DNA of 48,460 nucleotides, taken from positions 1 to 48,460 of the forward strand of contig JAKQLB010000278.1 of NCBI GenBank assembly GCA_029567375.1, written 5' to 3'. Below the pieces are notes generated by a model that was not told the DNA's origin, ran no database searches, and worked only from the letters and a program-made list of their open reading frames with translations. Source of the stretch: Bacteroidota bacterium. Lineage in GTDB: Bacteria > Bacteroidota > Bacteroidia > Bacteroidales > UBA932. The position numbers and the translations under genes were made by a program. The stretch's first letter is position 1. The number at the start of each line of letters is the position of its first letter. Positions 1 through 48,460 of this stretch are shown here, one piece after another.

Positions 1-108
1 TTGCGTAACAACACACGGACCAGCCTCGATAACAGTGCATGGAAGATTTTTTCCCTCGGCACTGAAAACGGAAGTCATTCCGATTTTTTTTCCAATTATT
101 CCAGGCAT
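1..108 (-). CDS. rplC: 50S ribosomal protein L3, N-terminal 36 codons (runs off left edge)
   Basis: The reverse strand from 108 down to 1 reads [19 protein letters not shown] and onward for 36 uninterrupted codons, the characteristic start of bacterial L3 in Bacteroidota. L3 is a primary 23S rRNA-binding protein of the large subunit. The ATG at 108-106 is the only sensible start and is preceded by a good phylum-type promoter. In most bacteria rplC directly follows rpsJ within the S10 operon. No rpsJ lies upstream here: the next 220 bases are promoter and spacer, then an unrelated gene points the other way. The gene is truncated only by the window edge. Identification rests on recognising the conserved N-terminus. 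Confidence 0.95.
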
Positions 109-148
109 TGGTTGTTAATTTGGTGTAAATAAATTAGTTAACTAGTCT

Positions 149-165
149 CCGCACATTTTTTGCGG
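149..165 (-). promoter_or_regulatory. Short hairpin near the start of the rplC transcript
   Basis: On the minus strand CCGCA, a 7-base loop and TGCGG form a perfect 5-bp stem just downstream of the predicted -7 box. It would sit at or next to the 5' end of the mRNA. It could stabilise the transcript or act in ribosomal-protein feedback. Both roles are inferred; only the inverted repeat is seen. Confidence 0.4.
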
Positions 166-169
166 GCTG

Positions 170-201
170 CAAATATATAATGTTTTTCTTTATCGGCCAA
201 A
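170..201 (-). promoter_or_regulatory. Promoter of rplC (Bacteroidota type)
   Basis: On the minus strand TTTG (201-198), a 20-base spacer and TATATTTG (177-170) match the -33/-7 pattern of the Bacteroidota primary sigma factor. The predicted transcript starts near 163, giving a leader of about 55 bases. Such a promoter directly before rplC means this gene begins a transcription unit here. Confidence 0.75.
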
Positions 202-205
202 TAAT

Positions 206-239
206 CCGTTGATTTTCAATTAATATTCCGTTGATTTTC
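206..239. repeat. Pair of 12-bp direct repeats 22 bp apart, upstream of the rplC promoter
   Basis: CCGTTGATTTTC occurs at 206-217 and again at 228-239, identical and spaced 22 bp (about two helical turns). Relative to rplC both copies lie just upstream of the -33 box, where activator sites or UP-like elements would sit. They are also in front of the rightward gene at 333. Function is not known. Confidence 0.6.
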
Positions 240-332
240 CGACAAACGGTTTTTCAGAATCGGAATTATTGAATTACCTTTATAGTTTACTTGGGGAGTC
301 ATTCGGGAAGGAGCTAAAAGAGGTCACTTAGG

Positions 333-728
333 ATGAAAAATGTATTAAAAATATCACTTACTCTTATTTGCTTGTATGTTTTTTTGGCAAAAATATATGC
401 GATAGTTTTTTCTTTAGTAAAGCGTATTAGTGATTGGCCGGTATTACTTGTAGATGTGGTAGTCCTGTGTGCCTGCGTGCTCCTGGTTCTGTTTTTGTGG
501 AGAAATAGAGCAAATATAAGATATGGGATAGTCTGGTGTATATTGATTGTTGGGGCGATTTTTGCACAACTTTATGTAGGATTATTCAACTTTTTGATAA
601 AGAATCCGGGTATCGATCAAACGAGAGTTTTATGGGCTTTTGATCTGCCGAATTTGCTCTCTCTGTTGATTCTGGTGGTTTTGATGATAATGATTATTAA
701 AAAATGGGAGCGTGTTGGAAAAATTTAA
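333..728 (+). CDS. Hypothetical small membrane protein, four predicted TM segments
   Basis: This encodes a 131-residue protein I do not recognise. Four hydrophobic stretches (about residues 5-28, 35-56, 63-86 and 100-123) fill almost the whole chain, joined by short polar loops with positive charges such as WRNRANIRYG, so it should be an inner-membrane protein. It is the first of three closely packed plus-strand genes: its TAA ends one base before the ATG of the next. The block is clearly more AT-rich than the genes to its right, which suggests later acquisition. A weak promoter-like TACCTTTA lies about 60 bases upstream. An orphan coding gene is likely; function is unknown. Confidence 0.6.
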   Translation: MKNVLKISLTLICLYVFLAKIYAIVFSLVKRISDWPVLLVDVVVLCACVLLVLFLWRNRANIRYGIVWCILIVGAIFAQLYVGLFNFLIKNPGIDQTRVLWAFDLPNLLSLLILVVLMIMIIKKWERVGKI

Positions 729-729
729 T

Positions 730-1248
730 ATGAAAAAAAGCGGAATAATATTTTTGTTCCTGGTTTTAGGTCTATCGGGTTGCTATGATTCCCATGTCCT
801 GCCAGGGGCCAAAATAGGTTATCTTGAAAAATATCATTGTTGGCCATACGATGTGACTGTTTATTCTGTGAAGAATATTAAAATTGACTCATTATTTTAC
901 ACCTATCCGTTGAAACGGTATTTTGGCAATGATGCAAAGTACAATATCTCAACTTGGAAGAAATATGATGATTTGGATTGGAAGAAATATGATGATTCGG
1001 ATACTTTGATTTGGTCCGGCATGAATAAGGTTCTTGAACAATGTGATGATAATATTGAGTTATATATGCATATAATGAAAGGAGAAGAAATTTACTATTC
1101 AGGTTCTTATCAATATATGAAAAACAGAGAAGGCAAGAAAGAAAGAAGCTATGAAAAGATATTATTTCTAGACTTAAAATCCAACAAGTTACACGTATTT
1201 AAAGATGTCAATAAAACGAAGAGTATCCTTGTTTTTTGTCCTTATTAG
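730..1248 (+). CDS. Hypothetical lipoprotein with internal 8-residue duplication
   Basis: From ATG 730 this encodes 172 residues. The N-terminus has a lysine-rich start, a hydrophobic core and the lipobox LSGC, with the lipidated Cys at residue 18, so export and anchoring to a membrane are likely. An upstream GTG at 712 would add six residues before the signal sequence and overlap the previous gene, so 730 is preferred. The middle holds WKKYDDLD followed at once by WKKYDDSD, a tandem duplication. Tyr, Lys and Asp are abundant. The last 44 bases overlap the next gene, which fits translational coupling. No family is recognised. Confidence 0.6.
   Translation: MKKSGIIFLFLVLGLSGCYDSHVLPGAKIGYLEKYHCWPYDVTVYSVKNIKIDSLFYTYPLKRYFGNDAKYNISTWKKYDDLDWKKYDDSDTLIWSGMNKVLEQCDDNIELYMHIMKGEEIYYSGSYQYMKNREGKKERSYEKILFLDLKSNKLHVFKDVNKTKSILVFCPY
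954..1001 (+). repeat. Two tandem 24-bp repeats inside the lipoprotein gene
   Basis: Bases 954-977 and 978-1001 are the same 24-mer with one mismatch, adding eight codons in frame. This looks like a recent slippage or unequal-exchange duplication. Confidence 0.85.
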
Positions 1249-2341
1249 TTTTTGTGCGTCAGGACAAGATCTGTCCGGCACATATTACAGTGAATTCGGA
1301 ACAAAAATAGAAATAATAGGAAATGAATTGACTTATATCGAGCCTCATTTTTCTACCCCTGTCCGGTCCAATGACACCTTGGCAAAATGTACGTTTGAGT
1401 GGGTTGATGCTGATTTTATAAAAATCAACTCAACTCCACCGGACATTATTGCCCTCAAAGGATTAAATGTAACACAGCACTCTGATAGCACTGTCATTGA
1501 CGGCATAAAAGTGTCTTTTTCAATTCCATATCAAAGGTGCAATCTTAAAATACAGATACACGCCGATACTTTCAAAACCTTTGATTTTGTCTATTCCCAA
1601 GAGAGCAGAGATGTGATGTTGCCCAATAATGTCAGATCAATAACATTTTATATTGCTCCCGAACATATTATACCACATACTGCAGATGGGCTGTTTTATG
1701 GTGTTATTGGATTTGACCCACTTCAGGAGTTTGAAATAAAAGAGAATACCAATACGGTTTTGATAGAAATCCCTGCCCTCGATGATTCTTTTTTCGAAAA
1801 ATACTACATAAAAGATGATTATGCCAGGGTATCGAATGACTCCATTATGTGGAAAGGGGAAGTATTTGTAAAGGGTGCTGACGCTCCAATTCAGGAGTTA
1901 TTTCAACTCGAAGGAGAGTCAGGTAATCAGTTAAATGAAATGATAATTTCAAGTATCAATTCCTATATTACTTGGAAAAAGAGTTTTGTAAAAGGTGGAA
2001 TCAGTCTGCATGATACTTGTCATTATTGGATTTGTAAAGATGGCTTGCCTGCTGATTTTCCTTATGATAGTATGCAGAATGTTACCTTTTTGAGTTTGCA
2101 CAATTGCAATGGTCTATCGAAATCGTTGCGTAAGGAATTAAAAAAAGGAATAGATGCCTGTTTTGTATGGTTAAAATTAACAGAGAGGCAGTTGGTTATT
2201 GGCATTGGCGGTAGGATAGTTAAATTGATTAAGAATAATAATCTTGAAGTAAGTGTAGGCGATTGGTCTGTTTTTACTTATGAGTACTCTTGCGAAAAGC
2301 AAAAATGGATGCTTGTAAATACCGAATACGGCGGTATTTAA
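1205..2341 (+). CDS. Hypothetical secreted protein, 378 aa
   Basis: The protein opens with a basic n-region (MSIKRRV), a hydrophobic core and a small-residue cleavage region ending ASGQ near residue 21, so it is probably exported by Sec. The rest is soluble and rich in beta-prone and acidic residues, including several Cys (IPYQRC, HDTCHYW, HNCNG, DACFVW). I see no known catalytic motif or domain. It begins inside the 3' end of the preceding lipoprotein gene (44-bp overlap), so the two probably share a transcript. Base composition is AT-rich like its two partners. The three together may be a small accessory module of membrane, lipid-anchored and secreted proteins. Role unknown. Confidence 0.6.
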   Translation: MSIKRRVSLFFVLISFCASGQDLSGTYYSEFGTKIEIIGNELTYIEPHFSTPVRSNDTLAKCTFEWVDADFIKINSTPPDIIALKGLNVTQHSDSTVIDGIKVSFSIPYQRCNLKIQIHADTFKTFDFVYSQESRDVMLPNNVRSITFYIAPEHIIPHTADGLFYGVIGFDPLQEFEIKENTNTVLIEIPALDDSFFEKYYIKDDYARVSNDSIMWKGEVFVKGADAPIQELFQLEGESGNQLNEMIISSINSYITWKKSFVKGGISLHDTCHYWICKDGLPADFPYDSMQNVTFLSLHNCNGLSKSLRKELKKGIDACFVWLKLTERQLVIGIGGRIVKLIKNNNLEVSVGDWSVFTYEYSCEKQKWMLVNTEYGGI

Positions 2342-2354
2342 AATACCCCAAAAT

Positions 2355-2408
2355 CGCACAACAAAACAAGCAATATTTTGAAAAAGTGCTCAACGAGTTG
2401 TGCGTTTT
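2355..2408 (+). terminator. Possible long-loop terminator after the orphan gene block
   Basis: CGCACAAC (2355-2362) pairs perfectly with GTTGTGCG (2397-2404), followed by TTTT. The 34-base loop is unusually long, so this may be only a stem of another structure. Confidence 0.4.
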
Positions 2409-2444
2409 GGTGAAAGTGCGCTTTTGACGCAGCTTAACCTGGAA

Positions 2445-4115
2445 TTATAAAAACATCAAAATCATAAGTTGTGCGGTGATGACGCGCAAAAACATGGTGA
2501 GCGGATAGACTGTGGCGTAGCTTACTGCGGGGACATCGTTACCGGCTGTGGAATTTGCAAAGGCAAGGGCAGGAGGGTCGGTCATGCTTCCCGAAATCAT
2601 TCCCATCAAGACAAAATAGTTGATTTTGCACGCTTTACGTCCTATTATGCCGATAATCAGAATGGGCAAAACGGTAATGATAACTCCGTAACCAATCCAC
2701 TTATAGCCGCCACTCAAAATAGTCTCCACGAAACTTTCGCCCGCACCTATTCCGACGCATGCCAGGAATATGGCTATTCCTATTTCGCGCAGCATCAAAT
2801 TGGCACTCACGGTTGTATAGGTCACGAGCTTATATTTCGGACCAAATATGCTGATGAGTATCGAAACAATGAGCGGACCGCCTGCCAACCCCAATTTCAC
2901 GGGTTGCGGAATCCCGGGAATTGTAAAGGGAATGCTTCCCAACAGGACGCCGAAAGAGATGCCGATAAAGATGGAAATAAGATTAGGCTCTCTCAGTCGC
3001 TTCAAAGAGTTGCCCAGGAATTTTTCCACCTCCGCTATTGACGCTTCGGAACCGACAACTGTAACTCTATCACCAATTTGCAGTTTCAATCTGGGTTCGG
3101 CAACTAAGTCCACACCTGCACGGTTTACACGAGTAACGTTGATGCCGTAGAGATTTCTAAGCCTCAATTGTCCTATGGATTTTCCGTTAATGGCGGATTT
3201 GGTTATGGCAATTCGGCGGGAAACCAATTGGGAGTCGAGCTTGTTCCATTGCGCTCTATCCATATCGATGCGTTGTCCGATGAGTGCTTCAATTTGATCT
3301 ATATTTTGCAGATTTGAAACAATCAGCACTTTGTCGTTCTCTTCGAGGAGAGTGTCGTTTTTTGGCACAACGAGCTCGCCGCTTTTCACATGTAAAACCC
3401 GGGAAATGACAAATTCTTTTTCAATGAGCTTTTTAATTTCGTGAAGTGGTTTACCCACTATCGCGGGATTTTTCACAACGAGCGAAAACATATTAGCTTC
3501 AGTTAGTTTTGTTTCGCTTTGCGAATCCAAACCGGCTTTCTCTTTTTCAATATTTATTTTAAAAATATATCTGAATAGCACGAGGGTCAATATGATGCCT
3601 ACTACGCCCAAAGGATAGGCAACCGCATAAGCGGTGGCAATAGTAGGGTCTGTCGCTCCGGTAATATCGGTAAAGGTCTGTTGTGCAGCACCCATTCCAG
3701 GTGTGTTGGTTACCGCTCCCGAAAGGATTCCCACCATTGTGGAAATGGGAGTATCCGTTATTAAGTGAATTATATAGGCGGTTATCACACCTAAAAATAC
3801 AACTCCCGTTGCGAGCAAATTGAGGGTAATTCCGCCTTTTTTGAAAGAGGAGAAAAAACTTGGACCAACCTGCATTCCTATTGAATAGATAAAGAGAATA
3901 AGTCCGAACTCTTTCATAAAATGGAGCACTTCCGGATGGATTTGTAACCCGAAATGTCCTAGGAATATCCCTAAAAACAGAATCCAGGTTGTCCCCAGAG
4001 AGATGCCGAAAATCTTTATTTTTCCCAGTAAAAGCCCGATGGCAATTACAACCGAAAGTAAGAGTATGGAGTGGGCAATCCCCGTCCCTGTAATTAATTC
4101 AGTCAGCCAGTTCAT
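2445..4115 (-). CDS. AspT/YidE/YbjL-family transporter with two RCK_C domains
   Basis: This 556-residue membrane protein has the layout of the aspartate:alanine exchanger family. An N-terminal block of about five or six TM helices (residues 1-190) is followed by a cytosolic section with two TrkA-C-like (RCK_C) modules (about 210-285 and 295-370), then a second membrane block (380-556). The two membrane halves share Gly-rich re-entrant stretches ([17 protein letters not shown] and [15 protein letters not shown]), the internal duplication known for the family. Relatives exchange amino or dicarboxylic acids; many, such as YidE, have no proven substrate. It has its own promoter and sits alone between unrelated units. 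The substrate cannot be read from sequence. Confidence 0.88.
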
Positions 4116-4158
4116 CGTTAGTTTTATGGTCTAATCATGTTTGACTTAAGAAAGCGCA

Positions 4159-4190
4159 CAAATGTACTACTTCTTTTGTTGTTGCACAAA
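4159..4190 (-). promoter_or_regulatory. Promoter of the AspT/YidE-like gene
   Basis: On the minus strand TTTG (4190-4187), a 20-base spacer and TACATTTG (4166-4159) fit the Bacteroidota consensus. The leader to ATG 4115 is about 35 bases. The -33 box overlaps the T-run of the terminator of the upstream C25 operon. Confidence 0.75.
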
Positions 4191-4218
4191 AAACCCCGAA
4201 AACCATAAGCTTTCGGGG
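4188..4218 (-). terminator. Rho-independent terminator of the C25 protease operon
   Basis: On the minus strand CCCCGAAA (4218-4211) pairs with TTTCGGGG (4201-4194) around a 9-base loop, then a run of T. It lies 28 bases past the stop of the last C25 gene and ends that operon. Confidence 0.85.
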
Positions 4219-4246
4219 TAGTGTCAATAGCAAAGGTTCCGTGAGT

Positions 4247-6487
4247 TTACTCCCACCTGAGCCTTTTGACGGTTTTAATCATTTCGCGTTTCATTCTGGG
4301 TGAAAGCTCCTGAGTGGCGAGCCACCCGTTGATAACGTTCGCGATTTTTTCCCTTTCAACCGAATAATTGAACCAGCCGAGTGCCTCAATCATCACGAGG
4401 CGGGTATATTCGCTCTGAGAAGCATTGCCGGCGACCTCAAGCAGCTCATCAACCTTCCAATGGAGTGGATTGTTGCGCAGGGTCCTCATTTCGGATTCTC
4501 TTTTTAGATCATCCGCATTGAGGTCCTTGATGGTCTCCATCATCTTGGGTATATTGTTGTAGAAATATCCCATATCCTTCGCAATGTCTTCAGGCAGCTC
4601 ATCGTGCTTGAAGAGGTTGAGAGCCCCTTGAGCAGCATATTGTGTGCGAACCACTTCATGAGAATGGCGTACGACATCTATAAGCTCATCTTTACAATTC
4701 TCCGCTCCCATTTTGCCCGCATAGTGGCAGGATTGTCTGCGGATCATCTCAAAGGGGTCAAAAATCCCCTTCTCCACCACTTTGAAAGTATTCTCATCCA
4801 CAAAAGGCGCAATAGCCGTCAATGCCTGAAGACGCACAATCCGGGATTTATCCTTCTCAAAGATCTCAGCCAGATCGGCAGAATTTAGATCTCCAAGTTC
4901 AGAGAGCTGTTTCACTGCCATTGCGCGGAATATCGGCTCCCTCGCGTTGAGGAAATCCATCCAATATTCGCTGCTGCCGATACCATCATTCTTCATTTTT
5001 CCATCGAGGATATGAGAATGAAATGCGAGTGAGCGGGAAATCTCCGCTGCATCCACTCCCTCGGGAGCAGTGAATTTGAAAGTGGGATCTCCGATCATAT
5101 GTGATTCGAGGTAGCAAACTTCCTTCTGCCAGAAACCGGCTCTGATGCCGAGTGCCAGATAGCCGATAAGCTGATCGGCCCATTTGTCCTGAAGCACGTT
5201 GACAGTATTCCCTTGGGCCACCACATTGCGTCCATCATTGAAAATATGATAGCCGGCGACGTAGCCCTTTTCGTGGAAAGAACCGTTGTAACAAGCATTG
5301 AATATGGTCAGCCTTGCGCCGGTTTTTAGCTTTAGGATATCCTCAAGTACAATATTGATGTTAGCGGATGCCAGTGAGTCGTTGATCCTTTCCGCTTCCA
5401 TCGCCTCATCCGAGAAAAGTGCGGGGTTCAAGTGATAGTGCTCCGTCATCTCCTTGATATACTCCGCTTTTTTGTCGGGATTTCTCTTTACCGCACGGCG
5501 TAGGTCATTTCTGAGGGTGCGTTTGAGGGATTCGATGTTCTCTCCGATGGTATATGCGGGAGCAATGCCGTTGATGTATTGGGTATCGGGAGATCCGTGC
5601 TCGCTGAACATCAGTACATCTGTCTCCGGCCGCTGGATCTCGTTGTACAACCTAAACTTCATATAGTTGTCCTGTCTGAAGTTGTAAAATTTGTTGCCGG
5701 ATGCCTTTTTGAATGCCTGTGGGAAATACTCCCTGAAGAGCATTGGCTGCTGTCTCCACACATTGAGACAATCGGAGTTGTAGCCGTGGCCTGCAAAGAA
5801 AATGAAATGGTCGAGTGGATTGACCTCTTTATGAGCGGCAACCACCTTCTGCAAATATTTTTTCATTACCTCCATCTTATCGCCCGGAAAATCCTCGGGG
5901 ACACGCATACGTGCCGAATAGAAATTGGGGCTGAGCTTCTGTGCTCCATTCTCGGTCAGGTTGTAATAAAACCAGCGGGGGTTATTCTCATCCTGTCCAA
6001 TGAATTCGAAGTCAAGATGAAGGTCGTCGTAATACCTGTCGGAGGTAACGGATGACTCCTCTCTAGGGAAGGTATTTTCATTCATCTTGAATGCGGTGGT
6101 CATAAACTGAGCCTGGCGCACTCTGGCGATGGGAATATCGCCGATGAAGACCATACCTTCGAGGAGAGGTTTTTTCTTGGAAAGAGCAATAATCTGAGCT
6201 TTTACATCTTCGGGCCTGGCCCAGTCGGAAGAGAGGATATAGGTACCTAGCCCTTCATTTTGGAGCACTTTCCTATAAGAGTCGATCTCAGCCTTGCAGG
6301 CATTATATGTCTTGTTGTCCACGAAAATGGCAAAGGATGTGGCCGCCTTAGGGTCACATTTGACAATATTAACTTTTGCTTTAGCTGTTGCAGCTGCCTT
6401 GGCTTTAGGTGCGGCAACCATTGTGCCCGCCATAAGAATAGCACAAATCAAAGCAAATACATTTTTCATAGTAACTCTTCTTCTCAT
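4247..6487 (-). CDS. C25 (gingipain-like) cysteine protease with C-terminal HEAT-like repeats, copy 1
   Basis: This is a 746-residue exported protein. The Sec signal (about residues 1-26) leads almost directly into a clan CD, family C25-like catalytic region with no long propeptide. Candidate catalytic residues are His297 in SEHGSPDTQY and Cys399 in FNACYNGSF, the same order as the gingipain dyad (HGS then ACxNGDF). An extra FAGHGYNSD motif lies near residue 234. The signature GNTVNVLQDKW and the closing GDPTFKF are shared with the two other copies. Residues from about 520 on form helical HEAT-like repeats and end KTVKRLRWE. No type IX secretion C-terminal domain is visible, so the periplasm or another route is expected. 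ATGA overlap with the preceding C25 gene indicates translational coupling and fixes the start. Substrate unknown. Confidence 0.85.
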   Translation of the reverse strand: MRRRVTMKNVFALICAILMAGTMVAAPKAKAAATAKAKVNIVKCDPKAATSFAIFVDNKTYNACKAEIDSYRKVLQNEGLGTYILSSDWARPEDVKAQIIALSKKKPLLEGMVFIGDIPIARVRQAQFMTTAFKMNENTFPREESSVTSDRYYDDLHLDFEFIGQDENNPRWFYYNLTENGAQKLSPNFYSARMRVPEDFPGDKMEVMKKYLQKVVAAHKEVNPLDHFIFFAGHGYNSDCLNVWRQQPMLFREYFPQAFKKASGNKFYNFRQDNYMKFRLYNEIQRPETDVLMFSEHGSPDTQYINGIAPAYTIGENIESLKRTLRNDLRRAVKRNPDKKAEYIKEMTEHYHLNPALFSDEAMEAERINDSLASANINIVLEDILKLKTGARLTIFNACYNGSFHEKGYVAGYHIFNDGRNVVAQGNTVNVLQDKWADQLIGYLALGIRAGFWQKEVCYLESHMIGDPTFKFTAPEGVDAAEISRSLAFHSHILDGKMKNDGIGSSEYWMDFLNAREPIFRAMAVKQLSELGDLNSADLAEIFEKDKSRIVRLQALTAIAPFVDENTFKVVEKGIFDPFEMIRRQSCHYAGKMGAENCKDELIDVVRHSHEVVRTQYAAQGALNLFKHDELPEDIAKDMGYFYNNIPKMMETIKDLNADDLKRESEMRTLRNNPLHWKVDELLEVAGNASQSEYTRLVMIEALGWFNYSVEREKIANVINGWLATQELSPRMKREMIKTVKRLRWE

Positions 6488-8685
6488 CGTGTAAATTCTT
6501 TTAAGCGGTTGATTGTCTTCAAAAGTTCGTCGGAAAGTCGGGGGTCGAGATCTTTCTGATTAGCGAGAATAGCCTGGCAGCCGTTGATGATCTCCACTCT
6601 GTTGTAAGCACGCACATACCATCCCAGAGCTTCAGTAAGGGCGATTTTCAGCTCAAGATCCTCTTCGGGATTGCCGATGACATTTAGGATGTCGTATGCC
6701 ATATGGGGGAAGGGGTTGTTTCTCAGCACCACAATATAGAACTCCCTTTTGGAGGGCTTTATGTCAGTGTCTATGACGCATCTCCAGCACTCGGTAAGTG
6801 TGCGTTCGGCACTATCGATCACATCCTTTACATTTTTCAAGAATTCCTTATTATCGTAGACAAACTCGTTTTCATCCATGATGGCATCCTCAAAGAAATG
6901 CTTCAAAAGTTCCACGTTGAGATGGTGTGCGCTGAAGCTCATATTGAATGCAATCCTTTTTGCAAGGTAATCCTCGAGGTAAGCGTTCACCATGTAGGGT
7001 GCCAGATCGTTGCGTCCAACTCTGCCCATGTAGTACATAGCTTTTCTGCGGATGAACTCGTATGGGTCATCCGATGCCAACTTAAGCAACTCTATATAGT
7101 TGTCGTCATGGTAGTGCGCAAGCAAATGCAAACACTGAAGACGCAGCATATAGTAGGGAGAACTCTTGTAAGTATCGAGCAGGAGATCCGACATTCCTTC
7201 ATATTCCAGCTCAAAGAGCTTGTAAAGGGCTAAGCCCTGTATATCCTCGGGGAGATTGTGCTCCATTACGGCGAGCCAATACTCCGGATCCTTGGAGTGC
7301 ATCTTGATGCGCGGCATCCTTTCCGGCCTTGCAAATCTGAAAGTGGGGTCGCCGATGATATGGGACTCAAGGATATTGATGTTCTTCGTCCATTCACCGA
7401 TCCTCATACCGTATGCGAGCATGCCCATCAGGTCGGTAGAGGATTTATCCTGGAGTACGTTGACTGAGTTGCCGAAACAGGCAATGGTCTTACCCTCGCC
7501 AAAAATATACTCACCTGCGATGAAGTCTCCGTTCCTGAAGTCGCCATTATAGCAGGCGTCAAGTATCACAACGCGGGGATTTGGGCCGATTGCCCTGATA
7601 TCTTCAAGTTCAAAACCGGTTTTTGCATACTCGACAGAGTCCTCCGCAATCACTGCAGGGTCATTCCATCCCTTAAACCAGGTGCTGTCGATGCCATGTT
7701 CCTTGATATACCTCTCCATGGCCTCCTGCACACTATTGCCTCTTTTCTCTACACTCCTAAGCTGTCTGCGAAGCAATCTTTTACCGGAAGTATAGTAATC
7801 CTCTTCGTATTCATTCGGAATAGCTCCGGTCAAATATTGTCTTTCGGTCACACCGTGTTCGTGAAATAGCATCAGGTCCACATCATCGCGCTGCATCTCT
7901 TCTGTCAGAATCTCCTTCATATAGGGGTACATTGCGAAGAGATAAAACTTGGCATTGTTAGCGTGCCCCTGAGTCGCTGCGGGTATCTGTTCCTGCATCA
8001 CATAGCTCTGGTCCTTCCAGGCGATTAGACTATTGGAGAATGAGCCGTCTCCGGTGTATTGTACCACCACATCGAGGGGATTTTCAACACTCCTCTCCTT
8101 AACCACCTTTTTGAGGTAGTTGCGGATCTGAACAAAGCCTGCTTCACCCTTTGCAGTTGAACGGATACGTCCACTATAAATGTCACAGGAAATGCGTTGG
8201 GGAGAATCACCGGTCTGCCAGTAATAGTAGAGATGCTGATGGGTCGAATCCCGATGAAGGAATCTGAATTTCAGGTCAAAATCATCATAGAAACGATCTG
8301 AAGGAACTGATGATTCATAGTAACTATAAGCATCCTGATCCATTTTGAATGCAGAGGTGAAGTGTTGCGCTCCGCGGATCATGGGAACCGGAATGTCACC
8401 TACGAATACTGCCCCCTCAAGTCCCTGTTCATCGTAATACTTTTTAAGGAAAAACTTCACATGCTCGGGAGATTCCCACTCGGCTGAGAGAATGTAGGTT
8501 GCGAGGCCATCTTTCTCTATGAGGTCGCGATAGGCGTGTATCTCCTCCTTGCAGGCATCATAGGTAGCCTGGTCAACAAATATGGCGAACGAGTTGCGGA
8601 CGCTTTGGGTTGGGGAGATAATATTTTGCTGCGCCCCCAGTGGGAGGCACAGCAAAATAAAAAAGAGTAACGATATTTTTTTCAT
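6484..8685 (-). CDS. C25 (gingipain-like) cysteine protease with HEAT-like repeats, copy 2
   Basis: This encodes 733 residues with a clear signal peptide (MKKISLLFFILLCLPLGAQ). It is homologous along its length to the copies on either side: opening SFAIFVDQATYDACKEEI, middle SSVPSDRFYDDFD, candidate catalytic His277 (HEHGVTERQY) and Cys378 (LDACYNGDF), then GNSVNVLQDKS and GDPTFRF. The first GHGYNSD motif of the other two copies is here TGDGSFSNS, so that His is gone while the later His is kept. The C-terminal part carries HEAT-like helical repeats and ends LLKTINRLKEFTR. It lies 21 bases after the DUF6850 gene and overlaps copy 1 by 4 bp. Likely an active protease with altered specificity; inactivity cannot be excluded. 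Confidence 0.85.
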   Translation of the reverse strand: MKKISLLFFILLCLPLGAQQNIISPTQSVRNSFAIFVDQATYDACKEEIHAYRDLIEKDGLATYILSAEWESPEHVKFFLKKYYDEQGLEGAVFVGDIPVPMIRGAQHFTSAFKMDQDAYSYYESSVPSDRFYDDFDLKFRFLHRDSTHQHLYYYWQTGDSPQRISCDIYSGRIRSTAKGEAGFVQIRNYLKKVVKERSVENPLDVVVQYTGDGSFSNSLIAWKDQSYVMQEQIPAATQGHANNAKFYLFAMYPYMKEILTEEMQRDDVDLMLFHEHGVTERQYLTGAIPNEYEEDYYTSGKRLLRRQLRSVEKRGNSVQEAMERYIKEHGIDSTWFKGWNDPAVIAEDSVEYAKTGFELEDIRAIGPNPRVVILDACYNGDFRNGDFIAGEYIFGEGKTIACFGNSVNVLQDKSSTDLMGMLAYGMRIGEWTKNINILESHIIGDPTFRFARPERMPRIKMHSKDPEYWLAVMEHNLPEDIQGLALYKLFELEYEGMSDLLLDTYKSSPYYMLRLQCLHLLAHYHDDNYIELLKLASDDPYEFIRRKAMYYMGRVGRNDLAPYMVNAYLEDYLAKRIAFNMSFSAHHLNVELLKHFFEDAIMDENEFVYDNKEFLKNVKDVIDSAERTLTECWRCVIDTDIKPSKREFYIVVLRNNPFPHMAYDILNVIGNPEEDLELKIALTEALGWYVRAYNRVEIINGCQAILANQKDLDPRLSDELLKTINRLKEFTR

Positions 8686-8706
8686 TAATTGGTACAGGAT
8701 ACTTTA

Positions 8707-10335
8707 TCAGAAAGTAAATCCGATTGAAAAATTAGCAAATGTTCTTGCGCTGGGGGTTAATTGGTTACCGGGGTTGAGGTTCCACCAGAAATTCTTGCCC
8801 TCAGTGTCGGTACCATAGCTGTAGTTGTGAAGTTCCTCATCAGCACGGAGATACTTACAGCTTGCAGCTACATAAATTGTACTTTTCTCGCCAAGAGGGA
8901 AGATGGCTTTAAGATTGATGCCGAACTGGTAATAATTGGCGCTGAGAATGGCAAGATCCTTCTCGTAAAGGTCTCTGACTACCTCTGAATCGGGGAAAGG
9001 ACCACCATAATTATGTTCACCAGCGATGTTGAAGTTATAACCGGCGCTCAGACCTGCGACAATGGAGGCGTTACCGACCATGAAATTCTTTTTACCGTAA
9101 ATTTCTCCATAAACGTTTTCAGCCTTGAAAGAAGATTCGGGAAGAATATAGGTATCAAACCTGTCAGTGTACTGGCCTTGAATACCCGCCATCCAGTCAT
9201 AACCCTCCCTGCTATCCCTGAAGATGTCATACTTTAGAGAAATGCCTGTGAAGTCATACTTGCTGCGGATAAATTTGGCTATTGAAATCCACTGTTGTAC
9301 CTCGTATGTGGCGTCGATTACCTGAATGTATTCGATGCCGTCAGTGTGTTTCTTATAACCGTCGAGCGTAACTTTATGGGTGAAAGAGTCACCTTCGACC
9401 AAGGCCTGGAGATTGCCCCCCATTACCTGCTGAATGGTTGAGCCCATTCTGAAGGGTTTGGCAGGAGTGTGGAACACGTCAATCACCTGATAAACGTAGT
9501 TGCCCTCTGCAAGCACCTTTATATTAGAGCCCTGATAGCCGTACTGAAGAGCACCGCCGAGTCTGTTGGTCTTGTAGTAGTATGTGCCAAGTCCACCGAA
9601 TGAACCTACAACGGCATCAACATAAGTGCCGACACCTCTTAGGTTAAATGCGGGCTGGTCTTGCTGGCTGTTGCTGTTGAGAGGAGAATATCTGTCAAAA
9701 GCATTCTTATACATGAATGTCAGACCTGCACTGTGATTACCGAATGCGAAGACAGCGGATGGCTTTACTTCGATGCCATACTCGTAGGAATCGCTTCGGG
9801 GGTCAATCTGTTTTGCACCGCTCTTCGTAAAGTAGTTGACGGTTACACCGAAAGCCACTAAATCCCAAAGCAGAGGAGTGGCAGCCTTCATAGTCATATC
9901 GTAGACCTGTTTCTTGAAATAACTCAAGCGTGAGTCTGCAAGAATATAAGGCATATCGGGGTCAAGGGTAAGGCGGAGGGTGTTGAATTTGGTGTTTTCC
10001 TGGGTTATGTTTTGGTAGGAAAATTCACCCCATACACGTGCTCTGCCGAGAGGACTTGAACCTGATGTATGGATGTCGAGCGTCTTGAGGTCACCCTCCT
10101 GCTGAAGTCTGTAGGCACCGACTTTCATATCGTAGCCCACCGAGAGTGTACCGAAGTCACTCAGAGGAGTCAGTATCATACCTGCCGCATTGTTCGAGTT
10201 GAACCATGTGGCTTTAACTTGATTGATTTCCAGCACTGTCGGATAGATGGTAGATTTACTCCCCTGTGCCTGAGCAACCAATATTGTGCTCAAAGCCAGA
10301 ACTGATGCGATAATATGTTTTTTCATCTTTTTCAT
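8707..10335 (-). CDS. DUF6850-family outer-membrane beta-barrel protein
   Basis: This is a 542-residue protein with a signal peptide (MKKMKKHIIASVLALSTILVAQAQ). The mature chain is dominated by alternating, aromatic-rich beta strands with Gly/Tyr turns and ends in Phe (NFSIGFTF), the usual last residue of an outer-membrane barrel. I recognise it as DUF6850-like from its start (IYPTVLEINQVKATWFNS) and its place beside a DUF4876 gene. Its function is not established in what I know. The gap to the DUF4876 gene is 17 bases and to C25 copy 2 is 21 bases, so it is co-transcribed with both. It may be a pore or docking partner for the protease or lipoprotein products. Confidence 0.8.
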   Translation of the reverse strand: MKKMKKHIIASVLALSTILVAQAQGSKSTIYPTVLEINQVKATWFNSNNAAGMILTPLSDFGTLSVGYDMKVGAYRLQQEGDLKTLDIHTSGSSPLGRARVWGEFSYQNITQENTKFNTLRLTLDPDMPYILADSRLSYFKKQVYDMTMKAATPLLWDLVAFGVTVNYFTKSGAKQIDPRSDSYEYGIEVKPSAVFAFGNHSAGLTFMYKNAFDRYSPLNSNSQQDQPAFNLRGVGTYVDAVVGSFGGLGTYYYKTNRLGGALQYGYQGSNIKVLAEGNYVYQVIDVFHTPAKPFRMGSTIQQVMGGNLQALVEGDSFTHKVTLDGYKKHTDGIEYIQVIDATYEVQQWISIAKFIRSKYDFTGISLKYDIFRDSREGYDWMAGIQGQYTDRFDTYILPESSFKAENVYGEIYGKKNFMVGNASIVAGLSAGYNFNIAGEHNYGGPFPDSEVVRDLYEKDLAILSANYYQFGINLKAIFPLGEKSTIYVAASCKYLRADEELHNYSYGTDTEGKNFWWNLNPGNQLTPSARTFANFSIGFTF

Positions 10336-10352
10336 TGTTAGAGGTCAGTAAA

Positions 10353-11561
10353 TTATTTCTTGTACCAGGTATTCCAGGATGGAACGCCGGGATTGTTGCG
10401 GCGTACCATCGCTACGCTGTTGATCTGGAAGTCATCTGTAGAGTTGTTGGTGTCCATATAAATGTGACGGCCATCCTTTGTAGTCTCACGAATCTTTCTG
10501 CTGACGCTGTTGCAGTTATAGGTAGCACCTGTGTAAGTTGCGCCAGCATCAAGAGAGGTAGGCATACGTTTCTGATTGATCTTGGTAGCGTTGTTTACAA
10601 TTTCAACGGCATCTACGACACAATCGATGGGGATCGGATATGCCTGATTAGTCCTACCCTGTGGCTTTACCCAGCCATTGGGGTCGATTTCGTGGTCGGG
10701 GAAGAAGATGGCATAAGCACCTCCGAACACCGTAACAAGCCACTGTGTGCCGAACACACCCTTGTCAAATGCAAGAATCATATTGTGTGCATTGGGGTTG
10801 TCGGGGTTGACACTCTGGTTGACGATGAAAGTCTCGAATTCAGCACCGCTGAGGTCAACCGGACTGGTCGGCTTGATTGCGGTGTGGTTTTGTGCAATCT
10901 GTGCGATGATTATAGACTCGCCGGGTTTTACGGGAAAGTCATTACCATCACCGGGCACCTGCCAGATAGAGGCCAAATAGATGTAGTTTTCGGGCTTGCC
11001 GTCGGGAACTTCCCAGTTGTAGGTAGTTGTTGAAGCCAGGGCCGGCAAGATATTGCCGATGCCCAAACCATCCACATACTGTACGGCATCGCTATTGTTA
11101 TAGATCTCGTAGAACTGATCCTTAAAATAGTATCCTGTCGAACCGTTGAAGTAAATCTCTTTGAATATAAGCGCACCTGCTCTGGAAGAGACTACATCTA
11201 TATTGAAGTTCTGTCCGCTGGTAAGTATATTGATGTTGGTCAAACTACCGCTAAAATAGTAAGTAAATCCGCCTCCGGCTGATTCACCGGTCGCAGTTAC
11301 CGTATAAACTCCGGGAATCAGACCATCAGCACTTACGTTGCCTGAAGCATCCGTAGTTCTGGAAATCTCGAAATTCTCACCGTAGTTGATAAAACGCACG
11401 GTGTAGCTTGCGGGAAGCGGTGTGTCAGCGTCCGTGCCGCTTGTGGAAATCTTGACATTTGCACTGATGGGAACCACCTCCACTATATCTGCTACTTGCT
11501 TGAACTGCTCACAGGAGAGGGCTGTCAAGAGTACTATTGCTAATAAAAAGTATTTTTTCAT
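10353..11561 (-). CDS. DUF4876 surface or periplasmic lipoprotein
   Basis: This encodes 402 residues. The N-terminus MKKYFLLAIVLLTALSCEQF gives a strong lipobox (ALSC), so it is lipid-anchored. Residues 30-120 look like a Cna-B or carboxypeptidase-regulatory beta-sandwich (SRTTDASGNVSADGLIPGVYTV). The rest holds the DUF4876 signature FKEIYFNGSTGYYFKDQFYEIYNNSD and has a lamin-tail-like beta character. The gene lies 15 bases after the TonB receptor and 17 before the DUF6850 barrel. By analogy with SusD and other receptor-linked lipoproteins it could capture a ligand for the TonB receptor; that is inference. Residues 2-4 after Cys are EQF, which does not clearly settle outer- versus inner-leaflet placement. 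Confidence 0.85.
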   Translation of the reverse strand: MKKYFLLAIVLLTALSCEQFKQVADIVEVVPISANVKISTSGTDADTPLPASYTVRFINYGENFEISRTTDASGNVSADGLIPGVYTVTATGESAGGGFTYYFSGSLTNINILTSGQNFNIDVVSSRAGALIFKEIYFNGSTGYYFKDQFYEIYNNSDAVQYVDGLGIGNILPALASTTTYNWEVPDGKPENYIYLASIWQVPGDGNDFPVKPGESIIIAQIAQNHTAIKPTSPVDLSGAEFETFIVNQSVNPDNPNAHNMILAFDKGVFGTQWLVTVFGGAYAIFFPDHEIDPNGWVKPQGRTNQAYPIPIDCVVDAVEIVNNATKINQKRMPTSLDAGATYTGATYNCNSVSRKIRETTKDGRHIYMDTNNSTDDFQINSVAMVRRNNPGVPSWNTWYKK

Positions 11562-11576
11562 AATCCTATCCTCCGT

Positions 11577-14348
11577 TTAGAAAATGTTAACTTTAAGATC
11601 GAAACCGAAGAACAATTTGTTGTCGCTGAGAAGCTCGGTGAATGAACCCGGAGACTTCTTGGACTCGTAGAGAGGACGGCTGTTGAACATATTGTTCACA
11701 AAGAAAGATGCGGTAAGTCTGTTGCCTATTTCCTTTGAAATGTTGAGGTTGAAGGTTATCGTGGGAAAATATTGCTCCACAATAAACCTGTTCTCACTCC
11801 TGGCGTCGAACATATATGCAAACTCGGGATCATTCTTCTTGGAAGGGTCAAAGTCATAAACTTTGCCGTCCTTGTAGGAGAGATATTTGATGAACATTGT
11901 GTCATCGCCATACTCTGTCCAGAATTTCTCAAACCAGTTGACTTGAGTGGCGAGTGTAATCACAAATCCTATCTCAGGGATATTGTGTGTGAGACGAAGT
12001 GTGGTAATCAGGTTGTCGGTACGTTCGGTGGTAAGACCTTTCTCGTAAATTGCAACGTTGCTTTCTATTTCGTTTCCTCTACTGTTCTGGTCAAAGGTGT
12101 AGCCGTTACTTCTCGAGGTGTATTGATTCCAGGCACCATTGAGGAATACTGCTGTCCTGATGGCGTCGAAACGGCCGAGATCCAGTTCGAACTCGATACC
12201 TCTGTTGTGTCGGTAATGGTTGTTCATTGGTCTTGCAAAGGTCGAGAAGATGTTGTAGGTGCCTTCATATTCGGGGGCGTAGACACCTTCAGAATTCTTA
12301 ACTGCCTTATATTTTATAAATTCGATGAGCCGGTAGCTGCTAAGATCTTTGCCGAGGGTATAACCATTATTGGTGAGCTCATCATAACCTGTAATTGAGA
12401 GACGATACTGATCGAAGAGTTTCAGGTCGATACCCACTTCCGCTTTACGCATCTTGGCGATCTCGAGGTCGGGGTTGCTTGTGTCAAACACTCTCACGGT
12501 GGCTACGGTTTGTCTGTATGTGCCCTCCTGGAAGTCGTAGTTGTTGTAGTTGAAGAAAGCCCTCTCAGGATAGAGCATTAAGGCTGTCGGGGCCTTGGCG
12601 GTCGTTCCCCATCCTCCACGTATCGTCAGGATATTGGGAATGATTTCCATAGATGCGTTGATACGGGGAGAAATGGCTGTCTTACCGTTAATAAGGTCAA
12701 AACGGGCGCCGGCTTTGACGCTGAGCTCATTTCTGCCGAAAGTATGTTTGTATGTGTCTTCAACGAAGAGACCGAGTTGATGAACGAAAGGAACATCATA
12801 GTAGGGTCTCTTACGATATGAAGAGTAATCGCTGGCATTGTTTCTAAAAGGAGGGGTCTCGTCGTCATAGACCTTTCCTTTACCGAGGTTGCCGTCTGTC
12901 TTGTAGTCGGCACCCACGAGGATGTGGTTGTTGATGTTGCCCCATCTCTTGTTGAAATTGGCCTTAATCTGAGCGTAGGCGTTGAGCTCCTTACCCAGGA
13001 TTTCATAAGTCTGGACGTATTCGTATGGGAGTACTTTGATCCAGTTTTCAGCTTCACTGGCGGGGATGTTGGTAATCTTCTTTCCATTTATATCATATAC
13101 ATCCTGACCGGCGACATTGGAAAGGATAGCGCCATCATACTCACAAACTGTGTGGAGTGACTCTGCATTGGAGAGGAGCTGGTTGTTGTAGTTGTACTTA
13201 TCGGCGTAGCTTATTGCTGCAGCGTAAGTAATGTTGTTTAACCAGCCTTTATTGATGTTGACGGTACCATTGGTATTCAATCTTATACTCTGTGAGTCAC
13301 CTTTGGTGACAAGCATGGTGCGCAGGTCATCGGGGTTTAGCTCGCGTGTGTCCTTGCTGATACCCAGATCGAGAGTGGTATTGGTATTCCAGTTCTCGCC
13401 GAATTTCTTCGACCATAAAGCCTTTGCGTTGAATCTTTGGTAATAGGCGTACGCTTCGTAAAGCCTGGTTGTGTTATATGCATAGTCACCGGAAAGGTTG
13501 AGGTGACCGGCATTTTCACCAAGTTTGAAGCCCACTGATGCGGCTGCCTGGTAGGTGTTGGGATTGGCTTTGAGACGAATGCTCAGAGGCTCTTTACCCG
13601 CTTTGGAACGGATAACCACGGCACCGGCATTGAGGTCTCCATACTCAACAGAAGGGATACCCCTGATGACTTCAATGGACTCGATGTTGTCAGTGGAGAC
13701 CATGCGTGAGTCTATACCCGACATCGTGCCGCCTGCTCCACCGGTGATGGATGGGGCAAGAGCCTGCATGTTAGCGTTGGAAGAGAGGGGAGAACCGTCC
13801 ACGATGATAGCTGTACCAATACTCGTAGCATTACGGATGGTGATGTAGTTAGCGGTCGAAAGGTAGGGATTGGTAATCGCTACGCCCGGAAGCAACTGCA
13901 TCACATCGTTCAAAGAGCTGGTTTGGAGGTGGTCCATCGCCTGTCTTGAGATATTGGATGAGGTGGCTGCACCCGCTCTACTTTGGGTGGCCACAACCTG
14001 CACCTCGTCAAGACGGAAGTTCTCTACTTGCATTTCAAAGTTGAAGACATTCTCTTTGCCGGAAACAATTACAATTTCCTGCTCAATTGTCTTCATTCCA
14101 ACAAATTGAACCCGGATAGTGGATTTTCCCGCATCCACTCTCTTGAATTCAAAGTTGCCGTCTTTGTCTGTAGTGGTATATGTCTCCGAAGGATGCAATA
14201 TCACCACGGCAAATTCTACGGGCACCTTTGTGCCCTGTTCCAGCACCGTACCGGTTACAGATGTGCCGGAAGTACCCCTCGTTTGAGCGAAGGCCCCCAC
14301 ACACACGAATAACAGGCAGAGCATGAGAACTTTCTGAATTCTTTGCAT
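11577..14348 (-). CDS. TonB-dependent receptor with carboxypeptidase-like N-domain
   Basis: This is a 923-residue outer-membrane importer. Order: signal peptide (1-21), CarboxypepD_reg-like beta-sandwich (about 28-108), TonB box region around RLDEVQVVAT, plug (about 125-245, with MQLLPGVAITNP and the closing VEYGDLNAGAVVIRSKAG), and a long beta-barrel ending in Phe. It is shorter than SusC proteins, and no SusD gene accompanies it; a DUF4876 lipoprotein takes the next place instead. It lies between C25 copy 3 (42-base gap) and DUF4876 (15-base gap). The ligand is unknown. Receptors of this size import peptides, metal complexes, vitamins or glycans; the protease company favours a peptide or protein-derived ligand. 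Confidence 0.92.
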   Translation of the reverse strand: MQRIQKVLMLCLLFVCVGAFAQTRGTSGTSVTGTVLEQGTKVPVEFAVVILHPSETYTTTDKDGNFEFKRVDAGKSTIRVQFVGMKTIEQEIVIVSGKENVFNFEMQVENFRLDEVQVVATQSRAGAATSSNISRQAMDHLQTSSLNDVMQLLPGVAITNPYLSTANYITIRNATSIGTAIIVDGSPLSSNANMQALAPSITGGAGGTMSGIDSRMVSTDNIESIEVIRGIPSVEYGDLNAGAVVIRSKAGKEPLSIRLKANPNTYQAAASVGFKLGENAGHLNLSGDYAYNTTRLYEAYAYYQRFNAKALWSKKFGENWNTNTTLDLGISKDTRELNPDDLRTMLVTKGDSQSIRLNTNGTVNINKGWLNNITYAAAISYADKYNYNNQLLSNAESLHTVCEYDGAILSNVAGQDVYDINGKKITNIPASEAENWIKVLPYEYVQTYEILGKELNAYAQIKANFNKRWGNINNHILVGADYKTDGNLGKGKVYDDETPPFRNNASDYSSYRKRPYYDVPFVHQLGLFVEDTYKHTFGRNELSVKAGARFDLINGKTAISPRINASMEIIPNILTIRGGWGTTAKAPTALMLYPERAFFNYNNYDFQEGTYRQTVATVRVFDTSNPDLEIAKMRKAEVGIDLKLFDQYRLSITGYDELTNNGYTLGKDLSSYRLIEFIKYKAVKNSEGVYAPEYEGTYNIFSTFARPMNNHYRHNRGIEFELDLGRFDAIRTAVFLNGAWNQYTSRSNGYTFDQNSRGNEIESNVAIYEKGLTTERTDNLITTLRLTHNIPEIGFVITLATQVNWFEKFWTEYGDDTMFIKYLSYKDGKVYDFDPSKKNDPEFAYMFDARSENRFIVEQYFPTITFNLNISKEIGNRLTASFFVNNMFNSRPLYESKKSPGSFTELLSDNKLFFGFDLKVNIF

Positions 14349-14390
14349 AAGTTGTGTTGAATTAGGGTTAATAATAATTTGTATGTTTGG

Positions 14391-16463
14391 TTAGTTTTTT
14401 CTTTTGAGACGATTGATGCTCTTGAGCAGTTCATGTGCTACACGATCCTCCTTTTCGTTTGCCAGCAGCTCTTCGCATCTGCTGATAATTTCATCTTTTC
14501 TATAGGAATAGACATACCAGCCGAAGACCTCGGCAATTGCCACTCTGAACTCCTGGTCGGTCTCGTTTTGCAAAAGTTTGAACATATCATCCAGGGCATA
14601 GGCGCAACAACCGTTGCGCTCGCGCCTGACAGTAAACTTCTTGTCCTTGAGCGGTCGGTCGGGAGAGTTCAGCAGCGCATACTCCTCAAGTTCTTTTTCA
14701 GTCGGATAGAAATGTCGCCTCATCGGTTTGATGTAGAACATCACTCTTGAGTTGACAGCCGGATCATCCTTGAGGGCATCATAAATATCCTTGAGGGCAG
14801 GGTCGCCGGACTCATCGAGCGTCTGCGCACTGAGCCTCTGCAATAGTTCATAAGAGTCTTCAATTCCAAGCCTGATAGCCTGTGAAAGGTATGAATCCGC
14901 TCTTCTTTTGAGTGACATGAAGGCTTCCATGCGCACGACGGGACTTTCACTGTTCCTCTCTATATTGAGTAACTCCTGTGAGGTTATGGCGTTGGTCTCA
15001 GAAAGGGTCTTAATTGCAAGCGCCCTGATATCGCAATTGGAATGGTTTAGAATTTTTTTCCAATATCTGCTTTCGCCTCGGCGGGTGACCATGGCTTTGT
15101 CGAGATCCAGTTTCGGATATGCATTGGCGAAACGGAAACTGGCATCACCAAAGAGATGCGACTCGAGAGTTAGCTGCCCTTTTGCCCAGTTGCCGAAACA
15201 GACACCTGCATTAAGCAGACCGATCAATTCGTTGGTCCAGGTATCCTGTAGTGTGTTTACAGTATTGGCTTTCACCACCATAGTCGCTCCGGGATTGAAT
15301 ATCCAATATCCTGCGATATAGTCCTCATTGTTGAATGCTCCATTGAAACAGGCGTCAATTATTACGGCACGTGCGTTGGATGTGTAGCCGTACATATCGG
15401 GGAGATTGATGTCCATATTGGCATAGAAGGTGCTGTCTTTGGCCTCAAGCTCCTGTGCGCCGGCAAACCACTCTCTTGGAACTCCATATCTCTCCATATA
15501 CTCATTGATGGTGACGGTGGTGTCCTTTGAGCGTCTGATCCTCTGGCGGAGGCTCAATTTGATGTTTTCCACCCAGGAATCAATCGTTACAGCTTTTGGT
15601 GTCGCTCCCAGATACTGGGTATCCTCAGATCCGTGATGATGAAGGATCGCCAGGTCATACCTCGGCAGAGCGAGGGTATTCATCAACTTTTCGCGTACGA
15701 ATGGTTCGAAGTCGTGATTGATATAGTCCAGGTCAGCACCTCTTTCGGAGCCCAGGAATGGGAATTGCTCCTTGAGCGTCCATATTTCGTCAATGCGCGC
15801 GTTATATGAATCGGAGTTATATCCGTGTCCGGCAAATACCAGAATGTTGGAGATCTTTTTGGGTTGTTTGCGCTTCTGCTCTATTGCTTTTTTTAGATAA
15901 GCGGAAATTGCAGAGTATTTGTCGGTTTCCGGAATCTTCGGGGGCTTGATGCGTGAAGTCCAGATGTCGCACCCGATGGTTTGTGCGGATTCGGCGGTAA
16001 GGGAATAATAGTGCAACAATGGCTTGTCCGCATCCTGTTTCAAGTATTCGAAGCGGAGGTCAAAGTCGTCATAAAACCTATCGGAAGGGACGGAAGAGTC
16101 TTTCCAGTCGGCTCTTTGGTCCATCTTGAAAGCGGTGGTCATATGCTGTGCATCTCGGATCATCGCGATTGGAATATCGCCAACGAGTATTGCGCCTTCA
16201 AGTTTGTGTGTGGTGTAATAGTGCTTCAGCACTGCTCTCAGAGAATCGGGATGCTGCCATTTGTCAATAATAAGAACCCCCTCTTTGCCTATTAATGACA
16301 TGGAGGCTGTAAAGGCATCTATATCATTTCCGATGGCTTCGTAGGTTTTTTGATCGGTAACAACAGCCACTTTGGTGGTGCGTGCCTTGGTCATTCCGTT
16401 TGTCGTGGCAGCTAATGCCATCAACATCAGGGCTGACAGGGACAGAATAAGTGTTTTTCTCAT
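14391..16463 (-). CDS. C25 (gingipain-like) cysteine protease with HEAT-like repeats, copy 3 (first gene of operon)
   Basis: This encodes 690 residues with a signal peptide (MRKTLILSLSALMLMALAATTNG) followed directly by the catalytic region. Shared features: SSVPSDRFYDDFDLRFEY, VFAGHGYNSDS near residue 212, candidate catalytic His277 in HHHGSEDTQYLG, Cys372 in IDACFNGAF, NTVNTLQDTW, and GDASFRF. The helical HEAT-like tail ends LLKSINRLKRKN, close to the other two copies. It diverges most from them (for example KVAVVTDQKTYEAI at the start) and is the promoter-proximal gene, so the duplication that gave copies 1 and 2 is probably younger. No type IX sorting domain is visible. Function and substrate are inferred only from family. 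Confidence 0.85.
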   Translation of the reverse strand: MRKTLILSLSALMLMALAATTNGMTKARTTKVAVVTDQKTYEAIGNDIDAFTASMSLIGKEGVLIIDKWQHPDSLRAVLKHYYTTHKLEGAILVGDIPIAMIRDAQHMTTAFKMDQRADWKDSSVPSDRFYDDFDLRFEYLKQDADKPLLHYYSLTAESAQTIGCDIWTSRIKPPKIPETDKYSAISAYLKKAIEQKRKQPKKISNILVFAGHGYNSDSYNARIDEIWTLKEQFPFLGSERGADLDYINHDFEPFVREKLMNTLALPRYDLAILHHHGSEDTQYLGATPKAVTIDSWVENIKLSLRQRIRRSKDTTVTINEYMERYGVPREWFAGAQELEAKDSTFYANMDINLPDMYGYTSNARAVIIDACFNGAFNNEDYIAGYWIFNPGATMVVKANTVNTLQDTWTNELIGLLNAGVCFGNWAKGQLTLESHLFGDASFRFANAYPKLDLDKAMVTRRGESRYWKKILNHSNCDIRALAIKTLSETNAITSQELLNIERNSESPVVRMEAFMSLKRRADSYLSQAIRLGIEDSYELLQRLSAQTLDESGDPALKDIYDALKDDPAVNSRVMFYIKPMRRHFYPTEKELEEYALLNSPDRPLKDKKFTVRRERNGCCAYALDDMFKLLQNETDQEFRVAIAEVFGWYVYSYRKDEIISRCEELLANEKEDRVAHELLKSINRLKRKN

Positions 16464-16500
16464 AAAAAACCAATAAACGTCTTGTTTAATCTATAAACTA

Positions 16501-16530
16501 CAAAGATACTTATTATTTTGATTGCACAAA
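16501..16530 (-). promoter_or_regulatory. Promoter of the C25/TonB/DUF4876/DUF6850 operon
   Basis: On the minus strand TTTG (16530-16527), an 18-base spacer and TATCTTTG (16508-16501) fit the Bacteroidota consensus, with a leader of about 30 bases before ATG 16463. No comparable promoter was seen in the short gaps between the six genes. Confidence 0.75.
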
Positions 16531-16613
16531 GAAATGTAGGCATCAATGAGGGCTGAAAACCCTGTTTGAGAGCCATGGGCGAAATGGTTTAATTATAACA
16601 TGTCAAAAAGAGG

Positions 16614-16644
16614 TTGGTGCTTTTGATTATTATAATTAACTTTG
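16614..16644 (+). promoter_or_regulatory. Probable promoter of the S9 peptidase genes
   Basis: TAACTTTG (16637-16644) is a good -7 box. TTGG (16614-16617), 19 bases upstream, is a weak -33 candidate. It is divergent from the C25 operon promoter, so the 230-bp gap could allow shared control. Confidence 0.55.
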
Positions 16645-16693
16645 TAAGATGCGCAAATAACTGAAAATACTTATTATTTAACAACAAAACACG

Positions 16694-19474
16694 ATGAAAC
16701 GTTCTTTTCTCTACCTCATTATGCTGATAATACTTCCAGCATTTCCATTTGTCCTAAATGCACAGACATCAAAGCCTGCTCTCGATCATTCGGTCTATGA
16801 TGGGTGGAAAAATGCCGGCAATGTTTCCGTCTATAATGACGGGGAATGGGGCCAGTTCTATATTTCACCTCAGGAGGGCGACGGCACCATTGAGTTTTAC
16901 AACTTAAGGACAGGCAGACAGATTTCCATTGAACGAGGCCAGCAGGTCAGATTTTCCAAAGATGCTACCAGGGCGATTTTCAAAATTATTCCTAAGTTTC
17001 AGGAGACTCGCCGGGCTAAAATAGAAAAAAAGAAGAGCAAGGATATGCCTAAGGATACTCTCGGTATCCTCAATCTTGCCTCAGGCGAAGTGACCAAATT
17101 TCCGCTTCTTAAGAATTTCAAATCAAGCGTACTGACGGGTGACTATATTGCATTCCAGAGAGACACCACATCCAATCTCTACATTCTCAACATCAAGACG
17201 ATGGCGCTGGACTCCGTTAAAAGTGTCTCCGAATACGATTTTTCCAGAGAAAATGATATCTTGACTTACACCACGAAACCCGATCCCAAAAAGGATTCTA
17301 TCACAGTTCCCGGCATCTATTTGCTCAACCCCGCCACAGGTGTGACTACAACGCTGATCCAGGGCTCCAAAGAGGCGGTTTTCGGCAATACCTATTTTAC
17401 GGAAGATGGATCAAAGATGGCATTTTATGCAAATACCGATACTACAAAAGAGACCAAGAAATTTACCAACATTTATCTCTACGACGGCTCCGAGACCAGA
17501 ATGCTCGTTCCCAGAGATGCAGAATGGATTCCCGAAGGCTAGATGGTCAGCGACAATGGCAGAATCAGCTTCAGCAAGGCGGGAGATTATATTACATATG
17601 GCACCTGCCCGATTCCCCGTGAAAAAGATACGACTCTCGTGGAATTTGAGCAGCCCAAACTTGATATATGGAGCTGGAATGATGAATATATCCAGCCTAT
17701 CCAGCTAAAAAATCTCAATCGTGAGAAAAAACGCACCTATCTGGCTAAAATAAATATTGATGGTACAAATCCCGTACAATTGGCTGACCCGACTCTCGAG
17801 AGCGTCGGCATCGGAGATGAGAATAAAGAGCAATATGTCATTACCTATACCGACAAGCCCTACCGTATGTCACAACAGTGGGATATGAATCCTAAAAACG
17901 ATGTCTACAAAGTTTCACTGATCGACGGCAGTAAAGAACTCTTGGCAAAAGGCGCTCCCTTCAATATGATGATGTCTTCTCCGGACGGTAAGTATTACAC
18001 TTTTTACGATGCTGAAGCCAGGATCTGGTATCTCTATACCCTTGCAACGGGTGAAATCAAAGACCTAACCTCTGAATTAGGAGTGATTTTCTACAACGAG
18101 GATCACGACACACCCTCACTTCCTAGGCCTTATAGCAGTGCCATCTGGTCGGAGAATTCAGACTATTTCCTCATTCGTGACAGATACGACTACTGGCAAT
18201 TTGATCCCACGGGAACGAAAGCACCGTTCCTCCTGACAGAGGGTAAGGGTCGTGCTACCAATACTACATATACAGTCGCCAACCCTTACAATGATCCCAA
18301 ATCATTTATGGGTCGTTCGCTGAAGATTAATGCCGGTAAGCCGATTTATTTCCGCACCTTTGACAGGACCACAAAAGAGACGGGTTTTGCCATAAAGGAT
18401 GTCACCAAAAGGAGGGCCACCCTCCGGCAATTGGTAAAGGGTCCTTATACTTATGATGCCATGGGTATCTGCACAACAGGCAAAAAACCCATCTATATTT
18501 ACTCAAGGGGACGTTTTGAGGACGGCAACAATATATGGTTAACTTCCGATGATTTCAAGACTCAGGTACAGGTGACCGATGTGAATCCTCAGCAGAGGGA
18601 TTACAACTGGGGTACCGTAGAGCTCGTTTCCTGGAATACCGCGGATGGTATCAGGGCCGAAGGACTTCTCTTTAAACCCGAAAATTTCGATCCCGCAAGG
18701 AAATATCCTTTGATGATCTATTTCTATGAAAAATATTCGGATGATTTGTATGCCTCTCGTTCACCTGCACCGAGTCGTTCGACCGTCAACATTCCTTACT
18801 TTGTCAGCAATGAGTATATCGTGTTTGTTCCCGATATTTATTATACAGACGGACATCCCGGTCAGAGCGCCATGAAGTCGATCATGCCCGCCTGTGACAT
18901 GTTATGCGAATATCCCTGGATTGATGGCGACAATATGGCCATTCAGGGTCAAAGCTGGGGCGGTTATCAGGTAGCTTATATGATTACTCAGACCAACCGT
19001 TTCAAGGCGGCAGGCTCCGGTGCTCCGGTTTCCAATATGACAAGCGCATATGGTGGTATCCGTTGGGAGAGCGGCATGGCGCGCACATTTCAGTACGAGC
19101 AGCAGCAGAGCCGCATCGGCAAGGACCTCTGGGAGGGATTTGACCTCTATATCGAGAATTCTCCCCTCTTCTTCGTGCCCAATGTGACCACTCCGGTACT
19201 CATTATGCACAACGACGAGGATGGAGCGGTTCCATGGTGGCAGGGTATTGAATTTTTCAATGCCCTCAGACGCTGCGGTAAAAAGGCCTGGTTGCTCCAG
19301 TACAACGGAGAAGCCCACAATCTCCGCGACCGTCGCAACACACGTGACCTGAGCATTCGCCTCGAACAATTCTTTGACCACTATCTCAAGGGCAAACCGG
19401 CTCCTATTTGGATGAGCAAGGGTGTTCCTGCAACTCTTAAGGGCATCGACCTCGGATATGGATACGAACAATAA
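16694..19474 (+). pseudogene. S9 prolyl oligopeptidase-family peptidase, interrupted by in-frame TAG
   Basis: Two blocks in the same frame (282 and 643 codons) are separated only by TAG at 17540-17542. Read through, they give a 926-residue secreted S9 peptidase: signal peptide (1-23, FPFVLNAQ), beta-propeller-like region starting DHSVYDGWKNAGNVSV, and an alpha/beta-hydrolase domain with Ser (GQSWGGYQ), Asp (HNDEDGAVPWW) and His (GEAHNLRD). Residues around the stop read EWIPEG-stop-MVSDNGRISFSKAG; relatives as I recall them have Trp here (GW.VS), so TGG to TAG is the simplest lesion. The second block has an ATG right after the stop but no signal peptide. The rest is well preserved, so the mutation is recent, a strain variant or a sequence error. 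The DPP5-like gene follows after 26 bases. Confidence 0.85.
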
Positions 19475-19500
19475 TATTTACAATATATAATTAAAAAATC

Positions 19501-21651
19501 ATGAGACGTTTATTGAAAGTTATGACGATTGTAACGATAATGGCTGCACTTACAGCAGCGACATCTTGTAATACGGCTTCCAAAAAGAGCGCTTCTGCTT
19601 CGGAACCTCCAATCACGAAGCCTACGGTGACTGTGCAGGATGGACAATACACTCCCGAAATAATGCACTCACTGGCCAAAGTGTCCGACCCGCAGATTTC
19701 CCAGGACGGTACCAAAATCTTGTACGGAGTCGGCTACACCTCAATTGAGCAGAACAAAACCAACCGTGAGCTCTTTGTGATGGACATTGACGGGAGCAAT
19801 AAAGTACAACTCACAACTACCCCTCAGAGCGAGAACAATGCACGCTGGATAGAGGGCGGAAAGCGCATCCTCTTTTTAAGAGGTGGTCAGATGTGGGTAA
19901 TGAATGGTGATGGTACCGGCGAGAAACAGGTGAGTGACGTTCCCGGAGGCATGATGGAATTCAAGCTCTCTCCTGACGGCACGAAGGTGCTTTATTCTGC
20001 CAACTTCAAGGTGGCAAAAAGTCCCGCAGAGATCCATCCGGATCTGCCACAATCCACAGCCCGTACTATTGAGGGTATGATGTATAGACATTGGGACCAC
20101 TTTGTGGAGAGTATTCCCCACACATACCTTGCAGACTTCGACGGCAATAAATTGGGAGAAGGAGTCGATCTTCTTGCAGGGGAACCCTATGAACTCCCGG
20201 CTGAGCCCTTCGGCGGCATCGAACAGCTCGATTTTTCACCCAAGGGCGATCGGATTGTCTATTCCTGCCGTAAGAAAACCGGTAGGGAGTATGCTTTCTC
20301 CACCAACAGCGACATCTATCTGTTGAACCTCTCGGATAACCTCTGCGCTAATATCTCCGAGGGAATGATGGGTTATGACACTAATCCGGTATTCAGCCCC
20401 GACGGAGGTAAAATTGCCTGGATGAGCATGGAGAGAGATGGTTATGAAGCAGATAAGATCCGTCTTTTTGTATTTGATATTAATTCCGGCAAGCGCCGTG
20501 AACTTTCCACAGCCTTCAAATATAATATAGAGAATCCCGTATGGATGCCCGATTCCAAGGGACTTTACTTCACATCGCTGGTGGAGGGTCTTCAGGAGAT
20601 ATGGAAGACTGACCTCGAAGGCAATATGGCCAGAGTGACCCCTGAACGCGAGTGGTTCAATTTCGGCGCACCTTTGCTACTGACTTCAACTACCGAAGAG
20701 GGTTCGGTCAAGGTGGAACGTCTGATTGCCACAAATCTCTGTATGTTGCGTCCTGCGGAAATTGTTTCCATAAATGCAGAGGATGGCAGTTGGGAGCAGC
20801 TTACTTTTGAGAACAAAGAGATTTTCGACCAACTTGACGATGTAACTATAGAAGAGAGGTGGATACGCACTTCGGATAATAAGAAGATGCTCACCTGGGT
20901 GCTTTACCCGCCCAAATTTGACAAAAGCAAAGTATATCCTTCGATTTTGCTCTGTCTCGGCGGCCCTCAGGGCACTTTGAGTCAGGGTTGGTCTTATCGC
21001 TGGAACTATCGCCTGATGGCCTCTCGGGGTTATATAGTGGTGCTTCCCAACAGGCGCGGTACAACTGCATTCGGACAAGAGTGGTGTGAGCAGATATCAG
21101 GTGACTATATAGGTCAGAATATGAGGGATTATTTCTCTGCGGCAGATGCTCTCAAGGCTGAGCCCTATGTGGGCAAAATGGCGGCTGTGGGTGCCTCTTA
21201 CGGCGGTTACTCAGTCTTTTATCTTGCAGGAATACACCAGAAGAGATTCGATGCATTCATTGCACATGCCGGAATCTTCAATGTGGAGCATATGTATATG
21301 ACCACCGAGGAGATGTGGTTCCCCGACTGGGATAACGGCGGCATCGCTCAGCCCGATACATATATGGCCGGATCCCCCTGGAGCAACAATCCCGTTGCAC
21401 GAAGACACTATGCCAACTCTCCTCACAAACTTGTGGAAAAATGGGATACTCCTATCCTGATCACGCACGGAGAACTCGACTACCGTGTGCCGGTAGATCA
21501 GGGAATGGCTGCGTTCAATGCTGCACAGATGATGGGAGTTCCCTCCAGAATGATTCTTTTCCCCGATGAAAATCACTGGATCCTCAAACCCCAGAATTCC
21601 ATCCACTGGAACCGCGAATTCTTCGGATGGCTGGAGACGTACCTCAAGTAG
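19501..21651 (+). CDS. DPP5-like S9 dipeptidyl peptidase, predicted lipoprotein
   Basis: This encodes 716 residues. The N-terminus has a lipobox (AATSC), so the enzyme is probably lipid-anchored in the periplasm or outer membrane. Residues about 55-420 form a beta-propeller with repeated TolB-like strands (ISQDGTKILYGVGY, LSPDGTKVLYSANF, FSPDGGKIAWMSM). The C-terminal alpha/beta-hydrolase domain has Ser in GASYGGYSVFY, Asp in HGELDYRVPV and His in DENHWI. The last segment closely resembles Porphyromonas DPP5, which releases dipeptides with hydrophobic penultimate residues from oligopeptides; assignment to DPP5 rather than another S9C enzyme is by recalled similarity. It is 26 bases downstream of the broken S9 gene and may supply the remaining activity. 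Confidence 0.88.
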   Translation: MRRLLKVMTIVTIMAALTAATSCNTASKKSASASEPPITKPTVTVQDGQYTPEIMHSLAKVSDPQISQDGTKILYGVGYTSIEQNKTNRELFVMDIDGSNKVQLTTTPQSENNARWIEGGKRILFLRGGQMWVMNGDGTGEKQVSDVPGGMMEFKLSPDGTKVLYSANFKVAKSPAEIHPDLPQSTARTIEGMMYRHWDHFVESIPHTYLADFDGNKLGEGVDLLAGEPYELPAEPFGGIEQLDFSPKGDRIVYSCRKKTGREYAFSTNSDIYLLNLSDNLCANISEGMMGYDTNPVFSPDGGKIAWMSMERDGYEADKIRLFVFDINSGKRRELSTAFKYNIENPVWMPDSKGLYFTSLVEGLQEIWKTDLEGNMARVTPEREWFNFGAPLLLTSTTEEGSVKVERLIATNLCMLRPAEIVSINAEDGSWEQLTFENKEIFDQLDDVTIEERWIRTSDNKKMLTWVLYPPKFDKSKVYPSILLCLGGPQGTLSQGWSYRWNYRLMASRGYIVVLPNRRGTTAFGQEWCEQISGDYIGQNMRDYFSAADALKAEPYVGKMAAVGASYGGYSVFYLAGIHQKRFDAFIAHAGIFNVEHMYMTTEEMWFPDWDNGGIAQPDTYMAGSPWSNNPVARRHYANSPHKLVEKWDTPILITHGELDYRVPVDQGMAAFNAAQMMGVPSRMILFPDENHWILKPQNSIHWNREFFGWLETYLK

Positions 21652-21662
21652 CTTGAGGTACG
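21638..21662 (+). repeat. Perfect 11-bp inverted repeat with the DPP5 stop codon as its loop
   Basis: CGTACCTCAAG (21638-21648) and CTTGAGGTACG (21652-21662) are perfect complements separated only by TAG, the stop codon of the DPP5-like gene. No T-run follows, so it is not a typical terminator. It adjoins the heptad repeats. Confidence 0.85.
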
Positions 21663-21665
21663 AGT

Positions 21666-21731
21666 GTGTAGTATGTAGTGGGTAGTGTGTAGTGATGGGG
21701 AACGGGTTGCGAGGTACGTGGTGCGCGTTAC
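21666..21731. repeat. Heptad repeat array A (composite, minus orientation)
   Basis: Four 7-bp units at 21666-21693 (GTGTAGT, ATGTAGT, GGGTAGT, GTGTAGT) are followed, after a short spacer, by four units of another type at 21704-21731 (GGGTTGC, GAGGTAC, GTGGTGC, GCGTTAC). On the other strand these read as GYAMCNC units then ACTACNN units, the same order as array B. The array lies in the 204-bp gap between the DPP5-like and M24 genes. Confidence 0.8.
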
Positions 21732-21855
21732 TAAGGAAGTTTAGAGCAATAAATTGCGGATTGCTGAGCACCTGTAATTTCAATTAATCAAGTGATATGA
21801 AATAAATAGCAGTAAATAATAATCATAAATAATAACGTTAAATTATAGATAAACA

Positions 21856-23252
21856 ATGTTTGATAAGAAGACATATATTTCAAGGCGCAAGAGACTTGCA
21901 GAAAGCGTTTCCGAGGGAGTAATTCTCATTTTGGGTAACAGCGAGGCAAGCTGCAACTACCGCGACAACACCTATCTATTCAGACAGGATAGTTCTTTCC
22001 TCTATTTTTTCGGACTTGACAAGCCCGATCTGGCAGCAGTAATAGATGTGGAGAGTGGAGAAGAAATTATTTTCGGCAATGACGTAGATATTGACGACAT
22101 CATCTGGATGGGTCCTCAGCCGCTTATTACAGAGCAGGCCGCATCAGTCGGTGTGGTCAAAAGTGCCCCTTTCGCAGCTCTGGCGACCTATCTGGCGGAA
22201 GCACATGCTAAAAGACGCAAAATACATTTCCTGCCTCCTTACCGCAATTACAATAAGATTCTTCTCCACAAAATGCTTGGAGTCGGATTCGACAATATGA
22301 AGGATGCAGCCAGCGTAGAGCTGATCAAAGCAGTAGTGGCTCTTCGTGAGATTAAAGAGGAGAGTGAGATTGCGGAGATAGAGAGAGCTTGTGATTTGGG
22401 ATATGATATGCACATGGCGGCGATGAAGGCGATGAAATTAGGAATGGTGGAGCAGGAACTTGTGGGGATAATGGAGGGAATTTGCGCCTCCGGCGGCATT
22501 ATGCCTTCGTTCCCGATTATACTTTCGCAAAATGGCGAGACTCTTCACAATCATTCGCATCACCAGATCCTCACCGAGGGAAGACTCTGCGTAATAGATG
22601 CAGGAGCAGAGATAGATACTCACTATGCATCCGATTTCACTCGTACACTTCCTTGTAGCGGCAAATTTACACAGCAGCAGGCCGAAATCTATTCGTTGGT
22701 TGCTGCAGCTAACAACTATGCTATAGGAGTCTCTCGTCCGGGTATCTCTTATACGGATGTTCACCTCGGTGCAGTAACTGTACTGGTTCAGGGCTTGATA
22801 GATTTGGGTCTTGTCAACGGAAATGCGGAGGAAGCAGTTGCATTGCAGCCGGCGTAGCGGGTCTCTTCATGCCTCACGGTTTGGGACACCAAATGGGTCT
22901 CGATGTGCACGATATGGAGGATTTGGGTGAAAATTTTGTCGGCTACGACGACAAATACAAACGTGCTACCCAGCCCGGCCTGGCTTCTTTAAGGATGGGT
23001 AAGATGCTCGAAGTCGGTCATGTGCTGACCGTCGAACCGGGCATCTATTTTATCCCCGCATTGATAGAGAAGTGGAAAAAAGAGGAAACTTGCAAGGGTC
23101 TGATCAACTTTTCGAAACTTAAACCCTATTACAAATTCGGCGGCATACGTCTGGAAGATGATATTCTCATCACATCCAAGGGATGTCGTTTGCTCGGCGC
23201 TAAGCGTCTTCCGATTACTGTGGAAGATGTGGAACGAGAAATGGCCACCTGA
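21856..23252 (+). pseudogene. M24 Xaa-Pro aminopeptidase (aminopeptidase P family), frameshifted
   Basis: The first 333 codons and the last 135 or so belong to one aminopeptidase P-type protein. Frame is lost at TTGCATTGCA (22838-22847), a tandem TTGCA. Removing one copy restores EEAVAAGVAGLFMPHGLGH and yields 463 codons, about the normal length for Bacteroidales members. The metal-binding set is then complete: two Asp in IDAGAEIDTHYASDFT, His in MPHGLGHQMG, Glu in LTVEPGIYF and Glu in GGIRLEDDI. The family removes an N-terminal residue before proline. No signal peptide is seen, so it is probably cytosolic. As written the product would stop at VALQPA before three metal ligands and be inactive. 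Recent mutation, strain variant or sequencing error are all possible. Confidence 0.88.
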
Positions 23253-23351
23253 TTGTGATTTAAAATAGAAGAGTGCCTAGGCGGCGCAAATATGCATGTA
23301 AATGTGATAAAATGAAAAAACACCAATATTTAATAGTAGCAATAGACTGAT

Positions 23352-24731
23352 ATGAAAAAATTTCTCACAATAGTTTCCCTTTTGGGTCTTTCACTTATGG
23401 CCTCGGCCCAGACAATTTCACAAAGAGAGCTGAAGGAAATAAAGGGCAGTTTTGTAAAGGATGCTTCTACGATTGCACTCCAGAACATCCTGACCAACGA
23501 CAAAAACATCAAGACTAAAGCGCTCAACCATGCCAAAGTGGCCAATCCGGTTGACCATTATTTCAAGTATCGTGTCAATGTCAAAGGTATCACAGACCAG
23601 AAGAGCTCCGGAAGATGCTGGATGTTTACCTCGATGAATGTGTTCCGTCCGGATGTCATCAAACAATTGGATGTACCCGCATTCGATTTTTCACACAATT
23701 TCTGCTACTTCTGGGACATTTTCGAAAAATCGAACCTTTTCCTCGAAAATATCATTGCTACGGCAGACAGAGATATGCAGGACAGGGATGTGGAGTTTTT
23801 CTTCAAATCCCCCATCGGTGACGGTGGAGTCTGGAACCTCTTCTACAACATCGCTGAAAAGTACGGAGTTGTACCCAAACAGGTGATGCCCGAGACCGAA
23901 CACTCTGAAAATACCGGCCAGATGACGGCAATCCTAAGGGAGAGGCTCCGTGCGGGTGGTTATCAGCTGCGTGAAATGTTTGCTGCAGGTAGCAAGGCCG
24001 AGGCTTTACGCACAGAAAAGATCAATATTCTAAAAGATGTGTACCGTGTGCTCGCACTCTGTCTGGGCGAACCTCCCACCGAGTTCAGCTGGAGGTACAA
24101 GGACAATAACGGTCAGATAAAAGTCCTGACCAGTACCCCTCTGGAGTTTTATAAGAGCATTATTCCGGGAAACTACAATCCTGAGACTTACGTGATGATA
24201 ATGAACGACCCTACCCGCGAGTATTACAAGGTCTACGATATCTCAAATTATCGGAATACTTACGAAGGGCTCAACTGGGTTTATCTCAATCTCCCCAACG
24301 AGGATATAAAGGCAGCTGCGCTGGCCTCCTTAAAAAACAATGAGCCGATGTACGCATCTTGCGATGTGGGCAAGCAGTATAACAGTGCAGCCGGTATCCT
24401 CGATATCGGCACTTACGATTATGAGTCACTCTTCGGCATCAATCTGCAGATGGACAAAAAAGCACGTATTCTCACCCGTCAGAGCGGATCTGCACACGCG
24501 ATGAGCCTCGTAGGATGTGATACTGATGATAATGATGTACCCGTTAAATGGGAATTTGAAAACAGTTGGGGTCCGTCATCAGGCAACAAGGGTTTTCTAA
24601 CCTTTACAGACGAGTGGTTTGATGAGTACCTCTTCCGCATCGTAATCAACAGGAAGTACCTCGATGCAAAAGCCATAAAGGCACTTGACACCAAACCTAT
24701 AGTGTTGCCTCCCTGGGATTATATGTTCTAG
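23352..24731 (+). CDS. Aminopeptidase C / bleomycin hydrolase-type cysteine peptidase (C1B), secreted
   Basis: This is a 459-residue papain-fold exopeptidase. The active site is visible: Cys in SSGRCWMFTSMN (about residue 94), His in SGSAHAMSLVG and Asn in FENSWGPSSG. Unlike cytosolic PepC it starts with a good signal peptide (MKKFLTIVSLLGLSLMASAQ), so it should work in the periplasm or beyond, trimming peptides from the N-terminus. This secreted variant is common in Bacteroidales as I recall. The final residues are PPWDYMF. It stands 99 bases after the M24 gene with no clear promoter between, and 6 bases before the DUF456 gene, so the latter is probably co-transcribed. It is intact, unlike two of its peptidase neighbours. 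Confidence 0.92.
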   Translation: MKKFLTIVSLLGLSLMASAQTISQRELKEIKGSFVKDASTIALQNILTNDKNIKTKALNHAKVANPVDHYFKYRVNVKGITDQKSSGRCWMFTSMNVFRPDVIKQLDVPAFDFSHNFCYFWDIFEKSNLFLENIIATADRDMQDRDVEFFFKSPIGDGGVWNLFYNIAEKYGVVPKQVMPETEHSENTGQMTAILRERLRAGGYQLREMFAAGSKAEALRTEKINILKDVYRVLALCLGEPPTEFSWRYKDNNGQIKVLTSTPLEFYKSIIPGNYNPETYVMIMNDPTREYYKVYDISNYRNTYEGLNWVYLNLPNEDIKAAALASLKNNEPMYASCDVGKQYNSAAGILDIGTYDYESLFGINLQMDKKARILTRQSGSAHAMSLVGCDTDDNDVPVKWEFENSWGPSSGNKGFLTFTDEWFDEYLFRIVINRKYLDAKAIKALDTKPIVLPPWDYMF

Positions 24732-24737
24732 ATCGGG

Positions 24738-25211
24738 ATGTTGGCGGTTAAGGTAATAGCTGCGATACTCGGGCTTGTGGGATTGGCAGGGTGTATTCTG
24801 CCGGTCATTCCCGGGCCGCCCTTCAGTTGGGTTGGACTCCTGCTGCTCTACTTCTGGGGTGATGAACCCATGTCTCTGCGACTTCTTATTATCTGGCTGA
24901 TAATCACCGTAGTGGTAACCGTCCTCGACTATCTGGTGCCCCCATATTTTACCAAGATTACCGGCGGATCGAGAGCCTCTTCCCGCGGAGCTCTGGTGGG
25001 GCTTTTTGTAGGCTTGATATTCTTCCCTCCGTTAGTCGGTATGATTGCGGGGGCTTTCATCGGCGCACTTGTGGCGGAGCTGATCAACGGCAACCGGATG
25101 GGACAGTCGCTAAAAGCTGCGCTGGGGTCATTTCTTGGCTTTATTTTTGGCACTTTCCTCAAGATTGTCGCTTCCGTGATAATGATGGTGTACATTGTGA
25201 AATTTCTTTAA
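24738..25211 (+). CDS. DUF456 membrane protein
   Basis: This 157-residue integral membrane protein belongs to the DUF456 family, seen in GLAGCILPVIPGPPFSWVGLLLL at the N-terminus (here split: GCILPVIPGPPFSW) and a Gly-rich central segment (GALVGLFVGLIFFPPLVG, AGAFIGALVAELINGN). About four or five hydrophobic helices with glycine-zipper packing fill the chain. The family has no established function that I know of. The ATG is six bases after the stop of the C1B gene, so the pair is likely one transcript, but no functional link is evident. Confidence 0.85.
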   Translation: MLAVKVIAAILGLVGLAGCILPVIPGPPFSWVGLLLLYFWGDEPMSLRLLIIWLIITVVVTVLDYLVPPYFTKITGGSRASSRGALVGLFVGLIFFPPLVGMIAGAFIGALVAELINGNRMGQSLKAALGSFLGFIFGTFLKIVASVIMMVYIVKFL

Positions 25212-25300
25212 AATGAACGTGGTAGTGACGGATTTTAAACCAAATGAGGAAAATGCCTGCACTTTTTTTACAATTAAGAGCCAGTTTTGAAAAATAATGT

Positions 25301-25308
25301 TAAATTTG
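25301..25308 (+). promoter_or_regulatory. Possible -7 box of the SusC/SusD promoter
   Basis: TAAATTTG fits TAnnTTTG, but no TTTG lies at the expected distance upstream. If used, the leader before the SusC gene is about 200 bases and contains the 32-bp repeats. Confidence 0.4.
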
Positions 25309-25361
25309 CAGATGGATAAATGTGGGCACATATCCCGTTTTGTATGCTTCAGAGGGGATTT

Positions 25362-25455
25362 GCTAACAATTTGAATACTAGTTGAAAGGAATTGCTAACA
25401 ATTTATATATTAACCGAAAGGAATTGTTACAATTCGTATGATAACCGAAAAAACT
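25362..25455 (+). repeat. Three tandem imperfect 32-bp repeats upstream of susC
   Basis: Units start at 25362, 25394 and 25426. Each begins GCTAACAATT or GTTACAATT and ends GAAAGGAATT or a decayed form (CCGAAAAAACT). Units 1 and 2 are both 32 bp and differ mainly in the middle. They fill most of the 306-bp gap before the SusC gene, between the possible -7 box and the ATG. They may be operator sites or leader RNA elements. No spacers separate them and no cas genes are near. Confidence 0.8.
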
Positions 25456-25517
25456 ATTAACTGTTAATTGAGCAATAACTTAAAATTAAAACATTTTATT
25501 AACCTAAAATTTCATTT

Positions 25518-28500
25518 ATGTTCGTTTCTAATAAACTAGGCCGCATCTTTGCGGCCATGTGTGCATTGCTCCTATCAATGGGAACAATGTGGGCTCAGAA
25601 CATTACTGTCAAAGGTAGGGTTACCGACAGTAACGGAGAGCCGGTGGTTGGCGCGTACGTACTTGTAGAGGGTACACGTCAAGGAACATCTACCGATTTT
25701 GACGGTGCATATTCGCTTACAGCTCCCAGGAATGGCGCTCTTGTCTTTTCCTGCATGGGTTATAGGGATCTCACCGTTCCCGTAAACGGCAGAAGCACTA
25801 TTGATGTGGTTCTCCAGGAAGATGCAATGCTTCTTGAAGACGCCGTTGTAGTGGGTTTCGGTACGCAACGAAGGGAAAACTTGACAGGTGCGGTTTCAGC
25901 CGTGAATGTATCACAGGCTCTCGAAAGCCGTCCCATCGCTGACGTTGGCCGTGGTCTCCAGGGTATGACTCCCGGTTTGACCGTACGCGTGGGTTCTACC
26001 GAGGTTGGTTCAGATCCTTTGTTCCGCATCCGTGGTCACGTAGGTTCATACCTTGGTGGCTCGTCTCCTCTCATCCTTTTGGACAACGTGGAGATTCCTT
26101 CCATTAACCTCGTAAACCCTGATGACATCGAGTCCATTTCAGTATTGAAGGATGCCGCTTCTGCTTCCATCTATGGTGCAAAAGCTGCATTCGGTGTGAT
26201 CCTTATTACTTCAAAGAAGGGTGCGAAGACCGAGACCATTAAGGTAAACTATTCTGCTAACTTCTCCTTCCAGAGCCTTACTGATACTGACGGTATTGCC
26301 GATGTTGATGCTCTCCACTACACAGTAGAGGCAGCCGAGCGTCTCGGCACCTACACTCCCGTCGGCGCTTTCTGGCTCGTTGACCGTGCCGGTTATAACG
26401 CCGCAGTTGCTTGGAAAGAGAAATATGGCAGCACTCTTGATCCTTATGCTCCCATGGTATATGGTCGTGACTGGTATCTTGACGCTTCCAACCGCAAGAT
26501 CGGTGTTCGTACTTATGATCCATATGTTTATATGATCAATCAGGGTGCCCCCACACAGAGTCACAATCTATCTGTTCAGGGTAAGACAGGTAAGACTAAT
26601 TTCAACATCAGCCTCGGTTACCTCGGTCAGAGCGGTATGTTGAAACCGACTGAGTATGACGACTTCACCCGTTACAATGCAAATGTGAGACTCTCAACTC
26701 AGGTTAATGACTACATCAATGTGCATGCCGGTATGATGTATACCAATTCAAACAAGTCTTGGGCGTTCTCTACCAACTCTACTACGGCTGACCCCTGGTA
26801 CTACCTTTTCCGCTGGGGACCTACTTATCCTTTGGTTCCTACCGACGAGTTTGGCAACTCTCTCCGCAACCAGGTTTATGAAATGGGTGCTGCAAATGAG
26901 GCCAACATCAAAACCAACTATACCAGTGTGAATGTTGGTGCTACCGTAACTCCCCTTAAGAACTGGGATATCAAGTTTGACTACACTTATGCAGTAAATA
27001 ACTCTCAGGAGTTCAATCCCGGTATTACCTATTGGGCAGCTAACCTTTGGGCCGGTGGCCAAGCAGTAAAAGATGCTCAAGGCAATTTTGTTACTGTTAA
27101 GAACGAATGGGATCAGTACAACAATTTGGGTCCTTCAATTATTCAACAGACTCTCCCGGTACAGAGCTATACTTCAAGTTATGACTCTTACTATCAGGAT
27201 TCATACACTTCAATCAGACAGACCTGGAATATAACTACCGACTACTCGCTTAAACTTGCTAACCATAAGTTTGATTTCCTCCTCGGAATGCAGGCAGTGG
27301 ATTACAGAAGGACAGGTGTGTGGGGGAAGAAGATGACCCTTATGGACATTACCAATCCTCAGTTTGCCCTTGCAACCGGCACGCAGACTTCAGGCGGTAC
27401 CAACTCCTGGAACTCTACCCTCGGTTTCTTCGGCCGTGTAAACTACAACTACAAGGAGAAATATCTGGTTGAGGCGAATCTCCGTTATGACGGTTCTTCC
27501 AAATTCCCCACTCACTTGAAGTGGAGATGGTTCCCTTCATTCTCCGCCGGTTGGCGTCTGACTCAGGAGCCCTGGATGCAGGACATTACCCATGTTCTCT
27601 CCTCAATGAAACTTCGTGCGTCATGGGGTATGATTGGCGACCAGACCGTATCCAGCTCGCAGTATATCCCTCTGATAAGCGCTCAAACCACATATTGGAT
27701 GCACAGTGGCGTAAGGGACAACGCTTATGCTACTCCCGCTATTGTAGCATCAGACATTACCTGGCAGGATATTGTTACTCTCGACCTTGGTCTTGAGTTC
27801 TCACTCTTCAATCAGGTTGACTTTGTGCTTGGCTGGTACCAGAGAGATACCAAGAATATGATTGTGGGAATGGAGGGTCTCGGTTATAACCTCGGTTCTC
27901 CTCCACCCAACGGCAACTATGGTTCTCTTCGTACAAGAGGTTGGGAGGCATCGGTAAATTACCGTAAGATATTTGACAATGGCTTCAGCTTATCGGCTTC
28001 CGCATCTATCTCAGATGCTAAAACCATTATCACTGAGTACGGTTCAGCACTTAGCATAGGTGGTTGGTACAACGGCAAGACCTACGGTGAAATCTGGGGT
28101 TACCGTGTTGACGATCTCTACACTTGGGACGATTTCGGTTTACAACCCGGTCAGTGGGCTCAGCTTGAGCAACTCATTGCCACAGATAAGTACGGTAGGT
28201 ACTACCAAAATGTTAAAGGTTATGCCTCACAGGGTAAGATTACTTCGGGAAGTGCTATTTCAGGCCCCGGCGACGTAAGATTTAAAGACCTCAACGGTGA
28301 CGGTATCATTGACAACGGTTCACAGCTTCTCACTATAAAAGATGAAAATGGCAATGATGTTCCCGGGTACGGTGACCTCGATGTTATCGGAAACACCACT
28401 CCTCGTTACGAGTACAGTTTCCGTGTAGATCTCGGCTGGAAAGGATTTGACTTCTCGATGTTCTGGCAGGGTATTGGCCAGCGCGATCTGTGGGGTGGTT

Positions 28501-28964
28501 CAGCTCTTACAATACCTGGTTTCAACTCTTCCGACGGTGCTATGGCGCAAGCTATTGCAGGCAACTTCTGGTACGAGACCCTCGATGCCAGCGGCAAAGT
28601 GATAGATGCAAGATATGATGCTTTCTATCCTCGTGCCCATAACCTTTATTCAAGTGGAACAGGTTTCAATATGCAAGTTTGTGACAGGTATCTCCTCAAT
28701 ATGGCATACCTCAGACTTAAGAACGTAACCCTCGGTTACACCATTCCGGAGAAGATTACCAAAAAAGCTTTCATCGATAAACTCCGCGTTTATATTTCGC
28801 TCGAGAACTTCCTCACCTTTGACAATCTCAGAGGTCTTCCGATCGACGTTGAAGAGATTCCGGGTTACTCAATCCTCAACTCATCCAACTACAACTCAAG
28901 TCGTACGGGTGTTGGTGCTCCTGCATTTAAGAGTGCTTCATTTGGTGTTCAGTTAACATTCTAA
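25518..28964 (+). CDS. SusC/RagA-family TonB-linked outer-membrane transporter
   Basis: This is a 1148-residue SusC-type importer. A signal peptide ends near MWAQ (residue 27). The CarboxypepD_reg-like domain spans about 29-105 (VKGRVTDSNGEPVVGAYVLV), followed by the TonB box region LEDAVVVGFGTQ, the plug (about 115-235, with LQGMTPGLTVRVG and SVLKDAASASIYGAKAAFGV, the SusC signature) and a beta-barrel ending VQLTF. It works as a pedal-bin complex with the SusD partner 15 bases downstream. No glycoside hydrolase, sigma/anti-sigma pair or hybrid sensor lies nearby, while four peptidase genes lie upstream, so a RagAB-like oligopeptide importer is as likely as a glycan importer. The ligand is not determined by sequence. 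Confidence 0.95.
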   Translation: MFVSNKLGRIFAAMCALLLSMGTMWAQNITVKGRVTDSNGEPVVGAYVLVEGTRQGTSTDFDGAYSLTAPRNGALVFSCMGYRDLTVPVNGRSTIDVVLQEDAMLLEDAVVVGFGTQRRENLTGAVSAVNVSQALESRPIADVGRGLQGMTPGLTVRVGSTEVGSDPLFRIRGHVGSYLGGSSPLILLDNVEIPSINLVNPDDIESISVLKDAASASIYGAKAAFGVILITSKKGAKTETIKVNYSANFSFQSLTDTDGIADVDALHYTVEAAERLGTYTPVGAFWLVDRAGYNAAVAWKEKYGSTLDPYAPMVYGRDWYLDASNRKIGVRTYDPYVYMINQGAPTQSHNLSVQGKTGKTNFNISLGYLGQSGMLKPTEYDDFTRYNANVRLSTQVNDYINVHAGMMYTNSNKSWAFSTNSTTADPWYYLFRWGPTYPLVPTDEFGNSLRNQVYEMGAANEANIKTNYTSVNVGATVTPLKNWDIKFDYTYAVNNSQEFNPGITYWAANLWAGGQAVKDAQGNFVTVKNEWDQYNNLGPSIIQQTLPVQSYTSSYDSYYQDSYTSIRQTWNITTDYSLKLANHKFDFLLGMQAVDYRRTGVWGKKMTLMDITNPQFALATGTQTSGGTNSWNSTLGFFGRVNYNYKEKYLVEANLRYDGSSKFPTHLKWRWFPSFSAGWRLTQEPWMQDITHVLSSMKLRASWGMIGDQTVSSSQYIPLISAQTTYWMHSGVRDNAYATPAIVASDITWQDIVTLDLGLEFSLFNQVDFVLGWYQRDTKNMIVGMEGLGYNLGSPPPNGNYGSLRTRGWEASVNYRKIFDNGFSLSASASISDAKTIITEYGSALSIGGWYNGKTYGEIWGYRVDDLYTWDDFGLQPGQWAQLEQLIATDKYGRYYQNVKGYASQGKITSGSAISGPGDVRFKDLNGDGIIDNGSQLLTIKDENGNDVPGYGDLDVIGNTTPRYEYSFRVDLGWKGFDFSMFWQGIGQRDLWGGSALTIPGFNSSDGAMAQAIAGNFWYETLDASGKVIDARYDAFYPRAHNLYSSGTGFNMQVCDRYLLNMAYLRLKNVTLGYTIPEKITKKAFIDKLRVYISLENFLTFDNLRGLPIDVEEIPGYSILNSSNYNSSRTGVGAPAFKSASFGVQLTF

Positions 28965-28979
28965 TTATCGCTTAAGACA

Positions 28980-31049
28980 ATGAAAAAGATACTATATTTT
29001 TTGATGGCTCTCGTTCTGCTTGTTCCGACAAGCTGTAGCGATTTCCTTGAGCGTAGCTCTTTGGTGGATTTGGATGACAATACCTACTGGAATTCAGAAG
29101 GTAATGTCCGCCTATTTGTCAACGGAGCATACGCCTACTATTTCAGCGGCTATTCTGACAACTGGGGTTCGGTATATGCTCCTGAGGTGTACGCCACACC
29201 TTATAATGACGATCGCACCCTTACCGGAACGCAGCCCGATATTCTGCTCTCAGTTCCTAAGGACAACTGGTATCGCAATGAGTCAACTGCCTATCGAGGC
29301 ACCTGGCTCTCACGTCGTGCATCAGCTCCCTGGAATTTTGCTTATATACGTAAGTGGAATCTGCTCATGGAGCGTCTCGACACGATGAAAGAGAACGGTT
29401 ATCTGACTGATGAGGCTTACAACCATTGGATGGGTGTAGCCCGATTCCTCCGCGGATGGGATTATAGCCGTTTTGTACAATCTTTCGGTGATGTTCCTTA
29501 CTATGACAAGCAGGTTGAGTCAGCTGATATTGACGCTCAGTTCAAGGATCGTGATCCTCGTACCTATGTAATGGATCAGGTAAAGGCTGACTTTGACTAT
29601 GCCATAGCAAACGTACGTGCCGACGACGGTATCGACTATATCAACAAATATGTTGTTTCGACTGTTGCAGCACGTTGTATGCTGTTCGAAGGTTCATGGC
29701 TTACCTATCATAAGAATGATGAGGCCCTAAAGACCTGTTCTGATATTGACGGTCACGCCAAGACATTCCTCCAGGCAGCCGTGGACTATGCAGCCGTTAC
29801 CATCAATTCAGGTAAGTATGGCTTTAATAAAGACTTCCGTACACTGTTTGGAAACCTCTTTACTACCCTTACCGGTACGGCAAATGAGGTTATTCTTTAC
29901 CGTACTTATAACAAGTCCGTTAACAATAGTGCACAACACTGTTATGCTTCATACTCAGGTGGAAACAATGCAAGAGAATCTCAGCGCACTTCAGGTAACT
30001 TTGCTACTCTGAAGGCATGGATTTGTCAGGACGGTCGTCCTTACAACTCTTCAACCGTTGAGAATGTAGAGAGCTTCCGTATGCAGGATATGGTTGTTAC
30101 CCGTGACCCTCGTTTTGAGGCTTCATTCCTTGACGAAACATGGACAACACCTACAGGTCTCTATGTTCAGAAGTTCATCGACCGTGAAGGTTGTGACTAT
30201 TTCTGGAATGGTAAAACTTCTCCTGCATATTACAACTCCTGCACTAACGAAAATGGTTTCCCCTGCATCCGTTATGCCGAGACCGTTCTCAACTGGCTTG
30301 AGGCCAAAGCTATCCTCGCTGATTTCTTTGGTGGTCCGGCCGTTACTCAGGCTGACCTCGACAAGTCTATCAATGCAATTCGTACCCGTCCTCTCGATCA
30401 GGTTGCAATTGATAAAGGCGTTAAGAAGACAGCTCCCCTTACTCTTGCAATGGTTAGCTCGATGAACGACCCTGAGAGAACTTCTAATATTCAGAAGACC
30501 ACCCTCGGCTACAATACACGCGGTTTTTGTTCTCCTCTAATGTGGGAGATCCGTCGTGAGCGTCGTATGGAGTTTTTTATGGAGAGTGTTCGTACCCTCG
30601 ATATCCGTCGCTGGGGATGGCTTGAGCTGATGCTTTCCACCAACAACCCCGATATCGGAGTAGGCGGCTGGGTTGAACTAGACCTTGCACGTAACAAGCC
30701 TGCAGACAATCCTTCACAGATTACCAACTTGAAGAAGACTAAAAACGGAGTTGGTTATAACCTTCTCACAGCTTCCAATAAAGGCGTGGTTTCTGTAAGG
30801 CACATAGAGAAGGTAAATGCTGACGGTTCAATCGTTCTTGGTCCGAGAGTTTTCTTTGACGGCTCTAATTATAGTGAGATGCGCGGCTTCCTTGTTCCTC
30901 AGAACTTTAAGGATTTTGATCCACGCAACGTGGATGTGCGCAACTACCTCGAGCCTATTTGTACTGATGTTATCAACCAGTACAAAGAGAAATCGATGGC
31001 TACCGGTAACAACTACACAATCTACCAGAATCCCGGCTGGGAAGAGTAG
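28980..31049 (+). CDS. SusD/RagB-family surface lipoprotein
   Basis: This 689-residue partner of the SusC transporter begins MKKILYFLMALVLLVPTSCSDFLERS, with lipobox PTSC and the usual CSDFLE start of SusD proteins, so it is lipid-anchored on the outer membrane and closes over the SusC barrel. The fold is TPR-rich at the N-terminus (NHWMGVARFLRGWDYSRFVQSFGDVPYY, here in parts) with the C-terminal SusD segment (IRRERRMEFFMESVRTLDIRRWGW, in parts). It is longer than SusD itself (about 550), suggesting extra ligand-binding loops. A strong terminator follows 24 bases after the stop, so SusC and SusD form a two-gene unit. Confidence 0.95.
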   Translation: MKKILYFLMALVLLVPTSCSDFLERSSLVDLDDNTYWNSEGNVRLFVNGAYAYYFSGYSDNWGSVYAPEVYATPYNDDRTLTGTQPDILLSVPKDNWYRNESTAYRGTWLSRRASAPWNFAYIRKWNLLMERLDTMKENGYLTDEAYNHWMGVARFLRGWDYSRFVQSFGDVPYYDKQVESADIDAQFKDRDPRTYVMDQVKADFDYAIANVRADDGIDYINKYVVSTVAARCMLFEGSWLTYHKNDEALKTCSDIDGHAKTFLQAAVDYAAVTINSGKYGFNKDFRTLFGNLFTTLTGTANEVILYRTYNKSVNNSAQHCYASYSGGNNARESQRTSGNFATLKAWICQDGRPYNSSTVENVESFRMQDMVVTRDPRFEASFLDETWTTPTGLYVQKFIDREGCDYFWNGKTSPAYYNSCTNENGFPCIRYAETVLNWLEAKAILADFFGGPAVTQADLDKSINAIRTRPLDQVAIDKGVKKTAPLTLAMVSSMNDPERTSNIQKTTLGYNTRGFCSPLMWEIRRERRMEFFMESVRTLDIRRWGWLELMLSTNNPDIGVGGWVELDLARNKPADNPSQITNLKKTKNGVGYNLLTASNKGVVSVRHIEKVNADGSIVLGPRVFFDGSNYSEMRGFLVPQNFKDFDPRNVDVRNYLEPICTDVINQYKEKSMATGNNYTIYQNPGWEE

Positions 31050-31072
31050 ATATGTTGCCTGACGGCAATTTT

Positions 31073-31110
31073 AAAAAACTCCGAAAGACTAAAAACTTTC
31101 GGAGTTTTTT
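31073..31110 (+). terminator. Strong terminator after susD
   Basis: AAAAAACTCCGAAAG (31073-31087) pairs perfectly with CTTTCGGAGTTTTTT (31096-31110) around an 8-base loop. Its symmetry lets it also serve the convergent lpxK side. Confidence 0.92.
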
Positions 31111-31129
31111 AATGCTCAAAACTAAACCC

Positions 31130-31192
31130 GCACCCTGTAACTCGTATCCCGCACCACTACCGACTACCCACTACCGACTACCCACTCAAAAC
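31130..31192. repeat. Heptad repeat array B (composite)
   Basis: Four GYAMCNC units (GCACCCT, GTAACTC, GTATCCC, GCACCAC; 31130-31157) run into ACTACNN units (CCACTAC, CGACTAC, CCACTAC, CGACTAC; 31154-31181) and end in CCCACTCAAAAC. The 16-mer at 31177-31192 recurs exactly at 37752-37767 and, inverted, at 37495-37510. The array lies between convergent susD and lpxK. Confidence 0.85.
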
Positions 31193-31201
31193 TTGCATCC
31201 C

Positions 31202-32269
31202 CTAAAACAAAGTACCATAGAAGGAGTTACCGGAGGATATGGATTCGGCGATAAAGTTGCGGAAGCTGTAACTCTCTTCAATGGTGAGGAATTCAGTCTC
31301 GATAGGAATGTAGAAGAGACGCTTTTTGAGTTCGGGAGTGAGATGTCTGTTGGAGACTAGTCTTTGGGCGTCCTTTTCTGTGGTTAATAATAGAGATTGA
31401 GGATTGCGTCTTGCAAAATATTCGATATCACGGATATTGCCGCGCGTAAATTCGTGATGATCTCTGTAGGAAATGTGGGTAATTTGCTCATAGATATCCG
31501 AGAGGTGCATCATCAATGGTTTTACGTTGGCTATGCCGGTAAATAGTCCTACCTCTTTTGAGTAAATGTATCTCTTGTCGCCCAATTCTGCGAATATCGG
31601 CTCTATAGGGCAGTATTTTATTCTGGCGAAGAAACAGGGGCAGTCATCATTGATGCGGTTGGCCTTTTTGATGGTCTCACGCTCCCATTCATCAAGGTGT
31701 TCGGGGCTTTTTGTGATTACTATGGCATCTGCCCTCTCTATCTGCTCCGGAAGATCCCTCAGGCGACCGATAGGAAGGAGATTGTCTCTAAACAGAGGCC
31801 TATTGTAATCTATTAGGAGTATATTCTTCAAGGGAAGCACTTTTCTGTGCTGGTATGCATCGTCCAACACTATAACTTCCGGACGTATTTCCTGAGGAAG
31901 TGCAAGCAATTGTGTGATGCCTCTTGTGCGGTTGGCATCCACAGCTACTAAAACATCTTTATGCTTTTTTCTTATCTGTAGTGGCTCGTCCCCGACTTCA
32001 CGTGAAGTGGAATCGGTGTCTACTATTCTGAAGCCTCTGGTTTTGCGTTTGTAGCCGCGTGAAAGGACCGCCACCTTATGTTGGGGTTTGAGCAGTCGCA
32101 CTACCAACTCAGTAGTTGGAGTTTTGCCTGTGCCACCGGCGGTAATGTTGCCTATGGAAATGACAGGCACATCAAATTGCTTAGACTTAAATATTCCCTT
32201 GTCATATAGACGATTCCTCAACTTTAACGTCAGATAATAGGGAAATAGTATAACCTTACTTCTTATCAT
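31202..32269 (-). CDS. lpxK: Tetraacyldisaccharide 4'-kinase (lipid A)
   Basis: This encodes 355 residues. LpxK phosphorylates the 4' position of the lipid A disaccharide on the inner face of the cytoplasmic membrane. The Walker A motif ITAGGTGKTP (residues 45-50 GGTGKT) follows the conserved VPVISIGN. Further family blocks are VAVLSRGYKRKT, GDEPLQIRKK and the DD motif VIVLDDAYQHR. An N-terminal amphipathic or membrane-associating stretch (ILFPYYLTLKLRNRLYD) fits its membrane site. The stop lies 10 bases from heptad array B. Array C fills the space in front of its start, where no clear promoter box is seen. Confidence 0.95.
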   Translation of the reverse strand: MIRSKVILFPYYLTLKLRNRLYDKGIFKSKQFDVPVISIGNITAGGTGKTPTTELVVRLLKPQHKVAVLSRGYKRKTRGFRIVDTDSTSREVGDEPLQIRKKHKDVLVAVDANRTRGITQLLALPQEIRPEVIVLDDAYQHRKVLPLKNILLIDYNRPLFRDNLLPIGRLRDLPEQIERADAIVITKSPEHLDEWERETIKKANRINDDCPCFFARIKYCPIEPIFAELGDKRYIYSKEVGLFTGIANVKPLMMHLSDIYEQITHISYRDHHEFTRGNIRDIEYFARRNPQSLLLTTEKDAQRLVSNRHLTPELKKRLFYIPIETEFLTIEESYSFRNFIAESISSGNSFYGTLF

Positions 32270-32289
32270 TTCTAATACTCTAAACTATC

Positions 32290-32454
32290 GTTGGCTGTCG
32301 GCCATTAGCTGTTGGCTGTTGGCTTTTTATTTATTTTACACTCTTAACTTCCAATTTCCAATTGCTCTTAACTTTCCAAATCAAATATCCTTACTCCATA
32401 TTCTCCCAATTCCCACTTTCCACTACCTACTACACACTACATACTACATACTTA
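32290..32454. repeat. Heptad repeat array C (several unit types)
   Basis: The gap between dus and lpxK is almost wholly built of 7-bp units. At 32290-32324: GTTGGCT, GTCGGCC, ATTAGCT, GTTGGCT, GTTGGCT. In the middle: tandem TCCAATT-type units. At 32420-32454: CCACTAC, CTACTAC, ACACTAC, ATACTAC, ATACTTA, then AAAC. The last part is the same family, orientation and end sequence as arrays B and D. Confidence 0.8.
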
Positions 32455-32463
32455 AAACTATTT

Positions 32464-33438
32464 CTACTGCCAGTTTTCTTTGATGAAATCGAGAATGGAA
32501 ATTATTTCGGCCGGATCATTTGTGGTCACAAGTTTCAATCGGGTCTCTTTGAAATTATCCAGCCCCTTGAAGTAGTAGCTTAGATGTCGTCGCATCTCAA
32601 GGATGCCAACCCTGTCACCTTTTACTTCGATGGATTTTGCAAGGTGTCTTTTTGCAAGTTCTACTTTCTCGGCAACGCTCATTGGTGGAAGTTTTTCACC
32701 GGTGTTGAGAAAGTGACGAATCTCCTTGAATATCCAGGGGTGGCCAAAACTCGCCCTTCCTATCATTATACCATCCACCCCATACTGATCAAAGGCCTGT
32801 GCCGCCTCTTCCGGAGTGGTAATGTCTCCGTTGCCTATAATTGGAATGTGCATTCTGCAATTGCGCTTCACTTCACCGATGAGAGTCCAGTCTGCCACTC
32901 CCTTGAAGAGTTGATTGCGGGTGCGTCCGTGTATTGTGAGTGCGGCTATACCCACATCCTGTAGCCGCTCGGCAAGCTCTACAATGATTTTGGATTCCTC
33001 GTCCCAGCCGAGGCGCGTCTTAACCGTCACAGGGATCTTAACAGCTTCCACTACCCTGCGGGTAATCTCTACGAGTTTATCGGGCTCGCGCATCATACCG
33101 CTGCCCGCACCGCGTTTGGCAATTTTATTGACAGGACAGCCGAAATTGAGATCGATGACTTCCGGTTGTGCCTCTTCCGCCATTATTGCCGCCTCCACCA
33201 TTGATTCGGGGATATGACCATAAATTTGTATGCCTATCGGTCGCTCATACTCATATAGGACAAGCTTGACAAGTGCCTTGCGTGCATCTCGTATCAATCC
33301 GTCAGATGGAACAAACTCCGTAAAGACCATATCTGCGCCATATTCTTTGCAGATGCAACGGAAGGAGGCGTCGGTGACATCCTCCATCGGCGCCAACAAT
33401 AGTGGCTTCTCTCCTAGATCAAGAGTGGAAATCTTCAT
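32464..33438 (-). CDS. dusB: tRNA-dihydrouridine synthase (DusB type)
   Basis: This is a 324-residue FMN-dependent TIM-barrel enzyme that reduces uridines in tRNA D-loops. Diagnostic features: LLLAPMEDVTDASFR at the N-terminus, the catalytic Cys in DLNFGCPVNKIAKRGAGSG, the FMN-phosphate region PIIGNGDI and GIMIGRASFGHPWIFKE, and the C-terminal helical tRNA-binding domain with RRHLSYYFKGL. The choice of DusB over DusA or DusC rests on overall resemblance to bacterial nifR3-like proteins. A TATTTTTG box at 33465-33472 (minus) is its likely promoter. It diverges from pfkA. Confidence 0.93.
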   Translation of the reverse strand: MKISTLDLGEKPLLLAPMEDVTDASFRCICKEYGADMVFTEFVPSDGLIRDARKALVKLVLYEYERPIGIQIYGHIPESMVEAAIMAEEAQPEVIDLNFGCPVNKIAKRGAGSGMMREPDKLVEITRRVVEAVKIPVTVKTRLGWDEESKIIVELAERLQDVGIAALTIHGRTRNQLFKGVADWTLIGEVKRNCRMHIPIIGNGDITTPEEAAQAFDQYGVDGIMIGRASFGHPWIFKEIRHFLNTGEKLPPMSVAEKVELAKRHLAKSIEVKGDRVGILEMRRHLSYYFKGLDNFKETRLKLVTTNDPAEIISILDFIKENWQ

Positions 33439-33464
33439 TAGACTCTATTGGTGAAAATCCAACG

Positions 33465-33472
33465 CAAAAATA
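33465..33472 (-). promoter_or_regulatory. Likely -7 box of dusB
   Basis: The minus strand reads TATTTTTG 26 bases before the ATG. The -33 box is not clear. It lies back to back with the pfkA box. Confidence 0.45.
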
Positions 33473-33493
33473 GATATTATAGAGTAAAAACAC

Positions 33494-33501
33494 TACTTTT
33501 G
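33494..33501 (+). promoter_or_regulatory. Likely -7 box of pfkA, deciding its start codon
   Basis: TACTTTTG fits TAnnTTTG and puts transcription start near 33508. Upstream in-frame ATG 33448 would lie before the transcript, so ATG 33520 is the start. No clear -33. Confidence 0.55.
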
Positions 33502-33519
33502 CCCAAAATATATTTTAAA

Positions 33520-34503
33520 ATGGAAAGTCGAATCAGAAGAATAGGTGTGCTCACCTCCGGAGGTGATGCCCCAGGCATGAATGCCGCCATCAGGGCGGTT
33601 GTACGCTCGGCAATATTCTACCATTGCGAAGTGGTGGGTATCCGTAAAGGTTATACCGGCCTTGTTGAAAGGCAGTTTATGGGGATGCAGTCTCACTCCG
33701 TTTCCAAGATTATCTCACAAGGAGGCACTATCCTCAAATCTTCCCGTTGTCCGGAGTTCAATGATCCTCATGTGCGTAAAGTTGCGGTGGAGAATATGCG
33801 CGAAGCGGGTATAGACGCACTGGTAGTTATAGGCGGTGACGGTTCCTTCAGAGGTGCCAATGACCTTGTCAAAGAGTTTGATTTCCCTGTTGTGGGGGTT
33901 CCCGGTACTATTGACAATGATATATATGGTACCGATTACACTATCGGTTTTGATACGGCCATCAATACTGCGCTCGAAGCTGTCGACAAATTACGAGATA
34001 CTGCAGATTCACACAATATGGTCTTTTTTGTGGAGGTGATGGGCCGTGATGCGGGTTTCATTGCTCTGCATACTGCCATCGGTACAGGTGCTGAGGCGGT
34101 GCTTGTACCCGAATATCCTACCAATATTAAAAAACTTTGCGACTATTTGCTCAACGAGCGTCGTAAAAACAAGACTTCGGGAATAGTAATCGTGGCTGAA
34201 GGAGATGAGGCGGGCGGAGCAATGGAGATTGCCGCCCAGGTCAAGAGACGCCTGCCGGACTATGAGACAAGAGTCACTACGCTCGGCCATATCCAGAGAG
34301 GTGGTTCTCCGAGCTGTGCTGACAGGGTGCGTGCCAGCATCCTGGGCCATGGTGCTGTTAAAGCTCTGCTTGATGGTCGAAAAGGAGTGATGGTTGGGCT
34401 TATCAATGATAAGATTGAGTATACTGCCTTTGATTTAGCTTGTTCGCGCCACAACGAGATCAATAAATATTGGTACGATATTGCCCGTATTTTGTCTATT
34501 TAA
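33520..34503 (+). CDS. pfkA: ATP-dependent 6-phosphofructokinase
   Basis: This encodes 327 residues. PFK phosphorylates fructose 6-phosphate, the committing step of glycolysis. Motifs: nucleotide loop VLTSGGDAPGMNAAIRA, GGDGSF with Gly where pyrophosphate-dependent enzymes carry Asp, PGTIDNDIYGTD with Gly instead of the Lys of PPi-type enzymes, catalytic Asp in that loop, and EVMGRDAGFIALH for substrate binding. These residues favour ATP as donor. The start at MESRIRRIGV matches family starts and the promoter position. Its 3' end contains the rplM promoter, so it may be transcribed independently of the ribosomal genes. Confidence 0.95.
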   Translation: MESRIRRIGVLTSGGDAPGMNAAIRAVVRSAIFYHCEVVGIRKGYTGLVERQFMGMQSHSVSKIISQGGTILKSSRCPEFNDPHVRKVAVENMREAGIDALVVIGGDGSFRGANDLVKEFDFPVVGVPGTIDNDIYGTDYTIGFDTAINTALEAVDKLRDTADSHNMVFFVEVMGRDAGFIALHTAIGTGAEAVLVPEYPTNIKKLCDYLLNERRKNKTSGIVIVAEGDEAGGAMEIAAQVKRRLPDYETRVTTLGHIQRGGSPSCADRVRASILGHGAVKALLDGRKGVMVGLINDKIEYTAFDLACSRHNEINKYWYDIARILSI

Positions 34504-34521
34504 TAAATTTGTTTAACTTTG
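34491..34521 (+). promoter_or_regulatory. Promoter of the rplM-rpsI unit, overlapping the end of pfkA
   Basis: TTTG (34491-34494), a 19-base spacer and TAACTTTG (34514-34521) form one of the best promoter matches in the window. The -33 box lies in the last codons of pfkA. Confidence 0.82.
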
Positions 34522-34559
34522 CAGCCCAAAAATTTTATATTAACTTAAATACCAACACA

Positions 34560-35009
34560 GTGGACACACAAAGTTACAAGACAATCTCAGCTAACAGCGC
34601 TACCGTCAACAAAGAGTGGGTAGTGGTGGACGCTACGGATCAAGTTCTTGGTCGTTTCGCTGCCAAAATTGCGGTTTTGCTTCGTGGAAAGCACAAAACC
34701 AATTTCACCCCCCATGTGGATTGTGGTGACAATGTTATTGTGCTCAATGCCGGCAAAGTACGCCTTACCGGCAACAAGATGACTCAGAAGCAGTATGTCC
34801 GTCACACCGGTTATCCAAGTGGACAGAGATTCACTACTCCAAAAGAACTCTTGGAGCGTAAACCGTTAGCTGTTCTGCGACACGCCGTAAAAGGCATGTT
34901 GCCGAAGAACCGCCTTGGAGCTCAGTTGCTAAAAAATCTTTACCTATATGAAGGTGACGAGCATCCGCATCAGGCACAACAACCAAAACAAATTAATTTA
35001 AACGACTAA
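34560..35009 (+). CDS. rplM: 50S ribosomal protein L13
   Basis: This encodes 149 residues, an early-assembly large-subunit protein. Conserved blocks: EWVVVDATDQVLGRFAAKIA, NFTPHVDCGDNVIVLNA, YVRHTGYPSGQRF and VKGMLPKNRLGAQLLKNLYLY. The GTG at 34560 (read M, then DTQSYKTISAN) matches the usual Bacteroidota L13 start and lies about 30 bases past the predicted transcript start. Longer in-frame starts upstream would include the promoter and are rejected. rpsI follows after 9 bases, the near-universal rplM-rpsI pair. Confidence 0.97.
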   Translation: MDTQSYKTISANSATVNKEWVVVDATDQVLGRFAAKIAVLLRGKHKTNFTPHVDCGDNVIVLNAGKVRLTGNKMTQKQYVRHTGYPSGQRFTTPKELLERKPLAVLRHAVKGMLPKNRLGAQLLKNLYLYEGDEHPHQAQQPKQINLND

Positions 35010-35018
35010 AAACAGAGC

Positions 35019-35408
35019 ATGGAAGTAATTAACGCCCTTGGAAGACGTAAATCAGCAGTTGCTCGCGTTTATCTTAGCGCAGGTAAGGGTAACATCACCA
35101 TCAACGGCACCCCGATTGATGAGTACTTCAAAGAGGAAACTCTCAAGTACATTGTTAACCAACCTCTCAATCTTACAGGCACAGTTGCCAACTTTGATAT
35201 CAAAGCCAACATTGATGGTGGCGGTGTCAAAGGTCAGGCAGAAGCTCTCCGTCTCGCGATTTCCCGCGCACTTTGCAAAGTTGACGAAGAGGCTTATCGC
35301 CCTGTATTGAAGTCCAACGGCTTCCTCACCCGCGATGCCCGCGAGGTCGAGAGAAAGAAGCCAGGACGCCCCGGCGCAAGAAAACGCTTCCAATTCAGCA
35401 AACGTTAA
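35019..35408 (+). CDS. rpsI: 30S ribosomal protein S9
   Basis: This encodes 129 residues. It starts [19 protein letters not shown] and has the signature [19 protein letters not shown]. The basic C-terminal tail ends [17 protein letters not shown], where the last Arg reaches the decoding-site tRNA. Length and order are normal for Bacteroidota. It is co-transcribed with rplM (9-base gap). A 204-base structured spacer separates it from rpsB. Confidence 0.97.
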
Positions 35409-35437
35409 GAGTTACTACGCTGGTTTATTTGCACAGA

Positions 35438-35572
35438 ACGGATTTAAAACAGCAGGACTCACATCTTATGATATGGCTGCCTGAAGTTTGTCCGTCTGCG
35501 GAAAATCTAGGAGACCGTCAAAACCGCTACTCCTGATTGACAAAAAGAGGACTCCCGCTTTTAAAGGGGAGT
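35438..35572 (+). promoter_or_regulatory. Structured spacer before rpsB, possible ribosomal-protein leader
   Basis: The 204-base gap between rpsI and rpsB has several possible stems: ACGGA 35438-35442 with TCCGT 35491-35495, AGGAG 35509-35513 with CTCCT 35530-35534, and ACTCCC 35551-35556 with GGGAGT 35567-35572. None is followed by a T-run. A gap this long inside a ribosomal gene cluster could be an S2 autoregulatory leader. No covariation data are available, and I do not match it to a known Rfam family. Confidence 0.35.
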
Positions 35573-35612
35573 AAAACAGTAAAAAACTATTACAAAAATT
35601 AATTAAATTAAA

Positions 35613-36458
35613 ATGTCCAGAACAAATTTCCAAGACTTACTTGATGCAGGTGTTCACTTCGGTCACCTGAAGAGAAAGTGGAATCCCAAAATGGCTCCTT
35701 ATATCTTTATGGAGAAAAACGGCATCCACATTATCGACCTGCATAAGACTGTTGTAAAAATAGATGAGGCAGCAAATGTGATGAAGCAGCTCTCCCGCGG
35801 AGGCCGCAAAATTCTTTTCGTTGCTACAAAGAAACAGGCTAAGGATATCGTTGCACAGAATGCACAGGCAGTTGATATGCCTTACGTTACTGAAAGATGG
35901 CCGGGTGGAATGCTTACCAACTTCCCGACTATCCGCAAAGCTGTCAAGAAGATGCAAAACATCGACAAGATGATGGAAGACGGCACCTTCGATACATTGG
36001 CAAAACGTGAGAGACTTCAGGTTACACGCCAGAAGGCTAAACTCGAGAAAAACCTCGGTTCCATCAAGGATCTCACACGTCTTCCTTCTGCTATCTTCGT
36101 GGTTGACGTTCAGAAGGAAGTAAACGCAGTTAGAGAAGCTAACCGTCTCAATATCCCAGTGATTGCAATGGTTGACACCTGCTGCGACCCCACTAATATT
36201 GATTATGTGATTCCTGCCAATGACGATGCCGCCAAATCAATTGCACTCGTGACGGAGATACTTTGCAAGGCAATCGCAGAGGGATCGGAGGAGCGTAAGC
36301 TCGAAAAAGAGAAAGAAAAGGATTCTCAGCCTGCAGCTGAAAGCACGGAAGTTATTGCAGGTAAGAGACTTCGTCAGCGCAGAGAGAGGCCTGCAAGAGC
36401 CAAAGCTGTTGCAGAAGAGAGCGCAGAAGAAACTGAAGAAGAGACTTCAAACGACTAA
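35613..36458 (+). CDS. rpsB: 30S ribosomal protein S2
   Basis: This encodes 281 residues. Conserved S2 blocks are LLDAGVHFGHLKRKWNPKM, IHIIDLHKT, ILFVATKKQA, YVTERWPGGMLTNF, and VDTCCDPTNIDYVIPANDDA. The last 55 or so residues form a charged Glu/Lys/Ala/Arg-rich extension longer than in E. coli S2 (241 residues), as often seen in Bacteroidota. tsf follows after 24 bases, the conserved rpsB-tsf pair. Confidence 0.97.
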   Translation: MSRTNFQDLLDAGVHFGHLKRKWNPKMAPYIFMEKNGIHIIDLHKTVVKIDEAANVMKQLSRGGRKILFVATKKQAKDIVAQNAQAVDMPYVTERWPGGMLTNFPTIRKAVKKMQNIDKMMEDGTFDTLAKRERLQVTRQKAKLEKNLGSIKDLTRLPSAIFVVDVQKEVNAVREANRLNIPVIAMVDTCCDPTNIDYVIPANDDAAKSIALVTEILCKAIAEGSEERKLEKEKEKDSQPAAESTEVIAGKRLRQRRERPARAKAVAEESAEETEEETSND

Positions 36459-36482
36459 ATTAACCTTATAATATTTCGCAAA

Positions 36483-37478
36483 ATGGAAATTAAAGCAGCA
36501 GATGTTGCGAAACTTCGCAAAATGACCGGTGCCGGTATGATGGATTGCAAGAATGCTTTGGTTGAAGCAGAAGGCGACTATACGAGGGCACAGGAGATCA
36601 TCCGTGAAAAAGGTAAGCTCGTGGCAGCAAAGCGTGCAGATCGTGAGACTTCCGAGGGTGCAGTAAAGATACGCGTCAAAGGAGGCAAGGGCATCATTGT
36701 GTGCCTCGGGTGCGAGACCGATTTCGTGTCCCAGAACTCAGAGTTCCAGGATCTCGTAAATAGTATTGCCGATTCGGCAATCGCCAATTTCCCCGCTGAC
36801 CTTGAGACCCTCAAGGGTTGCAAGCTGGCAAACGGCGAGACCGTTGAAGAAGCCATATCCCAGCAGACAGGCAAGAGCGGCGAAAAACATAGCCTTGTAG
36901 CATATCACAGACTTGATGCTCCTTATGTGGCACAGTATGTACACACTATCAACGGCAAGCTTGGAGCCATAGTTGCATTCAATAAACCCGTACCCGAACA
37001 GCTCGGCAAAGGTGTTGCAATGCAGGTGGTATCCATGAAGCCGGTATCGATATCAGCAGCAGATTGTCCTGAAGAGGTGATTGCTGAGGAGCGCAAAGTG
37101 GCTATAGAAAAGACAAAGGAAGAGCAAATAAGAAAAGCAGTTGACGCAGCCATCAAAAAGGCAGGCATCAACCCTGCACATTGTGATACCGATGATCATA
37201 TCTACTCCAATACCGCAAAGGGATGGCTTACTCCCGAGCAGGCAAAGCAGGCTCGCGAGATCATCGCAACCGTATCTGCAGAAAAAGCAGCCAATCTTCC
37301 CGAACAGATGATTCAAAACATTGCCAACGGTCGAGTACAGAAGTTCCTCAAAGAGAACACTCTCGAGGAGCAGGAGTACCAGATGGGCGATGGCAAGACT
37401 TCTGTAAAGGATACTATCAAAGCTGTTGACAAAGAGGCAAAGGTTATCGCTTTCTACAGAGTATCTCTCAACGACTAA
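36483..37478 (+). CDS. tsf: Elongation factor Ts
   Basis: This 331-residue nucleotide-exchange factor for EF-Tu opens with a UBA-like domain (VAKLRKMTGAGMMDCKNAL). It has the core signature CLGCETDFVSQNSEF and ends DKEAKVIAFYRVSLND. It is longer than the E. coli protein (283), owing to an expanded central and C-terminal dimerisation region. Together with rpsB it forms the end of the translation cluster. A hairpin terminator at 37609-37646 follows. Confidence 0.97.
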   Translation: MEIKAADVAKLRKMTGAGMMDCKNALVEAEGDYTRAQEIIREKGKLVAAKRADRETSEGAVKIRVKGGKGIIVCLGCETDFVSQNSEFQDLVNSIADSAIANFPADLETLKGCKLANGETVEEAISQQTGKSGEKHSLVAYHRLDAPYVAQYVHTINGKLGAIVAFNKPVPEQLGKGVAMQVVSMKPVSISAADCPEEVIAEERKVAIEKTKEEQIRKAVDAAIKKAGINPAHCDTDDHIYSNTAKGWLTPEQAKQAREIIATVSAEKAANLPEQMIQNIANGRVQKFLKENTLEEQEYQMGDGKTSVKDTIKAVDKEAKVIAFYRVSLND

Positions 37479-37494
37479 TTTTTATTAGTTCTGA

Positions 37495-37510
37495 GTTTTG
37501 AGTGGGTAGT
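37495..37510 (-). repeat. Inverted copy of the 16-bp heptad-array end sequence
   Basis: The bases GTTTTGAGTGGGTAGT are the exact reverse complement of 37752-37767 and of 31177-31192. This copy, 16 bases after the tsf stop, carries only one unit. With array D it brackets the tsf terminator as a 16-bp inverted repeat. Confidence 0.88.
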
Positions 37511-37608
37511 CAGGAGTAATTTTTTTTAGTAAAGAGTTCAATGCGTTCTTTTGGACTCTAAGTTGGAGCGAAAGTTTTAGAATTCTTAGACAAGTTCTAA
37601 AAATTAAT

Positions 37609-37646
37609 AAAGTCCCGAGTTAAGAATAATTAGCTCAGGACTTTTT
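37609..37646 (+). terminator. Terminator of the rpsB-tsf unit
   Basis: AAAGTCCCGAG (37609-37619) pairs with CTCAGGACTTT (37634-37644) with one mismatch, then more T. Confidence 0.8.
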
Positions 37647-37665
37647 ATTTTACACAACCTCCAAT

Positions 37666-37767
37666 ACACTACCGACTACCCACTACATACTACACACTAC
37701 CCACTACACACTACACACTACACACTACCCACTACATACTACCCACTACACACTACCCACTCAAAAC
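37666..37767. repeat. Heptad repeat array D, 14 ACTACNN units
   Basis: Fourteen perfectly phased 7-bp units (ACACTAC, CGACTAC, CCACTAC, ATACTAC and so on) run from 37666 to 37763 and end in CCCACTCAAAAC. Only the two bases after ACTAC vary. The array overlaps the end of purN: its terminal unit, read on the minus strand, encodes the last residues and TAG stop of PurN. Confidence 0.92.
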
Positions 37768-38316
37768 ATAGCTTTCTATGACACGGGGAAAATAGAGCTG
37801 CTCCAGGCAGTGAATCCTTGAGGCAAGGTCTTCAGGTGTGTCATCGGGCTTGACGGCACATCGTATCTGGAAAATATTTTCTCCATTATCATAAATTTCA
37901 TCCACAAGGTGGATTGTGATGCCAGATTCTTTCTCGCCGGCAGCGATGACTGCATTATGAACACGCATACCATACATCCCTTTCCCTCCGTATTGTGATG
38001 GAATAAGTGCCGGATGGATATTGATTATGCGACCACGATATGCGTCAATAATTTTGTCCGGTACTTTCTGCAGGAAGCCGGCTAAAATTATATAGTCAAT
38101 CTCATATTCACTGAGAATATCCATTGTCTCTTCAAGTTCCTCGTTTGGAAAAACAACGCAAGGCATCTCAAGTCTCTTCGCGCGTTGGATGACATATGCG
38201 TCCGGATTGTTGCACAGGACTACTTTTACACTTATTTCCGGGTGATTTTTGAAATAGCGAATGATGTTCCCGGCATTGGTGCCGGAGCCTGAAGCATAAA
38301 TGGCGAGATTGATCAT
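37753..38316 (-). CDS. purN: Phosphoribosylglycinamide formyltransferase
   Basis: This 187-residue enzyme transfers the formyl group of 10-formyltetrahydrofolate to GAR in purine synthesis. Motifs: phosphate loop ASGSGTNAGNIIRYF, the folate and catalytic region IINIHPALIPSQYGGKGMYG with Asn and His, and ITIHLVDEIYDNG with the catalytic Asp. The C-terminal VLSG and the TAG stop are encoded by the end of heptad array D, so the native end may have been altered by the repeat. The catalytic core is complete and length is normal. It diverges from acpP; its -7 box TACCTTTG is at 38344-38351. Confidence 0.95.
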   Translation of the reverse strand: MINLAIYASGSGTNAGNIIRYFKNHPEISVKVVLCNNPDAYVIQRAKRLEMPCVVFPNEELEETMDILSEYEIDYIILAGFLQKVPDKIIDAYRGRIINIHPALIPSQYGGKGMYGMRVHNAVIAAGEKESGITIHLVDEIYDNGENIFQIRCAVKPDDTPEDLASRIHCLEQLYFPRVIESYVLSG

Positions 38317-38343
38317 TTTTCTTATAATTTGAACTAATTATTA

Positions 38344-38351
38344 CAAAGGTA
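38344..38351 (-). promoter_or_regulatory. Likely -7 box of purN
   Basis: The minus strand reads TACCTTTG 27 bases before the ATG. It lies only 5 bases from the -33 box of acpP, so the two divergent promoters interleave and may compete. Confidence 0.5.
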
Positions 38352-38356
38352 TAAAA

Positions 38357-38388
38357 TTTGGAAGGCTTAAAAAAATATACTACTTTTG
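38357..38388 (+). promoter_or_regulatory. Promoter of acpP-fabF
   Basis: TTTG (38357-38360), a 20-base spacer and TACTTTTG (38381-38388) fit the Bacteroidota consensus well. It excludes longer in-frame starts of acpP. Confidence 0.8.
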
Positions 38389-38393
38389 TATTT

Positions 38394-38408
38394 CCTTGCG
38401 ATGCAAGG
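38394..38408 (+). promoter_or_regulatory. Hairpin at the 5' end of the acpP mRNA
   Basis: CCTTGC-GAT-GCAAGG is a perfect 6-bp stem with a 3-base loop at the predicted transcript start. It may protect the 5' end of this usually abundant mRNA; the role is inferred. Confidence 0.5.
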
Positions 38409-38444
38409 TGTGAACTAAAATTACTAACTAAACCAATTTTTATT

Positions 38445-38681
38445 ATGGAAGATATTACCGCAAAAGTAAAATCTATCATCGTTTACAAACTTGGTGTTGA
38501 GGAGAACGAAGTTCAGCCTGACGCCAGTTTCACCAACGACCTTGGTGCAGATTCGCTCGATACAGTAGAACTCATAATGGAGTTTGAGAAGGCATTCGGC
38601 ATCTCCATTCCCGATGAGGTGGCAGAGAAGATCAGCACTGTACAGGACGCTATCGACTATATTGAGAATAATCAGAAATAG
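38445..38681 (+). CDS. acpP: Acyl carrier protein
   Basis: This encodes 78 residues, the standard ACP size. Ser in the motif [13 protein letters not shown] takes the phosphopantetheine arm that carries growing fatty acids. The chain is acidic and helical as expected. The start at [10 protein letters not shown] matches the family and lies about 50 bases after the promoter; an upstream in-frame ATG would precede the transcript. fabF begins 21 bases downstream, a widespread operon pair. Confidence 0.97.
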
Positions 38682-38702
38682 CGTTTTTCGCTATAAGAAC
38701 TG

Positions 38703-39971
38703 ATGTTAGTCAAGAGAGTTGTCATAACCGGCATCGGTACCATTAACCCAATAGGGGATAACCCCGAGGATTATTTCTCTAATCTGGACCTTGGGGTTAG
38801 TGGGTCATCGCTTATCACCCGTTTCGATACCTCTCTTTTCAAAACAAAATTTGCGTGTCAGATACGTGATTATTCTCCCGAACGTTTCGGGATGGATATC
38901 AAGGAGGCTCGAAAGCATGACAGATATACCCAATATGCTCTCATCGCGGCCGGTCAAGCCATTAAAGATAGCAGAATCCCTCTGGATGAGGAGAAGACCT
39001 TACGCAGAACAGGAGTTGTAATTGGCTCGGGTATAGGCGGCATAGAGACTCTCACGCAGGAAACAATGGACTATACCGATGGGCAGCCCCCTCGGTTTAG
39101 TCCTTTTCTTATACCTAAAATCATAACGAATATAGCCCCCGGATCCATTTCCATAAAATATGGGTTTAAAGGGCCTAATTTCTCAACCACTTCCGCTTGT
39201 ACCAGCTCTGCCAATGCTCTTTGCGTTGCTGCTTCTATGATACAACTCGGTAAGGCGGACATAATTATAGCCGGTGGCTCAGAGGCGCCGATTACCGTTA
39301 CCGCTATAGGTGGCTTTAACTCAATGCGTGCACTCTCTACCAACAACGACTCATATCAGACCGCCTCACGCCCTTTTGACGCTACCAGAGATGGTTTTGT
39401 GATAGGAGAGGGGGCGGGTATACTTGTGCTTGAAGAGTATGAGCATGCACTCAACAGAGGAGCAAAGATTTATGCGGAGATCATCGGGTATGGACAGAAT
39501 GCGGATGCCTACCACATTACTGCCCCAAGTCCCGGAGGGGAAGGGGCTTCCGAGTCAATGCGCATAGCACTTGAGGATGCCGGCATATCTCCGGATCAAG
39601 TTGACTACATCAACACTCACGGCACATCTACTCCTCTTGGCGACATAGCCGAATTGGATGCCATCAAGAATGTTTTCGGCGATGCCGTGTATAATATCAA
39701 CCTCTCTTCATCCAAATCGATGACCGGCCATCTTCTTGGTGCTGCGGGTGCGGTTGAAGCCCTCGCTTGCATCCATGCAATCAAGGATGGCATCATTCCT
39801 CCCACCATTAATTTTCGGGAGAAAGACGAAGCCATCGACTATTCTCTCAATCTTACGCTCAATACTGCTCAGAGGCGCAATGTGCGCATAGCTATGAGCA
39901 ATAATTTCGGATTTGGCGGACACAACGCAACCATCATTTTCGCAGCGCCGAATTACAGACCTTTCCGTTAG
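38703..39971 (+). CDS. fabF: 3-oxoacyl-[acyl-carrier-protein] synthase II (KASII)
   Basis: This 422-residue thiolase-fold condensing enzyme elongates acyl-ACP with malonyl-ACP. The active-site triad is visible: Cys166 in TTSACTSSANAL, His in NTHGTSTPLGD and His in SKSMTGHLLGAAGAVE. Other signatures are VVITGIGTINPIG at the N-terminus and NNFGFGGHNAT at the C-terminus. It is co-transcribed with acpP. A symmetrical terminator follows 30 bases after the stop. Confidence 0.97.
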   Translation: MLVKRVVITGIGTINPIGDNPEDYFSNLDLGVSGSSLITRFDTSLFKTKFACQIRDYSPERFGMDIKEARKHDRYTQYALIAAGQAIKDSRIPLDEEKTLRRTGVVIGSGIGGIETLTQETMDYTDGQPPRFSPFLIPKIITNIAPGSISIKYGFKGPNFSTTSACTSSANALCVAASMIQLGKADIIIAGGSEAPITVTAIGGFNSMRALSTNNDSYQTASRPFDATRDGFVIGEGAGILVLEEYEHALNRGAKIYAEIIGYGQNADAYHITAPSPGGEGASESMRIALEDAGISPDQVDYINTHGTSTPLGDIAELDAIKNVFGDAVYNINLSSSKSMTGHLLGAAGAVEALACIHAIKDGIIPPTINFREKDEAIDYSLNLTLNTAQRRNVRIAMSNNFGFGGHNATIIFAAPNYRPFR

Positions 39972-40000
39972 ATAGACAATTCTCTTACAGATTTATACAA

Positions 40001-40028
40001 AAACGGCCCCGAATTTCGGAGCCGCTTT
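40001..40028. terminator. Bidirectional terminator between fabF and the DUF4270 gene
   Basis: AAACGGCCCCGA pairs with TCGGAGCCGCTTTTT (one mismatch) around a 3-base loop. A or T runs on both sides suit both convergent units. Confidence 0.8.
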
Positions 40029-40050
40029 TTCTATTTCTTTGTGCGATGTT

Positions 40051-41400
40051 TTATTTGAGTACCGTGTAGACTATCCTGAGTCTGGGATTACGCTTGCAGC
40101 CTGTGCCGTTGAACTTGGCTACATTATAATAGGTAAAGTCAGGATAATGGGTGGTCACATTGGTGGTGTTGTTGGTGTGGGAAATGGTTTGCATCAGCCA
40201 TAGGTCATCCTCATCGGTCAATTCAGAACTCTCTTTTTTGATCAGGTCCTGGAGATAGAAGCCAACATCGGGTTTGTAGTGGAGTAACGAGCGATTGATA
40301 GAACCCTTGCTCATAAAACTGTCATAAATCTCTTCAATAGGTGTGTATAACGTATGCTTTGTGGTGCGTACTCTTTTACAGGGGAAGAGATTGCCGGGAT
40401 AATTGTCCAGAGCTTTGTAGTTGCCGGAGTACTCAAAAGGGAATTCCAGCGTGGCTTTTGCAATTATAAGATTGTCAAGATCGATGTTGTTTTGTTCTGC
40501 CCAATTCTGCATAAGTGAATGGAGGGCGGCTCCGCTGATATGCGGTTTGATGCCGGAAAGACTTTCGTAGTAGAGTGTCTCGACCGGATAATCGGTAACC
40601 ATAGAACCAGCCTCGGAAGTCATAGAGTTTAGCGACAGATATTCGCCCAACTGGAATGCAACCGAAGTGTCTCTTCTCTTGCCTGCTTCGTTAGTTGAGG
40701 TGAAGGAAAGCCTTACATCAGCACCGGTTATGTTAAAGTAATTCAGACGTCCGCCGGTCAGCCCTTCTTCTATGTCGTCAGTGCGGAAGTATAATCCATA
40801 AAACTTATTTATGAAGAGCTCTGTGCTGTCACATTCCTCTATTGTAGCGCTGAAAAAACGTTCTCCATATTCCTTCGTGAAGTGCATCTTGAGGGAGTCT
40901 CCGCCCATATAGATGGAGTTGCGGGAAGTGATGGGAACGGGATGGTAACTGAGTTCAGTTATGGAGTTGTTGTAAATGAATGTGGTGTCAAGGGGAGCCT
41001 TGAGCTCGTATGCGTAGACGTTCTGGGGAATGAATTGCTGTTCCGGACTCAGAAAGCGTTTTTCGGCTATTCCAATCTGGATATACATATCTATGAAAAC
41101 AGGGTCAGTACCCCAGAGTATGGTGTCAGTCATGGGAGTGATGGATGTAGCCGTTCCCACCCTGAATGTACCGTAGTCCTTTGTTGTGATAGATCCGATT
41201 ATAAAGTTGGCACTGACGGCAGTCTGGAGGCTGTCAGCCATTTTAAGGGTTACGGGCAGGTCGAAATCGGCCATTTTCATGGATATGTCCTGGTTACCCG
41301 GAATATAGGCCGAGCCGAGTGTATTGTCTGTGAAAATGCAGGATGTGAGGGTGGTTACTGATAGGATAAGTGACAATAATATGCCCTTGAATCTATTCAT
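40051..41400 (-). CDS. DUF4270 lipoprotein
   Basis: This 449-residue exported protein has lipobox LTTLTSC near residue 21. After the Cys comes a beta-rich chain with the family start LGSAYIPGNQDISMKMADFDL and the block SANFIIGSITTKDYGTFRVG. DUF4270 proteins are common in Bacteroidota beside a GT5-like gene, but I know no proven function. The ATG at 41400 overlaps the 3' end of the GT5-like gene by 8 bp, so the two are co-translated. Confidence 0.88.
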   Translation of the reverse strand: MNRFKGILLSLILSVTTLTSCIFTDNTLGSAYIPGNQDISMKMADFDLPVTLKMADSLQTAVSANFIIGSITTKDYGTFRVGTATSITPMTDTILWGTDPVFIDMYIQIGIAEKRFLSPEQQFIPQNVYAYELKAPLDTTFIYNNSITELSYHPVPITSRNSIYMGGDSLKMHFTKEYGERFFSATIEECDSTELFINKFYGLYFRTDDIEEGLTGGRLNYFNITGADVRLSFTSTNEAGKRRDTSVAFQLGEYLSLNSMTSEAGSMVTDYPVETLYYESLSGIKPHISGAALHSLMQNWAEQNNIDLDNLIIAKATLEFPFEYSGNYKALDNYPGNLFPCKRVRTTKHTLYTPIEEIYDSFMSKGSINRSLLHYKPDVGFYLQDLIKKESSELTDEDDLWLMQTISHTNNTTNVTTHYPDFTYYNVAKFNGTGCKRNPRLRIVYTVLK

Positions 41401-42235
41401 TGGTAGGGGGGGGTGTTATAAAGCTGTCGAAAAACCTGTTGTACTCTTCAATATATTCTGTCTCCTCTACACCAATTGTCATCGGCTGGAGTATGGGCAT
41501 TCCCTTACGGCTGCCGATGTATGACTCCAACTCCGGATGGAGAGAGTCGGTACCAAGAATGATGCCGTCGGAGTGTTTGATAGCCAATTTCGCAAGATTT
41601 ATGCCAGTAGGCTCTTTGAGCAGATCCAGGTCTTCCGATTTTAGTGATCCGAAGAGATATTTGGATATGATATCGTCGCTAAATCTTATATCAAGATCTT
41701 CACCGTAGAGTGAAAGAACGATCTTTGCGTCCGCAAAAATAGGATCATTCTTGTATACCTTCTTGAGATAGACCGGCAGGAAATGAGAAACCCATCCCTG
41801 GCAATGAACAACATCCGGTTTCCATCTCAGTTTCTTGACGGTTTCGAGAACGCCTCTGGCGAAAAATATACCCCTTTCGTCATTGTCGTCAAAATATTTG
41901 CCATCTTCATCCTTCCATATTTGCTTTCTGTGGAAATAGTCCTCGTTGTCTATGAAATAGACCTGCATCCTGGCTGATGAGATTGAAGAAACCTTTATTA
42001 CGAGTGGTCTGTCAACTTTATTAACGACGATATTCATGCCCGAAAGGCGAATAACTTCGTGAAGCTGATTTCTCCTTTCGTTGATGCATCCATAGCGCGG
42101 CATGAATGAGCGAATCTGTTTTCCGCTCTCCTGAGTGCCTTGGGGCAGATACCTGCCCACTATAGAGATCTTGGATTCAGGCATATAAGGGAAAATCTCA
42201 GAGTTGACAAACAATACTTTTTTACTATTTCTCAT
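41393..42235 (-). CDS. Glycogen/starch synthase N-terminal (GT5-like) domain protein
   Basis: This 280-residue protein resembles only the N-terminal Rossmann half of GT5 glycogen synthases: KKVLFVNSEIFPYMPES at the start, then ERGIFFARGVLETVKKL and PDVVHCQGWVSHFLPVYLKK. The C-terminal GT-B half with the ADP-glucose site is absent, and the usual KxGGL loop is replaced by ESKISIVGRYL, so normal glycogen synthase activity is unlikely. A stand-alone domain of this kind next to DUF4270 is a recurrent arrangement in Bacteroidales as I recall. Its TATCTTTG -7 box is at 42265-42272 (minus). Confidence 0.85.
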   Translation of the reverse strand: MRNSKKVLFVNSEIFPYMPESKISIVGRYLPQGTQESGKQIRSFMPRYGCINERRNQLHEVIRLSGMNIVVNKVDRPLVIKVSSISSARMQVYFIDNEDYFHRKQIWKDEDGKYFDDNDERGIFFARGVLETVKKLRWKPDVVHCQGWVSHFLPVYLKKVYKNDPIFADAKIVLSLYGEDLDIRFSDDIISKYLFGSLKSEDLDLLKEPTGINLAKLAIKHSDGIILGTDSLHPELESYIGSRKGMPILQPMTIGVEETEYIEEYNRFFDSFITPPPTNE

Positions 42236-42264
42236 AAATAACTATTTTAAGGGCATATTGACTA

Positions 42265-42272
42265 CAAAGATA
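42265..42272 (-). promoter_or_regulatory. Likely -7 box of the GT5-like/DUF4270 unit
   Basis: The minus strand reads TATCTTTG 29 bases before the ATG. The -33 region is not clear. Confidence 0.55.
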
Positions 42273-42288
42273 ATAAAAATTTTTTGAT

Positions 42289-42296
42289 TACCTTTG
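42289..42296 (+). promoter_or_regulatory. Likely -7 box of ftsX unit
   Basis: TACCTTTG places transcription start near 42304, supporting ATG 42316 over the TTG at 42301. No clear -33. Confidence 0.5.
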
Positions 42297-42315
42297 AAGT
42301 TTGTTAAACGGACCT

Positions 42316-43194
42316 ATGGTAGCCAGGGAGAAAAATATCATTAGCAAGAGGCTGATACACTCTTATTTATCTTCGGTAATAAGTATCACGTTGGTATTGG
42401 TACTGGTGGGTGCTTCGGCTCTTTTCGCAGCAAATGCAGGCGAGATTTCACGTTTTTTCAAGGAAAATATGGTGGTCTCCCTGATTCTCGGCCAGTCGGT
42501 CACTGAGGAAGAGGGGCAGGAGTTGGCACGGAAGCTAACTTCGGATCCACAAGTGCTTTCCGCTGATTTTATCTCAAGGGAACAGGGCACACAGGAGATG
42601 AAGGTTCTTCTGGGAGAGGATTTTCTAAGTGTATTCGAAAGCAATCCCGTACCATTGTCCATAGATCTCCATTTGAACGGCGATATGGTTTCTCGCGATT
42701 CGCTTGTCTTCCTCAAGAGTCGCTTTCTTAAGGAACCGGCAGTGGAAGAGGTGGTTTATCAGGAGTCGCTTGTGGAGATTCTCAACGCCAATTTGCGCAA
42801 AATCGTGGCAATACTGACAGGCGTGGTAATAGTGCTGCTGTTTATCTCCTTTGTTCTAATCAACAATACGGTGCGTCTCAATGTCTACTCGCGTCGCTTT
42901 ACCATTCATACGATGCGTCTGGTAGGGGCAACACGTGCCTTTATCCGCCGTCCCCTCATGCGGCACGCACTGGTACAAGGGGCCGTTTCAGGCCTTCTTG
43001 CGGCAGGATGCATCGCAGCAGCCCTTTGGTGGGCAGGTTCGTCCAATGAGATCCTGCTGCAGATTCTTGATGAACGCATCACAGGATTTGTGTTGCTCGG
43101 GGTCTTTTTCCTGGGTATCATCATATGCCAGATTTCTGCCTTCTTTGTGGTCAATAAACTGGTTGCTATTTCAAAAGATGATTTATATTATTAA
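42316..43194 (+). CDS. ftsX: Cell division protein FtsX (permease-like)
   Basis: This 292-residue protein has the FtsX layout: TM1 (SSVISITLVLVLVGASALF), a periplasmic domain (about 40-165) with the conserved FISREQGTQEMKVLLGEDF, then three TM helices after 165 (IVAILTGVVIVLLFISFVLI and two near the C-terminus). With FtsE it controls peptidoglycan hydrolases at the septum. The start at MVAREKNI follows the promoter. DUF3098 and uppP follow closely, a gene order common in Bacteroidota. Confidence 0.93.
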   Translation: MVAREKNIISKRLIHSYLSSVISITLVLVLVGASALFAANAGEISRFFKENMVVSLILGQSVTEEEGQELARKLTSDPQVLSADFISREQGTQEMKVLLGEDFLSVFESNPVPLSIDLHLNGDMVSRDSLVFLKSRFLKEPAVEEVVYQESLVEILNANLRKIVAILTGVVIVLLFISFVLINNTVRLNVYSRRFTIHTMRLVGATRAFIRRPLMRHALVQGAVSGLLAAGCIAAALWWAGSSNEILLQILDERITGFVLLGVFFLGIIICQISAFFVVNKLVAISKDDLYY

Positions 43195-43211
43195 AAGATA
43201 AAAAGAGAGTA

Positions 43212-43457
43212 ATGAGTAATTTTTCACTTTCTCCCAAGAATGTCCGTTTTGTTCTGATAGGACTTATTGTGATGGTGGCGGGCTATATTTTGATGTCTGG
43301 AGGCGGCTCTTCCGATCCCGATGTTTTCAATCCGGAGATTTTTAATTTCAGGCGTTTGGTGATTTCACCTCTTCTGGTAATCATTGGCATTGTGATAGTC
43401 ATAGTGGCAATTATGAAAAAGCCACGTGAAGATAAGGATGACAAGGGTGGGCAATGA
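43212..43457 (+). CDS. DUF3098 small membrane protein
   Basis: This 81-residue protein has two TM helices (VRFVLIGLIVMVAGYILMSGG and LVISPLLVIIGIVIVIVAIM, each quoted in part) and a charged tail. The linker SDPDVFNPEIFNFRRLVISP is characteristic of DUF3098, found between ftsX and uppP in this phylum. Function unknown; its place suggests an envelope or division role. It overlaps uppP by 4 bp (ATGA). Confidence 0.88.
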   Translation: MSNFSLSPKNVRFVLIGLIVMVAGYILMSGGGSSDPDVFNPEIFNFRRLVISPLLVIIGIVIVIVAIMKKPREDKDDKGGQ

Positions 43458-44260
43458 GTTGGTTTGAAGCGATAATTCTGGGTCTTATCCAGGGCTTGAC
43501 CGAGTTTCTGCCGGTAAGCAGCAGTGGTCACCTGATAATCGCAAAGGAGCTTTTCGGCATCGAAACGCATGATTTGAGTTTTGAGGTGGTGGTGCATGCA
43601 GCCACTGTACTGAGTACTATCGTCGTGTTTCGCAAATATATATGGGAATTGCTCCGCAGTCTGTTTAAGTTCGAATACAATGAGCAGACCAGGTACATTT
43701 TGTTGATACTGGTTTCCATGATTCCCGTTATGATCGTCGGTTTTTTCTTCAAGAGTTACGTTGAGGAGCTCTTTGGTTCGGGTTTGTTGGTTGTGGGTCT
43801 GGCACTGATGCTCACCGCATTATTGCTCATTCTAAGTGAGAGTCTCAATCGCCGTAGCGACAGTAAGGCGCAGCAGGGGCAACCTGTCGGTTGGAAGTCT
43901 GCCATTTGGATGGGTGTTGCACAGGCGGTTGCGGTAATACCCGGCCTTTCGCGCTCCGGCTCGACTATAGCCACGGGTCTGATATGCGGTGTAAGCAGAG
44001 AACAGGTGACAAGGTTCTCCTTTTTGATGGTACTCATTCCCGTTTTGGGAGAGGCCTTCCTTGAACTTGTAGGAGGTGGATTCGCTGCCTCCTCTTCTGC
44101 AGGTGAACTCCAGTTGCTGTTGGGTTTTATTTCAGCTTTCCTTTCAGGCCTTTTCGCATGCAAAGTGATGATTGCAATAGTGCAGAAAGCCCGTCTTAAG
44201 TGGTTTGCGCTCTATTGCGCCATTGTGGGTATTGCCTGTGTCGTGTCTAATCTGTTTTGA
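43454..44260 (+). CDS. uppP: Undecaprenyl-diphosphatase (UppP/BacA)
   Basis: This 268-residue polytopic enzyme recycles undecaprenyl pyrophosphate, the lipid carrier for peptidoglycan and O-antigen. The two active-site regions are clear: GLTEFLPVSSSGHLII near the N-terminus and PGLSRSGSTIATGL near residue 165. The start overlaps DUF3098 by ATGA, and its TGA shares one base with the lpxH ATG (TGATG), so three genes are translationally coupled. Confidence 0.96.
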   Translation: MSWFEAIILGLIQGLTEFLPVSSSGHLIIAKELFGIETHDLSFEVVVHAATVLSTIVVFRKYIWELLRSLFKFEYNEQTRYILLILVSMIPVMIVGFFFKSYVEELFGSGLLVVGLALMLTALLLILSESLNRRSDSKAQQGQPVGWKSAIWMGVAQAVAVIPGLSRSGSTIATGLICGVSREQVTRFSFLMVLIPVLGEAFLELVGGGFAASSSAGELQLLLGFISAFLSGLFACKVMIAIVQKARLKWFALYCAIVGIACVVSNLF

Positions 44261-45015
44261 TGGGAGAGCCGCTTCATATATTTGTATCGGATGTTCATCT
44301 GGGGATCAATGACGTTTCTGCAGAGGCACGCGAAGCTCGTTTTCTCGATTTTTTGAGAAATCTGCCGGAGGAGACAGTCGAACTCTACCTGCTGGGTGAT
44401 ATTTTTGATTTTTGGGTGGAATATCGTGACGTGGTACCGCGTTCTTCGATTCGTGTGCTGGGAGAACTGGCAGCTTTGAGTGACCGCGGTGTAAAAATTT
44501 ATTTTTTTACCGGCAATCATGACTACTGGCTCACAGACTACCTGCGGGATGAAATAGGCATGGAGATTGTCCGGGAGTCGCTTGTTGTAAAGGAAATCGC
44601 AGGCAGACGTGTCTGTATGGGACATGGAGATGGACTCGGATGTCGCAACCCCTTCACCAGGTTGCTTTTCTCCGCCATAAGAAATAAATTGCTCGTATTT
44701 CTGCTCAAATCCGTCCATCCCCGGCTGATATTCAGATGGGCTCACAAATGGTCTTCATCGAGTCGTAACTACAGTAATATGAGCAAATATATTTTCAAAG
44801 GCAAGGATTCGGACCTCTACAAATATCTCTGTAAATACGGAGAAGATAAGGGGATAGATTGCTATGTCATCGGTCACGTACATTCACAGATGGAGATTGA
44901 AGTGGAAAGCGGAGGAACCCTTTATCTTTTGGGCGATTGGGCTGAAGAAGCATCTTCCCTGAATCTCTCCGGAACGTATATCGGCTTTGGGGCCTGTCCG
45001 AATATACCAAAGTAG
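44260..45015 (+). CDS. lpxH: UDP-2,3-diacylglucosamine diphosphatase
   Basis: This 251-residue metallophosphoesterase produces lipid X in lipid A synthesis. Metal ligands appear in order: FVSDVHLG, LLGDIFDFW, TGNHDYW, CMGHGDGLG and VIGHVHSQME. ATG 44260 is taken as start; a TTG one codon earlier is less likely. After LGDW the last 25 residues look unlike the C-termini I recall, and this stretch is read from the antisense of the end of the DUF4294 gene (94-bp convergent overlap). The catalytic part is complete. Confidence 0.93.
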   Translation: MGEPLHIFVSDVHLGINDVSAEAREARFLDFLRNLPEETVELYLLGDIFDFWVEYRDVVPRSSIRVLGELAALSDRGVKIYFFTGNHDYWLTDYLRDEIGMEIVRESLVVKEIAGRRVCMGHGDGLGCRNPFTRLLFSAIRNKLLVFLLKSVHPRLIFRWAHKWSSSSRNYSNMSKYIFKGKDSDLYKYLCKYGEDKGIDCYVIGHVHSQMEIEVESGGTLYLLGDWAEEASSLNLSGTYIGFGACPNIPK

Positions 45016-45620
45016 AGTTCTTCAAACTCACCTCTTTCCCAGTATTCGACAAGCTCTTCCAGATCTTTGTCCTCACCGAAACGGTCGTAAGATCTTTTGA
45101 GGTCACCCTTGAGTAATTTTGCGATGCCTTGCCAGAATCCGGCGGTTGCACCGGAGAAGAAGTGTTTTATTATATAATAGGGAGTCATTCCTACCTCCCT
45201 ATCTATGAGGCGTATCATCATTAATCCCTGTTTGAGGGTGAGATTTCTGAAAATGGGGTCAAACTCCTTGATCAGATCATCTTTCATCTTATTGAGATAT
45301 CTGTCCTGCTTGCGTTTGGACATGTTATCAGTAACGAAGAGAGAGTCGGTCTCTCTTATTACCCTGCTCACAAGCAATGCGTAGGGGTAGGCCCTGCTGA
45401 AATTGTAAACCCTTTTGTAATATTTGGTCCACTCACGTTTACTCATTGTCTGTCGTGGATGGATGACTGCCGGCATAATTTCATCCACAAATACAGTGTC
45501 CTTTCCTTCAATTACATACTGCATCACATGTCCTTTCTGGGCGCTGGCCTCCGACGTTGTCAGAAGCAAGAGAAACAGCATAATGAGCGCTGAAAAGGAT
45601 ATATTACGGATTTTTTTCAC
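44922..45620 (-). CDS. DUF4294 exported protein
   Basis: This 232-residue protein has a signal peptide (KKIRNISF, a hydrophobic core, SEASAQ). The DUF4294 body has VIEGKDTVFVDEIMP and KREWTKYYKRVYNFSRAYPYA, continuing with Lys/Arg-rich helices and RLIDREVGMTPYYIIK. Function is unknown. The start is GTG at 45620, needed to keep the positive n-region of the signal peptide. The promoter -7 box ends only 4 bases before it, so the mRNA may be leaderless. The gene's 3' end overlaps lpxH on the opposite strand. Confidence 0.9.
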   Translation of the reverse strand: MKKIRNISFSALIMLFLLLLTTSEASAQKGHVMQYVIEGKDTVFVDEIMPAVIHPRQTMSKREWTKYYKRVYNFSRAYPYALLVSRVIRETDSLFVTDNMSKRKQDRYLNKMKDDLIKEFDPIFRNLTLKQGLMMIRLIDREVGMTPYYIIKHFFSGATAGFWQGIAKLLKGDLKRSYDRFGEDKDLEELVEYWERGEFEELYFGIFGQAPKPIYVPERFREDASSAQSPKR

Positions 45621-45624
45621 GATG

Positions 45625-45632
45625 CAAATGTA
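45625..45632 (-). promoter_or_regulatory. -7 box of the DUF4294 gene, very close to its start
   Basis: The minus strand reads TACATTTG, then CATC, then the GTG start codon. Typical spacing puts transcription start at or next to GTG. Confidence 0.55.
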
Positions 45633-45651
45633 GTAAAAACGAAATATTGTC

Positions 45652-45659
45652 TATCTTTG
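45652..45659 (+). promoter_or_regulatory. -7 box of the gltS-like gene, deciding its start
   Basis: TATCTTTG places transcription start near 45666. The in-frame ATG at 45647 is inside the promoter, so ATG 45686 is chosen. No clear -33. Confidence 0.55.
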
Positions 45660-45685
45660 GCAGACATAAATGCAATATAAGTGCC

Positions 45686-47074
45686 ATGTTCAATCTAGCT
45701 AATTACACGCCATGGGTCTTATTTACCGATCTCGGTATCATACTGGGCCTTCTTTTGATAGGTAAGATTATCAGAGTCAAAGTTAAACTCGTGCAGAAAC
45801 TTTTCATTCCGCCCAGTCTCTTAGCGGGTCTTCTTGGCCTGATATTCGGCCCCAATGGTTTGGGCTGGCTGCCCTTGTCAAATTTCATCTCTGTCTATCC
45901 GGCGGTGCTGATAGCTGTGGTCTTTGGAGCTCTTCCGCTTTCGTCTCCGAAGTTTAAGATGAAGGAGGTGGCAGGCCGCGTCGGTCCGATGTGGGCCTAT
46001 TCTCAGTTGGGAATGCTCATACAGTGGTCAGTTATGGGTCTTTTCGGTTTGTGGGTGCTCAAGTGGATATGGCCAAATCTCCACGATGCGTTCGGAGTTA
46101 TGCTGCCCACCGGTTTTTATGGTGGACATGGTACTGCTGCAGCCATCGGAGCTGCATTTGACGGTCTTGGATGGGATGAAGCTGCCTCCCTCGGCATGAC
46201 TACTGCTACTGTAGGTATAATACTGGCCATCGTCGGAGGTCTGTTCTTCATCAAGATGGCAGCTCGAAAAGGTCACACCTCTTATATTGTGGACTTTGCC
46301 GAACTGCCTCAGGAGTTGCGTAGCGGCCTTCTTCCCAAGGAGAAAAGAGAGCCTTCCGGTGAGATCACTACTTCTCCGATTTCGGTCGATTCGCTCACAT
46401 TTCATCTGGGACTAGTAGTGCTTGCAGCATTTGGCGGTTATATGATAAGTCAGGGAGTTAAAATGTGGTATCCTAAACTTGAGCTACCCATCTTCAGTTG
46501 TGCATTCATTGTGGGACTGGTCCTCAAGAAGATTTTTGATGCCACAAAGGTATCTCAATATATTGATCCCAAAACAACCGGTTCCATCAGTAGTGCTGCT
46601 ACAGATCTACTTGTGGCTTTCGGAGTAGCTTCCATTAAACTCGGTGTAGTACTAAAATATGCTGTTCCTCTTATTGTGTTGATTGTCGTTGGAATAGGTT
46701 TGACTGTCTTTATGGTATTCTACTTTGGTCGTCACCTCCACCGTAAGGATTGGTTTGAGAAGTCCATTTTTGCCTGGGGATGGTGGACGGGAACAATGGC
46801 AATGGGTATTGCTTTGTTGAGGATCGTAGATCCCAAGATGATGAGTAAGGCACTGGATGATTATGCTCTGGCATATCTCCCTTGTGCTCCGGTCGAAATC
46901 CTGCTGATTACCATCGTGCCGATAATGTTTACCGCCGGACAGGGTGCCTGGCTGATGCTGATTTGTCTGGCAATCTCAGCTGTTTTGCTTTTCCTGGCAT
47001 CGAGGTTGAAATGGTGGATTCCTACGAAGGATCTACAGCCTGGTAGGGGCCAACAAACGGTATCTAATGAATAA
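45686..47074 (+). CDS. Sodium/glutamate symporter (GltS/ESS family)
   Basis: This 462-residue protein with about 12 hydrophobic segments is of the ESS type. Recognisable blocks are LFIPPSLLAGLLGLIFGPNG near the N-terminus and GFYGGHGTAAAIGAAFDGLGW with its Gly-rich re-entrant loop near residue 150; a second Gly-rich region (AWGWWTGTMAMGIALLR) lies in the other half. Family members import glutamate with sodium; substrate here is inferred. It is longer than E. coli GltS (401). The stop overlaps the M19 dipeptidase start by 8 bp, so dipeptide cleavage and amino acid uptake may be co-expressed. Confidence 0.9.
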   Translation: MFNLANYTPWVLFTDLGIILGLLLIGKIIRVKVKLVQKLFIPPSLLAGLLGLIFGPNGLGWLPLSNFISVYPAVLIAVVFGALPLSSPKFKMKEVAGRVGPMWAYSQLGMLIQWSVMGLFGLWVLKWIWPNLHDAFGVMLPTGFYGGHGTAAAIGAAFDGLGWDEAASLGMTTATVGIILAIVGGLFFIKMAARKGHTSYIVDFAELPQELRSGLLPKEKREPSGEITTSPISVDSLTFHLGLVVLAAFGGYMISQGVKMWYPKLELPIFSCAFIVGLVLKKIFDATKVSQYIDPKTTGSISSAATDLLVAFGVASIKLGVVLKYAVPLIVLIVVGIGLTVFMVFYFGRHLHRKDWFEKSIFAWGWWTGTMAMGIALLRIVDPKMMSKALDDYALAYLPCAPVEILLITIVPIMFTAGQGAWLMLICLAISAVLLFLASRLKWWIPTKDLQPGRGQQTVSNE

Positions 47075-48161
47075 TATAAGAATTCTGGGAGTTGCAGCCA
47101 TCCTTTTGGCTGCAATTTCCTTTCAAACATCTGCACAGGAGGATACTGCACTGCTTAAACGGGCAGAGCAGCTTCATCGCGAAATGTTTTCAATTGACAC
47201 CCATAACGATGCCATCGTCAAATATACACATCCCTGGCGATCTGATGCGGGAGATCGTACCCAAGTAACTTTTCCCAAGATGAAGGAGGGAGGACTCGAT
47301 GCGGCCCTTTTTGCGGTCTTTCTCTCTCAAGGACCACGCAATGAAAATGCGTACGACAGCGTGATGGCCTACACGGTCAGGGAAATGGATTTTTTTAAAA
47401 CCTATGTGGCAGAACATAGCTCCGAGGCAGGCATTGCCTATCATTCATCGGACTTTTGGCATCTCAAACGGCAAGGTAAATCAATAGTGATGTTTGCTCT
47501 CGAAAATGGCTACGGCATCGGCACCGATCTGCTCAATGTCGAACGTCTCTACAATCTTGGGGTGAGAGCAATCACTCTTACCCACAATTATAACAATGAT
47601 GTCGCAGACTCCTCACGTGACACTATTGCCGAGTGGCACGGGCTCTCTCCATTCGGATATCAGGTAGTGGAGGAGATGAACCGTCTGGGTATGATAGTTG
47701 ATGTCTCTCACACTTCCACAGAGACGCTTTACGATTGTCTTGAGCACAGCAAGGCACCTATCATCGCCAGCCATTCCAGTGTCAGGGCAATTAAGGATAT
47801 ACCTCGCAATCTTACTGATGAAGAGATATGTGCCATTGCTGACAAGAGTGGCTTGATACAGGTAGCTACCGGTCGCTGGTGTCTCTCGGATCTGCCAAGA
47901 GAGCAGGTTAACATTTCAGTCTTCTGTGATCATGTTGACCATGTGCGCAATCTTGTCGGAGCCGATCACGTAGGGATTGGTACTGATTTTGACGGCGGCG
48001 GGGGAATGGTCGGTTTTGAAGATGTGTCTAAAATGAAATATGTCACTGTCGAACTGCTCCGTCGCGGATGGCCTGAAAAGGATATCCGTAAATTCTGGGG
48101 AGAAAATTTCCTGAGGGTCCTCAGAGAAGTGGAAAAAATTTCACGACAAATCAACCATTGA
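47067..48161 (+). CDS. Membrane dipeptidase (M19, renal dipeptidase family), exported
   Basis: This 364-residue zinc enzyme has a signal peptide (MNNIRILGVAAILLAAISFQTSAQ). Metal and active-site motifs follow family order: SIDTHNDAI (His46, Asp48), FALENGYGIG (bridging Glu), TLTHNYNND, VDVSHTSTET (His), IIASHSSVRAI (His) and GIGTDFDGGGG (Asp). M19 enzymes cleave a wide range of dipeptides. An exported copy would hydrolyse dipeptides released by DPP enzymes such as the S9 peptidases in this window; that link is inferred. It overlaps the GltS-like gene by 8 bp. Confidence 0.94.
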   Translation: MNNIRILGVAAILLAAISFQTSAQEDTALLKRAEQLHREMFSIDTHNDAIVKYTHPWRSDAGDRTQVTFPKMKEGGLDAALFAVFLSQGPRNENAYDSVMAYTVREMDFFKTYVAEHSSEAGIAYHSSDFWHLKRQGKSIVMFALENGYGIGTDLLNVERLYNLGVRAITLTHNYNNDVADSSRDTIAEWHGLSPFGYQVVEEMNRLGMIVDVSHTSTETLYDCLEHSKAPIIASHSSVRAIKDIPRNLTDEEICAIADKSGLIQVATGRWCLSDLPREQVNISVFCDHVDHVRNLVGADHVGIGTDFDGGGGMVGFEDVSKMKYVTVELLRRGWPEKDIRKFWGENFLRVLREVEKISRQINH

Positions 48162-48274
48162 TTGTCGAAAATGTTCGTTTTCCATTTCGTTTCATTTTTG
48201 TAATAGGCTGGTTTCCGAGGATTTAGCTATCAATTTTTTCGGTCGAAAGTTATGCAGTTTTTTTATCAAAATAA

Positions 48275-48304
48275 TTTGCATTTCAAATATTTTGACTATC
48301 TTTG
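48275..48304 (+). promoter_or_regulatory. Promoter of rplP
   Basis: TTTG (48275-48278), an 18-base spacer and TATCTTTG (48297-48304) fit the consensus, giving a leader of about 65-70 bases. The 110 bases before it, after the dipeptidase stop, show no gene or clear terminator. A dedicated promoter here makes rplP the first gene of its unit. Confidence 0.75.
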
Positions 48305-48379
48305 CAACCCGTGATTTATGTATCGATTCATGTAAGTTGCTGGAAGACAAGAGTTTAGAAATATTTAAGCTATAAAAAA

Positions 48380-48460
48380 ATGTTACAACCGAAAAAAACC
48401 AAATTTAGAAGGCAGCAGAAAGGTCGCATGAAAGGTGTTGCCCAGCGTGGCAACCAGTTG
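48380..48460 (+). CDS. rplP: 50S ribosomal protein L16, N-terminal 27 codons (runs off right edge)
   Basis: The 27 codons read [20 protein letters not shown] and onward, the conserved start of bacterial L16, a protein at the peptidyl-transferase and A-site region of the large subunit. In the usual S10 operon rplP follows rpsC within a few bases. Here the upstream neighbour is an M19 dipeptidase and a promoter stands in between. The gene is cut only by the window edge. Confidence 0.95.

Follow-up and report, generated by a model that had tools for sequence, protein, structure and literature searches.

The operon analysed here, six minus-strand genes in a window of 48,460 nucleotides (the whole stretch of Bacteroidota DNA that was studied), raises the question of what three gingipain-like proteases do beside a TonB-dependent receptor, a DUF4876 lipoprotein and a DUF6850 beta-barrel. 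Most work on TonB-dependent receptors has concerned the import of small molecules or, in Bacteroidota, glycans. The answer that we favour, at a probability of roughly 0.45, is an iron-linked, protease-associated outer-membrane import system. The features of the locus and its flank are as follows.

14391..16463, minus strand: C25a, predicted exported C25-fold peptidase with a C-terminal HEAT array (690 aa; catalytic His277 and Cys372)
11577..14348, minus strand: TonB-dependent receptor (923 aa; N-terminal CarboxypepD-like domain; TonB plug by Pfam)
10353..11561, minus strand: DUF4876 lipoprotein (402 aa; lipobox Cys17; Pfam PF16215, E = 6.2e-44)
8707..10335, minus strand: DUF6850 outer-membrane beta-barrel (542 aa; Pfam PF21012, E = 3.8e-84)
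6484..8685, minus strand: C25b, second predicted C25-HEAT peptidase (733 aa)
4247..6487, minus strand: C25c, third predicted C25-HEAT peptidase (746 aa; 4-base overlap with C25b)
16501..16508, minus strand: Bacteroides-type −7 promoter box TATCTTTG, a motif match upstream of C25a
4193..4219, minus strand: intrinsic terminator (12-pair stem, then a T run)
16694..19474, plus strand: divergent S9 peptidase gene (in-frame stop at 17540-17542)
19501..21651, plus strand: Dpp5-type S9 dipeptidyl-peptidase, which adjoins the S9 gene in L002, L004, L006 and L007 too

The layout described in the first-pass annotation, with gaps of 42, 15, 17, 21 and −4 bases between the six genes, was confirmed from the open reading frame coordinates, and its single promoter and single terminator were recovered as the −7 box and the long-stemmed terminator that frame the operon. 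Consensus scans gave 36 promoter-like sites against 26.8 ± 5.2 in shuffled sequences and 17 terminator-like sites against 15.5 ± 4.3, both barely above the shuffles; the promoter call at 16508-16501 therefore rests on a short sequence that we take to be the Bacteroides-type −7 motif and on a like box in four relatives, and the terminator call on its long stem. The TA..TTTG box is present 5′ of the first operon gene in L001, L003, L004 and L007 and was not found there in L002 or L006, and an alignment of seven operon promoters had only this core box in common (in five of the seven), with no Fur-type site identified.

The three C25-HEAT proteins are homologous over their full length (C25b and C25c are 32 and 34% identical to C25a), as had been proposed, and the HEAT-like repeat tails that follow the catalytic domain in each of them are likewise supported. 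None of the three reaches the Pfam C25 profile at E ≤ 0.1; among relatives, 7 of 50 aligned members match it at E ≤ 0.5 (best 7.4e-7) and 9 of 63 trimmed domains at E ≤ 1 (best 4.1e-7). The candidate active site is invariant: His277 in an HG context and Cys372 in an A-C-x-N-G context are found in 152 of 152 aligned proteins, the window's three included, an alignment from which four fused double proteins (1,419-1,452 aa) were left out. These double-length proteins head the operon in L020, L021, L022 and L028. A gingipain-type caspase-like (C25) fold was identified in the C25-HEAT protein by VIA-align 2 on Foldseek candidates. The 50 Foldseek matches listed are mostly HEAT or other helical-repeat proteins, with no gingipain among them, and a PDB sequence search with the C25 domain found no gingipain at E ≤ 10. 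On the model and the conserved residues, the window proteins are predicted gingipain-fold cysteine peptidases with an intact His/Cys pair and a HEAT tail. They share the catalytic fold with the gingipains RgpB and Kgp and, unlike them, carry a HEAT array after the catalytic domain and lie below Pfam C25 detection. Gingipains themselves have an Ig-like domain, a propeptide and a sorting domain.

Two further features noted in the first pass bear on where the proteases work. The catalytic fold begins at residue 28, leaving no room for a propeptide, in agreement with the claim that a long one is lacking, and a type IX sorting domain is absent from the five NCBIfam families matched by 50 members (E ≤ 0.01) and from the 25 Pfam families listed, out of 49 matched by C25-HEAT members. 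Type IX export of these proteins was rejected because no sorting domain was found in the 50 members by NCBIfam; the window genome itself does encode sorting-domain proteins (four of five matches over the cut-off). By a home-made lipobox rule, 14 of 183 C25-HEAT proteins score as lipoproteins, and none of the 14 has two acidic residues at positions +2 to +6, the type of acidic surface-export signal treated in the available text of PMC5080379.

The association of these proteases with the other operon genes was assessed across loci. A C25-HEAT scan confirmed at least 451 relatives, the best 80 loci of which were taken for counts; their titles are mostly Bacteroidales. The TonB receptor, DUF4876 and DUF6850 genes (hereafter the core) are all present in 68 of these best 80 loci, and in ten of the other 12 the locus is cut by a contig end, leaving L031, with C25 and TonB genes and neither DUF4876 nor DUF6850, and L039 as real exceptions. 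The order C25-TonB-DUF4876-DUF6850-C25-C25 occurs in 25 of the 68 full loci, C25-TonB-DUF4876-DUF6850 in 20, TonB-DUF4876-DUF6850-C25 in nine, the same with three C25 genes in six and C25-C25-TonB-DUF4876-DUF6850 in four, with four further orders found once each; 264 of the 278 gaps between operon genes in these loci are of 100 bases or less. The same four kinds of gene are found in one locus labelled Flavobacteriaceae (L074) and one labelled Pseudoflavitalea (L076). A chance neighbourhood was rejected, as order and short gaps recur over the best 80 loci, these two included. In L039 five C25-HEAT genes stand in a row (5466-16860) with no core gene in reach; in the similar locus L014 the core sits between the third and fourth C25-HEAT genes.

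In 198 genomes drawn separately from the window's order (Bacteroidales, judging by the titles of its relatives), with at most five C25-HEAT candidates scored per genome, DUF6850 was over the cut-off in 32 and C25-HEAT was matched in 19, of which eight (the window's genome included) had full-length matches and 11 weak, partial ones. Full-length C25-HEAT genes lie near DUF6850 in all eight genomes (13 of 14 genes, the last one at a contig edge). As far as sampled, these counts indicate that C25-HEAT implies the core and that the core also occurs without C25-HEAT. With 68 of the best 80 loci and eight of eight genomes, the C25 genes are not rare neighbours of DUF4876 and DUF6850, and the proposed association withstands this test.

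The DUF4876 (PF16215) and DUF6850 (PF21012) assignments and the TonB plug of the receptor were all borne out by Pfam. The CarboxypepD-like-extended receptor encoded together with a lipoprotein resembles SusC/SusD systems; a SusCD system was rejected, since the receptor has no SusC family match and the lipoprotein no SusD match (Pfam E ≤ 0.1, NCBIfam E ≤ 0.01). A phmmer search of the PDB with the receptor (E ≤ 0.001) returned eight sequences, all CirA or the ferric enterobactin receptor and all matched over the plug, and by sequence the receptor does not appear recognisably FusA-like. The lipobox Cys17 column of DUF4876 is invariant in 49 aligned members, a solved relative exists (4q1z), and 23 of the 49 members are weakly similar to the lamin tail domain. 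The home-made rule scores 111 DUF4876 proteins, but also 7 of 121 barrels, as lipoproteins. Of the 111, 64 have two acidic residues at +2 to +6 and 17 have two basic ones; the window's own DUF4876 has a single acidic residue there. Judged from these signals the lipoprotein is probably surface-exposed, and that it replaces SusD as the ligand-capturing lipoprotein, as the first-pass annotation suggested, is plausible. The DUF6850 model (pLDDT 89.5) is nearly all beta, and its fold matches are outer-membrane barrels.

What stands beside the core was counted in 88 DUF6850-anchored stretches, 39 from the order search, nine from the class search and 40 of the 80 over-cut-off places of the family search, the 40 being taken by score and distance from contig ends; the family-search share weights the sample to the window's own family. 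G290 (31 bits) was left out, as was the C25-anchored L122. The barrel was found again in 83 of the 88, and L104, L116, L117, L120 and L121, where the profile did not find it, were dropped, L104, L117 and L121 of these still showing TonB, DUF4876 and an ABC module. Within a window of six genes before to seven after the barrel, on either strand and with identities Pfam-checked on representatives, the 83 loci hold C25-HEAT in 21, a DUF4857/ABC module in 21, S46 in 11, M16 plus S46 in three, M16 in three, CCP_MauG in four and S46 plus DUF4857 in one. The remaining 19 core loci are without any counted module, which counts against our preferred explanation; four of them (L089, L093, L155 and L170) have an ABC gene without DUF4857. 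The next gene beyond the core (n = 82), where on the same strand, is C25-HEAT in 19 loci, ABC in 11, S46 in nine, CCP in four, M16 in four (one across a 2.5-kb gap) and the lipoprotein of the ABC module in three; in 31 it is another gene (18 on the same strand, 13 on the opposite) and in one it is missing.

As a control, 20 TonB places were hand-picked, spread down the listed matches, and L186 was left out. The same profiles found no C25-HEAT, S46 or M16 in the resulting 19 other TonB loci from five genomes, so that a peptidase stands beside the core in 39 of 83 loci versus 0 of 19 (Fisher p = 4e-5, only a guide because the loci are related). On the DUF6850 tree, in which 20 of the 80 inner branches are unresolved, the C25 form needs two changes, the ABC form ten and the S46/M16 form ten. 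The DUF6850 census contains no locus with both C25-HEAT and DUF4857 (0 of 83). A strict either/or between C25 and the ABC module was nevertheless dropped, since both stand together in L056 and L058; the modules of the slot are thus not strictly exclusive. L059 has C25-HEAT and the ABC/DUF4857 module at a contig end with the core out of reach, and L067 has only the ABC gene of the module. The claim of a self-contained outer-membrane system accordingly holds in that the locus is one conserved system and fails in that it is not a fixed six-gene unit, other peptidases or an ABC/PepSY module being found in place of the proteases.

Several observations accompany this census. Beside the same core, L086, L087, L096, L110, L114, L117, L166 and others share an inner-membrane module made up of an ABC ATPase, a small membrane protein and DUF4857, often joined by a lipoprotein and a PepSY-TM protein. 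The window genome holds a second TonB-DUF4876-DUF6850 core (G000:C145, L113), beyond which the contig breaks off 129 aa into an S46 peptidase gene. In L068, L077, L078, L092 and L147 a papain-like protein directly follows the C25-HEAT genes. Of the four scanned with Pfam, those of L092, L068 and L078 have weak, sub-cut-off HmuY-like tails and that of L077 has none; a haem ligand delivered via HmuY was set aside, as all of these matches are under the cut-off.

A link to iron comes from published expression data. In the available text of PMC10434189, three loci are upregulated in low iron: BT1933-39 (HEAT, DUF4876, TonB) by 3.5-7.4-fold, PG1019-22 (TonB/DUF4876) by 20.8-214.5-fold and BT3625-33 (DUF4857, PepSY, DUF4876, TonB) by 36.7- to 128-fold. 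All three bear the TonB receptor and DUF4876 annotations found here; BT1933-39 also has a HEAT-repeat protein, and BT3625-33 has DUF4857 and PepSY annotations (PMC10434189). The same text describes a TonB/DUF4876 locus that responds to iron in P. gingivalis and B. theta, and sets it next to a P. intermedia locus in a figure legend. In the text available of PMC10470040, a P. gingivalis DUF4876 gene changes between hemin conditions with the same sign as HmuY. Loci of the same annotation belong to the iron stimulon of one gut and one oral species. BT1934-39 would be an operon of the present kind, joined to it by annotation and gene order only, the basis being the order TonB-DUF4876-DUF6850-C25-C25-C25 in Bacteroides sp. 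ET71 (L069). The main text of PMC10434189 mentions neither 'C25' nor 'gingipain', and the protease nature of the locus is absent there. Within the open-licence PMC literature, we found no mention of DUF6850, three papers mentioning DUF4876, PMC10434189 as the only paper mentioning DUF4857 and the only one on BT1937-39, a cattle transcriptome as the sole match for BT1934-36, and no paper joining Bacteroidetes TonB receptors, C25, HEAT repeat, iron and protease. The earlier statement that no function was known to be described for this combination needs correction, since PMC10434189 already reports an iron-responsive TonB/DUF4876 locus.

The nearest known parallel is the Fus system of Proteobacteria, in which, according to the available text of PMC6793856, FusA relatives are paired with FusC-type M16 enzymes, other proteases or cytochrome c peroxidases. 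Both systems link a TonB-dependent receptor gene to an exported protease and have cytochrome c peroxidases or other proteases as alternatives, and the tie of Fus to iron is probably shared by the present system. The window operon differs in carrying C25-HEAT rather than a FusC/PqqL-type M16 protease, in a receptor that does not appear recognisably FusA-like, and in an extra lipoprotein (DUF4876) and an extra barrel (DUF6850); M16 enzymes do stand beside the same core in 6 of the 83 other loci. The Fus clusters of PMC6793856 are from Proteobacteria, and 'Bacteroidetes' is absent from its main text. As the operon contains no M16, we describe it as working like Fus and not as a member of Fus. The parallel also carries a caution. 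The E. coli Fus relative YddB is PqqU, whose ligand is the small cofactor PQQ. Taken with a section heading of PMC6793856, according to which PqqL and YddB fail to support growth when iron is limiting, this means that a protease neighbour is no proof of protein import.

The locus is best read as a conserved, modular, probably iron-linked import system of Bacteroidota that would work in the manner of Fus. DUF4876, on the cell surface, would capture an iron- or haem-carrying protein or peptide together with the receptor, which would move this cargo over the outer membrane in a TonB-dependent manner, with DUF6850 as an accessory pore or receptor partner. The C25-HEAT enzymes would be soluble in the periplasm or anchored on the periplasmic face of a membrane, where the HEAT arrays would hold the incoming chain while the C25 domains cut it; this would release metal or haem together with peptides that S9-type peptidases may finish. 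In other lineages M16, S46, an ABC/DUF4857/PepSY module or a di-haem peroxidase fills the protease slot, and the recruitment of three unrelated peptidase families, or of a redox or inner-membrane module, to one slot beside a conserved receptor core suggests that the cargo is a polypeptide and yields what is useful in it after uptake. Tentatively, Bacteroidota may have evolved, independently of Fus, a way to import whole iron- or haem-proteins via the receptor-DUF4876-DUF6850 core; gingipain-fold proteases armed with HEAT repeats would digest these proteins in the envelope, and the protease slot would have been filled anew several times by members of at least three unrelated peptidase families. 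If this is true, roles could be assigned to DUF4876, DUF6850 and a large family of proteins related to gingipains, protein import as a source of iron would no longer be confined to Proteobacteria, and the nature of the cargo could be tested directly in Bacteroides species amenable to genetics.

The recurrence of peptidases could instead reflect general protein or peptide nutrition, with oligopeptides imported by the receptor, trimmed by C25, S9, S46 and M16 enzymes, and only a secondary response to iron. S46 and S9 enzymes, which are common in peptide nutrition, adjoin the core, so iron need not be the point; several unrelated peptidases occupy the same slot, and beside the window operon the S9 gene is followed by Dpp5 and an M24 Xaa-Pro aminopeptidase. 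We nonetheless regard this reading as unlikely, since the alternative PepSY/ABC and di-haem peroxidase modules are, as far as known, not peptide-nutrition genes, and since low iron induces a locus of the same annotation and other DUF4876 loci in the available text of PMC10434189.

Placing the C25 enzymes outside the cell, where, like gingipains, they would cut a carrier protein so that haem or a peptide chelate comes free for import by the receptor, would suit both their gingipain fold and the probable surface exposure of DUF4876. It is rendered improbable by the missing sorting domain (50 members, NCBIfam) in a family whose window genome does have sorting-domain proteins, by the 14 lipoprotein-scored C25 proteins without acidic export signals and by a fold that leaves no space for a propeptide of the kind that gingipains have. 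We give still less credence to a maturation or sortase role, in which the receptor, the DUF4876 lipoprotein or some substrate at the DUF6850 barrel would be processed by the C25-HEAT proteins after the model of PorU, which acts with PorV in type IX secretion; the C25 fold and the 19 of 82 loci with a C25 gene directly after the barrel gene are consistent with it, and PorV is not among the listed fold matches of DUF6850, a listing that is compatible with PorV.

The preferred reading, import with digestion in the envelope, leaves a possible finishing role for the S9 gene, which adjoins the operon in 11 of the best 80 loci, namely in all five of the closest relatives with flank (L002, L003, L004, L006 and L007) and in six further loci. 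Its frame is uninterrupted, at 927 aa, in the close relatives L002, L003 and L004, and the in-frame stop in the window could be a mutation or an assembly error. The M24 Xaa-Pro aminopeptidase gene that comes after Dpp5 (21856-22857) encodes 333 aa here and 463 aa in L002, and is directly followed by a 127-aa frame at 22869-23252; it may also be broken.
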